DNA of 64,000 nucleotides from an uncultured Gammaproteobacteria bacterium. GTDB taxonomy: Bacteria; Pseudomonadota; Gammaproteobacteria; Arenicellales; JAANXG01. The stretch spans positions 1-64,000 of the forward strand of contig CAMYKW010000007.1 in the NCBI GenBank assembly GCA_947259175.1. The letters run 5' to 3'. The position numbers and the translations under genes were made by a program. Position 1 is the first letter of the stretch; every line of letters starts with the position of its first letter. Positions 1-64,000 of the stretch are shown piece by piece. The notes beneath the pieces are model-generated. The model was not told the DNA's origin, ran no database searches, and saw only the letters and a list, made by a program, of their open reading frames with translations.

Positions 1-264
1 CGTCGGCGTTGGCGTCGGCGTTGGCGTTGGCGTTGGCGTCGGCGTTGGCGTCGGCGTTGGCGTTGGCGTCGGCGTTGGCGTTGGCGTCGGCGTCGGCGTC
101 GGCGTTGGCGTTGGCGTTGGCGTCGGCGTTGGCGTCGGCGTCGGCGTTGGCGTTGGCGTTGGCGTTGGCGTCGGCGTTGGCGTCGGCGTTGGCGTCGGCG
201 TTGGCGTCGGCGTTGGCGTCGGCGTTGGCGTTGGCGTCGGCGTTGGCGTTGGCGTCGGCGTCGG
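1..264. repeat. hexanucleotide tandem repeat coding for a Pro-Thr linker
   Basis: A run of six-base units cgtcgg or cgttgg fills positions 1-264 and continues past the edge. Read on the minus strand, each unit is one Pro-Thr pair of the giant cytochrome, 44 pairs within the window. The only variation is synonymous (CCG or CCA for Pro). The unit is a multiple of three, so gain or loss of copies changes linker length without a frameshift. Confidence 0.97.
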
Positions 265-3200
265 ACACGGCTCATCGAAGCCGTCGCAATCCTCGTCTAT
301 GCCATTGCCACAGATCTCCACCGCGCCCGGGTTTACGTTGGGATCACTGTCGTTGCAATCCCAGTCGACGCAGGTGTTGCCCAGACCGTATTGGTCGTTA
401 TCGGCATCGAAACACTCGTTCGGCAGCGGGCCACCGACATAGCCGGTGCCGCCACGGTCGTAGTCCTTCGGATCGTGGTCCTTGCCGTGGCAGTCAACCC
501 AACAGCCCATGGTCGGCCCACCACCATTGTCGCTACGTCCCGAACTCACCAGGCCCCAGGCGGGCTTATTGAACCCACTTGTGGCCCGGATGTTGTTGGT
601 GGGCGCGAAGTTGACCAGCGACGTCTGTCCACCGAGCCGATCCTGCCCGATGTACATGGTGTTTTGGGCATCGACGTTACTGTGGGTGTTGAAGTGACAG
701 TTGACACAACCGAAGCCCTCGCCCTGGACGTGCTTTTCGTGATACGGGAAACGGGTCGAGCTGCTGTTCTCGTTGCTGAACACGTTGCGGTCGTGGCACA
801 GGAAGCACAGGTCGAAGTCGCTGAGATTGATACTGTCCCGTTCACCCAGGGTGCGGTTATACCGGGCGCGCAGCATGACGGTGCCGCCGTCACCGCTTGA
901 GGACCGATTAGATCCATGCGGTCCGATAACTCCGCCGCCAGTGTAGCGCGAGTCCTTATCCGTTGGACGCAGGTTGGACTCGGTGACCGGCCCGCGCGTC
1001 GAACTGGTGACGTCGCTGTTGTGGCAGTCGGTGCACTGCATGGTGAGACTGTTCAAGTCATCCATGGTGCTGAGCCCGAACGGCTGGCGCAGTTGGTTGA
1101 ACAGCGCCGAGCTGATGTTCCGGCCCGGGGCCGCAATCGGGTGGTAGCCGGTGTTGGGCAGCCCGGTCGCAGTCTGCACCGCAAACGGATTGAACTCCCG
1201 CTGCTTGTCCGTGTGGCAGCGCATACACAGCTCGAACACGTACACGTTGTCGGACTTGAGATTACCCTCGGCCGTCACCCCGGTGACGCCGGCAATCTTG
1301 TTGTCCGCGTTGGCCTTGTGCGGATTGTGGCAGTCCAAACACTGCAACTGGCTGTTGAACGCCTGCACCGGATGCCGATGGGCCTTGGCGAATTCCGGCT
1401 CGATGGGATTGCCCGGACCGCCCGCACCATGGCAGTTGTAGCAGAAGCCCGGCTGGTTCTCCTCCGGAAGGATCTTTTCGAAGTCCGAACCGTGGGCCTG
1501 GGCGTGGCAGTCGAGACAGCTGGAGAAACCCGTGGCCATGTGGGTGGCCATCAACCAGCCACTCTCGATGTTCGGCGGATTATTGGGGTCCGACGGGAAC
1601 GGCGTGCGATGGTTGCCGTCGTGGCAGCTCAGACAGAACGGCTCGGCCGTGCCGGCAGCGCCGTCGTACGTGTACGGCGCCCCACCGTCCTGGTCATTGA
1701 GCAGCACACTCACCCCGTCGCCGAAGCGCGTGTGGTTGGACATGTCGTGGCACACCAGACAATCCTGCGGCGTCACGATCTGCTGCGATAGGTCCGGTCC
1801 CTGTACGTGATGGGACTCGCGCACGAAGTCGCCGCCGCCGTCACCGGGGGTGCCCTCCACCACCTGACGCCGGTCCGGATCATTGGAACCCGCCGGCGGC
1901 GACTGGTTGTGGCACAGCAGGCAGTTGCCGCCGTCCGCGGGCGGCTGGAAACCTTCGACGTGGTAATGACAACTGGTACAGCGTGCGCCGTCCAGGTGCT
2001 GCTGAGTACCCGGCGCGGTGCCGTCGCGCTGGTGATGCCGCGTCTGCGTATGACAGGTGTTACAGACGTAATTCTCCGTCGACATGTCGGCCGGACGATC
2101 CGGCAGGTCGTAGGCAAAGCTGTACGGGCCGGTGAGCGCCTCGAATGCGATCGGTGTGCCGCGAATCTCCGAGCGAATAAATTTCAGGTTGGTATTACCG
2201 CGGAAGTTGATCTGCTCGAACATCGGGTTATGGCAGGTCACGCACTCCTGGCGCATGAGCTGACCGGTGACGGGATCGGTGTAGTGGTCGCTGTAGTGCG
2301 TGTCCACCTTGGTGTCCGAGCCCCCGGCGCCGGTGCCCGGCGCCGTCTCGCCATGGCATCCCAAACACGCGGTAGTGGGGATCGGCGCATTCGGCACATA
2401 CGTATCGGGCGTGACATGACACACCTGGCAGTCAAACGCGTTGTGCGGCGGCGGCGGACCCCCGCCGACCGGATGAAAACCCTCGTCGTGGGAGTGGCAA
2501 TTGGTGCAGGTCAGCCCGTCGTTGTGGGCCTGGCCGCCCGGCGCCGTGCCGTCGTTCTGGTGGTGGTTGGTCTGCGTGTGACACGTGTTGCACACGTAGT
2601 TCTCCGTCGACATGTCCAGGGGACGGTCGGGCAGATCATAGGCGAAGCTGTACGGGCCGCTGCGATCCTCGAAAGCAATATTATTGCCGCGGATCACACT
2701 GCGGATGAACGACAGATTGGTGTTGTTGCGGAAGTTGATCTGCTCGCGCATCGGATTGTGGCACTCGACGCAGTTGAGCGTCATCAACTGCCCGGTGGTG
2801 GGATCGATGTAATTGTCGCTGAAGTGCGTGCGTACACCATTGGGCCCGGGGAAGAATTCGTGACACGCGAGACACTTGGTATTGGCTATGTCGGCGCCCA
2901 CCCGCATGTCCAGATAATTGCCGTTGGCATCCTCGCTATGACACACATTGCACCCGAACGCGTTATGCGGCGCCGGCGGCGGTGTCAGATCCGGCAAAAA
3001 CGCGTTGTCGTGGCGATGACAACCGGTACAGGTGGCGCCGTCGTTGTGACCGACATAGGCTCCAGTGGCGTCGAGGTCGGCAGGCGCCTGGCCGTTGTAC
3101 CAATGGTGGTTGGTCTGCGAGTGACAGGTCTCGCACACGTTCTCATTGAACGGCGGTCCGTCGGCAAACGAGCCGGGGCCGGACGAGGCGATAAATTCGA

Positions 3201-4311
3201 TGTTGCTGCCCGGGATCACGCTGGCGCTCAAGTTCGAACGGATCAGCCGGATATTCGGCACCTCAAACATCGGGTTATGGCAGTCCACACAATCGTTGTT
3301 ATAGGCATACTTGCCGGAGCCGTTGATGTCGGCATGGGTCAGCACGTTCGGCGCGGCGCCGAAATCTTGCGGGAACTGGGTCTTGAGCGACCCGTCAGGC
3401 GTATGACAGCGCTCGCAGTTCTCGTTCGGGATCTTCTGGCTGAAATTGATCTGCCCGGTCCCCGGGTCCTCGACGTGACAGTAGTTGCAGTTGTTGAGAA
3501 ACGGCTCCGCGTCATGCGGCGGTTGAGGCTGGCCGCCGGTGGGCAGAAAACCACCAATGTGCGTGTGACAGTCGGTGCACTTGAGCCCGTTGTTGTGATT
3601 CTGGCCGCCCGGCGCCGGGTCGCTGGTCACCGTCGTATCGCGGTGGTGATTGGTCAGCGTATGACAGGTGCGGCACAGCACCGCGTTGTCGTTGCTGGGA
3701 TTGAGCGGCACGAAGTTCCAGTCGCCCTCGCCCGGATTGGTCTGGTCTCCGGTGAATCGCAGGCCTCCGGAACTAACGGTCTTTTCGACACCGTCGACGG
3801 TCACCGTATTGCCGGTGCTTACGCCGCCAGCCGAGCCGATATTCCGGCGGATGTACTTGCCGTAGGTGGTGCCCCAGACGTTGTTCTGGTCCTGCCGGGT
3901 CGGGTTGTGGCACAGCGTACAGTCCAACTCGAAGGCGAAACGCCCGTTTCCGTGGGTCTGTACCGCCGGCGGCGGCCACTGTATCTGATCGGCTGGATTG
4001 GCGGCGTTCCAATCCAGAATTACTTGTGGGGTACCGGGCGTGATTTGCGCCGCGCTCGGTTTCGTCGGATCCAGCGGTTCGGGGTCGGCGACTCCGTCGC
4101 CGTCGCGGTCCTTGTGGCACTGCAGACAGGCAAGAATCGGCTCCGTGCCCAAACCCACATAGTCGTGGCAGACGTTGCAGGAAAAAATCGGCGTGGCCGG
4201 CGTGCCGGGTGAAGTATGGGGGTGCACCCCGCTGTTCTTCGCGTAACCGCTGCTCATCACGACCACGCCGGCAACGGCCAACAATAACCCACAGAACCGT
4301 TTCATATTCAT
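1..4311 (-). CDS. giant multihaem cytochrome c (about 31 haems), C-terminus outside window
   Basis: Probable secreted electron-transfer protein that would conduct electrons along a chain of c-type haems. The ATG at 4311 follows an AGGAG seven bases upstream; residues 1-25 are a signal peptide ending SGYA. I count 30 CxxCH motifs from residue 45 to about 1206, plus one CX3CH (C-W-V-D-C-H) near residue 1270, about one haem per 43 residues. Residues about 215-750 contain tandem modules of about 175 residues, each with five haems. A Cys/Asp-rich segment resembling the MopE-type putative metal-binding motif (residues about 1299-1343, ending near CGNGIDEDCDG) precedes at least 88 residues of pure Pro-Thr repeat from residue 1350, which is still running at the window edge. 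The reading frame is unbroken over 1437 codons. The gene is divergent from the OB-fold gene. Extracellular location is inferred from architecture only. Confidence 0.93.
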   Translation of the reverse strand, partial: MNMKRFCGLLLAVAGVVVMSSGYAKNSGVHPHTSPGTPATPIFSCNVCHDYVGLGTEPILACLQCHKDRDGDGVADPEPLDPTKPSAAQITPGTPQVILDWNAANPADQIQWPPPAVQTHGNGRFAFELDCTLCHNPTRQDQNNVWGTTYGKYIRRNIGSAGGVSTGNTVTVDGVEKTVSSGGLRFTGDQTNPGEGDWNFVPLNPSNDNAVLCRTCHTLTNHHRDTTVTSDPAPGGQNHNNGLKCTDCHTHIGGFLPTGGQPQPPHDAEPFLNNCNYCHVEDPGTGQINFSQKIPNENCERCHTPDGSLKTQFPQDFGAAPNVLTHADINGSGKYAYNNDCVDCHNPMFEVPNIRLIRSNLSASVIPGSNIEFIASSGPGSFADGPPFNENVCETCHSQTNHHWYNGQAPADLDATGAYVGHNDGATCTGCHRHDNAFLPDLTPPPAPHNAFGCNVCHSEDANGNYLDMRVGADIANTKCLACHEFFPGPNGVRTHFSDNYIDPTTGQLMTLNCVECHNPMREQINFRNNTNLSFIRSVIRGNNIAFEDRSGPYSFAYDLPDRPLDMSTENYVCNTCHTQTNHHQNDGTAPGGQAHNDGLTCTNCHSHDEGFHPVGGGPPPPHNAFDCQVCHVTPDTYVPNAPIPTTACLGCHGETAPGTGAGGSDTKVDTHYSDHYTDPVTGQLMRQECVTCHNPMFEQINFRGNTNLKFIRSEIRGTPIAFEALTGPYSFAYDLPDRPADMSTENYVCNTCHTQTRHHQRDGTAPGTQQHLDGARCTSCHYHVEGFQPPADGGNCLLCHNQSPPAGSNDPDRRQVVEGTPGDGGGDFVRESHHVQGPDLSQQIVTPQDCLVCHDMSNHTRFGDGVSVLLNDQDGGAPYTYDGAAGTAEPFCLSCHDGNHRTPFPSDPNNPPNIESGWLMATHMATGFSSCLDCHAQAHGSDFEKILPEENQPGFCYNCHGAGGPGNPIEPEFAKAHRHPVQAFNSQLQCLDCHNPHKANADNKIAGVTGVTAEGNLKSDNVYVFELCMRCHTDKQREFNPFAVQTATGLPNTGYHPIAAPGRNISSALFNQLRQPFGLSTMDDLNSLTMQCTDCHNSDVTSSTRGPVTESNLRPTDKDSRYTGGGVIGPHGSNRSSSGDGGTVMLRARYNRTLGERDSINLSDFDLCFLCHDRNVFSNENSSSTRFPYHEKHVQGEGFGCVNCHFNTHSNVDAQNTMYIGQDRLGGQTSLVNFAPTNNIRATSGFNKPAWGLVSSGRSDNGGGPTMGCWVDCHGKDHDPKDYDRGGTGYVGGPLPNECFDADNDQYGLGNTCVDWDCNDSDPNVNPGAVEICGNGIDEDCDGFDEPCPTPTPTPTPTPTPTPTPTPTPTPTPTPTPTPTPTPTPTPTPTPTPTPTPTPTPTPTPTPTPTPTPTPTPTPTPTPTPTPTPTPTPTPT

Positions 4312-4730
4312 CCCCTTACTCCTCACGTTCGACTCTTTAAGGACCCACGGGCGGCACCGTGCCCATCGACACAGCGACTTTTGGAAATGACCCACACCAC
4401 TTTTCCGTAGACGCGGTTTCCCGCGTCCAAACCGAATCTTGCCGGTCGCACCCAGCCTGATTCCCCCACCTAGGCTATTGTTCTTAGTCGTTACAGACGC
4501 GCTGACAACGATCGAGGCCCGTAGCTGAGCGTATTCATTCGCTCGCGCCCGTCCCCGGCGCATGGTATAGCCGCGATCCGCATCGATTAGGCGTTTCGGC
4601 ACCCGTAACGTCGAGCCGACTCCGCCCCGGTGTGTTCATCCCGTTCCACCGCGTACGCGAATGTTAACAAGATTGTAATGTTCCCGCACTAGATCAATCG
4701 CCGGATCGTGCGATGCGCGGCTAAATTTCT

Positions 4731-4744
4731 TTGACTTAAGTCAA
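4731..4744. promoter_or_regulatory. FNR/DNR-like inverted repeat TTGAC-N4-GTCAA
   Basis: TTGACTTAAGTCAA is a perfect 14-base palindrome matching the TTGAx-N4-xTCAA class bound by FNR, ANR and DNR regulators. It lies 420 bases upstream of the giant cytochrome start. A Crp/Fnr-family gene is encoded about 6 kb away (10090-10791). Which protein binds is not shown by sequence. Confidence 0.55.
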
Positions 4745-4892
4745 ATAACATGGGAATTGATCGCGCCTTATTTATGGACAAGTCCGACCGTGCGTGTTCC
4801 ACGGTCTTTGCGTTCGGACTGCGTCGTACCCGGACGCGGCCACGGCCCGCCGCTGCGTAAACGAAGCGCGAACCCAGTGGACATGCATCATT

Positions 4893-4908
4893 TGTGACTT
4901 CGGTCACA
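4893..4908. promoter_or_regulatory. CRP-like inverted repeat TGTGAC-N4-GTCACA
   Basis: TGTGACTTCGGTCACA has perfect six-base arms around four bases and matches the TGTGA-N6-TCACA CRP consensus exactly. It lies between the divergent giant cytochrome and OB-fold genes. The arms (GTGAC/GTCAC) recur in shorter-spaced repeats upstream of two other cytochrome genes in this window. Confidence 0.55.
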
Positions 4909-5267
4909 CAACTCACCGGCCGCTATCGATATGCGTTGCTACTAACCGAGCAAAAGAGTAGGTTGTCGCAGCGTCACGTAGACACTTGCGAACCGTGACG
5001 CACCTGGCAAACGACGTTCCTGCGACGCGCACACACGTTCGGCACTGGGCCCGCGGCGCATCTGTCTGCACGCCTTGCGGCAACACCGGCTGCCGGCAAA
5101 GCGCCGGTGAGTCTCATATCCACCACCCGAGTCGCTTGCCCATGCGTATGGCTCTCGCCTCAATGCGGTTCGCAGATTGCGCTCTCCGGATACGCGGGAT
5201 GACATCGACAACTACGAGAAAGTACGCTAACTTAACCGAATCAATAGACTCTTTATCGAACGGAAAG

Positions 5268-5978
5268 ATGCTCAACAAACTGACTACAACGCTGCTCGTG
5301 TTATTGTCGCTGGCCGCCGCTCCGGGGTTTGCCAAACCGCCACCGGTGCTGGGCACGGTGACGTTTGCAAAGGCGATCGGGAATTACCTTTATATCAAGA
5401 CCACGGACGTTGATGAGAAGGAGGTATGGCTGGCGACGCTTCCGTCCAAAGTGACGGTGGAAGTCGGCGATCAGGTGGAGTATACCGGCGGCGCGGTGAT
5501 GAACAATTTCTTCAGCAAGGCGATGGATCAGACGTTCGAAGCCATTGTTTTTGTCGATAATATCCGCAACGTCAGCAATCCTGATCCGATCAAGAACAAG
5601 CCGATACCCAAAGACGATATCCACACAAAACTGACGCAGCCGTTGACCGCACCCAAGGCGGGCGAAATTCAGGCGCTCGAGGACGGCGAAACCGTGGCCT
5701 CTTTACTGGACCGCCGCGAGGCGCTGAACGACGAGCTGGTCGGGATTCGAGCCAAGGTCATGAAGGTCAGTCTTAACATCATGGGTAAGAACTGGGTCAC
5801 CCTGCAGGACGGCACCGGTAACGCCCCGAATGATCGACTGATAGCGACGACGCAAGAGAAGGTGTTCCCAGGCGACGTGGTTACCGTTGAAGGGCGAGTG
5901 AAAACCAATGTCGACCTCGGCGCCGGCTATAAATACTCCGTATTGCTCGAGGAAGCCAAGTTCACGACTCAGCCGTAA
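5268..5978 (+). CDS. periplasmic OB-fold protein of the cytochrome locus
   Basis: A 236-residue protein. The start chosen is the ATG at 5268, which gives a clean signal peptide (MLNKLTTTLLVLLSLAAA, cleaved after GFA); the longer frame from 4986 adds an arginine-rich stretch that is unlikely to be translated. The C-terminal half (residues about 150-235, with NWVTLQDGTG, then FPGDVVTVEGRV and GAGYKYSVLLE) resembles the OB-fold domain of periplasmic proteins often found beside multihaem cytochromes in Geobacter- and Shewanella-like bacteria. No haem motif is present. It is transcribed away from the giant cytochrome, so the two probably share a promoter region. The role is unknown; a chaperone or ligand-binding accessory is a guess. 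Confidence 0.8.
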   Translation: MLNKLTTTLLVLLSLAAAPGFAKPPPVLGTVTFAKAIGNYLYIKTTDVDEKEVWLATLPSKVTVEVGDQVEYTGGAVMNNFFSKAMDQTFEAIVFVDNIRNVSNPDPIKNKPIPKDDIHTKLTQPLTAPKAGEIQALEDGETVASLLDRREALNDELVGIRAKVMKVSLNIMGKNWVTLQDGTGNAPNDRLIATTQEKVFPGDVVTVEGRVKTNVDLGAGYKYSVLLEEAKFTTQP

Positions 5979-6044
5979 CACTAAGGTACTGAACCGTGGT
6001 GCGTCGAACGCCTGCGGCTGAACGCCCCGGCGGCTCAGTCCAGG

Positions 6045-7448
6045 CTAGATAACTTTCGAGAAGGTGTGCGTTTGGTGTTTCTGGTTCAGGTAGTAATCAA
6101 ACACCATGCACACACTGCGGATCAGCAACCGACCCTTGGGCAATATTTCGATGCTGTCTTCGTTGATCGTCAGCAGTGCGTCAGCCGCCATCTTTTCCAG
6201 CGCTTCGATTTCCGGTGCGAAGTACGTCTTGAAGTCAATGTCGAAGCGGGTTTCGACATCCTGTGCATGCAGAAAAAAGTGGCAAATGAGTTCGCTGATG
6301 ACGTAGCGTCTCACTAGGTCGTCGTCGTTGAGTTCGATACCGCGAAAAACCGGCAGATCACCCGCGTCGAGAACCTCGTAGTACTCATCCACGGTGCGAA
6401 CGTTTTGGCTATAGGTATTGCCAACGCTGCCAATGCCCGTAACTCCCATGGCGATGAGATCGCAATCGGCGTGCGTCGAATAGCCTTGAAAATTCCTATA
6501 GAGCTTGCGTTCGCGCTGGGCAATGGCCAGCTCATCGTCGGGCTTGGCAAAATGATCCATGCCGATATAGAGGTAGCCGGCATCGGTCAAACGCGCGATC
6601 GTCTGCCGTAGTATCGCCAGTTTCTCCGAGGCCGGAGGCAGCTGATCGGCGTTGATCTGGCGTTGCGTCTTGAACCGGCCCGGCAAGTGCGCATAATTGA
6701 ATATCGACAGCCGGTCGGGATCGGCATCGATAACCCGTTCGATTGTGCGCGCGAAGGTGTTGCTGTTCTGCAGAGGCAGCCCATAGATCAGATCGACGCT
6801 GATGGATTTGAAACCGACGCGCCGCGCAGCGTCCATCACTCGCAGAGTCTGCTCTTCGGTCTGAATACGATTGACGGCTTTCTGTACGTCCGGCTCAAAA
6901 TCCTGCACCCCGAGGCTCAACCGGTTGAAGCCGATCTCCCGCAGCACCGCCATCGTCTCGTCGTCCGCCTCCCGGGGGTCGACCTCGATGGAATACTCTC
7001 CGGTATCGTCGCTTCGCAACTGAAAATGATCGGCTGTTACCCGCATCAGCTCTTTCATCTGCTCCGAACTCAAGAAAGTGGGGGTGCCCCCGCCCCAGTG
7101 CAGCTGGTCGACCACCCGATCTTGGTCAAACAGTTCGCTTTGCGCCGCGATCTCTCGGTACAGATGCGCCAGATACGGGACCGCCCGTTTGCGGTTCTTG
7201 GTGACGATCTTGTTACAGGCGCAGTAAAAGCACACCGTGTCACAAAATGGAATATGAAAATACAAGGACAGGGGCCGGGCATCTTCGCCGACGTTGGTTG
7301 CGCGCGCGCGATCACGATAGGTGTTCGCATCGAAGGTCTCGTCGAACTGCACGGCCGTCGGATAGGATGTATAACGCGGACCGGACTGGTCGTAACGGCG
7401 TATCAAAGCCTCGTCGAATTCCAGAACTGGTGATTTAGTTGCAGCCAT
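6045..7448 (-). CDS. hemN: oxygen-independent coproporphyrinogen III oxidase
   Basis: A radical-SAM enzyme that oxidatively decarboxylates coproporphyrinogen III to protoporphyrinogen IX in haem synthesis without oxygen; cytoplasmic. The 467-residue length is typical of HemN. N-terminal GPRYTSYPTA and the cluster motif C-D-T-V-C-F-Y-C-A-C near residue 70 match the CxxxCxxCxC pattern of bona fide HemN, as do WGGGTP and the GLPLQN strand. The ATG at 7448 is chosen; a TTG directly before it is possible. No strong ribosome site is visible. It sits among cytochrome genes, which fits a high haem demand under low oxygen. Confidence 0.96.
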   Translation of the reverse strand: MAATKSPVLEFDEALIRRYDQSGPRYTSYPTAVQFDETFDANTYRDRARATNVGEDARPLSLYFHIPFCDTVCFYCACNKIVTKNRKRAVPYLAHLYREIAAQSELFDQDRVVDQLHWGGGTPTFLSSEQMKELMRVTADHFQLRSDDTGEYSIEVDPREADDETMAVLREIGFNRLSLGVQDFEPDVQKAVNRIQTEEQTLRVMDAARRVGFKSISVDLIYGLPLQNSNTFARTIERVIDADPDRLSIFNYAHLPGRFKTQRQINADQLPPASEKLAILRQTIARLTDAGYLYIGMDHFAKPDDELAIAQRERKLYRNFQGYSTHADCDLIAMGVTGIGSVGNTYSQNVRTVDEYYEVLDAGDLPVFRGIELNDDDLVRRYVISELICHFFLHAQDVETRFDIDFKTYFAPEIEALEKMAADALLTINEDSIEILPKGRLLIRSVCMVFDYYLNQKHQTHTFSKVI

Positions 7449-7710
7449 CAATGCGTCGTGCGCGATTGCGTGTAAAGATCATGTCCGGATATTGGTGACG
7501 GCGTTTCAACACGCCACCGATTGTGGTGCGGAGCCAGCCTATATGGACCCGCCACGGCCTATCAATACTCACGCGAAGGTGCGCTCAAACCTCAATTGTA
7601 GCCCGGTTTGAGACAAAGCGGGAGAACAGCGCCCGATAGCTGCGGCGCTGACGCCGGAAACGATAGACGCAATCCGGATCCGAACGCGTGGAGCTGCTCG
7701 CCGGCGGCGC

Positions 7711-8421
7711 TTATTGGGTCGCCAGTTTGGCGCCGCCCAAGCGCGCGTAGTAACCCGCCAGACCCTGCAGCTCATCGTCCTTGAGGCGGCTGGTTAGATC
7801 GCACATGCTGTTGTAGACGTCGCGCGCACGTTCGAACTGAGCAAACAACTGCATGGTGGTCACGAAATATTCGATCTTCTGACCACCGATGGCCGGTGTA
7901 TCGATGGGAGCGCCCTCGCCGCGCTCGCCATGACAGGCCGCGCAGGCGGTCAATCCCCGCTGCTGGTCACCGTGCGTTACCAACTTGGTAATCTCCTCCG
8001 ACACGGGCGGCTGCGACAGGTCCGGTGCGGCGGGTGGCAGCGATTCGTAAAACACAGCCACATCCGCCATCTCCTGGTTACTGAGTCGGCGCACGCGGCG
8101 TCGCATGGGATTGTGATTGCGGGGCCCTTTCGCCTTGTAATGTTGCAGCTGCTTGTAGGTATACGCCGCCAGTTGCCCGGCAAGATTCGGCACCTCCGGC
8201 TCCACGCCGATCCCGTTCTCGCCATGACAATGACTGCACCTCTCAGCCAGCTCTTTACCTCGTGTCGCGTCCCCGCTGTCGACAATTTGTTGTTCCTCGG
8301 CGGTCCAAAGCACCGTCGCTTTGGGCGGCATTTTGTCGGGCGGCATCTTGTTGGACTGCGCATATACGAACATGGGGGACACGACCAACAACAAACCGGC
8401 TACAAAGCACTTGACTGCCAT
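7711..8421 (-). CDS. dihaem cytochrome c4-type protein
   Basis: A 236-residue periplasmic dihaem cytochrome. The ATG at 8421 is chosen over the upstream in-frame start because AGGAGG lies six bases before it and the product then opens with a signal peptide ending VYA. Haem motifs are CSHCH in the first half and CAACH in the second, each followed by a candidate Met ligand (NPM and NSM). Two tandem class I domains of about 90 residues match cytochrome c4 or c553-type relatives, which usually pass electrons to terminal oxidases. It lies downstream of two trihaem genes on the same strand, separated by 186 bases with a hairpin. Confidence 0.9.
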   Translation of the reverse strand: MAVKCFVAGLLLVVSPMFVYAQSNKMPPDKMPPKATVLWTAEEQQIVDSGDATRGKELAERCSHCHGENGIGVEPEVPNLAGQLAAYTYKQLQHYKAKGPRNHNPMRRRVRRLSNQEMADVAVFYESLPPAAPDLSQPPVSEEITKLVTHGDQQRGLTACAACHGERGEGAPIDTPAIGGQKIEYFVTTMQLFAQFERARDVYNSMCDLTSRLKDDELQGLAGYYARLGGAKLATQ

Positions 8422-8547
8422 GAGCTGCCTCCTTTGGAAAAAACCGAACAAACGTTTACGTTCTTTTATGAAATATTCCCGGCGGGAACCGACCGCTCTG
8501 CAGAGTATATGTAATACGGGGTTTTTAGTGCAATAACCGGGAAGATC

Positions 8548-8585
8548 CCGGCGCGGAGCCCGAAGTTTAGGGTCATCCGCGCCGG
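8548..8585. terminator. hairpin between cytochrome genes
   Basis: A perfect 10-base inverted repeat (CCGGCGCGGA, matched by TCCGCGCCGG) encloses an 18-base loop, just after the trihaem gene stop on the minus strand. No T-run follows, so it may be a processing or attenuation hairpin rather than a true terminator. Confidence 0.4.
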
Positions 8586-8607
8586 CTTACTAAACCTGTC
8601 CGTCGGT

Positions 8608-9246
8608 CTATTTCTTCTTCGCCGCCGGCTTGGCTGCCGGCTTCGCGGAAACCTTGCTTGCCTTAGCCTTGCCCTTGGTCTGTACGTGACAACGACGACA
8701 ATCGGCAACCGGAAACGCCACTTTGCCATGACAAACGCCGCACGATTCACCCAGCATGATCGCAGCCATGCTCATCTGGTTGGCTCCTTTCTGCGGCACA
8801 AACACGGCCGGATGACAGTTGGAGCAGTCCAGCCATTCCGTGTGTTGTTTGTGCGGGAATATCACATCCGGCATCGATCCCTTGACCTCGCGGACGATAG
8901 TGAGATCCATGATCACCGGCTGCGCCTTGGGATCATCGCGGTCGAAACGCGGTTGGATTTTCTTTTCGTCAAACGCCTTGACCCAGTCAACGTAATTTCC
9001 GGACGGGCCTTGGGGAAGTGGCGTAAACGCTTCCTTGGGAGTCTGCAATCCCTGGGTACCGGGCGATTGTGGGTCATGTATGCCGTCATCCACAGGCGGT
9101 GGATTTCGCTTTGATGGAGGTTTCATCAACCGGTTGAACGTATTGGGATCGGCCGCCGACGCATCGGGCACGGGCATCCAGGCCAGATTCAAGGCGATAA
9201 TTCCGAGCAACGACAGCAGAGATGTAAGGAACTTTGAGCGTAGCAT
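8608..9246 (-). CDS. trihaem cytochrome c7-type protein with Lys-rich tail
   Basis: A 212-residue periplasmic protein. The ATG at 9246 follows GGGAGG by eight bases; an in-frame GTG at 9255 overlaps that site and is rejected. A signal peptide ends near DASA. The C-terminal domain has three haem motifs, CSNCH, CGVCH and CRRCH, with upstream FPHKQHTEWL histidines that could be axial ligands, the pattern of c7-like trihaem cytochromes. The last 20 residues are repeats of Lys, Ala and Pro. The haem domain is closely similar to that of the lipoprotein at 11166-12341 (both have W-L-[DE]-C-S-N-C-H and I-S/M-M-A-A-I). It starts 15 bases after the preceding cytochrome gene, so the two are co-transcribed. 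Confidence 0.92.
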   Translation of the reverse strand: MLRSKFLTSLLSLLGIIALNLAWMPVPDASAADPNTFNRLMKPPSKRNPPPVDDGIHDPQSPGTQGLQTPKEAFTPLPQGPSGNYVDWVKAFDEKKIQPRFDRDDPKAQPVIMDLTIVREVKGSMPDVIFPHKQHTEWLDCSNCHPAVFVPQKGANQMSMAAIMLGESCGVCHGKVAFPVADCRRCHVQTKGKAKASKVSAKPAAKPAAKKK

Positions 9247-9261
9247 TGTAGTCACCTCCCT

Positions 9262-9669
9262 TTAATTCGCGGCGCCGGTTGGCTGGGCTAATTTTTGTAA
9301 CGTACTTCCGTGAACCTGGGTCGGTGTCTGGGGTTGGCCCGAATGGCACAAATCACAGTTTTCCACCGACCACGCGACTTCTCCATTGTGGCACGCGCCG
9401 CAGTACTCCCCGTCGATGATTTTCAACATGTTGACGTCGTTACCGCCAGCCTCGAACTTAAAACCCAAATCCGCATGACAGACCTTGCAGCGGAACCGGA
9501 TGCGGTGGAACCAATGGGGGAATACCACTGGACGGATACCGGCATCATCGGAATATTTATTCATCACCACGTCGCCAAACTCGGCATGGCTCACATTATG
9601 AGTCACAAACAACAAGCTCATCATTGTCAAGCCGGCGAGCAATACGCGTTTACAAAGTGTTAGCGCCAT
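9262..9669 (-). CDS. small trihaem cytochrome c7-type protein
   Basis: A 135-residue periplasmic protein, first gene of the trihaem pair. The ATG at 9669 follows AAGGAGAAG. A signal peptide ends near SHA. Three haem motifs (CKVCH, CGACH, CDLCH) and the FPHWFHRIRF segment, with two possible axial histidines, give the compact c7-like fold. Short Gly/Pro/Thr-rich C-terminus. The FNR-like inverted repeat at 9877-9896 lies about 210 bases upstream, suggesting redox control of this operon. Likely a soluble periplasmic electron shuttle; partners are not shown. Confidence 0.92.
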   Translation of the reverse strand: MALTLCKRVLLAGLTMMSLLFVTHNVSHAEFGDVVMNKYSDDAGIRPVVFPHWFHRIRFRCKVCHADLGFKFEAGGNDVNMLKIIDGEYCGACHNGEVAWSVENCDLCHSGQPQTPTQVHGSTLQKLAQPTGAAN

Positions 9670-10089
9670 CAGTTTCTTCTCCTTCTCGGTTTATCTCCGG
9701 GTCGAGTATTACAGAGCAACAATATTCCATAAATCAGCGCACCAGAATAGGTGAACGAACAAACCGTCCATTTCGACTATATTGGAAATGCGCTTGAGTT
9801 CAAGTATCGTCAACTACGGCCACGACATCCAGCCTTCGGCCCGATGTTTTCATACTAGCCTCACCGGGTCGGCAAATTCTTGAGTTTCGTCAAGAAATGG
9901 GCAATATAACCCCCTGAATCTGAACGATTCACGGCTGCGACATGCGCGCAGCCGCGGTGGCCGCTGGGGTTTGAAGTCTAAGAAAAATCAACGGTGATGG
10001 AGTGATTCCGGCGATGTGCGCCGGCAACTTGCGCTCGATCAACCGAGACGCGGCTAAACGCCGTGCGCGTTTTCGGGAATCCCGGGGCG
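9670..10089. other. intergenic region upstream of the trihaem operon
   Basis: These 420 bases separate the trihaem operon start from the 3' end of the Crp/Fnr regulator gene on the same strand. The only clear element is the inverted repeat at 9877-9896. The remainder is AT-rich, without a convincing gene. Confidence 0.55.
9877..9896. promoter_or_regulatory. FNR-like inverted repeat upstream of trihaem cytochromes
   Basis: TTCTTGAGTTTCGTCAAGAA has seven-base arms (TTCTTGA/TCAAGAA) around six bases; its core TTGA-N6-TCAA is the FNR-class half-site spacing. It stands about 210 bases upstream of the trihaem start at 9669. Confidence 0.5.
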
Positions 10090-10791
10090 TCAGCGTCGCC
10101 GCATGACTAAATGCGTCAACCCGGTTTGATCCGAAATCTGTATGCTCCTTCGTCCCAGGTTGACCCAGCCCTTGTGTTCAAAGTCTTTCAGTTGCCGGCT
10201 GACTACTTCGCGGGCCGTACCGAGCTCGGTAGCCAGCTCCCGGTGGGAGGCCTGGATAATCTGATTGTCATCGCAATTCGTGAGTAGCCACTGGGCCAAT
10301 CGCGTGTCGACATGGCCGAAGGCCACTTCCTCGAGCAGGACAATCAATTCGCTGATCCGCTCGGCATAACGCTGGTTCACGAACTGCCGAAACGTCTGAG
10401 ACTGATCGAGCGCATGACGAAATTCCTTCGCCGGCAGCAACACAAGATGAGAATCCCGTTCAGCTACCGCCTCGGCCGGGTAGCGTTGCCCGCTCAGCAG
10501 CATGGCCGCGGTCACCGCGCAAGTCTGTCCACCACCGACACGGTACAATACGATTTCACGCCCCTTGCGCGAGACCCGGTAGACACGCAGGCACCCCTCC
10601 AGTAAAAAGAGGTAGTGTGTACACTCGTCGCCCTGCCGAAACACCAGAGACTGCGCCGGTAGCCGCATGGTCTTGGCCGCCATACTCGCCTTTTGCCACG
10701 CCGCATCGCGGCTTTGCGCCAGCGCTGGAAACGCCCGAAGCCAAAACGGCACCACGGTATCCGCGGTGTTTCGAAACACCTGGTCCGCCAC
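10090..10791 (-). CDS. Crp/Fnr-family transcriptional regulator
   Basis: A 233-residue cytoplasmic regulator: cyclic-nucleotide-binding-like beta barrel (residues about 40-145, with FRQGDECTHYLFLLEGCLRV), dimer helix, then a winged helix-turn-helix (about 180-225, ASHRELATELGTAREVVSRQ). The start is GTG at 10791 with a weak GGGGGTT before it. It has no N-terminal cysteine cluster like FNR, so it does not look like an iron-sulfur oxygen sensor; the ligand is unknown. Relatives of this length include nitric-oxide or redox-responsive regulators. It lies between cytochrome operons, and FNR/CRP-like palindromes flank several of them, so it is the obvious candidate for their control. Confidence 0.92.
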   Translation of the reverse strand: MADQVFRNTADTVVPFWLRAFPALAQSRDAAWQKASMAAKTMRLPAQSLVFRQGDECTHYLFLLEGCLRVYRVSRKGREIVLYRVGGGQTCAVTAAMLLSGQRYPAEAVAERDSHLVLLPAKEFRHALDQSQTFRQFVNQRYAERISELIVLLEEVAFGHVDTRLAQWLLTNCDDNQIIQASHRELATELGTAREVVSRQLKDFEHKGWVNLGRRSIQISDQTGLTHLVMRRR

Positions 10792-11165
10792 TGCTTGACA
10801 ACCCCCAAAACTCAGACTTTTTTGTTACCTAGCACTAATAAATTTAGTCCACGTTTGGGTATTTGTCACATTGAAATCAAGGGTGTTTCGTGCATCATTT
10901 GACCGCTGTCACCGGGCTATTTCACGCCGGCAAGCGCCGGTTATCGACGGTACGCAACTTGGACTGCGACCAGCCTTCGGACGGCGTTGAATTGACGCCG
11001 GTTTCACCCGCGAAGCGTTATCGTGACGCGCGTCAGGTCGAGGAGTTGTAAAAGCGCTATAAATCGTCGACATTACATTATTATGAACGGCGGATCTCCC
11101 CGGTCTCTGCCGCGTTGGAGGGCGGTCTGCCGGCGAGACCACTATCAAAGGTGACAAGAAACTGA
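10792..11165. other. divergent intergenic region with FNR-like site
   Basis: These 374 bases separate the regulator (minus) from the Pro-rich trihaem lipoprotein (plus). I see no gene. It contains the FNR-like site at 10899-10912 and AT-rich segments on both sides. Confidence 0.55.
10899..10912. promoter_or_regulatory. FNR/DNR-like inverted repeat TTGAC-N4-GTCAC
   Basis: TTGACCGCTGTCAC has five-base arms with one mismatch to full symmetry, between the regulator gene and the trihaem lipoprotein gene. It could serve autoregulation and activation of the neighbour. Confidence 0.4.
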
Positions 11166-12341
11166 ATGATGCGCATAGCCCATCGCTTCAGCATACTGCA
11201 ACCGGTCCTACGCACGGGGGTGGTTGGCTTATTGGCGGCGTTGTCAATTCTTTCTGCTGCCGGCTGTCAGCCTCGCGCCGCCGTCGCGCCGACTTATTCG
11301 GCATCGCCCGCACCCGCTGTCGTACCGGATCCCGAACAGGCGCGGATGGCAGAAGCACAAACCTCGGCACTCCCGCTGCCACCGGCGCCGCCGCCGCTTC
11401 AAAGTGGAGCAACGGAGCGCAGAGCATTAACCGATCGTGAACTCAGACTGAGAAAACCGGGCTTCTCCTATATCCGTCGCGGACTGCCCACAGAGGAGAC
11501 CGAAACCGATCGCGCAATCGATGCCGCGGCCGAATCGCAGCCACCGCCGCCGGGGGAGACCGCACCGGACCTCGGCGAAACTGCGACGGCGCCAACGGCG
11601 CCCCCGCCAGCCGCACCGTCCCCGCCCGCGGCGCCACCTCTCCTGGACGAGGCGACGGCAATCCGCCCGGATCCGACCGCCGCGGCGCCACCCGAGCCAC
11701 CGGCACCACGAATGGTGGAACGCGAGATCGCAAGAATTGAAGACAGCGCCACCCCGCCGCCGCTGTCGCCGGAGCTGACACCGGCAGACGACTTCATGAC
11801 CAGCGGCCCCGGCCCTACGGCAACGGCTCGCGCCGCGCCGGATCCGGATTTTGAAGCGATGCCGGCGCCGACAAGGCCGCGCTGGGAAAACGTGCGAAGC
11901 GCGAAAGCGATACCCGACCAGAACAGCGTCTACGACGAGGACAGCCCGGGTTTCTCGACGTTACAGAAGGCAAACCAGGCCCTTCAAGGCTTCCCGGCAC
12001 TCAACGAGCGGGGTGACCTGGACTGGGTAACGGCCCTCAGCAGTCGCTTGATAGATCCCAGGACTTCATTGTCGCGTAACGGGGAAATGCTGGTTATGGA
12101 CCTGGACATTGTGATGAAAGACACGAAATCGACACGCTTTGTGCGCTTTCGGCACAAGACTCATACTCAGTGGCTGGAGTGCAGTAATTGCCACCAGCAG
12201 ATCTTCAAACCCGTGATCGGCGCCAATCCGATATCGATGGCCGCCATTTTGGACGGCAAATACTGCGGCGTATGCCATAACTCCGTAGCTTTTAATACCA
12301 GCAACTGTGAGCGTTGTCACAGTGTTCCCAGGGACGGATAA
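11166..12341 (+). CDS. proline-rich lipoprotein with C-terminal trihaem c7 module
   Basis: A 391-residue protein. After a signal sequence the lipobox L-S-A-A-G-C (Cys near residue 34) predicts lipid anchoring. Residues about 40-250 are low-complexity Pro/Ala-rich, a likely extended tether across the periplasm. The last about 100 residues are a trihaem domain (CSNCH, CGVCH, CERCH) with FRHKTHTQWLECSNC, near-identical in layout to the soluble trihaem cytochrome at 8608-9246. Two ATGs (11166 and 11169) are equivalent. The design suggests a membrane-tethered electron carrier that swings between inner- and outer-membrane partners. It is divergent from the Crp/Fnr gene. Confidence 0.9.
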   Translation: MMRIAHRFSILQPVLRTGVVGLLAALSILSAAGCQPRAAVAPTYSASPAPAVVPDPEQARMAEAQTSALPLPPAPPPLQSGATERRALTDRELRLRKPGFSYIRRGLPTEETETDRAIDAAAESQPPPPGETAPDLGETATAPTAPPPAAPSPPAAPPLLDEATAIRPDPTAAAPPEPPAPRMVEREIARIEDSATPPPLSPELTPADDFMTSGPGPTATARAAPDPDFEAMPAPTRPRWENVRSAKAIPDQNSVYDEDSPGFSTLQKANQALQGFPALNERGDLDWVTALSSRLIDPRTSLSRNGEMLVMDLDIVMKDTKSTRFVRFRHKTHTQWLECSNCHQQIFKPVIGANPISMAAILDGKYCGVCHNSVAFNTSNCERCHSVPRDG

Positions 12342-12563
12342 GCAGCCGTTATTGCCAATCGGGAAGATGAGCACGATCGGCCCGCCAATCGCAGTAGCCT
12401 GATCAGCCGCCCACCGTCGGTCCCGCATTTCGTCCTCACGCCACTTGCTGGTGAATCCCAAGCTCAAACCGGGTGAAGGGAGGAAAAAATCCAGCGACCG
12501 CGTGCTGGTAACAACAGCGTGGGTTTGTTATACATAGCCACAATCACCAAAGGTAACAATGAC

Positions 12564-13931
12564 ATGGCGGACACTATTAAATTTTTGCTGAACGAATCCG
12601 ATATGCCCAAATTCTGGTACAACATCGCGGCGGACCTTCCGGAGCCACCGCCCCCGGTGTTGCATCCCGGTACCGGACAACCGATCACACCGGATGACCT
12701 CGCGCCGTTGTTTCCCATGGCAGTAATCCAACAGGAAGTCAGCCAGGAACGTGAAATCGAAATTCCCCAACCGGTTCGGGACGTGCTGCAACAGTGGCGG
12801 CCGTCGCCGCTGCATCGGGCACGGCGCCTGGAACAGGCGCTGGATACTCCGGCGCGCATCTACTACAAGTACGAGGGCGTGAGTCCCGCCGGCAGCCACA
12901 AGCCGAACACCGCCATCGCACAGGCGTTCTACAACAAAGAGCAAGGCGTAAAGCGAATTACCACCGAGACCGGGGCCGGCCAGTGGGGTTCGGCGTTGGC
13001 GTTGGCAGGGTCGTTTTTCGGCCTGGAAATCGAGGTCTACATGGTGCGGGTCTCGTACGATCAGAAACCCTACCGCCGCGCGTTCATGGAGACCTTCGGC
13101 GCAACTTGCATCGCCAGTCCCAGCAATCGCACTGAATCAGGGCGCGCAATTCTGGAAAAAGATCCGGACAGCACCGGGAGCTTGGGTATTGCCATCAGCG
13201 AGGCGGTGGAGATGGCGGCGCAGCGCGAGGACACCAAGTACTCGCTCGGTAGTGTGTTGAATCATGTGTTGCTGCACCAGACCATAATTGGACAGGAGGC
13301 ATTGCGACAATTCGAAATGGCTGACGATTATCCGGACATGGTCATCGGCTGCACCGGCGGCGGCAGCAACTTCGCCGGCATCGCATTTCCGTTTATCGGG
13401 CGTAAGTTGCGCGGCGAACAGGATGTCGACGTGGTGGCGGTGGAACCGGCAAACTGTCCCACGCTGACTAAGGGCGCCTATGCGTACGATTTCGGCGACA
13501 CTGCGCATCTTACCCCCCTGGTCAAAATGCACACACTGGGATCAACCTTCGTGCCGCCGGGATTCCACGCCGGCGGCTTGCGATACCACGGCATGGCGCC
13601 GCTGGTAAGCCAGCTGTCTGACATGGGCGTAATCAAACCTCGCGCCTACGCGCAGGCGGCGTGCTTCGAAGCCGGTGTCACATTCGCCAAGGCGGAGGGG
13701 ATCATACCCGCGCCGGAAGCGAATCATGCCGTGCGGGCAGCTATCGATGAAGCGCTGGTGTGCAAGGAATCAGGTCAAGGCAAGGCCATACTGTTCAACC
13801 TGTGCGGCCACGGCCATTTCGATATGCAGGCCTACACCGACTACTTCGCGGGCAAGCTGTTCGATCAGGATTACGACCCGTCCGAGGTCGCGATGGCGCT
13901 GGCCGGCCTGCCGTCGGTGGCCAGCGGCTGA
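12564..13931 (+). CDS. TrpB-like pyridoxal-phosphate-dependent enzyme (TrpB2 type)
   Basis: A 455-residue cytoplasmic enzyme of the tryptophan synthase beta family: condenses indole and serine, or acts on related substrates, with pyridoxal phosphate. GSHKPNTA holds the Schiff-base lysine, TETGAGQWG the substrate loop and GCTGGGSN the phosphate-binding glycines. Length and the N-terminal extension ([15 protein letters not shown]) match the stand-alone TrpB2 group rather than classical TrpB, and no trpA is adjacent. The ATG at 12564 follows AAAGGTAA; longer TTG/GTG starts upstream lack support. It is a metabolic gene lying between cytochrome genes, with no obvious link to them. Confidence 0.93.
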
Positions 13932-14062
13932 CCCAGCCATCAAGGTGCGTACACTTTAAGGCCGGTATTGCACCGCGCATTGACGACGCCGGCGACGAGA
14001 TCGACCGGCAGCAACGTAACCGCGGCCGGCCACGGGACGCACAAATAAAACATAAGAAAAAA

Positions 14063-14087
14063 GGCCGGAGGTTGCCCTCCGGCCTTT
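14063..14087 (-). terminator. intrinsic terminator of the first tetrahaem cytochrome
   Basis: Perfect nine-base stem GGCCGGAGG/CCTCCGGCC with loop TTGC. On the minus strand it is followed by six Ts, so it ends the tetrahaem gene; it may also stop the convergent TrpB-like transcript, where only TTT follows. The same stem recurs at 15458-15479. Confidence 0.85.
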
Positions 14088-14138
14088 GTCGTTACCCGCG
14101 CTTTTTAAACAAACTAATCGCTACCACCATCTACCCCA

Positions 14139-14303
14139 TCAGCGCCTCTTCCTGTTCCGCGATCGGGATTTCTTACTCTTGTGATCGTCGTCCCTGCAAT
14201 CCCGGTACGACTCGGAAGAGCGCTCAGACCTGGAGTCGTCATCCGATCGGGAATCAGATCGGGAATCATCGGAATCCGAATCGTGGTCGGGCGGGCACAT
14301 ATC
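14139..14303 (-). repeat. 165-base charged-tail module, copy A
   Basis: Encodes the last 54 residues plus stop of the first tetrahaem cytochrome. It aligns base for base with 15532-15696, with four mismatches by my count, although the haem domains upstream have diverged much more. This suggests recent duplication or gene conversion of the tail. Confidence 0.9.
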
Positions 14304-15212
14304 CGGCGTCGGCGTCGGCGTCGGCGTTATTGTCGGCATCGGCGTTGGCGTCATTGTCGGCGTTGGCGTTGGCGTTGGCGTTGGCGTTGGCGTCGGCATC
14401 GGCGTCATTGTCGGCGTTGGCGTCGGCGTCATTGTTGGCGTCGGCGTTGGCGTCGGCGTAGGTGTCGGCGTCGGCGTAGGTGTCGGCGTTGGCGTCGGCG
14501 TTGGTGTCGGCGTCGGCGTAGGTGTCGGCGGCGGCAGCTGGGCCACAGGCGGATTGTCTATGCCTTGGTTGCCGCCACAGTCGATATCGTTACCGTCGAC
14601 GACACCGTCGCCATCGTTGTCCAGACCAGTCAGCCCGACCTGCGCATCGGCGCAGGACGCGTCCAACAGAGTAATGACATTACCTCCGTCCGCGCGATAA
14701 TTAAACGGTAATACGTCCTCTCCGGCGGTGATCACATTGGCCGGGTCGGCATCGGCGTGGCAACCGCCGCATATCTGTATCCCGGCACCCCAGTGGTGCT
14801 GGCGCAAACCGGCGCCTCGCTGCGTAATCGGGTATAGCGCGGGCGCGCCCGTGTCGAGACCGGCGTCTTCATCGCGGCCGTGACAACCGACACACCCCTG
14901 CACGCGGACGGGGCCGCCCGACTGGCCGGTCAGGACCGGCACCGGCGGATTAACCGTTATATCCATGTGACAAGTCTGGCACTGGACCAGTTGACCGCCG
15001 TCGATGAAATTCTTGTGGCCTTCCATCAAACTCGTACCCCAACCCTGGTCGATTCCGAACCTCTTGTAGGGGATATCCGTGAATCCGCCGTGGCAGTTGT
15101 TACACCCGGCCGAGTAAGCCTGATACGCGGACGCGCTGGACGTCCAAAACACGACAAGCAGCACTATCCCGATACCGCTCCCCCACAATCTGAAAGTACT
15201 AAATCGCTTCAT
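14139..15212 (-). CDS. tetrahaem cytochrome c with Pro-Thr linker and charged tail
   Basis: A 357-residue secreted protein. The ATG at 15212 follows AGGAGG by about eight bases, replacing a longer frame; a signal peptide ends SASA. Four haem motifs lie in the first about 160 residues: CNNCH, CQTCH, CVGCH, CGGCH. A Ca-binding-like loop ([16 protein letters not shown]) follows, then a Pro-Thr (some Met, Ile) repeat of about 75 residues, then a 54-residue tail rich in Asp, Ser, Arg and finally Lys/Arg, with two cysteines. The tail is nearly identical to that of the next gene. The haem region is a diverged paralogue (GLRQHH, GEDV shared). Its location is inferred as cell surface or extracellular. 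Confidence 0.92.
14304..14531. repeat. hexanucleotide repeat coding for Pro-Thr linker (copy 2)
   Basis: Degenerate six-base units (cgtcgg, cgttgg, cgtagg, with cattgt and catcgg variants) encode Pro-Thr, Met-Thr and Ile-Thr pairs on the minus strand. More diverged than the pure run at 1-264. Confidence 0.93.
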
Positions 15213-15531
15213 CGCGAGCCCTCCTGCCAAGACGGAATGACGTTCTGGTTAGAATGATTCTGAAATCGTTTAGATCAACTTTTATACTGGCGCTGTCGTT
15301 TATCACTCGGAAAACCGGTCATTTCACTGCTACTGCGCGATTATCACCCTTCCTCCGGTCGCCGTGAAGTGTCTTAATCACTGAATCGCGTTGCACTTGA
15401 ACTGCGTGGTAACGCGGATGTTGTACATCAAAACTAAACGCAGACATCGAACCAAAAGGCCGGAGGTTTCCCTCCGGCCTTTCTCATTACCGCGTTTTAT
15501 GAACGACTGATATTCACCCGCAGCTACTCCA
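15213..15531. other. intergenic region between tetrahaem genes
   Basis: These 319 bases hold the terminator of the upstream tetrahaem gene (15458-15479) and presumably the promoter of the 14139-15212 gene. No FNR/CRP-like repeat is obvious here, unlike upstream of the neighbouring paralogue. Confidence 0.5.
15458..15479 (-). terminator. intrinsic terminator of the second tetrahaem cytochrome
   Basis: Stem GGCCGGAGG/CCTCCGGCC with loop TTTC and a four-T run on the minus strand. The stem is identical to the one at 14063-14084, so the duplicated tail and terminator probably moved together. Confidence 0.82.
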
Positions 15532-15696
15532 TTAGCGCCACTTCCTCTTCCGCGATCGGGATTTCTTACTCTTGTGATCGTCGTCCCTGCAATCCCGGTA
15601 CGACTCAGAAGAGCGCTCAGACCTGGAGTCGTCATCCGATCGGGAATCAGATCGGGAATCATCGGAATCCGAATCGTGGTCGGGCGGGCACATATC
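15532..15696 (-). repeat. 165-base charged-tail module, copy B
   Basis: Second copy of the tail module, encoding D-M-C-P-P followed by Asp/Ser/Arg-rich sequence and a final Lys/Arg cluster. Four differences from copy A in 165 bases by my count; the changes include the stop codon (TAA versus TGA). Confidence 0.9.
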
Positions 15697-16434
15697 CGGT
15701 GTGGGCATCGGCGTCGGCATCGGCGTCGGCGTCGGCGTCATTGTCGGCATCGGCGTGGGCGTCGGCGTCATTGTCGGCATCGGCGTCGGCGTCATTGTCG
15801 GCATCGGCGTTGGCGTGGGCGTTGGCGTCGGCGTCGGCGTCGGCGCCGCACAATCCGGATCGGCAGCGTTGGTTAGATCGTCGCCGTCGTTATCGAGACC
15901 CAAAGTACGAGAACCGCTGCCGTCAGCGGGATTGTTAGGCTGCAAAAAGTCCTCGGTATCGCTGCAAGGATCAGTCGCTGTCGCCGCGGTCGCATAACCG
16001 GCCGGGGGTACGTCTTCGCCCACCGGCGTAAAATTAGCGGGATTTGCGTCCCCGTGGCAACCAGCGCAGGTCTCAATTCCATTGTTGAAATGATGCTGGC
16101 GCAGCCCGGCGGATCCCGTCTGCAAACCCACAGTGTTTCCGACGTCTTCCTGTCGGCCGTGACATTGTGTACAGCCCGACAATGTAGTGGGTGGAAAAGC
16201 GCCGCCTACGTGGCAGGTACCGCAATTATTATTGGCGTTTGCCGCGTGTGTGTTGTGTAAGGCGTTGGCGGTTCCGCCTGAAAACAGCGTGTGGCAACCC
16301 GCGCAACTTGACCAATTGGAAAAAGAAAAAGCCGGCGCGCTCCACGTCATGAGCGTCGCCGCCAGGCCGGCAACCGCGAGTGTCGCGATCCCCGCAGACA
16401 TGGCTCTGTGTGTAAATGTGAAACATCGCCTCAT
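15532..16434 (-). CDS. tetrahaem cytochrome c, paralogue with same linker and tail
   Basis: A 300-residue secreted protein. The ATG at 16434 follows GGGGAGG by six bases; a signal peptide ends near APAFS. Four haem motifs (CAGCH, CGTCH, CTQCH, CAGCH) lie in residues about 40-140, then a degenerate Ca-loop ([16 protein letters not shown]), a Pro-Thr/Met linker of about 50 residues, and the 54-residue charged tail shared with 14139-15212. An inverted repeat GTGACTAAGTCAC lies about 150 bases upstream. The two genes sit head to tail with matching terminators, consistent with a tandem duplication. Confidence 0.92.
15697..15843. repeat. hexanucleotide repeat coding for Pro-Thr linker (copy 3)
   Basis: Six-base repeat with cattgt, catcgg and cgtggg variants encoding Pro-Thr/Pro-Met pairs on the minus strand, immediately upstream of tail copy B. 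Confidence 0.92.
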
Positions 16435-16987
16435 CACAAACCTCCCCGGTTATTGTTTAAATATCAAGCTCCCGACATTCGGCGCCAACTTCCATTTGTC
16501 TGGAATTTCGCCCCACGTATCTCTCCGTTTGGACGCTCACCGTTGCAGCGTATTATCGCAAGTGACGATTTCACTGTATAGTGACTAAGTCACCGTTGCG
16601 CATCACTTGATCGACTTTCACCTTCCGACGCCCGCAAGGTTAAAGTCGTTACAGTACCAGCGAGTTATAACCCATTCCAGTCTGTTTTGTCATCCACCAA
16701 AACTACCAACTGCGAAATGATCAGACCGGCGGTATGATCCTGGTCAAGAATCGCCGAATTATTTTGAATCTCCGATGCGAGGTTCGAACTTACTGAGGCG
16801 AAATACTTCGGTGCCGAAAGCAGAAATCAAAAATTGGACAACGGCGCGAGAAGCGGGTGTGATGACTGAGCGGGGACGTACGAGCGGGCGGACCCGGCGA
16901 CGATCGCTTCGAGCATGCCATGCGGTTGACTGCACAATTTTACCGATTTATACATTGACCGGACTGAGAACTCGTTTGGGTCGGTGT
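16435..16987. other. divergent intergenic region, cytochrome versus PKD operon
   Basis: These 553 bases separate the second tetrahaem gene (minus) from the PKD/monohaem operon (plus). There is no convincing gene; the frame open from 16775 is an artificial extension of the PKD gene. Inverted repeats occur at 16561-16575 (AGTGA-N5-TCACT) and 16581-16593. Confidence 0.55.
16581..16593. promoter_or_regulatory. inverted repeat GTGAC-N3-GTCAC (copy 1)
   Basis: GTGACTAAGTCAC, arms of five around three bases. Its exact reverse complement occurs at 24215-24227, upstream of another cytochrome gene, so it looks like a shared operator. A second repeat AGTGA-N5-TCACT at 16561-16575 lies just beside it. 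Confidence 0.5.
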
Positions 16988-18412
16988 ATGAACAGCTTGG
17001 TGAGATTGACGTTGTGCGGATCCTTATTGCTATGGTTCGGCGGTATCCCGGTGCACGCGTCGAGTACCGGAACGACGGGCTACTCCGGCAAGGATCCGGA
17101 ACGCCATTGTTCGACTTGCCACACCGGTACGGCCGCGGAGCCGCAAGTCACCGTCGCCGGACCGGTGACCGTCGATACCGATTCCACGGTCACTTACAGC
17201 CTCAGCCTTCACGGAGAACCGGGGAATGTGGGTGGCTTGAACGTCGCTGCGGCCGCCGGCGCCCTGGCCGGAGCGGGAGACGACGTGGAGCTCGTCGATG
17301 GGGAACTCACCCACCGCGCGAACCGGGTTGCCGCCGACAACGGCACCGTCTACTTCAAATTCCGCTGGCGCGCGCCGCGCATTCCCGGCACCTACGCACT
17401 TTACGTCGCCGGTGTGTTGGGGGACGCGGATGGCCGGCCGACGGGCGACAGCGCTGTGCACAGCGAATTGAGGGTACAAGTTATCGACCGCAGCGCGGCG
17501 GCCAACGAGCCTCCACTTGCCCACCTGCAGGTCCCGCCGGCGGCGTTGGTAGGAGAAAAGGTGCTATTGAGCGCAAAGCATTCTGCGGACTCCGACGGCG
17601 ACATCGTATCTTACGCATGGGACTTCGGCGACGGCGAAACAGCAACCGGGCAAGCGCCTATGCTGCAGCATAAGTATGCGGCGGCCGGTGTCTACACGCT
17701 GCAGGTGGCGGTTACCGACGACGACGGCGCCACCGTCTCGGCCTTGGGCCAGATCGAGATAACCGACACCGATAACGGAACTGAGATGAAACGTCCCCTG
17801 GCCGTACCGGGGGATAATTACGACGTCGCCTTCGGCGACCCCGTGCAGTTCGATGGCAGTCAGTCCCGCGCCAGCCATGAGGACGGTCAAATCGTGTCGT
17901 TCGAATGGGACTTTGGCGACGGTTATCAGGGCGGTGGTATTGCGCCCACCCATTTTTATGCAAATCCCGGACCCTATATCGCCAGACTGACGGTTCGGGA
18001 CGACAGCGGTCTGCCTCATTCGGCGATCACGTCCGTTACTGTCCGGGGCCGCGAGTTACCTCGGATCGCGAAATTCAAAGTACCGCACAAGATTGTGCTT
18101 GAAGACAATCAGCCTCAGCCACGGGGGCTGGACGTGACGGCGGACGTCGTCGGCTTGAGAGCGGACGCGTCGCGCTGTGGTATCGTTTATTTACGGCGGA
18201 ATAGTCAAACCGTCCAGGAGCAAACGGTTTGCTTTCTTGGGGCGGAGCCGCGATTAATGACATTCAATCACGTATTTACGGAGAACGATATTCCGTCGGT
18301 CACATGGACTGCGTACCTGGTGCTCGGACCGGACCTGGTGAGCAAGCATCGCACGAAGCAAACCCAGGTCGAGACGGCTCCGCGGGATCAGTCCGGGGCT
18401 GCGAAAAGTTGA
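16988..18412 (+). CDS. monohaem protein with anchor-V-like domain and two PKD domains
   Basis: A 474-residue secreted protein. The ATG at 16988 gives a signal peptide ending near VHA. The N-terminal domain begins GYSGKDP then CSTCH, one c-type haem site, followed by a beta-sandwich resembling the choice-of-anchor-V family (VAGPVTV...GGLNVAA). Two PKD domains follow, each with the WDFGDG signature (residues about 175-265 and 270-360), then a C-terminal domain with a CGIV...VCFLG cysteine pair. First gene of a plus-strand run to 23463. The gene at 20316-21740 is a full-length paralogue. PKD domains normally mediate surface protein contacts, so a haem-bearing surface scaffold is inferred. Confidence 0.88.
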   Translation: MNSLVRLTLCGSLLLWFGGIPVHASSTGTTGYSGKDPERHCSTCHTGTAAEPQVTVAGPVTVDTDSTVTYSLSLHGEPGNVGGLNVAAAAGALAGAGDDVELVDGELTHRANRVAADNGTVYFKFRWRAPRIPGTYALYVAGVLGDADGRPTGDSAVHSELRVQVIDRSAAANEPPLAHLQVPPAALVGEKVLLSAKHSADSDGDIVSYAWDFGDGETATGQAPMLQHKYAAAGVYTLQVAVTDDDGATVSALGQIEITDTDNGTEMKRPLAVPGDNYDVAFGDPVQFDGSQSRASHEDGQIVSFEWDFGDGYQGGGIAPTHFYANPGPYIARLTVRDDSGLPHSAITSVTVRGRELPRIAKFKVPHKIVLEDNQPQPRGLDVTADVVGLRADASRCGIVYLRRNSQTVQEQTVCFLGAEPRLMTFNHVFTENDIPSVTWTAYLVLGPDLVSKHRTKQTQVETAPRDQSGAAKS

Positions 18413-18432
18413 CGGGCCCCGATGACAGCTCG

Positions 18433-20136
18433 ATGGCGCCGGAGAGGCCGTTAATACACGAAACGTGGGTGGCGCGCGGACATTGTCCGCAGAGAACCGG
18501 TGTGTTCACCGGCCACGGCCACAAGCTTTTGCTCACACTGTGTCTCATCACGGGACTGCCGCCGTTGGTGAGCTGCCACCATTTATCGCCGCCGCCGTTG
18601 ACTATAGCGGCCACGCAACCGGCGGACCGGGCCGAAGGCGTGGAGCCAGACACTCACATCTCCGCGATTCTGACTGGCACCGTGGACGACTCGCCACCCC
18701 TTTCGCTGACACTGAGCGACGGCAAGACAAAAATCCTGGGCGCCGTCAGTGTCGATGTGGACGCGCGGACCATTAGCTTGGCACCGGCGCGCGCTCTGGC
18801 GCTGTCGACCGCTCACAGCGCTACGCTCACTTTACCGCGACAGAGCCAGGGTGGCGCATCCCCCAGGCGGCTCAAATGGTCGTTCACTACCCGTGATGTC
18901 GCTGCCTGGCAGTTCGTGGACGGCGGTGGCCTGAACTGGAGCGTCGACTGGGATACTTATTTCCCGCAGCTGACCGCGCTCGGTAACAAGCTCTACGCCG
19001 CCTGGCGGGAAATGCCTTACCTGCACGGACCGATGCAGCTGCGCGTCGCCGTCTACAACGGCGACGATGCCGCACCGGCCTGGCGTTTCGTCGACGGCGA
19101 CACCTCCACGGGGGGTATTAACTGGGACCGGAACCGGCACGGGTTCGCCATCCAGATCACCGCCTTCGAGGGCAGGTTGTACGCCATATGGGAAGAAAAC
19201 AGCGTCACCGTGAGTCAGATCCGGGTCGCAGTGTACAACGGTGATGACGACCATCCCGCTTGGACGTTTGTCGACGGCAATGGGCCCACGGGGCTCAACC
19301 ACGACCCCAAGTTTGTCGCGTCCTATCCGAATTTGACCACTTTTGCCGGCAAGCTCTATGCCGTCTGGAATGAACGATACGGCCGCGCGCGCCAAATCCG
19401 CGCGGCGGTCTACAACGGCAACGACCGGGCGCCCGGCTGGCGGTTCGTGGACGGCGATACCGCCGACGGGATCAATTACAACCCCGCGCGCAGCGGATTT
19501 CATCCGCAGCTCACCGCATTCGGCGACAAACTGGTGGCCGCGTGGGTGGAGCGCAACCGCAGCGCCGACCAGATCCGCATCGCCACCTATAACAGCGTTG
19601 ACCGTGCGCCGGCGTGGACTTTCATCGACGGCGGCGGAGACAGCGGCATCAACCGAGATGCCGCCAGGTCCGCGGCCTACCCGGAGCTGGCCGTCTACGC
19701 GGCGCGCCTGTACGCGATCTGGACGGAAAAAGATGCGCATGATACCAACCAGGTGCGGGTAGCGGTGTACAACGACGACGACAGCGCACCGGCGTGGACT
19801 CCGGTCGACAGCGGCGGAGTCAGCGGTCTCAATCGGAACCCGGAGCGCATGGCCTATGAGCCGCAGCTCACCGCGTTCGGCGCCAGACTGTACGCCACGT
19901 GGTACGAGGGCGATCACAAGGGACGCGGACAAATCCGCGTTGCGGTCTATAACGGCGACGATGGCGCGCCGGAATGGACGTTCGCCGACGGCGGCGGTAG
20001 ACACGGCATCAACAAGAATCCGCGGCGCTCGGCGCTCGACCCGCAGTTGACGGTGTTCGATTCCCGGCTATACATTACCTGGAAGGAACTGATTGGTAGC
20101 CGTGGACAAAGGGTGCATGTCGCCGTTGGCCGCTAG
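18433..20136 (+). CDS. lipoprotein with Ig-like domain and seven propeller repeats
   Basis: About 567 residues, starting 20 bases after the preceding stop; start uncertain (ATG at 18433 chosen, in-frame GTGs later are possible). A hydrophobic segment ends in P-L-V-S-C, a lipobox. Residues about 60-155 resemble a bacterial Ig-like (SbsA-type) domain. The rest is seven repeats of about 58 residues with the pattern [AG]W.F[VI]DG, GIN.[ND], PQLTAF, [KR]LYA.W.E, Q[IV]R.A.YN and D..AP, consistent with a seven-bladed beta-propeller. No haem motif. The operon context suggests a surface partner of the PKD-monohaem proteins. Function unknown. Confidence 0.85.
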   Translation: MAPERPLIHETWVARGHCPQRTGVFTGHGHKLLLTLCLITGLPPLVSCHHLSPPPLTIAATQPADRAEGVEPDTHISAILTGTVDDSPPLSLTLSDGKTKILGAVSVDVDARTISLAPARALALSTAHSATLTLPRQSQGGASPRRLKWSFTTRDVAAWQFVDGGGLNWSVDWDTYFPQLTALGNKLYAAWREMPYLHGPMQLRVAVYNGDDAAPAWRFVDGDTSTGGINWDRNRHGFAIQITAFEGRLYAIWEENSVTVSQIRVAVYNGDDDHPAWTFVDGNGPTGLNHDPKFVASYPNLTTFAGKLYAVWNERYGRARQIRAAVYNGNDRAPGWRFVDGDTADGINYNPARSGFHPQLTAFGDKLVAAWVERNRSADQIRIATYNSVDRAPAWTFIDGGGDSGINRDAARSAAYPELAVYAARLYAIWTEKDAHDTNQVRVAVYNDDDSAPAWTPVDSGGVSGLNRNPERMAYEPQLTAFGARLYATWYEGDHKGRGQIRVAVYNGDDGAPEWTFADGGGRHGINKNPRRSALDPQLTVFDSRLYITWKELIGSRGQRVHVAVGR

Positions 20137-20289
20137 TCTGAAGGGGCGGAACTGTTGCAAAAATGTGCCAAGATGTCCGGCGAGCCACTGTTCCCGCGAA
20201 TCGAACAGTACGCGCTGCAAACCGAAGACCGGGCAAAGTTGGGAACAATCCGATAGCAAGATGCAAAAAATCACAAGGAGCGGAACCGC

Positions 20290-20319
20290 ATGCTCACGCG
20301 CCGCCTGCTAGGCTCATGA
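20290..20319 (+). CDS. possible nine-codon leader ORF
   Basis: An ATG at 20290 with AAGGAG upstream starts a short frame (MLTRRLLGS) whose TGA stop overlaps the ATGATG start of the next gene. The next gene lacks its own good ribosome site, so translational coupling through this leader is plausible. Confidence 0.4.
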   Translation: MLTRRLLGS

Positions 20320-21740
20320 TGTCGCGTGCCGTACTGATGGTGCCGGCGTTCGTAGCGCTGTGGGTCGGCGGCGCGGCGGCCGATGCGGCGAGCGGCGGGA
20401 TGATCGGCCATTCAGGAAAGGATCCCCGCTACGACTGTTCGGACTGCCACCACGGCAGCGCCGGCGAACCACAGATTACGGTAGCGGGGCCGGTTAGCGT
20501 GGATATCGATTCCGCCGTCACCTATACCATCAGAATGTACGGTGAGCCCGGGAGTTTTGGTGGTATCAATATCGCCGCGTCCGCCGGGACGCTGGGCATC
20601 GCCGACGATGACACACGCGTGATCAATGGAGAATTGACCCAACGTGCAAGCCGCGTGGCCGACGACACCGGAACCGTCCGCTTCGGCTTCCGTTGGCGCG
20701 CGCCGCCGCAACCCGGGCCGCAGACACTGTATATCGCCGCGGTGTTGGGCAACGCGGACAGCAGTCCGGCCGGCGACAACGTGGTGCAAACCAGCACACA
20801 AGTCAACGTCATCGACCGCAGCGCGTCCACTAACGACCCCCCACGCGCACAACTGCAGCTCCCTGCCGCGGTCACCATCGGCGAAAAAGTCATGTTCAGC
20901 GCGGTGCAGTCAAATGATGAGGACGGGAAGATCGTCTCTTACGCCTGGGATTTCGGTGACGGCGAAAGCAAGACCGGAGCGAGCCCGGTCGCGCATCATG
21001 AATACAAGACACCCGGGTTGTACACGCCGCAGGTCACGGTCACCGACGACGATGGCGCAACCGGCTCGGCGCTGGCGCAGATTGAGATCACCGCTCTGGC
21101 GTCCGGCAATCAAGAAAAATCTCCCGCGGCGGTGGCCGGGGGGCCTTATGAAGTGGCGTTCGGTGATCCCGTGCAGTTCGATGCCGGCGACTCGCGGCCC
21201 GGCATGGAGAAGGGACGAATTGTCGCGTATGAATGGGATTTTGGCGACGGCTATGCCGGTAGCGGCGTGGCGCCACGGCATTATTACGCGCAGCCGGGTG
21301 CTTACATTACGACACTGACGGTGTGGGATGACCGTGGACTGCCTGGTTCCGCGAGGGCCATGGCAAGGGTTCGCAAAGGCGAGTGGCCGAGAATCGGAAA
21401 ACTGCGGGTGCCCGCCAAGGTGTCGCTGACGGACGGACTGCCGGCGCGGCGCACTTTCAACGTAGTGGTGAATATCGCCGGCCTCGGCGCGGGGATAACA
21501 CGCTGCGGGGTGGTACACCTGGAGCGCAATAACCAACCCTATCAAAACAACATGATCTGTTTCGTCGGCTCAAGGCGGCAGCGCATCATATTCGAGCACG
21601 ACTTCACCGAGGCCGACGCCCCGTCGGTGAGCTGGACTACTTATGTGGTGCTGGACCCGGATATCGAGAGCCGCCGCGAGACCAAGACCACCGGCGTGCA
21701 AGTCGCCTCCAGCGGGCAGTCGGATACCGCGACGCGATGA
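20316..21740 (+). CDS. monohaem protein with anchor-V-like and PKD domains, paralogue
   Basis: A 474-residue paralogue of 16988-18412 with the same order: signal peptide, GHSGKDP then CSDCH haem site, beta-sandwich, two PKD domains (two WDFGDG), C-terminal domain with a conserved cysteine pair (CGVV...ICFVG). Start ATG at 20316 (or 20319); the ORF extends further upstream but that part is not signal-like. Its stop overlaps the next start in ATGA, so it is co-translated with the FGE-fold lipoprotein. A duplicated haem-scaffold pair flanking the propeller gene suggests a heteromeric surface assembly. Confidence 0.88.
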   Translation: MMSRAVLMVPAFVALWVGGAAADAASGGMIGHSGKDPRYDCSDCHHGSAGEPQITVAGPVSVDIDSAVTYTIRMYGEPGSFGGINIAASAGTLGIADDDTRVINGELTQRASRVADDTGTVRFGFRWRAPPQPGPQTLYIAAVLGNADSSPAGDNVVQTSTQVNVIDRSASTNDPPRAQLQLPAAVTIGEKVMFSAVQSNDEDGKIVSYAWDFGDGESKTGASPVAHHEYKTPGLYTPQVTVTDDDGATGSALAQIEITALASGNQEKSPAAVAGGPYEVAFGDPVQFDAGDSRPGMEKGRIVAYEWDFGDGYAGSGVAPRHYYAQPGAYITTLTVWDDRGLPGSARAMARVRKGEWPRIGKLRVPAKVSLTDGLPARRTFNVVVNIAGLGAGITRCGVVHLERNNQPYQNNMICFVGSRRQRIIFEHDFTEADAPSVSWTTYVVLDPDIESRRETKTTGVQVASSGQSDTATR

Positions 21741-22531
21741 CCGGGTTCGCCACCAAGCTCGCCGGTATCACCCTGCTGGCAATCTTCGCCACAGCTGTGC
21801 CGGGCTGCGCCACCGGAACCGGCGACGGTGGCGCCACCCCACCGGTGGCGGCACTGGTTTTTGTCAACGGCGGTTGTTTCCAAATGGGGGACGTGTTCGG
21901 CGACGGCGAAGCCGACGAAAGACCGGTACACAAAGTGTGCGTGGATGATTTTTATCTGGCGGAACATGAGGTCACCCAGGGACAGTGGATGGCGGTCATG
22001 GGCGACAACCCGTCACACTTCCAGGACTGCGGGCTCGATTGCCCGGTGGAGAACGTATCCTGGGACGACGCGCAGGCCTATATCGCCCGGCTCAACAAAT
22101 TAACCGGCAGCCGCTACCGGCTTCCCACCGAAGCCGAGTGGGAATATGCCGCGCGGGACCGCGGGCTGAGAATGAAGTGGGCCGGCACCAACGACCCCTC
22201 GAAGCTGGGCGACTTCGCCTGGTACGGGGGGAATGCCGGCGGCCGGGCTCATCCGGTCAAGACCAAGAAGCCCAACGCCCTGGGTCTGTACGACATGACC
22301 GGTAATGTGAACGAGTGGATGTCTGACCTTTGGGGAAAGCGTTACTACCGGGACAGCCCGCGCGAAAATCCCCGCGGGCCGGACACTGGCGTGGGCCGCG
22401 ATTCACGCGGCGGCTCGTGGTGGAGCGTTCGCAAATTTACCCGCATCGCCAACCGTTACGCGGACGATCCGGGTTTCCGCGCCGGCAACCACGGATTTCG
22501 CCTCGCGCGCGACGGCGAAAGCAAGAACTGA
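21737..22531 (+). CDS. FGE/SUMF1-fold lipoprotein, probably non-catalytic
   Basis: A 264-residue lipoprotein with lipobox V-P-G-C near residue 24. The rest is a formylglycine-generating-enzyme-like domain: F.MGD, EVTQGQW, NPSHF, VSWDDA, YRLPTEAEWEYAAR, GLYDMTGNVNEW, RGGSW and GFRLA. The position that carries the catalytic cysteines in FGE (after RGGSW) reads S-V-R-K-F-T-R, with no cysteine. The fold is therefore likely used as a binding or structural module. It overlaps the preceding gene by ATGA and the next by one base. Confidence 0.9.
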   Translation: MTGFATKLAGITLLAIFATAVPGCATGTGDGGATPPVAALVFVNGGCFQMGDVFGDGEADERPVHKVCVDDFYLAEHEVTQGQWMAVMGDNPSHFQDCGLDCPVENVSWDDAQAYIARLNKLTGSRYRLPTEAEWEYAARDRGLRMKWAGTNDPSKLGDFAWYGGNAGGRAHPVKTKKPNALGLYDMTGNVNEWMSDLWGKRYYRDSPRENPRGPDTGVGRDSRGGSWWSVRKFTRIANRYADDPGFRAGNHGFRLARDGESKN

Positions 22532-23463
22532 TGCGTCTGCTTCGGCAAGCGTCGATGATTCGTCAGCGCGACGGCGCAGGCACGGTGCAACGAGTCTGGC
22601 GCGCGCCGCAGCCGATCCTGCTCGCTGCCGTCGTGGCTCTGAGTGCGGCGGCTTGCGTGCGCACACCGTGCACCTGTCCGGAGTCTACCGCCGCAGACGA
22701 ACCGGTGGCCGACGCGGCGGCCCTGGCGGCGACGGCGGATTATGTTGATCCCGCCACCGGCATCGGCTTCGTGTTGGTTAAGGGCGGCACCTTTCAAATG
22801 GGCGATACCCACGGCGATGGTTCCCCCTCCGAAAGACCGGTCCACCCGGTGACGGTGTCCGATTTTTACATCTCCCAGACTGAAGTGACCCAGCGGCAGT
22901 GGACCCGCATCACCAATTACAATCCGTCGCACTTCCGCGGCCCGCATCTGCCAGTGGACCAGGTGTCCTGGAACGACATCCAGGAATGGCTGGCCAAGTT
23001 GAACAAAAAAACCGGCCGCCGCTACCGGCTGCCCACCGAAGCCGAATGGGAGTACGCCGCGCGCAGCGGCGGCAAGGACGAGAAATGGTCAGGAACCTCA
23101 AATCCGAAAGAAATCGGCGACTACGTGTGGTACCGGGAAAATTCCAACGACCGCAGCCACCCGGTGGCGACTAAAAAGCCCAACGGCCTGGGCATTTACG
23201 ACATGAGCGGCAGTCAGTGGGAGTGGGTACACGACCGGTACGATTTCCCGTTTCCCGCCGAGCACCAGGTGAATCCAACTGGCCCTGAACAAAGTCTCAA
23301 GAACGACTACCGCACCTATAAGGGCGGCGCATGGGATTACGTTCCGCTGATCGTGCGCACCACCATGCGCAGCGGCAAGGAACCGAGCTATAAGCGCCGC
23401 TGGATCAGTTTCCGTATCGCCATGGACACCGGCAAAAATACCGAAGAGGAACGGCGCAAATGA
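22531..23463 (+). CDS. FGE/SUMF1-fold lipoprotein, second copy
   Basis: A 310-residue protein starting at the ATG overlapping the previous TGA (TGATG). Signal sequence ends L-S-A-A-A-C, a lipobox, after an N-terminal extension. Domain motifs match its neighbour: FQMGDTHGDG, EVTQRQW, NPSHF, YRLPTEAEWEYAAR, GIYDMSGSQWEW, KGGAW. No cysteine lies after KGGAW, so a formylglycine-generating activity is unlikely. Last gene of the run; the terminator at 23466-23491 follows directly. Confidence 0.9.
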   Translation: MRLLRQASMIRQRDGAGTVQRVWRAPQPILLAAVVALSAAACVRTPCTCPESTAADEPVADAAALAATADYVDPATGIGFVLVKGGTFQMGDTHGDGSPSERPVHPVTVSDFYISQTEVTQRQWTRITNYNPSHFRGPHLPVDQVSWNDIQEWLAKLNKKTGRRYRLPTEAEWEYAARSGGKDEKWSGTSNPKEIGDYVWYRENSNDRSHPVATKKPNGLGIYDMSGSQWEWVHDRYDFPFPAEHQVNPTGPEQSLKNDYRTYKGGAWDYVPLIVRTTMRSGKEPSYKRRWISFRIAMDTGKNTEEERRK

Positions 23464-23465
23464 AA

Positions 23466-23493
23466 AAGGCCGGGGTCATCGCCCCGGCCTTTT
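23466..23493. terminator. bidirectional intrinsic terminator
   Basis: AAGGCCGGGG/CCCCGGCCTT stem with six-base loop TCATCG, T-run on the plus strand and A-run (T on minus) on the other side, between convergent genes ending at 23463 and 23524. Confidence 0.88.
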
Positions 23494-23523
23494 GATCAAT
23501 GCGTTAACGCGTGAGGTTGCAGC

Positions 23524-23964
23524 TTAACTGCTGTGGTCATCACTGCTGTGGTCATCGCCTCCCTTTCGATGATAACCACTACTGCTGTCGTCGTCATCGT
23601 CGCCGAAGTCCCACTTGACACCGTGACAAGTCTGGCAGTTGGGTCCAATCCCCATCCCGCCGCGCTCGAGGCTGTGGCAGCTACCGCATCCAGAGGCATC
23701 CCATTCGGCCTGGCTCCAGTTCTCGGTACAATCGCGATGAGTCTCGAAGGCGGTGTTGCCTGGAAAACCGCACACAGGGATATTCTGCATGATTGAACAG
23801 TCGCCCATGGTGCCTCCGCTGGTGTCGTCGTCGCCGGCATTACACCCAAACGACGGGCCGTCCGCCAGCACCGGCGCAAAAGACGTTGTCACCATGACAC
23901 CCGTAGCGAACACTCCGGTGATCATTAATGCACCAATGGCGCTCAATAGTTTCTTACCCGACAT
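23524..23964 (-). CDS. small dihaem cytochrome with acidic Ser/His tail
   Basis: A 146-residue secreted protein. The ATG at 23964 follows AGGAG; a signal peptide ends near VLA. Two haem motifs CGSCH and CQTCH sit in residues about 90-115, with four extra cysteines before them (possible disulfides). The final about 25 residues are Asp, Ser, His and Gly, with five consecutive Asp. The tail recalls, in composition but not sequence, the charged tails of the tetrahaem pair. An inverted repeat shared with the tetrahaem promoter lies about 250 bases upstream. Role inferred as extracellular or periplasmic electron transfer. Confidence 0.85.
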   Translation of the reverse strand: MSGKKLLSAIGALMITGVFATGVMVTTSFAPVLADGPSFGCNAGDDDTSGGTMGDCSIMQNIPVCGFPGNTAFETHRDCTENWSQAEWDASGCGSCHSLERGGMGIGPNCQTCHGVKWDFGDDDDDSSSGYHRKGGDDHSSDDHSS

Positions 23965-24679
23965 AGTTTGATCTCCTCTGCTAGTGAGTATTATTCGATA
24001 GTAATTTTTCGAAGCACACTATGGCGCCCGACGCAACCTCGCTGTCCCATCTTCCGTGTTCGAGGGTAACGTATTATGTGGATGTCAAGTCGATTTGTCG
24101 ACACCAAGATGCAAACATGGAAGAAAATTTGATCTATGCCGTAAATACGATCAAAATTTTTTGTACGGTTGAACGCGAGTTTGTGACTTTGTCTCCGAAT
24201 CGAATGAAGAAACTGTGACTTAGTCACCAGCAGCAAGGTGGTACCGTTCCCGCGGAGACGGTCGCGAATGTTTACGCATGTCATTCATCGGCCGCACCTG
24301 GTCATCCATCGGCAATGAGCCACCCGGCCGCTGACGCCGAAACCAAATCCGTACACGGTTACTGGCATTACCCTAGCCGGATCAATGTTGCGCTAATGCG
24401 CCAAGCGACTATTTCTGGAAAGACCTATCACGATCGGACACCGTACCTTCGTGGCACTGAGGTTACGAGTGTTTGCGCCGCAACAAACCCGGAATGGTCG
24501 CCAGCCCGCATTTCTCACCAGGATCCCGGATGCTGGCGCAGGGCTCGTGCGGCCCAGCTACTATTCATGGCACGTGGTTACGACGCCCGCAATTTTGGTT
24601 CAATGAAGATACTACTCAGACTATTGGGACTGCTTGCCGAGAATAGTAGCTGGACGCCCGGTGAGAAATGCGAGCTGCG
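23965..24679. other. intergenic region with operator-like repeat
   Basis: A 715-base gap between the dihaem gene and the diguanylate cyclase 3' end. No convincing gene; the 24315-24683 plus frame has no family-like sequence. Contains the inverted repeat at 24215-24227 and AT-rich promoter-like sequence at 24120-24170. The segment near 24638-24665 (aatagtagctgg...) resembles 27418-27450. Confidence 0.5.
24215..24227. promoter_or_regulatory. inverted repeat GTGAC-N3-GTCAC (copy 2)
   Basis: GTGACTTAGTCAC, the exact reverse complement of 16581-16593. It lies upstream of the dihaem cytochrome, about 250 bases from its start. Confidence 0.5.
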
Positions 24680-26485
24680 CTAGCGCGCGGCGAAACCGGT
24701 GTCTTGGGATGTCGGCATTTGACTGGCAACGCCGACACGGTCACGTCCGTTGACCTTCGCGAAACGCAGTGCTCGATCCGCTTCGTTGAAGATTAATTCG
24801 AAATTGTCCTGCTGCGTTCTTAGATCGGCGACGCCCAGACTGACTGTAACGTTTATTTCCCCAGCGGTGGTTTTAATCGGTGTGCCGCGAATAGTGGCGC
24901 ACAAACGTTCCGCGACTTGACCCGCAACCACGATCTCCGTCCGCGGCAACAACAACACAAACTCATCACCCGCGTAACGCGCCAACAAATCCTCTTTTTC
25001 TACAGCCCGCCGCAGTCGATTTACCACCGCCGCCAACACTTGATCACCTACCGCATGTCCGTAGGTATCGTTTATGTTCTTGAACTTATCTATATCAGCG
25101 ATGACTACCGACAATGGCGACTGGCTCCTTTGCGCCTGCTCCACCAGGCGCGGGGCCACTTCGTAGAGGCCACGGCGATTCTGCACACCGGTCAGCACAT
25201 CACGATCCAGTTCGTCACGCAGCGCCACCACCGGCCGCATGAATCGTCTCGCCATCAAGAACGCCACCAGCGTAATCCCGCCGCTGACGAGAATTGCGAG
25301 AACGATCTTGTTCCGTTCACTGCGGCGTATGGGTCCGATGAAATCCGTGTCCGCAACGTACACGCCTATTACCCACGGCCAGGGACTCATCTTCGGAAAC
25401 GGTCTGAAGATTGCGTGATACATCTCCCCGGCAACATCAAACGATGCCTGCAGGGTGTCTTCGACATTCAACCACGCAAAGTTGAGAAGCTCACCCGGGT
25501 CCCTGAATACCCGGATCGCCGCCTTCTCGATGGGATCCTCGAGTTCTTCGATCCGCGTCAAGCGCAGCTCACCGGTCTCGGCGTCGCGACTGACACGCTG
25601 TTCGTGAGAGTGGGCGATGTAGTCCCCCTGACGGTTGATTATGAGCGCCGCACCGCGGGCGCCAACACTCTGCTCACTGAGAAATTCCGACAGCTTGCCG
25701 ATCTCCAAATCAACACCTACAACCCCCGAGACGGCGGCGTCACGATTGAATATCGGTGTCGCCGTGGTGATTCCGGGTGTTTTGGCGGTAAAAAACACGT
25801 ACGGATCGGTCCACACCACGTCCTTCTTCGCCAGCGCATTTTTGTACCAAGGTCGAGTGCGTGGATCATAAGTATCGGCGGTCACGTCCTCGCGCGCGAC
25901 CAATTTAATTGACTCATCGAACCAACGGTTTTCAACCGCGCGCACGCCGGCGCTTAGTTCTATGGTTTTGACCAGATACGCATGCTCCCCCGCGTCGCGC
26001 TCCCGTCTGACCATCAGAAACTGTCCATTCCGGTCGCCGTAATAAACCGAATCAAGTTGCGGAACCACCTGTAATTGCTCGATGAAGTACCGCTCCATCT
26101 CGGCGCGCCGTGACCAGCTGATCATCCCCGCTTCAAACAGGCGCCGCGACAGCTCGGCGACGTTTTGCGCAGGTGTGAGAAAACCTTGCGCATTCTCTTT
26201 GATTTCATCGATGACTCCCCCCATGGTGCGCTTCATATGCTCCCGCAGCACCTGTTGCTCATTGACGTGCTGCGACAACAGGATGCCGGCAACCGTTACG
26301 ACCTGAAGAAGAACCAGACCGATAACTATCACGAATCGTAGCGATCTTTGACTGGGGAGTGCGCGCGCCGGCGCCAGCCCGGCGCCGTGCCATGCCGCGG
26401 CCGCTGATTCAGCAACCCCTGCGTCCCGGCTGACCTGCTGCTCACCCGGGACCCGGGTAGAGTTTGCTAGCTTATTGAGGGTCAT
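24680..26485 (-). CDS. membrane diguanylate cyclase with dCache sensor
   Basis: A 601-residue inner-membrane enzyme predicted to make cyclic di-GMP from two GTP. Order: cytoplasmic N-terminus, TM1 (residues about 50-70), a periplasmic dCache-type sensor (about 80-380, with the DPRTRPWYKNAL signature), TM2 (about 395-415), GGDEF domain. The active-site motif reads A-G-D-E-F, a variant that keeps the metal-binding acids. The RxxD inhibitory site is degenerate (E-K-E-D at the expected spacing). The start is ATG at 26485. Monocistronic as far as seen. It may link an external signal to surface attachment. Confidence 0.93.
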   Translation of the reverse strand: MTLNKLANSTRVPGEQQVSRDAGVAESAAAAWHGAGLAPARALPSQRSLRFVIVIGLVLLQVVTVAGILLSQHVNEQQVLREHMKRTMGGVIDEIKENAQGFLTPAQNVAELSRRLFEAGMISWSRRAEMERYFIEQLQVVPQLDSVYYGDRNGQFLMVRRERDAGEHAYLVKTIELSAGVRAVENRWFDESIKLVAREDVTADTYDPRTRPWYKNALAKKDVVWTDPYVFFTAKTPGITTATPIFNRDAAVSGVVGVDLEIGKLSEFLSEQSVGARGAALIINRQGDYIAHSHEQRVSRDAETGELRLTRIEELEDPIEKAAIRVFRDPGELLNFAWLNVEDTLQASFDVAGEMYHAIFRPFPKMSPWPWVIGVYVADTDFIGPIRRSERNKIVLAILVSGGITLVAFLMARRFMRPVVALRDELDRDVLTGVQNRRGLYEVAPRLVEQAQRSQSPLSVVIADIDKFKNINDTYGHAVGDQVLAAVVNRLRRAVEKEDLLARYAGDEFVLLLPRTEIVVAGQVAERLCATIRGTPIKTTAGEINVTVSLGVADLRTQQDNFELIFNEADRALRFAKVNGRDRVGVASQMPTSQDTGFAAR

Positions 26486-26641
26486 TATCTATACTCTCTA
26501 TAAGGTAGCCCAAGCGTCAGGGTTTTTTGAGTTCTCGCGTTACAAAGTTTCACAGATACGATTTTGCCATTGCGATAGGCTAGTTGCCCAGGGGTGCCAC
26601 GGGTGCTCCGGTGCAGCCAAAATCGATCCAGGGGGTGTCAC

Positions 26642-26932
26642 ATGTTCAAGCGCAAGCGCGCCAGACGGGTCATATCGGAGGATAACGCCGATCACGAGTA
26701 TTCTGCGGTCATCCAGTCGCTGAGCCCGCATCTCAAAGACAAAGACCATGCCAAATGGTGGGATAGATGGCAGGCCGACCAGATGGAATTCGAACAATCG
26801 CCGTTTTTACGCGTCGTGTCGTTCACCAATGAGGTGTGTCAGGCACACGGACTTGACCGGAAAACCCGCCGGAGAATAAGGGATTCACTCTGTAAGTCCC
26901 TGTTGCTCAACAGCAATCACGACGCCGCGTAA
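26642..26932 (+). CDS. small basic protein of unknown function
   Basis: A 96-residue cytoplasmic protein, not recognised. The ATG at 26642 follows AGGGGGTG. Basic N-terminus (MFKRKRARR), a central Trp/Lys-rich helix-like segment (HAKWWDRWQADQMEFEQSPF) and a basic C-terminal helix. Codon use looks like its neighbours. No partner is evident; it is followed by a long non-coding stretch. Confidence 0.6.
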   Translation: MFKRKRARRVISEDNADHEYSAVIQSLSPHLKDKDHAKWWDRWQADQMEFEQSPFLRVVSFTNEVCQAHGLDRKTRRRIRDSLCKSLLLNSNHDAA

Positions 26933-26994
26933 CGATCCTGCACGCCCGGGAGCGATCTTGGCGGCCACCTCCCGCGCGGCATGTCACCGCCGGC

Positions 26995-27029
26995 TTATCC
27001 ACACAAGCTGTGGATAAGCCTGTGGAAAA
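26995..27029. promoter_or_regulatory. cluster of DnaA boxes
   Basis: TTATCCACA (26995-27003) and its exact inverse TGTGGATAA (27009-27017), then TGTGGAAAA (27021-27029). The first two are perfect consensus DnaA boxes in inverted orientation. AT-rich sequence follows. It could be an origin-like, DnaA-titration or regulatory site; replication-origin marker genes are absent nearby. Confidence 0.6.
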
Positions 27030-27290
27030 GCCCTTATTGACCGGCGCATCTGCCGCGCCGGCCTTGACCTTGATCAATTTGATTAATTTTTGAGCGATCT
27101 GGGTTTCATCAGCATTTACATAGAGTTACAGCATCTTATTAAGGTTGCGAATAGAAAGTTGCGGCTAAGTTTCACATATTTGCAACATCCGTAACGATCT
27201 GTGCACAAGTCGGACCGGCGCCGGAGCGCGTGTCCGCCACTAGCCCGTATATTGCATCAGTATCTGGGAAGCTGGCGCAGGACAGGGGCG

Positions 27291-27343
27291 GCTGAACGCC
27301 GGACTGGAACGAAAGTCATAGCCGTAGCTATGGCTTGAGTGAA
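27291..27343. repeat. degenerate repeat, copy 1
   Basis: About 53 bases sharing CTGAACGCCG...TGGA.CGAA...CATAGC...GCTATG.GTTGAGTGAAG-like sequence with 27529-27579, including a palindromic CATAGC/GCTATG core. Likely a decayed dispersed element. Confidence 0.5.
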
Positions 27344-27528
27344 GTCCGTTCTGGCGGCACCCGCAACGTCATTTCCACGAACAGACATCTTAAAATCGCT
27401 TTAATCTCTTAATGTAAGAATAGTAGCTGGGCGACTGGTGCAATATGCGGGCTAGCCCGGAAACTGCACCAAGGATCGCGAAAGCTGGCGAAGAGACTTG
27501 TCCTGAGCGTAGTCGTAGTATCGGACGT

Positions 27529-27579
27529 CTGAACGCCGCGTTGGAGCGAACCCCATAGCTGGCTATGGGTTGAGTGAAG
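27529..27579. repeat. degenerate repeat, copy 2
   Basis: Second copy of the element at 27291-27343, about three quarters identical by eye, with the same palindromic CATAGC...GCTATG core and TTGAGTGAAG end. Confidence 0.5.
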
Positions 27580-27774
27580 CGCAAGTGCAGGCGTTCGCGA
27601 TTGAGCCAGGGCCGTCGCTCCGGCTCGACGCGGGGCCCCGCCCTACCTTTAAAGTTGGCCGCACACCGATCCTGCACCGGCTTTCCGGATGCCGGCGGAA
27701 TATGAGGACTCGACCGGCCGGGACGCCGGGCAAGCTACAATGGGGCCGTTTGTCAGTGTGATGGACCAGTAGAC

Positions 27775-28221
27775 ATGAATCACGAACACGAGAGCGTGCC
27801 CGGACTGGCCCGAAGGCTGGCCGCGATCTGCTACGACGCCCTGCTGCTGGCCGGCCTGCTGTTGATTGCCGGCGCTCCACTTCCGCTGGTGCCGGAGTCG
27901 GCGCAGAAGCTGTGGTGGGTGCGGCTGATAATACAAACCTATCTGCTCGCGTGGTGCTTCCTTTTCTTCGGCTGGTTCTGGGTGCATGGCGGCCAAACTC
28001 TAGGTATGCGCGCCTGGCGTATCCGGGTCGTCCAGGACGACGGTGAAAACGTGCGTTGGTCGCGCGCGGCGATGCGCTTCATGGCGGCGATCTTGTCGTG
28101 GGCGATCGCGGGTCTGGGGTTCTTGTGGATCCGTTTCGATCCCCGGGGTATGGCGTGGCACGACCGCCTGTCAAAAACCCGGTTGACACTGTTACCGAAG
28201 GCGCGTCGGCACAAGAATTGA
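27775..28221 (+). CDS. RDD-family membrane protein
   Basis: A 148-residue inner-membrane protein of the RDD family, function generally unknown. Residues 10-21 (GLARRLAAICYD) hold the signature R and D, the third conserved acid lies near WHDRLSKT, and two hydrophobic segments (about 23-40 and 55-78) precede a third (about 105-125). It is transcribed towards lptG and lies convergent with it. Confidence 0.9.
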   Translation: MNHEHESVPGLARRLAAICYDALLLAGLLLIAGAPLPLVPESAQKLWWVRLIIQTYLLAWCFLFFGWFWVHGGQTLGMRAWRIRVVQDDGENVRWSRAAMRFMAAILSWAIAGLGFLWIRFDPRGMAWHDRLSKTRLTLLPKARRHKN

Positions 28222-28247
28222 GCACGATGCCCGCGCTCCGCCGGCGT

Positions 28248-29312
28248 TCAAAACACCCGGCGCAGCATCAACATCGCAACGCCGAGAAATGCCATTGTCG
28301 GGATCAGCGCACCGAGCAAAGGATAGATATCATAGACCAACACGACATAGCCGAATCCTTTATCCGCCACGAAAAACCCCAGACCGAGCATAATTCCGAT
28401 AAACAGGCTGCGGCCCAGTCCGCCGCTTCGAGCTTGGCGAAAAACAAATGGAATCGCAAGGATGACCATCACCGCGGTGGAAAACGGTGTGATGATTTTG
28501 TTCCAGAAAGCAAGCCTGTAGGCGCTGGTGTCCTGATTATTGTCATCGAGATGGCTGATATATTGCCACAACTGCCAGGCTGATAGTTGATCCGGTTTGA
28601 TCAGGAAAACCGATAGAATTTGTGGAGTCACGGCGGTGTTCCAATAAGCCGCGGTAGCAGTCGTTGATTCGGCACTCTCGGGATTAATGAACGTTTGTTT
28701 AATCCCCCGCAATTGCCATCGGTCCTGCTCGAAGTCGCCGCTGTCCGCGTACACCAAGGAACGTAACCGGCTGTCATCATCGAACTCGAATAGGCGCACC
28801 TTCAGCAGCGACAAGTCGGGTAGCACCTCGCTGATATTGACGTAGGTCTTGCTGTCCCGCATCCACAAGCCGAAGTTTGTCTGTTGCTTGATGTTCTGCT
28901 GTAACGCCTCAGCGCGACCGCGCTGCGCCGCGGTCTCCGTAATCGGTGTCACGACCTCGCCGATAAGAATAGCGACCGCCACGAGAATGGCGCCGAACTT
29001 CAGCACCGAAACGATCAATCTATTGGTGGACACGCCCGCTGCGCGAAGGACCACGAGTTCCGAATCTCCGGCTAATGAAGACAAACCCAGCATCGACCCA
29101 AGCAAGGCGGCCATTGGAAAGATTTCATATATGGTTTTCGGCGTTGACAACACGACGTAACGAAACGCCTCCCACAGCCCGAAACGGCCGGTTCCCATAT
29201 CTCCCAATTGGTCGACGAAGGTTATAAAGGTGAAAAGTCCCAACAGTACAGCGAACACAATCAGCGTGAAATGCAAAATCGTTTTAGCGATATGTAAATC
29301 GATGATTTTCAT
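28248..29312 (-). CDS. lptG: LPS export permease LptG
   Basis: A 354-residue inner-membrane subunit of the LptB2FG complex that extracts lipopolysaccharide from the inner membrane for transport to the surface. N-terminal transmembrane helix (LHFTLIVFAVLLGLFTFI), periplasmic beta-jellyroll (about 130-250), C-terminal helices and terminal LMLRR. The ATG at 29312 overlaps the lptF stop as ATGA. Confidence 0.97.
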   Translation of the reverse strand: MKIIDLHIAKTILHFTLIVFAVLLGLFTFITFVDQLGDMGTGRFGLWEAFRYVVLSTPKTIYEIFPMAALLGSMLGLSSLAGDSELVVLRAAGVSTNRLIVSVLKFGAILVAVAILIGEVVTPITETAAQRGRAEALQQNIKQQTNFGLWMRDSKTYVNISEVLPDLSLLKVRLFEFDDDSRLRSLVYADSGDFEQDRWQLRGIKQTFINPESAESTTATAAYWNTAVTPQILSVFLIKPDQLSAWQLWQYISHLDDNNQDTSAYRLAFWNKIITPFSTAVMVILAIPFVFRQARSGGLGRSLFIGIMLGLGFFVADKGFGYVVLVYDIYPLLGALIPTMAFLGVAMLMLRRVF

Positions 29313-30409
29313 CCGCTACCAAACCGTAAGCGCAGCCGGGGAACCAATGACAGATTGTTGGCGCGACGATAAAATAAAAACAGCGCCAACAGCAGAAATA
29401 CTCCGTGTATCCACCATAACCCGGTATTGGGGTCCACCCTGCCCTTTTTTACCAACGCGACGGCAAAACCCAATAAGTTGGTGTAAACGAAATATATCAA
29501 GAACGCGAACAAGGTGTTGAGAATGCGTCCTGAGCGCGGGGCTGAATAACTGAATCCTAGAGCGAATAAGCCCAGCACGGGCACCACCATTACTTTGGCG
29601 ATACGCCAATGCCATTCTCCGACCAACTGCGGATTGTTCGACTTTCGAATCTCGCTGCTGGGGCGGGCCTTTACCGGCGCTATGGAAGGAATTTGACTTC
29701 TCGGTTCAATCCGCAGTGCGTAGCTCTCGTAATCCAGAATACGGTAATCCGGCTCACCGGGATTACCCTCATAGCGTGTGCCGTTTTTTAACACCAGGAA
29801 ATGGTCGCCGGTCATTTCATCAATCCGCTGATAGGCATGTTTCGCAACCACGATTCCTTCCTTACCGAAGGATGACTTGTATACGAAAACGTTTTCGTAG
29901 CGGTTGGCCTCCTTGTCGAAGCGCTCGACGAAATAGACGCCTTTTCCCTTCCGCGTCTCCATGAATACACCCGGGATTACGCCGGATATCTCACTGCGGT
30001 TGCGATACTCCATTTCCAGGCTCCACCCGGCAGTTAGAGACAGGGGGGTCAGATAGAAAGAAAATATAGCCACCACCGTTGCAACCAGCGCGACTAGAAA
30101 TGACAGCGGTTTGAGGAAATTTACCAAACCCACGCCACAAGCGGACAGCACCGTCATCTCGTTGTCGCGGTGCCAGCGCCCCATCACCATCAAGATGGCA
30201 ATATAGAGCATTAACGGCAGTATCACGTCCAGGTAACCGACCAGTTTCAACACCACCAGCACCAGCACACTCTCAACTGGAATGTCGCCCTGGGCCGCCT
30301 GGTGCAGGAATCCCAGCATCCGCACCACGAGAAAAATGGTCAGTATCACCAAAGTCACGGCAACGCTGGTGTGCAGCACTTCCCGGACTAATGCTCGATT
30401 AATAATCAA
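29309..30409 (-). CDS. lptF: LPS export permease LptF
   Basis: A 366-residue partner of LptG in the LptB2FG transporter. N-terminal IINRALVREV, six transmembrane segments, periplasmic jellyroll with GVFMETRKGKGVYFVERFD. The start is TTG at 30409, as placed by the family's N-terminus. Divergent from pepA across 150 bases, the classical gammaproteobacterial arrangement. Confidence 0.96.
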   Translation of the reverse strand: MIINRALVREVLHTSVAVTLVILTIFLVVRMLGFLHQAAQGDIPVESVLVLVVLKLVGYLDVILPLMLYIAILMVMGRWHRDNEMTVLSACGVGLVNFLKPLSFLVALVATVVAIFSFYLTPLSLTAGWSLEMEYRNRSEISGVIPGVFMETRKGKGVYFVERFDKEANRYENVFVYKSSFGKEGIVVAKHAYQRIDEMTGDHFLVLKNGTRYEGNPGEPDYRILDYESYALRIEPRSQIPSIAPVKARPSSEIRKSNNPQLVGEWHWRIAKVMVVPVLGLFALGFSYSAPRSGRILNTLFAFLIYFVYTNLLGFAVALVKKGRVDPNTGLWWIHGVFLLLALFLFYRRANNLSLVPRLRLRFGSG

Positions 30410-30559
30410 TCCCGTTTACGAACTCCGCTTTTAATACTGTTAAATCCCCGGGGGAATGCTTCACCACCGACAACCGGGTACAATGATCCACCCGGTGGGG
30501 GTGGTAACGTAAGAGCGTAAAATAGTGGGTGATTTAACACAATCGGAGCGGAGATACAC

Positions 30560-32044
30560 GTGAAATTTGCAGCGAGATTGGGCGAAATCCAGGACCAGAC
30601 CACGGACTGTTTGGTAGTGGGGATTCTCCAGGGCGCGGGACTCAGCGGTGTGGCGCGGCAGGTGGATCGCGTTACCGACGGTGCAATCTCTTCCCTCGTC
30701 GAAAAGGGTGACATCGCCGGCAAACAGTCACAAACCGCATTGCTTCGCAATGTCCCCAATATGGCCTGCGCACGACTGCTGGTGGTGGGATTGGGCAAAC
30801 CCGAGAATGTGAAACTCGGCACTTACCGCAATGCATGCTTCACGGCCGCCATGGAGTTGAACAAGACCGGCTGCCGGGACGCCCTGTTCTGCCTGCATGA
30901 TAGCGACAAACCCAAGGCCGATTTGAGCCAGAAAGTCAGGCATGCCGTTGAGGCGATCGGCGACGCGGTCTACCAATTTGACGAGCTGAAATCCAAACAT
31001 GACGCGAATAGCACCTTAACAACTGTGGATTTCTTTGTTCATCGGCGAAACCAGATGCCGGGGCTGCAGACCGGTGTCAAACAAGGCGGCGCGATCACTA
31101 TGGGCAAGAAGTTTGCCAAGGACCTCGCCAACCTGCCGGGCAATATCTGCACTCCGACCTATCTCGCAGACCGTGCGAGATCGCTGCGTAAGTCCCACGA
31201 ATTGAGAATCACGGTGCTCGACGAGGATCGCATGGAACAGCTCGGCATGGGGGCTTTGCTTTCGGTGTCCAGAGGAAGTCGGCAACCGGCCAAATTGATC
31301 ATTGTGCGACACGACGGCGGGCGCAAGAACGCCGCGCCGGTGGCGCTCGTCGGCAAGGGGCTGACATTTGACGCCGGCGGTATTTCCCTGAAGCCTGCGG
31401 AAAAAATGGATGAAATGAAATACGACATGTGCGGCGGGGCAAGTGTGCTTGGAGCACTGTTGGCAGCCGCCGAGATGAAATTACCGATTAATATCGTTGG
31501 GGTCATCCCCAGTTCGGAGAACCTGCCCGACGGCGATGCCAATAAACCGGGGGACATCGTCACCAGCATGTCCGGCCAGACCATCGAAGTATTGAATACC
31601 GACGCCGAGGGTCGTTTGATACTGTGCGACGCGCTCACCTACACGCAAACATTCAAGCCTGAGGTTGTCGTCGATATTGCTACGCTTACCGGGGCGTGTG
31701 TGGTCGCCCTGGGAAAACAGGCGAGCGGTTTGATGGGCAATGACCAAAATTTGATCGAGGAACTCCTGGAAGCCGGAGAAACCAGCCTGGACCGCGCCTG
31801 GCCGTTACCGTTGTGGGACGAATACCAACCACTGCTGAAAAGCAATTTTGCCGACATGGCCAATATCGGAGGTCGCTACGCAGGCGCCATTACCGCGGCG
31901 TGCTTCTTGTCGCGGTTCACCGAGAAATTCAAGTGGGCGCATCTGGACATCGCGGGAACCGCCTGGCTCGAGGGTGGAAAAAAGGGCGCCACCGGACGCG
32001 TGGTCCCGTTATTGACGCAGTTCTTAATTAATCGCAGCAGCTGA
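30560..32044 (+). CDS. pepA: leucyl aminopeptidase PepA
   Basis: A 494-residue cytosolic M17 dimetal aminopeptidase releasing N-terminal residues from peptides; PepA homologues can also bind DNA. Signature NTDAEGRL and metal-site GKGLTFDAGGISLKP are present. The start codon is GTG at 30560 after GGAG. First gene of pepA-holC-orf, with valS after a 383-base gap. Confidence 0.97.
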   Translation: MKFAARLGEIQDQTTDCLVVGILQGAGLSGVARQVDRVTDGAISSLVEKGDIAGKQSQTALLRNVPNMACARLLVVGLGKPENVKLGTYRNACFTAAMELNKTGCRDALFCLHDSDKPKADLSQKVRHAVEAIGDAVYQFDELKSKHDANSTLTTVDFFVHRRNQMPGLQTGVKQGGAITMGKKFAKDLANLPGNICTPTYLADRARSLRKSHELRITVLDEDRMEQLGMGALLSVSRGSRQPAKLIIVRHDGGRKNAAPVALVGKGLTFDAGGISLKPAEKMDEMKYDMCGGASVLGALLAAAEMKLPINIVGVIPSSENLPDGDANKPGDIVTSMSGQTIEVLNTDAEGRLILCDALTYTQTFKPEVVVDIATLTGACVVALGKQASGLMGNDQNLIEELLEAGETSLDRAWPLPLWDEYQPLLKSNFADMANIGGRYAGAITAACFLSRFTEKFKWAHLDIAGTAWLEGGKKGATGRVVPLLTQFLINRSS

Positions 32045-32062
32045 GTTCCGACCACGCACAAC

Positions 32063-32503
32063 ATGCCACGGGTCGATTTTTACGTGATCAATAACCACGT
32101 CGCAGACGGCAAATTACGATTTGCGTGCCGATTGGTACAAAAGATCTATACTCTGGGTAAGTCGACGTATATTCACGCGGCCAGTGAGGAGCAAGCGCGG
32201 CAGCTGGATGATTTGATGTGGACGTTTGACCAGAGCAGCTTTCTCCCGCACCAAAGGCAAGCGGCGGCGGACGGAATCGAAGCGCAGGCGCCGGTCGTGA
32301 TCGGCCACGAACCACCGCCGCAAATTGGAGCGGGGGATGTCCTGATCTCGTTGCTTGAGCATGTGCCGGACTATGCTGATCGCTTCGAGCGGGTTGCGGA
32401 ATTAGTGGATAATGAGCCGCGCGACAAACAGTCGGCCCGGGAACGATTTCGCTATTATCGAGAAAGAGGTTTTGAGCTAGAAACCCATCAGGTGACGATT
32501 TAA
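32063..32503 (+). CDS. holC: DNA polymerase III subunit chi
   Basis: A 146-residue chi subunit, which joins the clamp loader to single-strand-binding protein. N-terminal VDFYVINN and ACRLVQKIYTLGKSTYIHA, then LDDLMWTFDQSSFLPH, are typical. Starts 18 bases after pepA stops. Confidence 0.95.
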   Translation: MPRVDFYVINNHVADGKLRFACRLVQKIYTLGKSTYIHAASEEQARQLDDLMWTFDQSSFLPHQRQAAADGIEAQAPVVIGHEPPPQIGAGDVLISLLEHVPDYADRFERVAELVDNEPRDKQSARERFRYYRERGFELETHQVTI

Positions 32504-32507
32504 GCGC

Positions 32508-33041
32508 ATGTTCTTTCGCCGCAAGAAACAACCCGACACAGATCAGACCGTACTCACGGAGACGCTGCGCTCCCTGGAAGATCTCATCGCCGAACCGCCC
32601 GAACCCGCAGCTGCCGGCAACGGGGAAGCGCCTGTTGCTTCCGCATCGCGAGAGAGCGGCGCGGACTATGATTCACACGGCGGAGCGGCGCCTGAAATCC
32701 CGCCCGGGGACTCGGACCTGACCGCAGACGTTCCACCGGTGGAGGTCACTACTGATCAGGACCTGCCGGTACTCACCGAGGTGGTGTTCATGCCGATTCC
32801 GCGCGTGCAAACCGCGTCACCGGCCATTGCCCGGGCGTCAACGGCTATCGACACGGCCCAGCAGACGATCGCTAAGCAACTGATCCATGCGGTGGAGGAC
32901 CGGCTCGACACCGGCGATCGACCGCTGGATCCGGAGCTGACTCAGGATCTTCAGCAGGCGGTTTCGGCGTCCTTGGAGGACTGGTCGTTACGGACGCAGG
33001 AAATACTTCTGCGGCGTTTCACCCCCTCCGACCGGGAGTAA
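32508..33041 (+). CDS. uncharacterised acidic protein between holC and valS
   Basis: A 177-residue cytoplasmic protein, not assigned to a family. Basic start MFFRRKKQ, a low-complexity acidic Pro/Ala/Glu-rich middle (residues about 25-95), and a predicted helical C-terminus with LEDWSLRTQEILLRR. It starts four bases after holC ends, so it is co-translated. Possibly a replication-linked accessory, but nothing in the sequence proves this. Confidence 0.82.
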   Translation: MFFRRKKQPDTDQTVLTETLRSLEDLIAEPPEPAAAGNGEAPVASASRESGADYDSHGGAAPEIPPGDSDLTADVPPVEVTTDQDLPVLTEVVFMPIPRVQTASPAIARASTAIDTAQQTIAKQLIHAVEDRLDTGDRPLDPELTQDLQQAVSASLEDWSLRTQEILLRRFTPSDRE

Positions 33042-33424
33042 TGTAACCTCATCCCGTACCCGATGTCGGCCCCGGGGCGCCGCAACCGCTAAACTCGCGT
33101 CCCGCCCTCGCGTATAATTCGCCCGCTCTTGTCAATCAACATTGGATCCATCCCAGCTTGGGAAACAATCCCGCACAGTGCATCAAGACGGCGAAATTTA
33201 AGAATGAACTTTACGCGTAACGACACCAATTCGTGCCATCCGGTTTTTCGCAACTTTTATTCGAGAGGATCTCAGTCGCGGCGCCGGCCCGGCCGCAACC
33301 GCCAGGAGGCGCGCTTCACTCCAGGCACAGCTGCGGCTTCGTGTTTCACTCCAGCGCCGCGTCGTTGCCAATCGACCCGTTCGCCATCAGCCGCGATCCC
33401 CGGCTCAATACGCGGGCCAAGTTC
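33042..33424. other. 383-base gap upstream of valS
   Basis: Between the holC-linked gene and valS. The valS frame is open further upstream (from 33233) but without a better start. No other gene or clear element seen. Confidence 0.5.
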
Positions 33425-36211
33425 ATGACATCACAACGAGAAAAGACATACGATCCGAGCGCCATCGAAACCCGGATTTATGAACGTTGGGAGCGCAATG
33501 GCTGGTTTGCGCCGTCCGGTGATGGACCGGCTTACTGCATTATGATCCCGCCACCGAACGTGACCGGCAGTCTGCACATGGGGCACGCGTTTCAGGATAC
33601 GATTATGGACGCGCTGATTCGCTACCACAGAATGCGTGGGTACCGAACGTTGTGGCAGGCAGGCACCGACCACGCGGGCATCGCCACGCAGATGGTGGTT
33701 GAACGCCAACTGGAGGCCGAGGGCCGGACCAGGGTGGCGCTGGGCCGTGAAGCGTTCGTCAAACGCATCTGGAAATGGAGAGAGCAATCCGGCGGCACGA
33801 TCACGCAGCAGCTGCGCCGCATGGGTGCGTCGTTGGATTGGAACCGCGAGCGATTCACCATGGACCAGGGCTTGTCGGCGGCGGTGCAAGAGGTATTTGT
33901 CCGGCTGTACGAGGAGGGATTGATTTATCGCGGTAAACGCCTGGTAAATTGGGACCCGGTGCTGCACACCGCGATCTCCGATCTTGAAGTGATAGCCGAC
34001 GAACAGGACGGAAAGCTATGGCACCTGCGTTATCCGTTTAGCGACGATCAGGACCACTACCTCACAGTGGCGACGACGCGACCTGAGACTATGTTGGGGG
34101 ACACCGCAGTCGCAGTGCATCCGGACGATGATCGCTACCGGGATATTATCGGCCGGCACGTTGAACTGCCGCTGACCGGTAGGCGCATCCCGGTGATCGC
34201 CGACGCCTACGTGGATCCGGAGTTTGGGTCCGGTTGCGTGAAAATTACCCCGGCTCATGATTTCAACGATTACGAGATCGGCTTGCGTCACAATCTTCCG
34301 CTAATCAATATCTTCACTGCCGACGCGTCGATTAATCTTCCAGATTCACCGTATCACGGCATGGATCGCTACCGTGCGCGGGACCAGATCGTAAAAGACC
34401 TCGAATCACAAGGCTTGGTGGATAGCGTCCAGCCACACAAGCTGGTCATTCCCCGGGGAGATCGTTCGCAAGCGGTCATCGAACCTTACCTAACCGATCA
34501 GTGGTACGTCAAAGCGGAGACTCTCGCGGAGCCGGCAATCCGCGCGGTGGAAGACGGACGCATTAGATTCGTCCCGGAGAACTGGAATAAGACGTACTTC
34601 GAGTGGATGCACAATATCCAGGACTGGTGCATCTCGCGGCAACTATGGTGGGGACACCGAATTCCCGCCTGGTATGACGCCGACGGCCGAGTGTTCGTGG
34701 CGCGGTCGGAGGCACAGGCCTACGAGCAGGCGCGGGAAATCGCGGGCCCCGACGTGAAACTGACCCAGGATTCGGATGTACTGGACACCTGGTTCTCCTC
34801 CGCACTGTGGCCGTTTTCCACTCTGGGGTGGCCCGACGAGACCCCGGAACTCGAGACCTTTTATCCCACCAACGTGCTGGTCACCGGATTCGACATTATT
34901 TTCTTCTGGGTGGCGAGAATGATTATGATGGGCCTTAAATTCATGGGCGATGTGCCGTTCCGCGAGGTCTATGTGCACGGTTTGGTACGGGACGGCCACG
35001 GTCAGAAGATGTCGAAGTCCAAAGGCAATATCCTCGATCCGCTGGACCTGGTGGACGGCATCGACCTCGAGAACCTGGTCAAAAAACGCACCACCGGATT
35101 GATGCAGCCGGAAATGGCGCCGCGGATCGAGAAAGGCACGCGCCAGGAGTTTCCCGATGGCATTGACGCGTTTGGTACTGACGCGCTCCGGTTTACGTTT
35201 GCGTCGCTTGCGTCCACCGGCCGCAATATCAATTTCGACCTCGGGCGTATCGAGGGCTATCGCAACTTCTGCAATAAGCTTTGGAACGCGGCCAGATACG
35301 TATTGATGAATACGGAGGGCCGGGATTGCGGCCTGACCGGCGCCGAGTTGCAGTACAGCCTGGCCGACCGCTGGATTATCTCCCGTTTACAACTGGTGGA
35401 GGATCAAGTCGAACAAGCAATCAAAGACTACCGTCTCGATAACATGGCCAATGCGCTGTACACATTCGTTTGGGACGAGTTTTGCAGTTGGTATCTGGAA
35501 TTGTCCAAGGTGGTACTGAACTCGGATCAAACATCAGATGCGGAAAAGCGCGCTACCCGCCGCAGCCTGGTACGCGTACTCGAAGCCATATTGCGTCTGT
35601 TGCACCCGACCATGCCCTTCATAACCGAGGAAATCTGGCAGCAGGTGGCGCCACTTGCCGGAACAAAAGGCGACACTATCATGACCCAAGACTACCCCGC
35701 GAGTGACACCGCGAAGATCGATGCAGCGGCGTTACGAGAAATGCAGTGGGTTCAGGACGTGATTACCGCTATACGCAATATCCGTGGTGATCGGAACATC
35801 GAGCCTGGAAAGAAGCTCCCGGTGTTGTTGCAGGGCGGCGACGAGGGCGATTGGACCGATCTACACCGGAATCGCGATTACCTGCTGCAACTCGGACGTC
35901 TGCAAAGCATTGACAAAATCAACGCCGGACAGACCGCACCCAAGTCCGCCATGTCGCTGGTGGGCCGCTTAAAAGTCCTGGTGCCGCTGGGCGAGGTGAT
36001 CGACAAACAAAGCGAAGTAGACCGGCTCACCAGGGAATTGGAGAAATTCCGCAAAGACCTGGTGCGCTCGAACGGCAAACTCGAGAATCGCAGTTTTGTC
36101 GACAAGGCTCCCAAACAAGTGGTTGACAAGGAACGGCAACGGGTTACCGAAATTGTCCTCGCCATCGATAAGCTACAGGCTCAGTTGGACGAGGTGCGTG
36201 GGCTGCCCTGA
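33425..36211 (+). CDS. valS: valyl-tRNA synthetase
   Basis: A 928-residue class I synthetase charging tRNA-Val, with an editing domain. HMGH-type motif in [15 protein letters not shown] near residue 45, KMSKS in [10 protein letters not shown] near residue 525, coiled-coil C-terminal arm (residues about 865-925). ATG at 33425 chosen because the family starts with a short segment before [14 protein letters not shown]; ribosome site weak. The matching tRNA-Val(UAC) gene is in this window at 48939-49014. Confidence 0.97.
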
Positions 36212-36235
36212 TTAACCCCTAGCCCCACAACGCCC

Positions 36236-36895
36236 GTGACCAAGCCCATACTAGTGATCGGCAACAAGAACTACTCGTCCTGGTCGATGCGGCCTTGGTT
36301 GGCGTTGCGACACCTGAAGATTGATTTTGAGGAGATTCGAGTGCCGTTATTCACCCACGGCTATAAAGAACAACTGCACGCGTATTCCTCAGCGGGTCTG
36401 GTGCCGATATATCGGGACGGAGACATCACAATCTGGGACTCGTTGGCGATTCTGGAGTACCTGGCGGAGCGGCACCCGCAACTGTGGCCGCGGGCACGCG
36501 GCGCGCGCGCCATGGCTCGCGCGGTCAGCGCCGAGATGCATGCCGGATTTCAGGCCTTACGCGCGCGTCTTCCGCTCAATTGCCGTGCGCGGGGACGGCA
36601 CATCGCGATCACGGACGACCTCGGCAAGGACATCTCCCGAATTGAGGAAATATGGGAGCAATGCCGCGAACGATACCGGTCTGGAGGCCCCTGGTTGTTC
36701 GGCGGGATTTCCATCGCCGACATGATGTTCGCACCCGTTGCGTCGCGGTTCGTCACTTACGGCGTAGCCGTTGGAGACACCGCCCGGGAATATATTGAAA
36801 CGGTCATGGAGGACGTCAATGTGGCGCTGTGGACAACCCAGGCGGCGGCTGAGGAGGAAACCATCGGTGCCTACGAAAACATTGGAAAATCATGA
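36236..36895 (+). CDS. glutathione S-transferase family protein
   Basis: A 219-residue cytosolic GST-fold protein. N-terminal thioredoxin-like domain begins LVIGNKNYSSWSMRPWLAL (Ser residues likely near the glutathione thiol), and WDSLAILEYLAE binds the glutathione gamma-glutamyl part. The all-helical C-terminal domain follows. Start codon is GTG at 36236, 24 bases after valS. Substrate unknown. Confidence 0.9.
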   Translation: MTKPILVIGNKNYSSWSMRPWLALRHLKIDFEEIRVPLFTHGYKEQLHAYSSAGLVPIYRDGDITIWDSLAILEYLAERHPQLWPRARGARAMARAVSAEMHAGFQALRARLPLNCRARGRHIAITDDLGKDISRIEEIWEQCRERYRSGGPWLFGGISIADMMFAPVASRFVTYGVAVGDTAREYIETVMEDVNVALWTTQAAAEEETIGAYENIGKS

Positions 36896-37007
36896 CGGAA
36901 TCGCGGGCTCCCCTCCTCCGCGTGGGGGAATTGGCCGCCGAGATACCTGACTCGGATCTGCCTAATGGTTTAACATATAGCAAATAAAAGGACGCAATAA
37001 CCACGAA

Positions 37008-37610
37008 ATGAAGCTATCCGACAATCTATTGCAACCCGACAGGCGTATCGCATTTTTTAAAGGCTTTCTGAAGCGCCCCGCGGAAGTGGGCTCGCTGATC
37101 CCAAGTTCTCGTTTTCTCGAGCGTCGTATCGTCGATTTGGCGAAAGCCGAAACCGCGAAAGCCATCGTGGAGCTCGGACCCGGCACCGGGGGAACCACCC
37201 GCGCCTTGTTGCGTTCAATGCCCCACGACGCAGTGTTGCTCACGATCGAGAAAAACTCGAGATTCCACAATATTATCTCCGCGATCGGCGATCCGAGATT
37301 GATCGCCCATCAAGGCTGTGCGGGGGACTTGGTGGATATCGTGTCGCACTACGGCATCAATCCTGTCGATGCAGTTGTCTCCGGTATCCCGTTTTCAATC
37401 ATTAAACCTGAATTCGGCCGTTCGATAATTCAGTCGATCTCCGAATTGCTCAAACAAAACGGCAGGTTTGTCGCCTATCAATTTCGCGGTCGCGTGAACA
37501 GCCTGGGGCAGGAGGTGTTGGGACCGAGCCGGGTGCAGTTGGAACTGTTGAATATCCCACCGGTCCGGGTATACAGCTGGACAAAAAACGGCCACCTGCG
37601 ACCGGACTAA
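37008..37610 (+). CDS. PmtA-like SAM-dependent methyltransferase
   Basis: A 200-residue methyltransferase resembling phospholipid N-methyltransferases of the PmtA group: FFKGFLKRPAEVGSLIPSSR at the N-terminus and the SAM loop VELGPGTGG near residue 53. The C-terminus is convergent with rsmE and overlaps it by four bases at the stop codons. A role in phosphatidylethanolamine methylation is inferred from family only. Confidence 0.88.
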   Translation: MKLSDNLLQPDRRIAFFKGFLKRPAEVGSLIPSSRFLERRIVDLAKAETAKAIVELGPGTGGTTRALLRSMPHDAVLLTIEKNSRFHNIISAIGDPRLIAHQGCAGDLVDIVSHYGINPVDAVVSGIPFSIIKPEFGRSIIQSISELLKQNGRFVAYQFRGRVNSLGQEVLGPSRVQLELLNIPPVRVYSWTKNGHLRPD

Positions 37611-38335
37611 CCACGCGACGCGTGGCGCAGCTTCAGATAACTCAACCCGACCACGGCCGCGGTTTCCACCCTGAGCACATAGCTTCCAAGGGATAACGGC
37701 AACACCCCCGCAGACCTTAGCGCGCCGATTTCCTCCGCCGTAAAACCGCCTTCGGGACCGATTAATAAAGCCACTTCAACTCCCGGAGCATCCATGGCAT
37801 GAATGGGTTTTCCCAGTCCATGGCCGACGAAAAGCTCAGCCCGCTTTGACCGCATGCGTTCGGAAAATTCCTCGGGAGTGGCCGGGTCGTGAATCTGCGG
37901 CAGATACGGCAATCGACACTGTTTGCACGCTTCCAGGCACGTTCGGCGCCAGCGATCGCGCGCAGTGCCGGGCGGTTTAACGATTGAGCGGTCGCACAAC
38001 AATGGCGTAAAACTCGCCATTCCCAGTTGCGTCGTCATGTCCAATAGCGTTCTCTGGCGATCACCCTTGGGTAGCGCCGCCGCAAGGTGCATGCGCGGGC
38101 TTTCCCGTGGCTGATGATCGCGAGACACAATCTCCGCGACCACCTCATGCCCACGGGATGCAATCGCGCGGATCACCGCTTGGGCGATGACACCCGAACC
38201 ATCGATGAGCGCGATGCGGTCTTGCGGCTGCAACCGGCGCGATCCGGTGAGATGTTTCGATTCAGCTGCGTCCAATTCGGCGCGTTGGCCGGGCTCGGGA
38301 ATGCTGGCGCAATAAAACAAAGGCGGTTCCATCAT
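37607..38335 (-). CDS. rsmE: 16S rRNA m3U1498 methyltransferase
   Basis: A 242-residue SPOUT-class enzyme methylating U1498 of 16S rRNA. LIGPEGGFTAEEI and the knot region GSYVLRVETAAV are diagnostic. Two ATGs at the start (38335 and 38332) are equivalent. Starts three bases after rsmJ ends, in one operon with rsmJ and the ABC transporter. Confidence 0.96.
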   Translation of the reverse strand: MMEPPLFYCASIPEPGQRAELDAAESKHLTGSRRLQPQDRIALIDGSGVIAQAVIRAIASRGHEVVAEIVSRDHQPRESPRMHLAAALPKGDRQRTLLDMTTQLGMASFTPLLCDRSIVKPPGTARDRWRRTCLEACKQCRLPYLPQIHDPATPEEFSERMRSKRAELFVGHGLGKPIHAMDAPGVEVALLIGPEGGFTAEEIGALRSAGVLPLSLGSYVLRVETAAVVGLSYLKLRHASRG

Positions 38336-38338
38336 GCT

Positions 38339-39112
38339 TCAGCACCTGCGCCCGGGTTGATAGACATCGTAACGTACCAGCTTGCCGGTGTAGGTTTCGC
38401 GCGGCTGGCCTGCCACCGGTGGAGCATCGTCCGGTCGCTTTACCACGACGCGATTGCGCGCCGTTCCGAGCGCGCTGGCCAGCAACTGGCGACAATCCGC
38501 GCCGTCTCCCACCAGCTGCCGTAACACCCGTAAGCGGCGCTTGGCCAGCGTCGACTGTTTGCGTTTGGGAGGAAACATCGGGTCCATGTAGATACAGTCC
38601 GGCGGTTGCCCAAGGCCGGCGAAAAAGTGAACCGCATCGGCGACCACCAGCCGAGGGAGTTCGATGGGACCGCGCAGCTCGGTGTCAACTGCGAGCCTGG
38701 CCAATCCATCCGCCAGCAGCGCAGCAATCACCGGTGAGCGTTCCACCGCGGTGACTGCGTAACCCATGGCGACGAACATGCCAAGGTCTTGACCCCAACC
38801 TGCCGTGGCGTCGACGATACTGCGAGTGCGCCGGCCGATCGCCCGGGCCAGGGGTCCACGCTTTGGCGCGGGCAGCGACCGGTAACGCCGGATCCGCGCG
38901 CCGATATCCACAAATAACGGTTTCGCGCGGGGGGTCCGATAGTCGCACAGCGCCAAGCGGCCATCACGGTACTCCAACATCAGCGTCGCGCCGCCGACAT
39001 CCGCGACATCAATCAGCGGCAGTTTGAGACGTATGGCGAGCGCCTCGGCGGCCCGCGCCTTATCCCCGTATTCGCGCCTGACCGCGATGTTAGCCGCATG
39101 TAAATGGGTCAA
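38339..39112 (-). CDS. rsmJ: 16S rRNA m2G1516 methyltransferase
   Basis: About 257 residues, methylates G1516 of 16S rRNA using SAM. DATAGWGQDLGMFVAMG is the SAM-binding motif I and YMDPMFPPKRKQS the family active-site segment. The upstream frame runs into the ABC gene; I choose TTG at 39112, which overlaps the preceding TGA (TTGA) and has a GGGGCGAGG ribosome site. Good agreement with the usual RsmJ length of about 250. Confidence 0.93.
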   Translation of the reverse strand: MTHLHAANIAVRREYGDKARAAEALAIRLKLPLIDVADVGGATLMLEYRDGRLALCDYRTPRAKPLFVDIGARIRRYRSLPAPKRGPLARAIGRRTRSIVDATAGWGQDLGMFVAMGYAVTAVERSPVIAALLADGLARLAVDTELRGPIELPRLVVADAVHFFAGLGQPPDCIYMDPMFPPKRKQSTLAKRRLRVLRQLVGDGADCRQLLASALGTARNRVVVKRPDDAPPVAGQPRETYTGKLVRYDVYQPGRRC

Positions 39113-41154
39113 CGCCTCGCCCCGCCCGGTATGGGTTCGTCGTCGACCAGGTGGCAATTGACGTAGTGCTGGTCATCGACCCGGCTGCGCCGTGGGTAGT
39201 GTTGCCGGCAAAGCTCCGCGGACTTCGGACAACGAGGATGAAAATGACACCCACTGGGCGGACTCGATGGTGAGGGTATGTCACCGTGCAGGCGGATGAC
39301 TCCACGCCGGGTCTTTGGATCAAGCGCCGGCACCGCCGACAACAAGGCCTCGGTGTAGGGATGCCGTGGGCGCCGCAGCACATCACCGACCGGACCGAAC
39401 TCGACAATACGCCCCAGATACATGACCGCGATCTCGTCGGCGATGTAGGAAACCACGGACATGTTATGGGTAATGAATAGATATGAAACTCCCACTTCGG
39501 CCTGTAGCCGCTGCAGTAGATTCAGGATCTGCGCCTGCACCGACACGTCCAGAGCGCTGGTCGGTTCATCGCAAACGATTAATTTGGGCGCCACGGCGAG
39601 TGCGCGGGCAATCGAAATACGCTGCCGTTGGCCGCCCGAAAACTCATGCGGATATCGAGTGACGCTGTCCGCGGACAATCCCACTTGCAGCAATTGCTTG
39701 TTCACCAGCGCACGGCGTTGTTCCCGGGTTTCCCCGGCGCCAAACGCCTTGATGCCCTCCGCCACGACATCACCGACCAGCATCCTTGGATTCATTGACG
39801 AATAGGGATCTTGAAAGATGATTTGAAAATCCGATCGCCGGCGGCGCAACTGTGAGTGCGACAGGCCGGTGAGTTCCACGCCGTCGAGGCGCACCGAACC
39901 CGCCGTGGGGCGTATCAACTGCAGGATGCTCTTGCCGACAGTGGTTTTGCCGCAACCGGACTCACCGACCAATGCCAGTGTGCGACCGGCACCGATGGTC
40001 AAATCAACGCCGTCCACGGCCCGCACGTATCCGACGGTGCGTTTGAACACACCGGCCTCAATGGGAAAATGGACCTGCAACGCGCGCGTCTGCAGCAGTG
40101 GTTCTCGCACCGGTTTTGCCGGGCGCGCCGTGTGCGACGGTATGGGCGCGGTGGATGTGTCCTCGCGTCGCTCGGCTTCCCGGCCGTGCTCATACAGATG
40201 ACACAGGACTTGCCGTTCGCCATCCGTGTGCCAGGCAGGCGGATATTCATGACAAACCGCCACCGCGTCGTCACATCTCGCCGCAAACCGGCACCCCGAA
40301 AACCGGGCATGCAACGAAGGCACGAGTCCCTTGATGACGTGCAGCGCGCGTTTGCGTTTAGCCATCGTCGGCAGCGATGCGAACAATTTGCGGCTGTACG
40401 GATGGCTCGGATGAGCGAAAAACGGCTCGCGCGCGGCAAGCTCCACAATTTGTCCTGCGTACATCACCGCAACCCGATCGGCCATCTCCGCCACCACTCC
40501 CAGGTCGTGGGTGATCAGCAGAATAGCCATCTGCCGCTGTTGCTGTAAATTTCGCATCAGTTCCAGCACCTGGGCCTGAATGGTTACATCCAGCGCCGTA
40601 GTCGGTTCATCCGCAATCAACAGATTCGGTTCCCCGGCCAGCGCGATGGCTATCATCACGCGCTGTTTCATACCGCCCGAGAGCTGATGCGGATATTCAT
40701 GGAAACGCTTTCCAGGATCAGGGATGCGCACCGCATCCAGTAGATCGAGCACGTGCTTTCTGCCCGCGGCACCGGCCTCGCCGACGTGAAGGCGCAACGC
40801 TTCCAGAATCTGTTCGCCGATCGGTATTACGGGATTCAAAGATGTCATCGGTTCCTGAAAAATCATCGTCATGCCGCCGCCGCGCACGCGGCGCATTTCC
40901 GATTCGCTCAACTTGAGCAGATCACACGAACCGAAACGTACGGTACCGGAAATGACCCGTCCCGACGCGGGCAGCAAGCGCATCAGCGATAACGCGGTGA
41001 TGGACTTGCCGCAACCGGATTCACCCAATAACGCCAGCGTTTCTCCTTTATTGATGTCGAAACTGAGTCCATCAACGGCCCGGATGGGACGGCTGCCGCT
41101 CCCTAAATGGGTGCTCAATTCCGACACTGAAAGAATGGGTTGCGAATCGTTCAT
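39109..41154 (-). CDS. peptide-type ABC transporter, fused double ATPase
   Basis: A 681-residue ATP-binding protein with two OppD/OppF-like halves in one chain, the arrangement seen in YejF and some Dpp systems. Each half has Walker A (GESGCGKS and GESGCGKT), signature (LSGGMKQR and FSGGQRQR) and Walker B. Each half has a C-terminal extension with cysteines (for example [18 protein letters not shown] and [14 protein letters not shown]) that may bind an iron-sulfur cluster, as seen in other Opp/Dpp ATPases. ATG overlaps the permease stop (ATGA). Confidence 0.95.
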
Positions 41155-42557
41155 TTTTCTCGCCGAAGACGAGGATCAAACGCATCACGCAGCGCGTCGG
41201 AAAACAGATTCGCCGCAAGCACCAGGCTGAACATGAAAAGAAATGCCGCGAACAATGACCACCACACAATCGGCTCGCGCGCCATCTCCAACCGTGCGCT
41301 ATTGATCATATTGCCCCAACTGTTCATGGCGGGGTCCACGCCGATCTGCACATAGGACAATACCGCCTCCGCGAGCACCAAGGCGCTGAAATCCAGCACT
41401 ACCGTGATGAGTACGATATGCATTACGTTCGGCGCCACGTGCCGGGTGAGAATCGTAAACTGCCGCACGCCCAATGCGGTCGCCGCTTGAATGTAATCCG
41501 TGTCGCGCAGCTTCAGCGTCTCACCGCGAAGGTAACGGCACAGGCTGGTCCAGCTGGTAACGCCCAGTATTAAACACAAAAACAGTAACCGCAGATCGGC
41601 GCGCTCGGCAATGCTGGAGAACCGGTCAGCGTGATTGTCCAGATACACCTGGAGGATCAGTACCGCCGCCGCGATCAGCAGTACGCCGGGTATGGAACTC
41701 AAGGTCGTGTAGAGGTACTGAATCACGTCGTCTATCCAGCCACCAAAATAACCCGCCATGATCCCCAGCAACATTGCAAACGGGAGCATTACCAGCGTGG
41801 TCAAGGTGCCGATCACCAGACCGGTGCGGATACTCTTCAGCGTCTGGTAGAATACGTCTTCCCCGACTTTATCAGTGCCCAGTATGTGATACTCCATACT
41901 GAGGTCCGCAGCCGCAAACGAAATCACCAGCAACACAGCGAACGTGTAAAGCATGGATCGCCAGCGCACCGCAGTGGCCCCGGATAGCATCCGCGTGAAA
42001 ACAGAACGGAATGTCTGTTGCTTCTTTCTTGCCAGGGCGGCAATGAGCATGACGCAAATCAACCCCCACACCGCCACTCCCTTGACGGCCGCGGACAGGC
42101 CGGTGGCGACGATGTCCGCGGTTTTTTCCGTTGCCGGGTCGTCCAAATGGCGTGCGCCGTATTTTAGTCTGGGGAATTGCCGCCGTTGACGCCCATCCGC
42201 CAGCTCCACCGTCTCTTTCGTGTACAAATTCGCGGCAAATGGCGCCGAATAGGTCTTTTCCGTACGCTCTCGTAGCGGTGTCACCAGCCAATCGAATACG
42301 CTCAATATTTCATGGGCGTATTCGCGCTTCCCGGCTTCCTCATCGGGTTGCAGGGCCGGCCTGAAATGTATGGAGTCCAATAACCCGATCGTCACATAGA
42401 ACGCCAACACCACCAACGAACCCATGGCCACTCCGCTACGCCCCACCTCACGCCACGGTGCACGCAGATGTTCGCGCCGCCGCGCATACAACGCGAACAC
42501 CACCACCATGGCAACCAGCAGATAAATCAGCACGTCGGTCCAGAACAAAACCAGCAT
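41151..42557 (-). CDS. peptide-type ABC transporter permease (DppC/OppC-like)
   Basis: A 468-residue inner-membrane permease, longer than usual (about 300) because of an N-terminal region: TM helix, a loop of about 100 residues, then a soluble stretch (residues about 70-130) before the core with the EAVLSYVQIG...WGNMI signature. Transport of peptides or similar solutes across the inner membrane is inferred from family. Confidence 0.93.
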   Translation of the reverse strand: MLVLFWTDVLIYLLVAMVVVFALYARRREHLRAPWREVGRSGVAMGSLVVLAFYVTIGLLDSIHFRPALQPDEEAGKREYAHEILSVFDWLVTPLRERTEKTYSAPFAANLYTKETVELADGRQRRQFPRLKYGARHLDDPATEKTADIVATGLSAAVKGVAVWGLICVMLIAALARKKQQTFRSVFTRMLSGATAVRWRSMLYTFAVLLVISFAAADLSMEYHILGTDKVGEDVFYQTLKSIRTGLVIGTLTTLVMLPFAMLLGIMAGYFGGWIDDVIQYLYTTLSSIPGVLLIAAAVLILQVYLDNHADRFSSIAERADLRLLFLCLILGVTSWTSLCRYLRGETLKLRDTDYIQAATALGVRQFTILTRHVAPNVMHIVLITVVLDFSALVLAEAVLSYVQIGVDPAMNSWGNMINSARLEMAREPIVWWSLFAAFLFMFSLVLAANLFSDALRDAFDPRLRREK

Positions 42558-42584
42558 TCCCGCGAATCCTTACTCTTTCGACGC

Positions 42585-43562
42585 CTATCGCAGACGGACC
42601 CGTGGGTCCACTAAGGTATAAGAAATGTCCGTAAGCAGCAGGCCGATGATGTACAACACCGATCCCAGAAAAACCATCGACCGCACTATGGCGAAATCCT
42701 GGCGTTGAATTCCATCGATGGTATAGCTTCCCAGGCCGGGCACACCGAAAAATGATTCCACGATCAGACTGCCCATGAATAACAACGGCAACACAACCAC
42801 GATCCCGGTGAGCAGAGGAATCAAGGCATTGCGTAATACGTGGCGAAATAGCACGACGTGCTCGCTGAGACCCTTGGCCCGCGCCGTGCGTACATAGTCC
42901 TTACCGATTTCTTCGAGAAATAAAGTGCGGTACCAGCGTGTCCCGCTGCCGACACCACTGATGACGCCGACAATGACGGGCAGAATCAAAAACTTGGTCG
43001 CATTGATCCCGGTGTCATAGCCGGATATGGGGACCAAATGAAACAGCTTGCTCAATAGATATTGTCCGCCGATGATGTAAAACAAAGAGGACACGGAAAG
43101 CAGGATGACGCATAGAACCACCCCCCAAAAATCAATATAGGTGCCGCGGAACAGCGCGATTAACAACGCAAACGTAATATTCACCAGGATGCCGACGATC
43201 AGCGTCGGCACCGCAATCGCAAGGCTCGGCCACATGCGTTGCCCGATGTCGTAACCAATGTCACGTCCGCTGTCGGAACGGCCGAAATCGAAGGCGAACA
43301 ATCGTACCGATTTGTTAAACAACACGGTATCCGTCAGCTTGCCCAAACCTTGCGCATTCTCGTTATATATCAATGGCTTTTGGTAGCCATGTGCGCGTTT
43401 CCAGGTGTCGATCGCGGCGGCGGTGACCCGCCGGTCGCCGAGCTGCGAGCGGGCTATGTCATCCGGCGTGTTGATGACGAAGAACAGAACGAAGGTCAAT
43501 AAATTTACTCCGATTAGTATTGGAATCGCGTATAGCAACCGGCGTACGATATAGGCCGTCAC
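42585..43562 (-). CDS. peptide-type ABC transporter permease (DppB/OppB-like)
   Basis: A 325-residue inner-membrane permease. Start GTG at 43562 overlaps the binding-protein stop (GTGA), and the N-terminus YIVRRLLYAIPILIGVNLLTF is the family pattern; the longer frame is rejected. Cytoplasmic EAA-type loop VRTARAKGLSEHVVLFRHVLRNALIP is intact. Confidence 0.94.
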   Translation of the reverse strand: MTAYIVRRLLYAIPILIGVNLLTFVLFFVINTPDDIARSQLGDRRVTAAAIDTWKRAHGYQKPLIYNENAQGLGKLTDTVLFNKSVRLFAFDFGRSDSGRDIGYDIGQRMWPSLAIAVPTLIVGILVNITFALLIALFRGTYIDFWGVVLCVILLSVSSLFYIIGGQYLLSKLFHLVPISGYDTGINATKFLILPVIVGVISGVGSGTRWYRTLFLEEIGKDYVRTARAKGLSEHVVLFRHVLRNALIPLLTGIVVVLPLLFMGSLIVESFFGVPGLGSYTIDGIQRQDFAIVRSMVFLGSVLYIIGLLLTDISYTLVDPRVRLR

Positions 43563-45706
43563 AGCGCAGTACTCCTCTCGCGGCGGCGGAAACTGACGAA
43601 TGCGGGAATCAAGCTGATTGCCAACAGCGCACCGGCCAAGACGAGGGGCCAGAGCACGGGCTGATTCCATAGTCCGCGCTTAGCGGCGCGCAGTTCCGGG
43701 TCAATGCGGACATATTTCAGTGTATTATTGGCCATGAGATTGGGCTTGGTATTGCGCACCCAGGCGTGATGCAGGGAAAAGTCCTGCGGATGAAATCCCC
43801 ACATCCATGGCGCGTCACGCCGCGCGATGGTGACCATCTCATCGATTAGCCGCATGCGCTCGATGCCGTTATCCATGTTTTTCATTTGCGCGAACAAGCG
43901 ATCGAATTCCGGTCTCGCATAGTTGCTTGCATTTTCTCCATTATTTTTAGCCTTGGAATTCGGGCCATAAAGCAGAAACAAAAAGTTCTCGGGATCCGGA
44001 TAGTCGGCGTTCCACCCCCAGAGAAAAATTTCGCCTTTTCCCTTCAGCATCTTGTCGCGGAATCGATTGTAATCGGTGGCGCGGACAATGAGCTGTATGC
44101 CTAATTTCCTGAACTGTTTGCGCATCCAATTGAGTCTGGCCTTTTCGTCGGGTCCGGACCCTATGGCCTCGAAATGCAAAGCCAGAGGTTTACCGGTGGT
44201 GTTATCTATGCCATTGGCATAACCGGCTTCGCGCAATAGTTTCTTGGCGACCGCAAGTGGTTTGCGCCGCGCGCGGCCGTCTACCCAGTCATACACATAG
44301 GGGTTGATCCCGGCCTGCCCCTGACGATGACCGAATATCCCCGGTGGAATCGGTCCGTGAGCGGCGATTCCCCGACCGTTGCGGAAGATCGATATGAACT
44401 CCTCGAAATCCACCGCGATGGAAATGGCATGGCGAAGATTGCGCGCACGCTCGCTTCCGCCGCCGAGTACCGGGTGCAAGTAGTTGAAGCCCATGTAATA
44501 GATGCTGGTAGCCACCGCGGTGGACAAACGCACCCCGCGTTCGCCCATCTGTGCCGTTAACGTGGCGTCGCCCTGAGGGTTGAACTGTATGGCCTGGTCG
44601 AAACTATCCGAGGTCAACCCGGAGTTGTCATAGAATCCCTGCAAGAACTTATTCCATCGTGGAATCGATTCCTTTTCCAGGCTGTACACAGCCCGGTCCA
44701 GGAATGGCATCGGCCTTCCGTTGTCCGCCAGCAACATGTCTTCGTGGCCCCCCATTTCCCCCACGTCCGGGAATTTTTCTCCGTGGAAATTCGGATTGCG
44801 CGCCAAGACCATGCGTAGATTGGGATTGTTTTCGGTCAACATAAACGGACCCGTCCCGATTGGATACCAATCCAAGGTGATATTCTTATCGCGCAAGCCC
44901 GGTTGCGCGTAGAACCGTTCCGCCTCCCATGGAAGCGGCGCGAAAAACGGCATCGCCTGCCAGTAAAGAAATTGCGGATATTTACCGTGGATACGGATGC
45001 GGTACGTATAGCGGTCGACAATTGTAACCCCCGCGATCCGGAAGCGGCGCAGATCCAAATAGGCGCCATCCTCCAGATCGGCCTGAGCGGTCTCGAGCCG
45101 TTCGCTCAATTCGGAAAAACCGACAATATATTGGGCCATCACTCCCGCGATCGGGCTGTGCAACCGCGGATTGGCCATGCGTTTGATTTGATACATGTAA
45201 TCCATCGCGGTGAGTTCGCGAGAACCCGTATGCTTGAAGTCGCCGAGTTCATGCACCTGCTTGATTTGCGCCGGACTCAGTGCGTGATAGATGTACTCGC
45301 CATGTTCATTCCTCGCCAGCGCCGGATGCGGTTGATACCGGATTCCCGGTTGTATGCGAATTTCATACTCGCTGAAAGCGATATCCGTCACCGGCGCATC
45401 GCCCGCCAGAATTTCTCCGTCCGCGCCGATGTAGGTAACCCGGGGCATGTTGACGGCCGTCAACGGAACCAAGACATAAGGACGCTGTAGAAAATGATAC
45501 TGAAGGGGTGGTTCATAGATCTGCGCGATGAAAGCGTATTCACCGGCACTGTACGACCTGACCGGATCCAGGTGTTTGGGGCGCTCCGAAAATGATGAGT
45601 ACAGGACATTTTCTTTGGCCTGTGACTCCGGATACGGATTGTTCCAGAGCGCGTCCGACGCAGGGGAAATCAAAGCGCAAAAGACAGATACCGCCAGCCT
45701 GTGCAT
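43559..45706 (-). CDS. peptide-type ABC transporter binding protein with C-terminal membrane anchor
   Basis: A 715-residue SBP_bac_5 solute-binding protein, first gene of the transporter operon. Signal-like N-terminus (MHRLAVSVFCALISPASDA). Core motifs ERPKHLDPVRSYSAGEY, WYPIGTGPF and GWNADYPDPENFLF. The last about 30 residues form a transmembrane helix (PLVLAGALLAISLIPAFVSF) followed by RRRER. This is unusual, as most such proteins are free or lipid-anchored. Substrate not determined; oligopeptides are the family default. Confidence 0.93.
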   Translation of the reverse strand: MHRLAVSVFCALISPASDALWNNPYPESQAKENVLYSSFSERPKHLDPVRSYSAGEYAFIAQIYEPPLQYHFLQRPYVLVPLTAVNMPRVTYIGADGEILAGDAPVTDIAFSEYEIRIQPGIRYQPHPALARNEHGEYIYHALSPAQIKQVHELGDFKHTGSRELTAMDYMYQIKRMANPRLHSPIAGVMAQYIVGFSELSERLETAQADLEDGAYLDLRRFRIAGVTIVDRYTYRIRIHGKYPQFLYWQAMPFFAPLPWEAERFYAQPGLRDKNITLDWYPIGTGPFMLTENNPNLRMVLARNPNFHGEKFPDVGEMGGHEDMLLADNGRPMPFLDRAVYSLEKESIPRWNKFLQGFYDNSGLTSDSFDQAIQFNPQGDATLTAQMGERGVRLSTAVATSIYYMGFNYLHPVLGGGSERARNLRHAISIAVDFEEFISIFRNGRGIAAHGPIPPGIFGHRQGQAGINPYVYDWVDGRARRKPLAVAKKLLREAGYANGIDNTTGKPLALHFEAIGSGPDEKARLNWMRKQFRKLGIQLIVRATDYNRFRDKMLKGKGEIFLWGWNADYPDPENFLFLLYGPNSKAKNNGENASNYARPEFDRLFAQMKNMDNGIERMRLIDEMVTIARRDAPWMWGFHPQDFSLHHAWVRNTKPNLMANNTLKYVRIDPELRAAKRGLWNQPVLWPLVLAGALLAISLIPAFVSFRRRERSTAL

Positions 45707-45825
45707 GAATTGCTGTTTGTATTGGTGATGGGTTTTGACAGACCGTGAACGATGTTATACAAGGAGCACGATAAGCATATCTTGCAGCAATTATAACCAA
45801 GTTTCACCAGCGAGGCCGGAGACCC

Positions 45826-46617
45826 ATGGGATTTCTATCCAATAAACGAGCGCTCATTGTCGGAGTTGCGAGCGAGCGATCCATCGCGTGGGGCGTCGCC
45901 AAAGCCATGCACCGTGAAGGCGCCGAACTCGCCTTTACATACCAAACCGATAAACTCCGGCCGCGCGCCGAAAAAATGGCGACCGCAGTGGAATCCGATA
46001 TTTATTTACCTTGTGACGTAGGCAGCGATGAGCAGATTGACGACGTGTTCAAGGAGCTGGATAACTACTGGGATGGTCTGGATATCATCGTCCATTCAGT
46101 CGCCTATGCACCGCGTGAAGAATTGAGCGGACTGTACCTGGATTCCGTAACCCGGGAGGGATTCGCGGTGGCGCACGACATCAGCTCATACAGCTTCGCA
46201 GCCCTCGCCAGAGCCGGTCGCGACATGATGTCCGGTCGTAACGGGGCGTTGTTGACGCTCTCCTACATCGGATCGGTGCGCGCAATGCCCGGATACAATG
46301 TAATGGGTCTCGCCAAGGCGAGTCTCGAGGCCAACGTACGCTATTTGGCGCAGTCCCTGGGACCCGAAAACATCCGCGTCAACGCAATTTCCGCGGGTCC
46401 GATCAAGACTCTGGCGGCGTCCGGAATCCGTGGCTTCAAAAAGATGGTCGACTACTACGAGAAGATGGTGCCCCTGGGCCGCAGCGTGACTATTGACGAA
46501 GTGGGCAATGCCGGCGCGTTTTTGTGTTCCGATCTGGCCTCGGGAATCACCGGCGAAATTACTTACGTTGATGCGGGTTTCAACATCATCGGTATGAGCG
46601 ATCGTTTTTTGGAATAG
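45826..46617 (+). CDS. fabI: enoyl-ACP reductase FabI
   Basis: A 263-residue NADH-dependent reductase of the fatty-acid elongation cycle. [11 protein letters not shown] is the nucleotide loop; [20 protein letters not shown] carries the catalytic Tyr/Tyr/Lys set. GAGGCCGGAG precedes ATG. Convergent with ppiD. Confidence 0.97.
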
Positions 46618-46811
46618 CCCCACCCGGCCGCGGTAATCGTTAAACGCGCCCTTTCCACTTGGCCGGAACCAACGTCGCTTGCTCAGGAATCCCGCACACA
46701 TTGTCCCAGGCTGAATCGAGGGGTAAGCGACTCGTAGCCATCAACCGGGATTACATCCACACCGGAGTCTTCGGGTTCACTGGATGGCGCCAAAGGGCCC
46801 CGATCCAACGT

Positions 46812-48725
46812 CTACAATTGCTCCTGAAAGATCTTGACATCCGCCGCCGCGCGCAAGCCGTTCTGGTAGCTCAGGAAATAATCGTAACCCCGGCGGCGGC
46901 TCAGCACTGACCGGTAGCGGTCCGCGACCTCTTTCTCGGCCTGTTTCGGGTCGCCATCCTCCACTTTTCGCAGCCGGAATAGCGCGTAGTCCCCGGCTGC
47001 GGTCGTAATCCCGCCATAGATGGGTTCCCCGTCACCCGGCCGTTGCGCCTGGAATATCGCGGCGACGATTTCGCGTCCGGGATCGGACGACTGCTCAGAC
47101 CGCGTCAGCGACGACTCAGCGGCCTCGAGGTCATGTTCTTGCACGACCGCGTCCCACGCGCCGCCCTGCTTCAGCTTATCGACAAGCTCGCCGCCGAGCT
47201 TCGCCACCCGCTCTCGGGCTCGCTCCTGGCGCAGGGTCTTCTCGATCTCGTCGCGAACCTCAGACAGCGGAATCGGCGCCGCCGGCTGCGATTCCCGCTT
47301 GCGCAACGCCACCAAGGTATTGACATCGATCTCGATGGTTTCGCTGTTGAGACCTTCTAGAAAGACCTCGGCGCCGAAAGCCGCTTCGCGTATACGCCGA
47401 CTTTCGGCGACACCGGTTCCGCTGTCGAGTGAAAACCAGTCCGACGTCTCTAATGCAAGGCCCAACTCCTCGGCGACCGGCTCCAGGCTGTCCGGTTGTT
47501 CATACACCAGGTTGCGAAATGATTCCGCCTGCTCGATGAATTGAGCCTCCGCCAGGCGCTTGCGTTCCTCCTGCTCAATCTGCTCGCGAACTTCGGCAAA
47601 GGGTTTTATCGACTCGGGCACCAGCTCGGTGATCTTGATAACGTGGTAACCGAAACGAGTCTCCACCGGGTCGCTGATTTCACCTTGCTGCAACTGGTAC
47701 GCCGCATCCTCGAACGGTTTGACCATTGCCCCCCTGGCGATTACCCCCAAGTCTCCGCCATTCGCCGCCGAGCCCGGATCGTCTGAGTGTTGCTTGGCCA
47801 ATTCCTCGAAATCCGACCCGCCGCGTGCTTGCTGCGTCAACGACAAAGCCTTTTCAACAGCCGCGTTTCTGGTGGCTTCGTCGGCATCTTCTTTGACCGC
47901 GATCAATATATGGCTGACTCTGCGCTGTTCCGGCGCTTTAAAGCGCGCCTGGCTGCTTTCGTAAGCCTGCAACAGCTCGTCCTCCCCAGGCGCGATATTC
48001 TCGATAAGATCGGCCACCGCTAGACGTACGTACTGCACCTTGATCTTTTCCGGCGTTTGATAAAGCTCGGAATTCTCCTGGTATTGTTGTTCAATTTCCG
48101 CGTCCGAAATTTCGACGTGCTGCATGAAGTGTTGCGGTTTGATTGTCGCGTAGTCGAATTCCCTGCGTTGCAGAACCAGACGAAGCATCTCCTCGAGATC
48201 GGCTTCGGTTACAAATTCGGAATCCGTGAAGCCTAAACGGACTTGATCGACGATATGCTGTTGCCGCAGCCGGCGTTCATAATCACCGACCTGAAAACCC
48301 TGGGTGCGCACCGAACTCTCGTAAAGACCGGGGTCGAATTGGCCGTCGCGTTGGAATTGGGGCACCGACTGGATGAAATGGTTCAGCTGTTCATCGCTGA
48401 TACGGTAGCCTTGCGTATCCGCATCCGAGGACAGCAGTATCTGATCGACTAAACCGTTTATCACGCTCTTTTTGAATTCCGGGCTGTTCGCCAGATTGGG
48501 GTCTACATTGGATCCTAACAATCGATTCAATCTGGAACGCCGATCCTCTAACGCATAACGGTACGTCTGCTGGTCAATCTCCTCGCCGTTCACGGTGGCA
48601 ACCGCCACGGTATCGGCACCCTCGAAATACGAATTGATACCCCACAGGGCAAAGGGAATGGTTATCAAGATTACGATGAACCAGGCGATCCAACCCGTCG
48701 CCCGGCTGCGGATTTCGGTTAGCAT
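46812..48725 (-). CDS. ppiD: peptidyl-prolyl isomerase PpiD
   Basis: A 637-residue inner-membrane-anchored periplasmic chaperone. One N-terminal TM (WIAWFIVILITIPFALWGI), then SurA-like helical domains, a parvulin domain (residues about 270-370, RRVSHILIAVKEDADE to GYHVIKI) and a C-terminal SurA-like half. Helps outer-membrane and periplasmic protein folding. Located downstream of hup and two tRNAs, as in many gammaproteobacteria. Confidence 0.95.
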   Translation of the reverse strand: MLTEIRSRATGWIAWFIVILITIPFALWGINSYFEGADTVAVATVNGEEIDQQTYRYALEDRRSRLNRLLGSNVDPNLANSPEFKKSVINGLVDQILLSSDADTQGYRISDEQLNHFIQSVPQFQRDGQFDPGLYESSVRTQGFQVGDYERRLRQQHIVDQVRLGFTDSEFVTEADLEEMLRLVLQRREFDYATIKPQHFMQHVEISDAEIEQQYQENSELYQTPEKIKVQYVRLAVADLIENIAPGEDELLQAYESSQARFKAPEQRRVSHILIAVKEDADEATRNAAVEKALSLTQQARGGSDFEELAKQHSDDPGSAANGGDLGVIARGAMVKPFEDAAYQLQQGEISDPVETRFGYHVIKITELVPESIKPFAEVREQIEQEERKRLAEAQFIEQAESFRNLVYEQPDSLEPVAEELGLALETSDWFSLDSGTGVAESRRIREAAFGAEVFLEGLNSETIEIDVNTLVALRKRESQPAAPIPLSEVRDEIEKTLRQERARERVAKLGGELVDKLKQGGAWDAVVQEHDLEAAESSLTRSEQSSDPGREIVAAIFQAQRPGDGEPIYGGITTAAGDYALFRLRKVEDGDPKQAEKEVADRYRSVLSRRRGYDYFLSYQNGLRAAADVKIFQEQL

Positions 48726-48803
48726 AGGGTACTCGTCCTAACTCTGCGATGAAGGCTGCTTGCCAAACACGGAAGTTTAATCAGAATCGAATCAAAATAG
48801 AAA

Positions 48804-48821
48804 GGGCGAGGAACCTCGCCC
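48804..48821 (-). terminator. terminator after tRNA-Asp
   Basis: Perfect eight-base stem GGGCGAGG/CCTCGCCC with a two-base loop, followed on the minus strand by TTTCTATTTTG. Ends the hup-tRNA transcript before ppiD. Confidence 0.75.
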
Positions 48822-48841
48822 TGGCAATGGATCGGCAAACG

Positions 48842-48918
48842 TGGCGGAGCGGACGGGACTCGAACCCGCGACCCCCGGCGTGACAGGCCGGTATTCTAAC
48901 CAACTGAACTACCGCTCC
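48842..48918 (-). tRNA. tRNA-Asp (anticodon GTC)
   Basis: Cloverleaf on the minus strand: GGAGCGG acceptor, loop CTGTCAC with anticodon GTC, T-loop GGTTCGAGTCC, encoded CCA. 77 bases. Confidence 0.97.
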
Positions 48919-48938
48919 AAAGTCCGCGATAATCATCA

Positions 48939-49014
48939 TGGTGGGTGCTGAGGGGTTTGAACCCCCGACCTTCGCCTTGTAAGGGCGACGCTCTCCCAGC
49001 TGAGCTAAGCACCC
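48939..49014 (-). tRNA. tRNA-Val (anticodon TAC)
   Basis: GGGTGCT acceptor, anticodon loop CTTACAA (TAC), T-loop GGTTCAAACC, encoded CCA. 76 bases, 20 bases downstream of hup on the minus strand. Confidence 0.97.
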
Positions 49015-49035
49015 AAGGTACTGGCAGACAGACGG

Positions 49036-49308
49036 CTAATTTAGGGCATCCTTCAGCGCTTTGCCAGCCTTAAATTTCGGGCTCCGGGAAGCGGGAATCG
49101 TTATCGCCTCCCCGGTGCGGGGGTTTCGGCCGGTACGAGCTGCACGCTCGCTCACCGAGAACGTCCCAAATCCAACCAGGGTCACTGAATCCCCTTGCTT
49201 TAAACTGTTAGTGATACCGCCGAAAACGGTGTCCACCACGGTTGTCGCACTTTGTTTAGACAGATCCGCCGCCGAAGCGACCATATCGATCAATTCCGCT
49301 TTATTCAC
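49036..49308 (-). CDS. hup: DNA-binding protein HU
   Basis: A 90-residue nucleoid protein that binds and bends DNA as a dimer. [11 protein letters not shown] start, [23 protein letters not shown] arm with conserved RNP, terminal ALKDALN. Lies downstream of lon, the usual hupB position, but assignment to HU-beta rests on context. Confidence 0.97.
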
Positions 49309-49601
49309 GGTGACTCCCCTCTTGTATTTTGAACCGGTGGAAAAATTTAGCGTAAGGACAGAAATCGACAGCCTTGAACGTTAGCTTCCGGGATCCTCGG
49401 TGCAACATCCGGGCCAGGGCTGTTCGCAGACGAACGAGATTCCTACACTGCGCGATTTATACAAGCGCCAAAAGGGCGTTGTCAAGACAACTCGCCTATT
49501 GCGGTGGTGGCTCCGTTTACCATGCGATCGTTTTCATGGATCGTGTTGCCAACGAAAACAATTGCCTACATCCCTAACTTTGCTTTATCTATAACTTTAA
49601 T

Positions 49602-52040
49602 CTAGTGGGTGGTCACGATTTTCTGTGCCGCACTATCAGCAACCTCCTCCTTGGAGCCCTTGGCTTTTTTGCCCTTGCCTTTTGCGGCTGTTTTCACATC
49701 CGGTAAGCGCACCAGGGCAACTTCCAGCACTTGATCTATCCATTTCACGGGCCGTATATCCAGCTTGTCCTTGATGTTCTTGGGGATGTCCGCCAGATCC
49801 TTTTCGTTCTCATCGGGAATGATCACTGTCTTTAATCCGCCACGGTGGGCCGCGAGCAGCTTTTCTTTCAACCCCCCGATGGGAAGCACCTCGCCACGAA
49901 GCGTGATTTCGCCGGTCATGGCGACGTCCGACTTGACGGCGATGCCGGTGATCGCCGACAGCAACGCAGTGCACATCCCGATTCCGGCGCTGGGACCGTC
50001 CTTGGGCGTTGCGCCTTCGGGCACATGTACATGAAAGTCGTGGGACTGAAAAAATTCATTCGGGTCAATTCCGAAACTCTCCGCCCGGCTTCGGACCACG
50101 CTCAGCGCAGCCTGGATTGATTCCTGCATTACGTCTCCGAGCTTACCCGTGTATATCTGCTTGCCTTTGCCGGAAAGTATCACCGATTCGATCGTCAGCA
50201 ACTCGCCGCCGACTTCGGTCCAGGCCAAACCCGTCACCTGGCCGACGCGATCCTTATGCTCGGCCTTTCCGTAGCGATAACGGCGAACGCCCAGGTACTT
50301 ACCGAGATTCCTCGGCGATATGGATATTTTGGCTTTCGACTGATCCAGCAGAAGTTCCTTGGCGACTTTACGAAATATCTTGGAAATTTCGCGCTCCAGG
50401 CCACGCACTCCGGCCTCCCGCGTGTAGTATCTGACGATATCGTACAGAGCCGCTTTGGAAATCGATACCTCTTCGTCTTTCAGTCCGTTGTTCTTCCGCT
50501 GTTTGGGCACCAGATACCTGATGGCGATATTTATCTTTTCGTCTTCTGTATAGCCGGACAAACGAATCACTTCCATTCGATCCAATAAAGGCGGAGGGAT
50601 ATTCAGTGTGTTTGCGGTGGTTATGAACATCACCTCGGACAAATCGTAATCCACCTCTAGATAATGATCGACAAAGGTGTTGTTTTGTTCCGGATCCAGC
50701 ACCTCCAACAGAGCCGACGAAGGATCACCACGAAAATCCATAGACATCTTGTCGACTTCGTCCAGCATGAACAAGGGATTCTTGGTCTTCACCTTCGACA
50801 TGTTTTGAACAATCTTGCCGGGGAGAGACCCGATATAAGTACGCCGATGACCACGGATCTCCGCTTCATCCCGCACGCCGCCGAGCGACATGCGAACAAA
50901 CTTACGATTCGTCGCTCGCGCGATGGATCGACCCAACGACGTTTTACCGACTCCCGGAGGACCCACGAGGCACAAAATTGGTCCTTTGATCTTTCTGATG
51001 CGCTGTTGAACTGCAAGATATTCCAGTATGCGCTCTTTGACCTTCTCCAGGCCGTAGTGATCTTCTTCCAGTATTTGCTCGGCCGCGGACAAGTCCTTTC
51101 GCACTTTCGATCTCTTTTTCCACGGCACCTGAATCAACCAGTCGATATAGTTGCGCACCACAGTCGCTTCCGCGGACATCGGCGACATCATCTTCAGCTT
51201 TTTAAGTTCCGCTTCGACTTTTTCTTTGGCATCCTTGGGCATCCCCGCCTCTTCGATCTTTCTGACCAGTTCCTCGATCTCATTGGGTCCATCCTCCATC
51301 TCACCCAGTTCCTTCTGGATCGCCTTCATCTGCTCGTTCAAATAGTATTCGCGCTGACTCTTCTCCATTTGTTTTTTCACGCGACCACGTATCTTTTTTT
51401 CCACCTGCAACAGATCAATCTCGGATTCCATTACCCCCAGAATGTGCTCCAGACGTTCGCGGGTATCCGTCATCTCCAATATGTGCTGTTTGTCCTCAAT
51501 CTTTAAACTCAGGTGCGCGGCAATCGTATCCGCCAGGCGGCCGGGGTCGTCAATACCCGAAAGGGAGGTAAGTATCTCCGGCGGAATTTTATTGTTGATT
51601 TTGACGTACTGATCGAATTCGGCGAGCACGGTCCTTATCAGCACCTCTGCTTCGCGCTCGTCCACGTCCTTGGAATCCACCGAGGTCACGTTCACACTGA
51701 ACATCTCTTCGGTTTCAACATAGTCGACGACGCGTACCCGCTGCTCCCCTTCGACCAGCACTTTCACGGTGCCGTCCGGAAGTTTCAATAGCTGCAGGAT
51801 GCTGGCAATCGTGCCGACGGTGAAGATTTCTTCCGCCGTGGGATCGTCGTCCGCAGCGTTGCGCTGCGCCACCAGCAGAATATGCTTGCCGGCCTCCATC
51901 GACCGCTCAAGAGCAGTGATTGACTTCCGGCGCCCTACGAATAGCGGAATAACCATGTGCGGAAACACCACTACGTCCCGCAAGGGAAGCACTGGAATGG
52001 GAGATTCGCGATTTGACGAAATACCACTCGTGTCAGTCAT
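49602..52040 (-). CDS. lon: ATP-dependent protease Lon
   Basis: An 812-residue cytosolic protease. N-terminal substrate domain ([20 protein letters not shown]), AAA+ module with GPPGVGKTS and LDEVDKM, protease domain with catalytic Ser in [11 protein letters not shown] and Lys in [10 protein letters not shown]. Lys-rich C-terminal end. A heat-shock-type promoter precedes it. Confidence 0.98.
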
Positions 52041-52134
52041 GCTGATACCTGTGTTGTTTGCACCATCAGTAAAATTATCGAGACACCTGCGACGTTCTCG
52101 GTGTTCCCACTACTCCGGCCGACCCCTGGTTTAA

Positions 52135-52163
52135 CTATGGGGTGAAACCAACGAGAATTCAAC
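52135..52163 (-). promoter_or_regulatory. sigma-32-like promoter of lon
   Basis: On the minus strand GTTGAA (52158-52163), 15-base spacer, then CCCCATAG (52135-52142), close to the CTTGAA-N13-15-CCCCATNT consensus, ending about 95 bases before the lon start. Confidence 0.65.
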
Positions 52164-52238
52164 TGGGGAGAAAATAGGGAGAAAGGCCCGGCCCCGGCAG
52201 CGGTCAAGCCCGCAAAAACATTGCGCTGGCTGCGGGAA

Positions 52239-53516
52239 TTAGTGGGTTGAGGCTTGTTTCTGCTCCGCCTCTTCGTAAATGTACAGAGGACGCGCACCTT
52301 CTGTAATCACACTCGCATCCACTATCACTTTTTTCACGCCCTCCATGGAGGGTAGCTCGTACATTGTGTCCAGCAGCGCGGTCTCGAGGATTGAACGCAA
52401 TCCCCGCGCGCCGGTCTTGCGATCCATGGCTTTTTTTGCCACCGCGCGCAACGCATCCTCACGAATCTCGAGATCCACCCCCTCTAACTTGAGTAGTTTG
52501 TGATATTGCTTGACCAAGGCGTTTTTTGGTTCGGTCAATATCGACACCAAGGCATCCTCGTCCAGTTCCTCGAGGGTCGCCACAATCGGCAGTCTGCCGA
52601 CGAATTCAGGAATCAAGCCGTACTTGATGAGGTCTTCGGGTTCCAGATCTCGAAGAATCACACCGACGTTGCTGCTGTCTGACTTGCTCTTGATCTCGGC
52701 TCCGAATCCGATACTGCTCTTCTCCGAGCGATCCTGGATGATTTTTTCCAGACCCGAAAACGCCCCGCCGCAGATGAATAAGATGTTGCGGGTGTCCACT
52801 TGCAGAAACTCCTGCTGCGGATGTTTGCGCCCGCCTTGGGGCGGCACCGACGCGATCGTGCCTTCAATCAATTTCAGCAACGCCTGCTGCACACCTTCGC
52901 CCGACACGTCGCGGGTAATCGATGGATTGTCGGACTTCCTTGAAATCTTGTCGATCTCATCGATATAAACAATTCCGATCTGTGCTTTTTCGATATCGTA
53001 ATCGCATTTTTGCAGCAGCTTCTGGATGATGTTCTCAACATCTTCACCCACGTAACCCGCTTCGGTAAGCGTGGTGGCATCGGCGATGGTGAACGGCACG
53101 TTCAGCTGGCGCGCGAGGGTTTCCGCCAACAGGGTCTTTCCCGAGCCGGTGGGCCCGATGAGCAGAATATTGCTCTTGGAGATGTCGACGTCACCGACCT
53201 TGTCTTCGTTTTCAATCCGTTTGTAATGGTTGTAAACCGCGACGGACAGTACTTTCTTGGCGTCCTGTTGTCCGATCACGTACTCGTCAAGAATGTGCCG
53301 GATGTCATTGGGCTTGGGAAACTTGCTTTGCGAATCGGCTTCTTCTATGCCCTCTTGCACTTCTTCGCGAATGATGTCGTTGCACAGCTCGACGCACTCA
53401 TCGCAAATAAAAACCGATGGGCCGGCAATCAGCTTGCGGACCTCATGCTGGCTCTTACCGCAAAATGAGCAATATAGAAGTTTCTCGCTCTTACCGTCGT
53501 GTTTGTCGTCCGCCAT
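52239..53516 (-). CDS. clpX: ClpX unfoldase
   Basis: A 425-residue AAA+ unfoldase that feeds ClpP. N-terminal zinc finger with CSFCGKSQ...CDEC, Walker [13 protein letters not shown], Walker [11 protein letters not shown], pore loop and sensor motifs intact. Ends with a short Glu/Gln-rich tail. Confidence 0.98.
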
Positions 53517-53599
53517 CGTCTCAAACCCCGCACTGGTCTACAAAGATGCAGGTTCCGAAAAAATTTTGCAAGCTCGAAAACCTCACAAAATAGTGCTTT

Positions 53600-54229
53600 T
53601 TACGTATCTCGGCTGCTGATTACGCTGTCAATGAGGCCGTATTCCACCGCCTCCTTCCCGCCCATGAAAAAATCCCTGTCGGTGTCCCGGGAAATCGTTT
53701 CCATCGCCTGCCCGGTGTGATTCACCAGGATCTGGTTGAGCCGTTCGCGAATCTGCAGAATTTCGTTGGCGTGGATTTCAATATCCGTCGCCTGTCCCTG
53801 GAATCCGCCCCACGGCTGGTGAATCATCATCCGCGCGTGGGGTAACGCGTGCCGCTTATCCTTCGCTCCGCCGGCGAGTATCAACGCCCCCATGCTGGCC
53901 GCCTGGCCGACCACGACGGTGCTGACGTCCGGCTTTATGAACTGCATAGTGTCGTAGATCGCAAGACCCGCATTTACCGCCCCTCCGGGACTATTAACGT
54001 ATAAATGGACATCCTTATCCGGGTTCTCCGACTCCAGAAACAGCAGCTGGGCGACTATCAAGTTGGCAATATGGTCATCGACTGGACCCACCAGGAAAAC
54101 CACCCTTTCCTTCAGCATCCTCGAATAGATATCGAATGCACGCTCGCCCCTGCCGGTGCTCTCGATAACCATGGGCACCAGGCCGATTCCCTGGGGAGTA
54201 AGACCGGTCTTTGAGTTGGTTTCATTCAT
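53600..54229 (-). CDS. clpP: ClpP protease
   Basis: A 209-residue serine protease subunit. Catalytic Ser in [10 protein letters not shown], His in MMIHQPWGG, Asp in the DTDRDFFM segment. Lies between tig and clpX, as is standard. Confidence 0.98.
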
Positions 54230-54255
54230 AAATCGTCACACTTGATAGACGCATT

Positions 54256-55575
54256 CTATCTCTCTATATTGGTAGACTCAGGCCCATACATCAACCTGTT
54301 AAAGCTGCTGGGTTGGTCTTTCACAGTGGCGGTGGCCAGCAGTGTATCCACCACCTGCTCCTCCAACACCGTCGATTCTACCTGTTCCAGGCGCTTGCGG
54401 TCTCCATAGTACCACTGTACGAATGCCTGGGGATCCTCGTAACCACCAGCCATTTTCTCTATTCTCGCCCGCACCCGAGCCTTATCGGGCTTGAGATCGT
54501 TGGCATTCACCACCTCGTACACAATCAATCCCAAGGCAACGCGCCGCCTGGCCTCGGATTCGAATTGCCCCGGATCGGTCTCCTCGGCGACACTCGCACC
54601 CTGGTGCTCGCGCATGGATCTTTCGGCGTCAACCATCCGCTGTACCTCTTCGCGCACCAATTTGGCCGGCAATTCGATGTGGTTGGCGTCTATCAGCGCC
54701 TCCATGACGCGCTCACGCACCAATCGCGCCGCTTGTTCTTCACCCTCACGCGTCAAGTTAGCGTGCACCTCCTCAAGCATCTTCTCCACGTTACCGTCTT
54801 CAATGCCGAAAGATTTGGCGAATTCCCCGTCAAGCTCGGGTAACACCGGCTCGGCCACATCCAACACCTCGACCCGAAACTCCACCTGCTTTCCGGCCAC
54901 CTCTTTACCATGGTAGCCCTCCGGGAAGTTCACGGTAATCGTCTTGTTCGTCCCGGCTGTGACACCCTGCAAACCCTGGGAGAACTCCTCCAGCACGTGG
55001 CTCTCCCCCAGGATCACCGGATAATCCTTGGCTTCATTTCCGGGAAACGCCTCATCCTCCACAGTGCCGTGAAAGTTGATCCGCACTCGATCCCCCTGTC
55101 CCGAAGCCCTTTCAACCGCCCGCCACTCGACGCGTTGCTTGCGCATCGACGCAAGCGTCGTGTCGACGTCATCGTCGGTCACCTCGCATACCGGCCGTTC
55201 CACGGTGATACCCTGCAGGTCCAACTTTTTGATCTCCGGAAATACGTCAAAACTCGCGACATATTCCAGATCGCTGCCGCGATTCAGTGATTTTGGCTCA
55301 ATGTCGGGTCCTCCAGCCGGCTGTAGACCCTCTTGGACCAAAGCTTCCCGCAGGCTGTTTTCGATCATTTGCCCGGCGACCTCGCGCAGCACCTGGGCGC
55401 CGTATTTTGCCTCGATGATCTTAAGCGGCGCCTTGCCCGGCCGAAATCCGGGCAGCCGCACCGTTTGCGATAACCGTTTCAGCCGGTTGGTAATCTCTTG
55501 TTCCACCTCATCGGCCGGTATCGCCACAGTCATTTTGCGGCCCAGTTCACCGGTTGTTTCTACCGCTACTCGCAT
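54256..55575 (-). CDS. tig: trigger factor
   Basis: A 439-residue ribosome-bound chaperone. The true start is ATG at 55575 after GTCAGGAGCAAGC; the longer frame would run through tRNA genes. Ribosome-binding GFRPGKAP near residue 45, FKBP-type domain (GDRVRINFHGTVEDEAF), helical arms. Lies just after a five-tRNA cluster. Confidence 0.97.
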   Translation of the reverse strand: MRVAVETTGELGRKMTVAIPADEVEQEITNRLKRLSQTVRLPGFRPGKAPLKIIEAKYGAQVLREVAGQMIENSLREALVQEGLQPAGGPDIEPKSLNRGSDLEYVASFDVFPEIKKLDLQGITVERPVCEVTDDDVDTTLASMRKQRVEWRAVERASGQGDRVRINFHGTVEDEAFPGNEAKDYPVILGESHVLEEFSQGLQGVTAGTNKTITVNFPEGYHGKEVAGKQVEFRVEVLDVAEPVLPELDGEFAKSFGIEDGNVEKMLEEVHANLTREGEEQAARLVRERVMEALIDANHIELPAKLVREEVQRMVDAERSMREHQGASVAEETDPGQFESEARRRVALGLIVYEVVNANDLKPDKARVRARIEKMAGGYEDPQAFVQWYYGDRKRLEQVESTVLEEQVVDTLLATATVKDQPSSFNRLMYGPESTNIER

Positions 55576-55631
55576 GCTTGCTCCTGACAACAGTTCAAAG
55601 AGGGCGCAACGCCCTGTATTTCTTGTCAAAT

Positions 55632-55718
55632 TGGTGCGAAAGGGGAGACTCGAACTCCCACGGGTTGCCCCACTGGCACCTAAAACCAGCGCGTCTACCA
55701 GTTCCGCCACTTTCGCCC
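55632..55718 (-). tRNA. tRNA-Leu (anticodon TAG)
   Basis: 87 bases with the long variable arm of class II tRNAs. GGGCGAA acceptor, anticodon loop TTTTAGG (TAG), T-loop GTTCGAGTC, encoded CCA. Confidence 0.95.
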
Positions 55719-55766
55719 GTGATTCACCCCTGTCGGCAACAGCGCGGGGGAGGCGCGCGTATGTGT

Positions 55767-55842
<76 letters not shown>

Positions 55843-55923
55843 CCGGGATGGGGATGTTACTGAGGACTGGGAACCCGCGACCGCACCGGTTCCCGGATTT
55901 CTCGTCCAACTCTCCCAATTCAA

Positions 55924-56000
55924 TGGGGTGAGCGATGGGGCTCGAACCCACGACCGCAGGATCCACAATCCTGAGCTCTACCAACTGAGCTACGCTCACC
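55924..56000 (-). tRNA. tRNA-His (anticodon GTG)
   Basis: GTGAGCG acceptor with an extra 5' G and C73 as expected for histidine tRNA, anticodon loop TTGTGGA (GTG), encoded CCA. Confidence 0.95.
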
Positions 56001-56067
56001 ATAAACACTGACCAGGGCATCCCTAGGAGCACCGAACACTCGGAAAGGCCCCTAGATCCCAACGATT

Positions 56068-56496
56068 TGGCACGCCCGACAGGACTCGAACCTGTAACCT
56101 ACGGCTTAGCTTACCACTACAACTTTCGCTGCACGGAATGAGGCCGTTCCCACGCCCGCAACGCAATCCCTGCGGAGCATTGACACGGCTTTCAACTGCA
56201 ACCTCAAGCTTCCTTTGTGGTCTGGACTATATCTTCACCATCACAGGTGGGGCACGTATAGTCTCTACGGATCCCGCGAAGGCCGGGGCCTTCGAAGCGT
56301 TACCTCTCACCCGCTATGCGAGGTAAGTATTCACGCCGCTCGGTTTCCTCGGTATTACCATCGCCATAATGCGTTAAGGGTCCACCGATACAGTGCCCTC
56401 CACTATGGAGGTTCTTTTTCCCTCCACAGGCTCCTTTGCGCGACACAGTTCGCGCGCTCTAAAGGCCGTTGCTCTATCCGGTTGAGCTACGGGCGC
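56068..56496 (-). tRNA. tRNA-Arg (anticodon TCT) interrupted by a group I intron
   Basis: Exon 1 is 56496-56462 (35 bases, GCGCCCG acceptor, CTCAACCGGATAGAG D-arm, ending ACGGCCTT) and exon 2 is 56109-56068 (42 bases, CTAAGCCGT, T-arm ACAGG/CCTGT, encoded CCA). Joining them gives a normal 77-nt cloverleaf with anticodon stem ACGGC/GCCGT and loop CTTCTAA, anticodon TCT, very like enterobacterial argU tRNA. The intron lies between anticodon bases 34 and 35. No other tRNA-Arg(TCT) is in the window. Functional decoding of AGA would then depend on splicing. Confidence 0.93.
56110..56461 (-). ncRNA. group I self-splicing intron in tRNA-Arg(TCT)
   Basis: A 352-nt insertion with group I hallmarks: 5' exon ends in U, intron ends in G, and a P7 pairing of GACTATA with TATAGTC, the latter within GAAGATATAGTCC, the classical S-element block. 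GAAA-type tetraloops (GAGGAAACC, AGCGAAAGT) are also present. No open frame for a homing endonuclease. Resembles the compact IC3-type tRNA introns of Azoarcus, Agrobacterium and cyanobacteria; subgroup is my inference. P1 and the internal guide were not resolved by eye. Confidence 0.88.
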
Positions 56497-56554
56497 ACAA
56501 GTTATCGAGATCAAGCCCGCATCCAAACGAGCCTGACCTCGATCTCCTGTATAC

Positions 56555-56631
<77 letters not shown>

Positions 56632-56990
56632 GGCTGGAAATCTGTCCGATCAATCTGTCGCCCGCAGAGCATCCGGGACCGTGCTCTCCTCGGCCGAGGC
56701 TTCTCGTCAAATGACCGGCTGTTCTGCGTGCTGCTTTCGTCCATTGCTCGCGCGGTGCCGCTTCCGCGGCCGACGGACTGGCTCCTAGACACACGAAACC
56801 AGACACGAGAAAAGCGAACACCCGCCCCAAACACAATACACACCCGCGTTCCGGCCTCGGAAGGTGTAAAATGATCGGCTGGTCGAATTCAGGTATCTGG
56901 TTGTAAACTGACTATACGCGCTGCCCCACACACCGTCAACGCATGCGTTGATCCAAAGATCTCAAATAATACAAACAACTAGCTCAATCC
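56632..56990. other. divergent gap between tRNA-Pro and folD
   Basis: These 359 bases must hold the promoter of the tRNA-tig operon (minus) and of folD (plus). No gene or repeat is evident. Confidence 0.5.
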
Positions 56991-57854
56991 ATGACGGCTC
57001 AATTAATCGACGGAAAACAGATCTCGCAACAGCTTATCGAGCAAATCAGACAGCGGGTGGCCGCCCGATCGGACCGCGGCAAGCGGGCGCCGGGTCTTGC
57101 GGTGGTGCGCGTCGGCGAAGATCCGGCGTCGCGCATCTATGTGCGCAACAAGCTCAAGGCCTGCGAGCGCGCCGGCGTGCAATCTTTCTCCCACGAAGTC
57201 CCGGACTCGGTGGCTCAACCCGAACTATTGGCGCTCATTGACCGCTTGAACGGCGACCCGGCGGTCGACGGCATTCTGGTGCAGCTCCCGCTGCCGGACC
57301 ATATCGACAGCGATGCGGTCACCGACAGTATCGAGCCGTCCAAAGACGTGGATGGATTTCATCCTTATAACATCGGCCGCTTGATGCTGGGACTCCCGGG
57401 TCTGCGGCCGTGCACACCGCGGGGGGTAATGACGCTGCTGCAGCACGCGGGCATCGACATAGACGGCAAGGATGCCGTGATTCTGGGACGATCGAATATC
57501 GTCGGACGCCCCATGGCCCTGGAACTGCTGCACGCCGGCGCCACGATCACCGTGTGCCACAGCCGCACCCGGGAACTGCCGGAAAAAGTGGCGCGCGCAG
57601 ATTTACTCGTTGCGGCGCTGGGAAAACCACGATTTGTGCAGGGTTCATGGGTCAAACCCGGTGCGGTTGTCATCGACGTCGGCATCAACCGCCTGGACAA
57701 CGGCAGCCTTGTCGGCGATGTGGACTTCGAGGCCGTGCGCCGGGAGGCTGCCTGGATTACCCCGGTACCCGGCGGTGTCGGGCCGATGACGGTCGCCACA
57801 TTGCTCGAAAATACGCTTCAGGCGGCGGAAATCCGCGACCCGGACCGCTCTTGA
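56991..57854 (+). CDS. folD: bifunctional methylenetetrahydrofolate dehydrogenase/cyclohydrolase
   Basis: A 287-residue cytosolic enzyme interconverting methylene-, methenyl- and formyl-tetrahydrofolate. [13 protein letters not shown] (catalytic Lys), [19 protein letters not shown] and [11 protein letters not shown] match. Its TGA stop overlaps the htpG heat-shock promoter. Confidence 0.97.
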
Positions 57855-57877
57855 ATCTGGAATTTTTTTCACCATAT
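57850..57877 (+). promoter_or_regulatory. sigma-32 promoter of htpG
   Basis: CTTGAA (57850-57855), 14-base spacer, CACCATAT (57870-57877), seven of eight to the CCCCATNT consensus. It ends 65 bases before the htpG start. Confidence 0.75.
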
Positions 57878-57942
57878 TTAGGTTCGTGCGCGACACCACG
57901 GTGTCCAAACTTGCGTGAACTCGAACCATCAATTGACCGGCC

Positions 57943-59850
57943 ATGAGCAATACTGAGACATACAAATTTGAGACTGAAGTACAGCAATTGCTGCACTTGA
58001 TGATTCATTCGCTCTACAGCGACAAGGAGATCTTTCTTCGCGAACTGATCTCAAACGCGTCCGACGCCGCAGACCGGCTTCGATTCGAGGCCCTGACCGA
58101 CGACAACTTGGCGAGCGACGGATCGGAACTTGCGATACACATCAGCGTCGACAAAAAGAAAAAAACCATCACCGTGTCGGACAACGGAATCGGCATGACC
58201 CACGACGAGGTGGTCGAGAACATCGGTACGATCGCCCGCTCCGGCACCAAGGATTTCGTAGAGGCGTTAACCGGCGACCAGACACGGGACGCCAATCTCA
58301 TTGGCCAGTTCGGTGTCGGCTTTTATTCCGTATTCATGGTTGCCGAAACGGTAGCCTTAACTACCCGCAAGGCGGGCTCTCCGCCCGATTCCGCGGTGCG
58401 CTGGGAATCGGATGGCGGTGGTAAATACACACTGGACAACGTCAACAAGGAGACGCGTGGAACTGAGATTGTGCTGACGCTGCGACCCGACCAGAAAGAG
58501 TTTCTGGACCCATTCCGGCTGCGCAGCATCATCGGCAAGTATTCAGACCATATCTCCCTGCCGATTCGCATGCCCGCCTCAACCAGCGCCGACAAGACAC
58601 CGAAATCCAAGGAACCGGAATGGGAAACGGTGAACAAAGGCTCTGCGCTGTGGACTCGTAACAAGAAGGACGTCTCCAAGGACGAATATCAAACCTTCTA
58701 CACCACCGTGTCCTACGATCCTGAGCCGCCGCTGTCGATAATTCACAACCGCGTCGAGGGAAAGCTCGAATACACCATTTTGCTGTTTATTCCGGCCAGG
58801 GCGCCGTTTGACTTGTGGGATCGTGAGCGCCGCCACGGAGTGAAGTTGTACGTGCGTCGGATTTTCATCATGGATGATGCGGAGCAGCTGATGCCGGCCT
58901 ATCTGCGATTTGTGCGTGGGGTGGTGGATTCGGCGGATCTACCACTCAATGTGTCCCGAGAATTTCTGCAGAAAAACAAAGACATCGACAAAATTCGTGT
59001 CGGGTCGGTCAGAAAGGTTCTTGCCGAACTCAAGCGCATGTCGGCGAAAGATCCGGAAAAATACACAACGTTTTGGGAGCAGTTCGGCCGGGTGTTCAAG
59101 GAGGGCGTGATTGAAGATCACGATAACCGGGACGCGATCAACAAGCTGCTGCGGTTCGCCAGCACCAGAAGCGGCACCGAAGATCAAACCGTGACTCTGG
59201 ACGAGTATGTGAACCGCATGCCCGCCAACCAGAAGGCGATTTATTACCTCACCGCAGACAGCTATAACGCCGCAACCCAGTCACCGCACTTGGAGATCTT
59301 CCGCAAGAATGAAGTCGAGGTGCTGCTGCTTTCCGATCCCATTGATGAATGGGTAGTCAATCACTTGACTGAGTACAGCGACAAACCGCTGAAATCGGTA
59401 GCCAAAGGCGCGTTGGATCTGGATAACGTGGTCGATGAGGGTGAGAAAGATCGGCGGCAGAAGCAGTATGGAGCGATACTGGAAAAATTCAAACAGATAC
59501 TCAAAGATCAGGTCAAGGACGTGAGAGTTACGCACCGCCTGACCGATTCACCCGCGTGCCTGGTCGCCGACGAAAACGACATCGGCGCCAATCTGGAACG
59601 TATCTTGAAATCAGTTGGGCAAACCGCTCCGGAATTCAAGCCGATCCTGGAACTCAACCCGGATCACCCGATGATCAGCGACCTGGATCCGAACAGCGAA
59701 GATGTGGAGGATTGGGCGTACGTATTGTTTGATCAGGCGGCACTGAGCGAGGGCGCACAGATCAAAGAGCCCGCCGTCTACGTGCGCCGTGTCAACCAGC
59801 TGCTCAGCGGTCGTATCGCGTCGAAGCCGACCATTATCACCGACGTGTAA
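57943..59850 (+). CDS. htpG: chaperone HtpG (Hsp90)
   Basis: A 635-residue cytosolic Hsp90. N-terminal ATPase motifs ELISNASDAADRLR, DNGIGM and GQFGVGFYSVFM; middle domain VSREFLQKN; short C-terminal dimer domain. Full length for the bacterial family. Heat-inducible by the promoter just upstream. Confidence 0.98.
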   Translation: MSNTETYKFETEVQQLLHLMIHSLYSDKEIFLRELISNASDAADRLRFEALTDDNLASDGSELAIHISVDKKKKTITVSDNGIGMTHDEVVENIGTIARSGTKDFVEALTGDQTRDANLIGQFGVGFYSVFMVAETVALTTRKAGSPPDSAVRWESDGGGKYTLDNVNKETRGTEIVLTLRPDQKEFLDPFRLRSIIGKYSDHISLPIRMPASTSADKTPKSKEPEWETVNKGSALWTRNKKDVSKDEYQTFYTTVSYDPEPPLSIIHNRVEGKLEYTILLFIPARAPFDLWDRERRHGVKLYVRRIFIMDDAEQLMPAYLRFVRGVVDSADLPLNVSREFLQKNKDIDKIRVGSVRKVLAELKRMSAKDPEKYTTFWEQFGRVFKEGVIEDHDNRDAINKLLRFASTRSGTEDQTVTLDEYVNRMPANQKAIYYLTADSYNAATQSPHLEIFRKNEVEVLLLSDPIDEWVVNHLTEYSDKPLKSVAKGALDLDNVVDEGEKDRRQKQYGAILEKFKQILKDQVKDVRVTHRLTDSPACLVADENDIGANLERILKSVGQTAPEFKPILELNPDHPMISDLDPNSEDVEDWAYVLFDQAALSEGAQIKEPAVYVRRVNQLLSGRIASKPTIITDV

Positions 59851-59870
59851 CCGGCTTTCGCCTTCATTCA

Positions 59871-61001
59871 CTAACCGGTGGCGGTAAGCGTGCCGGACTT
59901 CTCCACGGCGCGCGCGTCGCCGACCCAATCGAGCGTGGTGCCGGGATCGTGAATCGCGTTACCCTCTTTATCGACGCAATGCCGACCTGATACCACGCTG
60001 TCTCTGACGCATGCCGCGGACCCGATGCGAGTGTAATCGAACAGGATACTGCGCGAAATATCCGCCCCTCCCTGCACATGGCACCCATGGCCGATCCATG
60101 TGGGACCGGTGATCTTCACACCCCCCTCGATGCGCGAACTGCTGCCGATGTATACCGGCCCTATGAGCTCCGCGTCGGCCCAATCCACGGATACGTTGAG
60201 GCCGGTCCACACGCCCGGTTGGACTTCCCGGCCCGGCATGCGAATATCGCGCAGCTTGCCAACCATAATCTGTTGGTTCGCCTCCCAATAGTCGCTCAAC
60301 CGGCCGATATCGATCCAATTGAACGGTTCGTGAATGGCGTAAAACGCCAAACCGGCATCCATAATCCCGGGGAAAAGGTGGCTGCCGATGTCGTAGCTCT
60401 TCCCCGACGGTATCAAATCGAGCACCTCCGGTTCGAAGATGTAGATTCCCGTGTTGACCAGGTTGGACGCCGCTTCGCTAACCGACGGCTTTTCCTGAAA
60501 CGAGGTGATGCGATCGTCGGCATCGCACACCACGACGCCATAGTTGGGCACCTGGGCTTGCGGCACTTTGTGAACGCAAATGCTCGCCACCGCCCCCTTC
60601 TGCCAATGGCGGCGCACCGCAGTGGTCACGTCCAGATCAATCAAGGCATCGCCGCACACAACCACAAAGGTGTCGTCAAAGAACCCGCTGAAGTCCTGAA
60701 TTCTCCTCAGGCCGCCCGCGGAACCCACCGGCTCGCCGATGATTTCGCCGTTCTCAATATGCCCCTCGAAGGAGTAACCGATATTGACGTCCCAACGCCG
60801 TCCATCGCCGAAATAGCGCTCGATCTGTTCAGGGAGATGACTGACGTTAACCATGATCTCCTTGATTCCGTGGCGAGCGAGGTCCTCGACCAAATATTCC
60901 ATGACCGGTTTCCCGAGGATGGGAATCATCGGTTTAGGCATCTCATAAGTCAGTGGCCTGACACGGGTCCCCTTGCCCGCGGCCAAGATCATCGCTTTCA
61001 T
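59871..61001 (-). CDS. sugar-nucleotidyltransferase with beta-helix tail
   Basis: A 376-residue cytosolic enzyme that activates a sugar 1-phosphate with an NTP. N-terminal LAAGKGTRVRPLTYEMPKPMIP is the pyrophosphorylase signature; residues about 260-365 are hexapeptide-like left-handed beta-helix repeats. Close to mannose-1-phosphate guanylyltransferase-like proteins, but sugar and base are not proven. Convergent with htpG. Confidence 0.92.
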   Translation of the reverse strand: MKAMILAAGKGTRVRPLTYEMPKPMIPILGKPVMEYLVEDLARHGIKEIMVNVSHLPEQIERYFGDGRRWDVNIGYSFEGHIENGEIIGEPVGSAGGLRRIQDFSGFFDDTFVVVCGDALIDLDVTTAVRRHWQKGAVASICVHKVPQAQVPNYGVVVCDADDRITSFQEKPSVSEAASNLVNTGIYIFEPEVLDLIPSGKSYDIGSHLFPGIMDAGLAFYAIHEPFNWIDIGRLSDYWEANQQIMVGKLRDIRMPGREVQPGVWTGLNVSVDWADAELIGPVYIGSSSRIEGGVKITGPTWIGHGCHVQGGADISRSILFDYTRIGSAACVRDSVVSGRHCVDKEGNAIHDPGTTLDWVGDARAVEKSGTLTATG

Positions 61002-61522
61002 TTTGCTCGTAATCCCCTTATGGTGCGCGCTTTTTCTCTATTGTACAGCAAGCCGCGAACGCCCCTAAAACCTTAGCCGACCAAAAACAGCAATTAACCG
61101 CAGCAACGGTGTTTCAGTAACTGCTCGAGGCCTGGATGCGGCCATTCCGCGCGAGCTGAACCGCCGGCAGTCTACACGGTGCCGGCGGCGATCAAAACCG
61201 CGAACGCGGGGTATTTTGACGCAGGCGGCGAGATTGCCTTAACCGAACGGCCTCGTCGCCGTAAAATATCATTTTTTGCTTGCAGGCCGTGCTAATAATC
61301 ACCACAATGAGCGCCACAAGAGGCGTGCGGACTCAACCCGTCAGATGAAGGCGATGACCGAGCAGCTTGGCAGCCATGAATACACACTCCGCTGTTTTGT
61401 CTGTTGCTCACCGACGTTCGTCAGCTCCTTTGCCCGGTGCAGGATTGAATTGTTGTAGTGTCACGTCGACGAATAAATAACGTTATCATAGTAAAGTCTG
61501 CATGAAATCTCGGAGGCATGGT
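61002..61522. other. 521-base gap upstream of the bactofilin
   Basis: Divergent between the nucleotidyltransferase and the bactofilin. The frame at 61276-61458 has no family-like features. Nothing further is supported. Confidence 0.5.
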
Positions 61523-62044
61523 ATGAGCATGTGGAAAAAAACCGGCGATGAAGAAATACAAACGGAGACCCCTGTTATGACCAGTGATACTCGTGTCGAT
61601 TCACCCACAACCAGCGGTCGAGCCGCATCCCGTCAGGCAGCGTCGATCGGCCCATCGATTCAGATCAAAGGCGATATCTCCGGTAACGAGGACCTGGTGG
61701 TGCACGGAAAGGTCGAGGGAACCCTCAGTTTGCCCAAGAATAACGTGGTCGTGGGCTCGGATGGCGTGGTGCAGGCGAACGTCAACGCCATGAGCATATC
61801 GGTTGAAGGCACGGTTGTCGGCGATTTGACCGGCAGCGAACGTATTGTAATCACCAGCTCGGGGCGAGTGCAGGGCAACATCACGGCGCCCCGGGTGGTT
61901 CTGGAGGACGGCGCTAAATTCAAAGGATCGGTCGATATGGAGATGGGCGAGGACAAGCCCGCCGCCAAGGCTCAGGTCTCGACACAAAGCGACAAGGATA
62001 CCGTGGCCGCGGTCAAACGCGTGGGTATGTCCACCAGCAAGTAA
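61523..62044 (+). CDS. bactofilin
   Basis: A 173-residue cytoskeletal protein of the bactofilin (DUF583) family, which polymerises without nucleotide. Disordered N-terminal about 45 residues, then the beta-helix core (IQIKGDISGNEDLVVHGKVEG to RVVLEDGAKFKGSVDME), then a charged tail. ATG at 61523 is chosen: CGGAGG lies six bases upstream; an earlier ATG at 61502 overlaps that site. Roles in shape or stalk, polysaccharide or localisation are typical. Confidence 0.93.
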   Translation: MSMWKKTGDEEIQTETPVMTSDTRVDSPTTSGRAASRQAASIGPSIQIKGDISGNEDLVVHGKVEGTLSLPKNNVVVGSDGVVQANVNAMSISVEGTVVGDLTGSERIVITSSGRVQGNITAPRVVLEDGAKFKGSVDMEMGEDKPAAKAQVSTQSDKDTVAAVKRVGMSTSK

Positions 62045-62137
62045 GGTGCCATCATCTCCGACGCCGCCTTAAGACTGAGCAATCCCGACGACCGCGGTCG
62101 TTACTACTCCGAACGGCTCGGGACCGGAATCGTCCCA

Positions 62138-62674
62138 TTGATTGAGGAGCGGCTCAGCCAGCACCCTGGCACCCGGGTTTTGGATTTAGGCCCGCCGACC
62201 GAACGCAAGTTCAGATTCTTCAGCCGGCTGAGAACCCGGCTGTACTACAACAACTTTCCGGACAGCCTCTGCGCACAGCTGCTCGGTCCCAAACCTCAGG
62301 CCAAGTTGTCGGCGTCGGATTTTCAGCGCATGCTCCCCGACAGCCGCGTGGAGTATGACCTGATACTGGCTTGGGACTACCTGGATTATCTCACTCCGGA
62401 AAATCTACGTGTGGTCACCGAACAGCTGACTCAGCGCAGCCGCGCCGGCACCTGGATGTATTTTCTCATGGCGCAGCACAGTAAAATTCCTGATCACCCG
62501 GCCACGATTGATCTGCTGTCCGGTGATTACATCCGTTACGCCTGCGGGCCCGCGACCCGGGAAGGCGCACGGTATCCCCCGAAGGTACTGGAGGGATTAC
62601 TCAAGGGTTTTCAGATCAATAAATTGGTACTGCTCAAAAACGGTATTCAGGAGCATCTGTTCGCACGTGAATAG
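62138..62674 (+). CDS. methyltransferase-like protein downstream of bactofilin
   Basis: At least 178 residues from TTG at 62138. The region GTRVLDLGPPTERKFRFFSRLRTRLYY and LILAWDYLDYL recall the SAM-binding fold of class I methyltransferases (motif I DLGPP, motif post-I), but catalytic residues are not clear. In-frame coding-like sequence extends upstream to the bactofilin TAA (62042) in the same frame, with no ATG, GTG or TTG between. The true start may be a rare ATC near 62051. Function unknown. Confidence 0.72.
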   Translation: MIEERLSQHPGTRVLDLGPPTERKFRFFSRLRTRLYYNNFPDSLCAQLLGPKPQAKLSASDFQRMLPDSRVEYDLILAWDYLDYLTPENLRVVTEQLTQRSRAGTWMYFLMAQHSKIPDHPATIDLLSGDYIRYACGPATREGARYPPKVLEGLLKGFQINKLVLLKNGIQEHLFARE

Positions 62675-62754
62675 AGGCGACGCGACGCGTTGCCTGACCT
62701 CCACAATTTCCATCGCTTCTCCACCCGAATGCGCGTAGCAGCTTGGCTTTGACC

Positions 62755-63789
62755 ATGCCACGTATGGTATCGAGATACCCGGCCGTTCGCGGGTTATACG
62801 TCGCGCTCGGCATTGCTTTGTTGCCGGCGTGCGGTGGGGGTGGCGGGACTCCGACGCTGCACATTGCCGGGCCCACTATGGGCACTCACTACAACGTGAA
62901 GATTGTCGACCGAACGGGGCGCCTGGATGCCAAGACTATAAAAGCCGGAATCGAGTCGATACTGAATCTCGTCGATGAGCAGATGTCGACGTACCGCGAC
63001 GATTCGGAACTCAGCCGGTTGAACGCCAACCCCAGCACCAACTGGATTGAAACCTCACTGGATCTGGTGGATGTCGTCGACGCCGCGAAGAGAATCAGCC
63101 GGTTGACCGACGGGGCGTTCGACGTGACTGTGGGTCCGTTGGTGAACCTATGGGGTTTCGGACCACATGTGCGGCGCGAATCACCCCCCTCTGCCGACGA
63201 AATCCGCGGTGCGCTGTCACGGGTGGGCTACGGTAAGGTCGCTGTTCGGCGATCGCCGCCCGGGATAAGAAAATCGAAGGCCGACATTGTTATCGATCTT
63301 TCGGCCATCGCCAAGGGATATGCCGTCGACAAAATCTCGGATCACCTCGCATCCCTGGGGCTTAGCGACTACCTGGTGGAAATCGGAGGCGACCTGAGGG
63401 CAAGCGGGCGCAATATCCATGGCGCGCCGTGGGCCATTGCCATTGAAAAACCGGCCCCTGGCGGGCGCGAGGTGCAACGCGTCGTGAGCATCACCGATCA
63501 GGCGGTGGCGACGTCCGGAGATTACCGGAACTATTTCGAAACCCGCGGGCAACGCTACTCGCATACGATAAATCCATTGACTGGATTCCCTGTGTCCCAC
63601 GGCCTCGCATCCGTGACCGTGTGGAGCACATCGGCAACGGAGGCCGACGCAATAGCCACCGCGCTCATGGCCCTGGGACCCGAAGCCGGATACACACTGG
63701 CCCGCCGGCAAAAGCTGGCGGCGTATTTCGTGGCGCGCACGGAAACCGGTTTTACCGCCAAGAGCACGATCGACCTTGGCCCGGACTGA
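62755..63789 (+). CDS. apbE: FAD:protein FMN transferase (ApbE) lipoprotein
   Basis: A 344-residue periplasmic lipoprotein that attaches FMN covalently to target flavoproteins. Lipobox L-L-P-A-C near residue 27, TMGTHYNVK, DLSAIAKGYAVDKI (metal/FMN site), IGGDLRASG and HTINPLTGFPVSHGL. ATG at 62755 is chosen; a TTG at 62743 is less likely. The usual targets (NqrB/C, RnfG or related surface flavoproteins) are not in the window. Confidence 0.95.
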   Translation: MPRMVSRYPAVRGLYVALGIALLPACGGGGGTPTLHIAGPTMGTHYNVKIVDRTGRLDAKTIKAGIESILNLVDEQMSTYRDDSELSRLNANPSTNWIETSLDLVDVVDAAKRISRLTDGAFDVTVGPLVNLWGFGPHVRRESPPSADEIRGALSRVGYGKVAVRRSPPGIRKSKADIVIDLSAIAKGYAVDKISDHLASLGLSDYLVEIGGDLRASGRNIHGAPWAIAIEKPAPGGREVQRVVSITDQAVATSGDYRNYFETRGQRYSHTINPLTGFPVSHGLASVTVWSTSATEADAIATALMALGPEAGYTLARRQKLAAYFVARTETGFTAKSTIDLGPD

Positions 63790-63918
63790 CGGGCCGATCG
63801 CACCCGGCGTCCTCGCAATCACGCTCGAGCCTTCCCGGCCGCGTGCATGTATGCACCCAGCCCGCTGTCGACTGCTTTACAAGGGCCACGACCGGGATCG
63901 CCGCAATCCGCGGCCCGC

Positions 63919-64000
63919 TTATTGCGCCTGCCGTCGCTTGATCAACAAGGTGCGCACCAGATCATCACGGTCCATCTCATCCATCGCGTCCTCCATGCCG
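63919..64000 (-). CDS. C-terminus of an unidentified gene, cut by window edge
   Basis: Minus-strand frame open to the edge, ending TAA at 63919-63921. The 26 visible residues (GMEDAMDEMDRDDLVRTLL plus a basic end KRRQAQ) look like a genuine acidic/basic helical C-terminus. Family not identifiable from this fragment. Confidence 0.45.
   Translation of the reverse strand, partial: GMEDAMDEMDRDDLVRTLLIKRRQAQ

Follow-up and report, generated by a model that had tools for sequence, protein, structure and literature searches.

The window analysed here is the whole 64,000-nucleotide stretch of DNA, which belongs to the genome G000 (4.18 Mb). Within it, five + strand genes follow each other in close order (16988-23463) and, together with three flanking genes for small multihaem cytochromes, they make up an eight-gene unit at 14139-23964. 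The same unit is carried by a congeneric uncultured Gammaproteobacteria MAG, FCS_M_Gamma_074 (record CAMYNX010000030.1; referred to as G005). The features of the unit are:

14139-15230, - strand: tetrahaem cytochrome 2, with four CXXCH motifs and an orthologue at the equivalent place in G005
15532-16437, - strand: tetrahaem cytochrome 1, with four CXXCH motifs, divergent from the operon
16988-18412, + strand: haem-PKD1, with a signal peptide lacking a lipobox, a choice_anch_V domain with CXXCH, two PKD domains and a C-terminal domain
18502-20136, + strand: propeller lipoprotein, with seven repeats and a Big_5 domain; alternative starts at 18433 or 18469
20319-21740, + strand: haem-PKD2, a paralogue of haem-PKD1
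21737-22531, + strand: FGE1, an FGE-fold lipoprotein (PF03781) with a lipobox, overlapping haem-PKD2 by 4 nt
22531-23463, + strand: FGE2, an FGE-fold lipoprotein (PF03781) with a lipobox, overlapping FGE1 at TGATG
about 23464-23497, + strand: strong intrinsic terminator at the end of the operon, with a T run behind it (-25.1 kcal/mol, z -5.7)
23524-23964, - strand: dihaem secreted cytochrome, with two CXXCH motifs, convergent to the operon; its counterpart in G005 is tetrahaem

The initial annotation proposed that the last three operon genes are translationally coupled, and this is in line with the overlaps in the window (ATGA at 21737 and TGATG at 22529-22533) as well as by 4-nt overlaps at both the haem-PKD2/FGE1 and the FGE1/FGE2 junctions in G005. 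The gap between the haem-PKD1 gene and the propeller gene is short in the window and 543 nt long in G005, and because of the latter the haem-PKD1 gene may form a separate transcript. For the five operon genes, dN/dS relative to G005 is 0.12-0.24, from which we conclude that they are real and under purifying selection.

As originally described, the operon encodes two monohaem PKD paralogues. Haem-PKD1 and haem-PKD2 are 54% identical, and each has a single CXXCH, two PKD domains (PF18911, 1e-41 and 5e-43, respectively) and a C-terminal domain. The N-terminal domain with the CXXCH matches the NCBIfam model choice_anch_V, NF041895 (3e-34 and 3e-32), at 118 and 112 bits, i.e. above the curated cut-off of 42 bits. 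The CXXCH is kept in all four haem-PKD sequences from the window and G005, and also in 12 aligned relatives, with the exception of one that has CX4CH; covalent haem attachment at this motif is predicted for both proteins. An ELTH motif in haem-PKD1 corresponds to ELTQ in haem-PKD2, each kept in the window and in G005, and this His/Gln difference may mark a haem ligand. The AlphaFold model of haem-PKD1 is poor (pLDDT 53) and too weak to place haem ligands; in this weak model the C-terminal domain is all-beta, and the PDB matches of the model were left out of account.

The propeller gene product has a lipobox (LVSC), a Big_5 domain (2e-6) and seven repeats of 58-60 amino acids. AlphaFold predicts a beta-propeller (pLDDT 63 overall and about 53-86 in the blades), and the top Foldseek matches of the model are propeller enzymes and Kelch domains. 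We therefore retain the proposed seven-repeat propeller lipoprotein, for which a model of moderate confidence supports a seven-bladed beta-propeller fold. Relatives are scarce: a search of 194 related genomes returned only G005 and three weak matches confined to the Big_5 domain, the phylum sample gave matches to the Big_5 domain only, plasmids yielded one distant repeat protein from Tepidibacter (27%), and viral contigs gave none. Likewise, scanning genome contigs with two 7-residue patterns, which miss distant relatives, recovered only the G005 record.

The two FGE-fold lipoproteins were also recognised correctly, with matches to PF03781 of 1e-50 (173 bits) for FGE1 and 7e-43 (147.5 bits) for FGE2, both above the gathering cut-off of 23.3 bits, and with a lipobox in both. 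The lipoboxes of the propeller protein, FGE1 and FGE2 are kept in both species. By contrast, haem-PKD1 and haem-PKD2 each start with an ordinary signal peptide without a lipobox, so that three of the five proteins, and not all five, are lipoproteins. The two active-site cysteines of FGE (RGGSxxC...C motif) are absent, the corresponding sequences being RGGSWWSVRKF in FGE1 and KGGAWDYVPLI in FGE2, and a catalytic FGE role is therefore rejected. The best PDB match of FGE1, over most of its length, is TvpA (PDB 2y3c; 1e-41), which similarly lacks FGE chemistry. While TvpA is a protein diversified by a DGR, the corresponding C-terminal region of FGE1 is conserved between G000 and G005, making a role as a DGR variable protein, as suggested by this match, unlikely. 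The most likely role of FGE1 and FGE2 is in binding or as a scaffold, and both are probably non-catalytic.

Among the flanking cytochromes, tetrahaem 2 has a signal peptide, a Thr-Pro-rich linker and an Asp/Ser/Arg-rich tail, and tetrahaem 1 has a Thr-Pro linker and an Asp/Ser/Arg tail. Their G005 orthologues are 49% (over the aligned part) and 73% identical, respectively. Beyond G005, tetrahaem 1 has only weak matches in the family genomes and the phylum sample, and in the PDB it weakly matches a Geobacter-type multihaem protein, not a filament. The gene for a giant cytochrome at 1-4602 is truncated by the end of the contig; its product contains 30 CXXCH motifs, MtrC/MtrF-like (PF22113, 4e-23), c7 and c3 domains and DmsE-like stretches. 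No barrel gene was recognised beside it, and it is only a candidate for a part of the electron route and for membership of the unit. The redox-rich neighbouring region 6045-10791 encodes a Crp-type regulator, a protein that is HemN-like by sequence, trihaem c7 proteins and a further c-type cytochrome, which has two CXXCH motifs.

All eight genes have the same order and orientation in G005 as in the window, with the cytochromes at equivalent positions, and the five operon genes are 60-78% identical between the two. In G005, one additional gene for an FGE-fold lipoprotein separates the two tetrahaem genes. The two genomes cease to match past the dihaem gene, where G005 has glycosyltransferase-type genes and the window a GGDEF gene; thus, the conserved unit ends at the dihaem gene on this side, while on the left the comparison extends to the end of the G005 contig. 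Among 13 family genomes, full-length haem-PKD proteins, strong tetrahaem 1 matches and the dihaem protein are confined to G000 and G005. The other 11 lack haem-PKD, propeller, tetrahaem 1 and dihaem genes, and because some of these genomes are incomplete (74% upwards), each single absence is weak and the joint pattern of absence is the stronger observation. The synteny with cytochromes, which the initial annotation had proposed to look for, held in both genomes with the operon, and the pattern that the annotation had named as refuting its reading, an operon devoid of cytochromes in most genomes, was thus not seen in the two genomes from which the cluster is known.

The cytochromes of the cluster also share a putative operator, the perfect 13-bp palindrome GTGACTWAGTCAC, which occurs exactly at 16581 and 24215 in the window. 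The sites are:

15369-15381, no strand: degenerate operator GTGTCTTAATCAC with two mismatches, located before tetrahaem 2 and directly adjoining TTCACG-N17-GATAAT
16581-16593, no strand: perfect operator GTGACTAAGTCAC, located in the intergenic region that tetrahaem 1 and haem-PKD1 share and directly adjoining TATACA-N17-GATAAT of the former
24183-24195: copy with two mismatches, by the site of the dihaem gene
24215-24227, no strand: perfect operator GTGACTTAGTCAC, upstream of the dihaem gene

In total, the window has four such sites compared to 0.6 expected, a number reached in one of 100 shuffles. Genome-wide, the exact palindrome occurs twice in G000 and twice in G005, in all cases upstream of cytochromes of the cluster. 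In G005, the exact operators are at both orthologous places (tetrahaem 1 and dihaem), and a copy with one mismatch precedes tetrahaem 2. G001 and G004 each have a single exact palindrome in or beside unrelated genes, and this is also the position of the other palindrome sites examined in G000 and its congeners. Counts of sites with one mismatch are close to the reversed-pattern control genome-wide and are by themselves not evidence.

In both genomes, the operators of tetrahaem 1 and tetrahaem 2 are followed by a -35-like hexamer (TATACA, TTCACG, TTAACA and TTAACA), 17 nt and GATAAT, and the two tetrahaem promoters in the window were also found by an independent search; the dihaem gene fits an operator-abutting promoter less well. 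Because the site directly abuts the -35-like hexamer, the operator centre would lie near -42. Class II activators bind near such a position, e.g. CRP at -41.5, and from this arrangement we infer that the operator is an activator site at the tetrahaem genes. These promoters face the cytochromes and not the lipoprotein operon; on the operon side of the divergent region, there is a further conserved block around TATGAT. The cytochromes have in common an operator that is specific to the cluster in its exact form; the lipoprotein operon shares the divergent region and may be subject to the same control.

The wider choice_anch_V family bears on whether the cluster could function in electron transfer. 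In a profile search, choice_anch_V scored above the cut-off in 14 of 369 gammaproteobacterial genomes; 16 loci were inspected, and a split by haem number and MtrAB linkage rests on 11 matched loci. In four genomes (G285, G346, G407 and G209), a choice_anch_V-PKD protein with 4-7 CXXCH motifs is encoded 275-577 bp from a gene for a decahaem MtrA-like protein, which is followed by an MtrB/PioB porin gene (PF11854, 1e-117 to 1e-146). All four loci have a c4-like gene nearby, and G285 and G346 also have a small tetrahaem protein, apparently of the NapC/CymA type judging from its sequence. In the other seven matched loci, whose proteins have 0-3 CXXCH motifs, no decahaem neighbour was found and none of the genes lies beside MtrA/MtrB; several of these low-haem choice_anch_V-PKD relatives end in membrane-anchor-like tails. 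Because haem-PKD1 and haem-PKD2 are on the low-haem side of this split, their tie to electron transfer rests more on their own cytochrome neighbours than on their family. The electron-transfer role proposed originally gains from relatives in MtrA-MtrB operons and loses from the single haem of haem-PKD1/2 and their lack of C-terminal cytochrome modules.

Based on these observations, we suggest that the cluster is best read as a redox-linked module of the outer surface, serving as a scaffold or in electron exchange and distinct from the known conduits, a tentative reading to which we assign a probability of roughly 0.45. The conserved eight-gene unit, the co-occurrence of its genes and the cluster-specific operator make a functional link between the five-gene operon and the cytochromes likely. 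An electron-transfer role is plausible, and haem binding, surface exposure and complex formation are predicted from sequence. In this model, some redox or substrate condition would act through an activator to switch on the small secreted multihaem cytochromes, while the divergent operon would supply an outer-membrane scaffold. The propeller lipoprotein and the two FGE/lectin-fold lipoproteins would serve as anchors and binding platforms, and haem-PKD1 and haem-PKD2 would be rod-like spacers with a single haem near the N-terminal end. The tetrahaem cytochromes, whose Thr-Pro linkers are flexible and whose tails are acidic, would be kept at the surface by scaffold and rods, and electrons would be exchanged there with an external partner or surface. 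Several observations count against this model: each haem-PKD protein has one haem, MtrB/PioB is missing from the genome, there are only two carriers, and the operator-linked promoters face the cytochromes. A more far-reaching version, in which the eight genes are an undescribed electron-exchange apparatus at the outer surface that functions without an MtrB-type porin and in which haem-PKD rods join a surface platform of propeller and lectin-fold lipoproteins to the small tetrahaem cytochromes, all controlled by a single dedicated activator, is speculative and in our view doubtful.

The same domains could alternatively belong to an adhesion or ligand-binding module, in which a polymer, a mineral or a neighbouring cell would be the target of the PKD, propeller and lectin-fold proteins. 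The single haem would then have a structural or sensory function, and the cytochromes would be co-induced neighbours. All domain types in the operon are typical binding domains, FGE1 is most similar in the PDB to a variable surface protein, and the low-haem relatives away from MtrAB, several with their membrane-anchor-like tails, fit this idea. However, the operator marks the cytochromes and these travel with the operon in both genomes, which argues that they are not casual neighbours, and we consider this explanation rather unlikely. It is also unlikely, and slightly more so, that the cluster is a module for cytochrome assembly or export, in which the propeller and lectin-fold lipoproteins, themselves outside the electron path, would serve in folding, export or polymerisation of the tetrahaem cytochromes, with haem-PKD1 and haem-PKD2 as caps or anchors of these cytochromes. 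The presence of two tetrahaem cytochromes together with a propeller lipoprotein favors such a module, and there are precedents in the NHL-repeat subunits accompanying tetrahaem UetA (PMC10734462) and in the SEEP-SRB genes for 26- and 16-haem cytochromes with a PPIase and a propeller (PMC12246660, citing Skennerton et al. 2017). Yet no PPIase was seen in the cluster, and the weak PDB match of tetrahaem 1 is not to a filament. The Thr-Pro linker and charged tail are also not known as features of filament cytochromes.

An enzyme operon, in which the FGE-fold proteins act like FGE/PvdO and, e.g., oxidise or mature a periplasmic partner, could be argued from the FGE-fold matches (1e-50 and 7e-43) and from sub-threshold matches to PvdO, EgtB and GldK models. 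The missing cysteine pair, NCBIfam equivalog scores far under the cut-offs (75-78 bits vs 500 for PvdO) and the lack of a recognisable sulfatase among the scanned neighbouring genes make it highly improbable.

If the surface scaffold or electron-exchange reading is correct, a gammaproteobacterial lineage without MtrB would possess a redox module at its surface that is based on lipoproteins of the binding type and not on a porin-cytochrome pair, and the defined operator and promoter layout makes the co-regulation directly testable.

The initial annotation stated that no known conduit has this gene set, and we found none either; a literature search for links between choice-of-anchor V, PKD or FGE-fold proteins and electron conduits returned nothing. 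In MtrCAB/Mto/Pio, as possibly in the window, multihaem cytochromes work at the outer surface. However, the cluster lacks a decahaem MtrA and no porin or other outer-membrane route was seen in it, while MtrB/PioB (PF11854) had no match in G000 and none over the cut-off in the 13 family genomes; membership in these systems is therefore rejected. The Uet system of Tenderiales and some Gallionella comprises undecahaem UetJ, tetrahaem UetA, trihaem UetDEG, the PPIase UetB, NHL-repeat proteins and a barrel (PMC10734462). Compared by description, the window resembles it in its tetrahaem proteins and propeller and in the trihaem c7 proteins encoded 7 kb away, whereas no undecahaem protein, PPIase or barrel was found in the cluster, and the description of Uet mentions neither haem-PKD proteins nor FGE-fold lipoproteins (PMC10734462). 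In SEEP-SRB, the genes for the 26- and 16-haem cytochromes adjoin genes for a PPIase and a beta-propeller (PMC12246660). Both systems encode a propeller-fold protein with multihaem cytochromes, and they differ in that the window cluster has small cytochromes with 2-4 haems and no PPIase.

The closest parallel for the haem-PKD proteins themselves comes from the MtrAB-linked relatives (loci L056, L057, L059 and L061). They also have a choice_anch_V domain with CXXCH and one or two PKD domains, are 27-31% identical to haem-PKD1 over the aligned parts and adjoin multihaem cytochromes. Unlike haem-PKD1/2, they have C-terminal cytochrome c modules that add 3-6 haems, and their loci include genes for an MtrB porin and a decahaem MtrA-like protein, both missing from the window cluster. 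The arrangement suggests that choice_anch_V-PKD cytochromes occupy the expected place of MtrC beside MtrA-MtrB in several gammaproteobacteria, which, if true, would alter how MtrA-MtrB operons are recognised.

A further non-coding block, TTCATCCACC ... CCGGCGGTATGATCCTGGTCAAGAATCG (window 16680-16760), sits between the operator, a 13-bp palindrome, and haem-PKD1, and is kept in G005, a congeneric genome carrying the same cluster. This conserved block may be the haem-PKD/lipoprotein operon's own promoter region. The dihaem cytochrome of the cluster (window 23524-23964) is a shortened form of a tetrahaem protein of G005 (6323-6982 in its stretch L009), and what it lacks is the second half, which bears two haems in the G005 protein.

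Two other genes of the window lie to either side of the cluster:
1-4602, minus strand: giant cytochrome, its CXXCH motifs numbering 30 or more
24680-26485, same strand as the dihaem gene: dCache-GGDEF protein, past the operator pair at 24183/24215

The giant cytochrome contains MtrC/MtrF-like, c7 and c3 domains together with a MopE-like Cu-binding motif, and the 3' end of its gene is cut off by the contig edge inside a Thr-Pro repeat. The two tetrahaem cytochromes of the cluster (window 14139-16437) have an almost identical Thr-Pro linker and Asp/Ser/Arg-rich tail, and related stretches are present at several other sites in the window's genome and in the genus. This linker and tail could possibly represent a targeting or surface tail, or a mere repeat expansion.

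The haem-PKD C-terminal domain occurs again in another genome of the family (G004, contig 173, L012 about 1534-1818), where it adjoins an unrelated surface-type protein and the match is interrupted by a stop. This domain is probably an extracellular module common to different proteins.

The N-terminal domain of the haem-PKD proteins is choice_anch_V. At four loci of other gammaproteobacterial genomes (L056, L057, L059 and L061 in G285, G346, G407 and G209, respectively), choice_anch_V-PKD cytochromes with 4-7 haems adjoin genes for an MtrA-like decahaem protein and MtrB/PioB, and occupy the place expected for MtrC. These gammaproteobacterial cytochromes may be a surface partner of MtrAB that has gone unrecognised.
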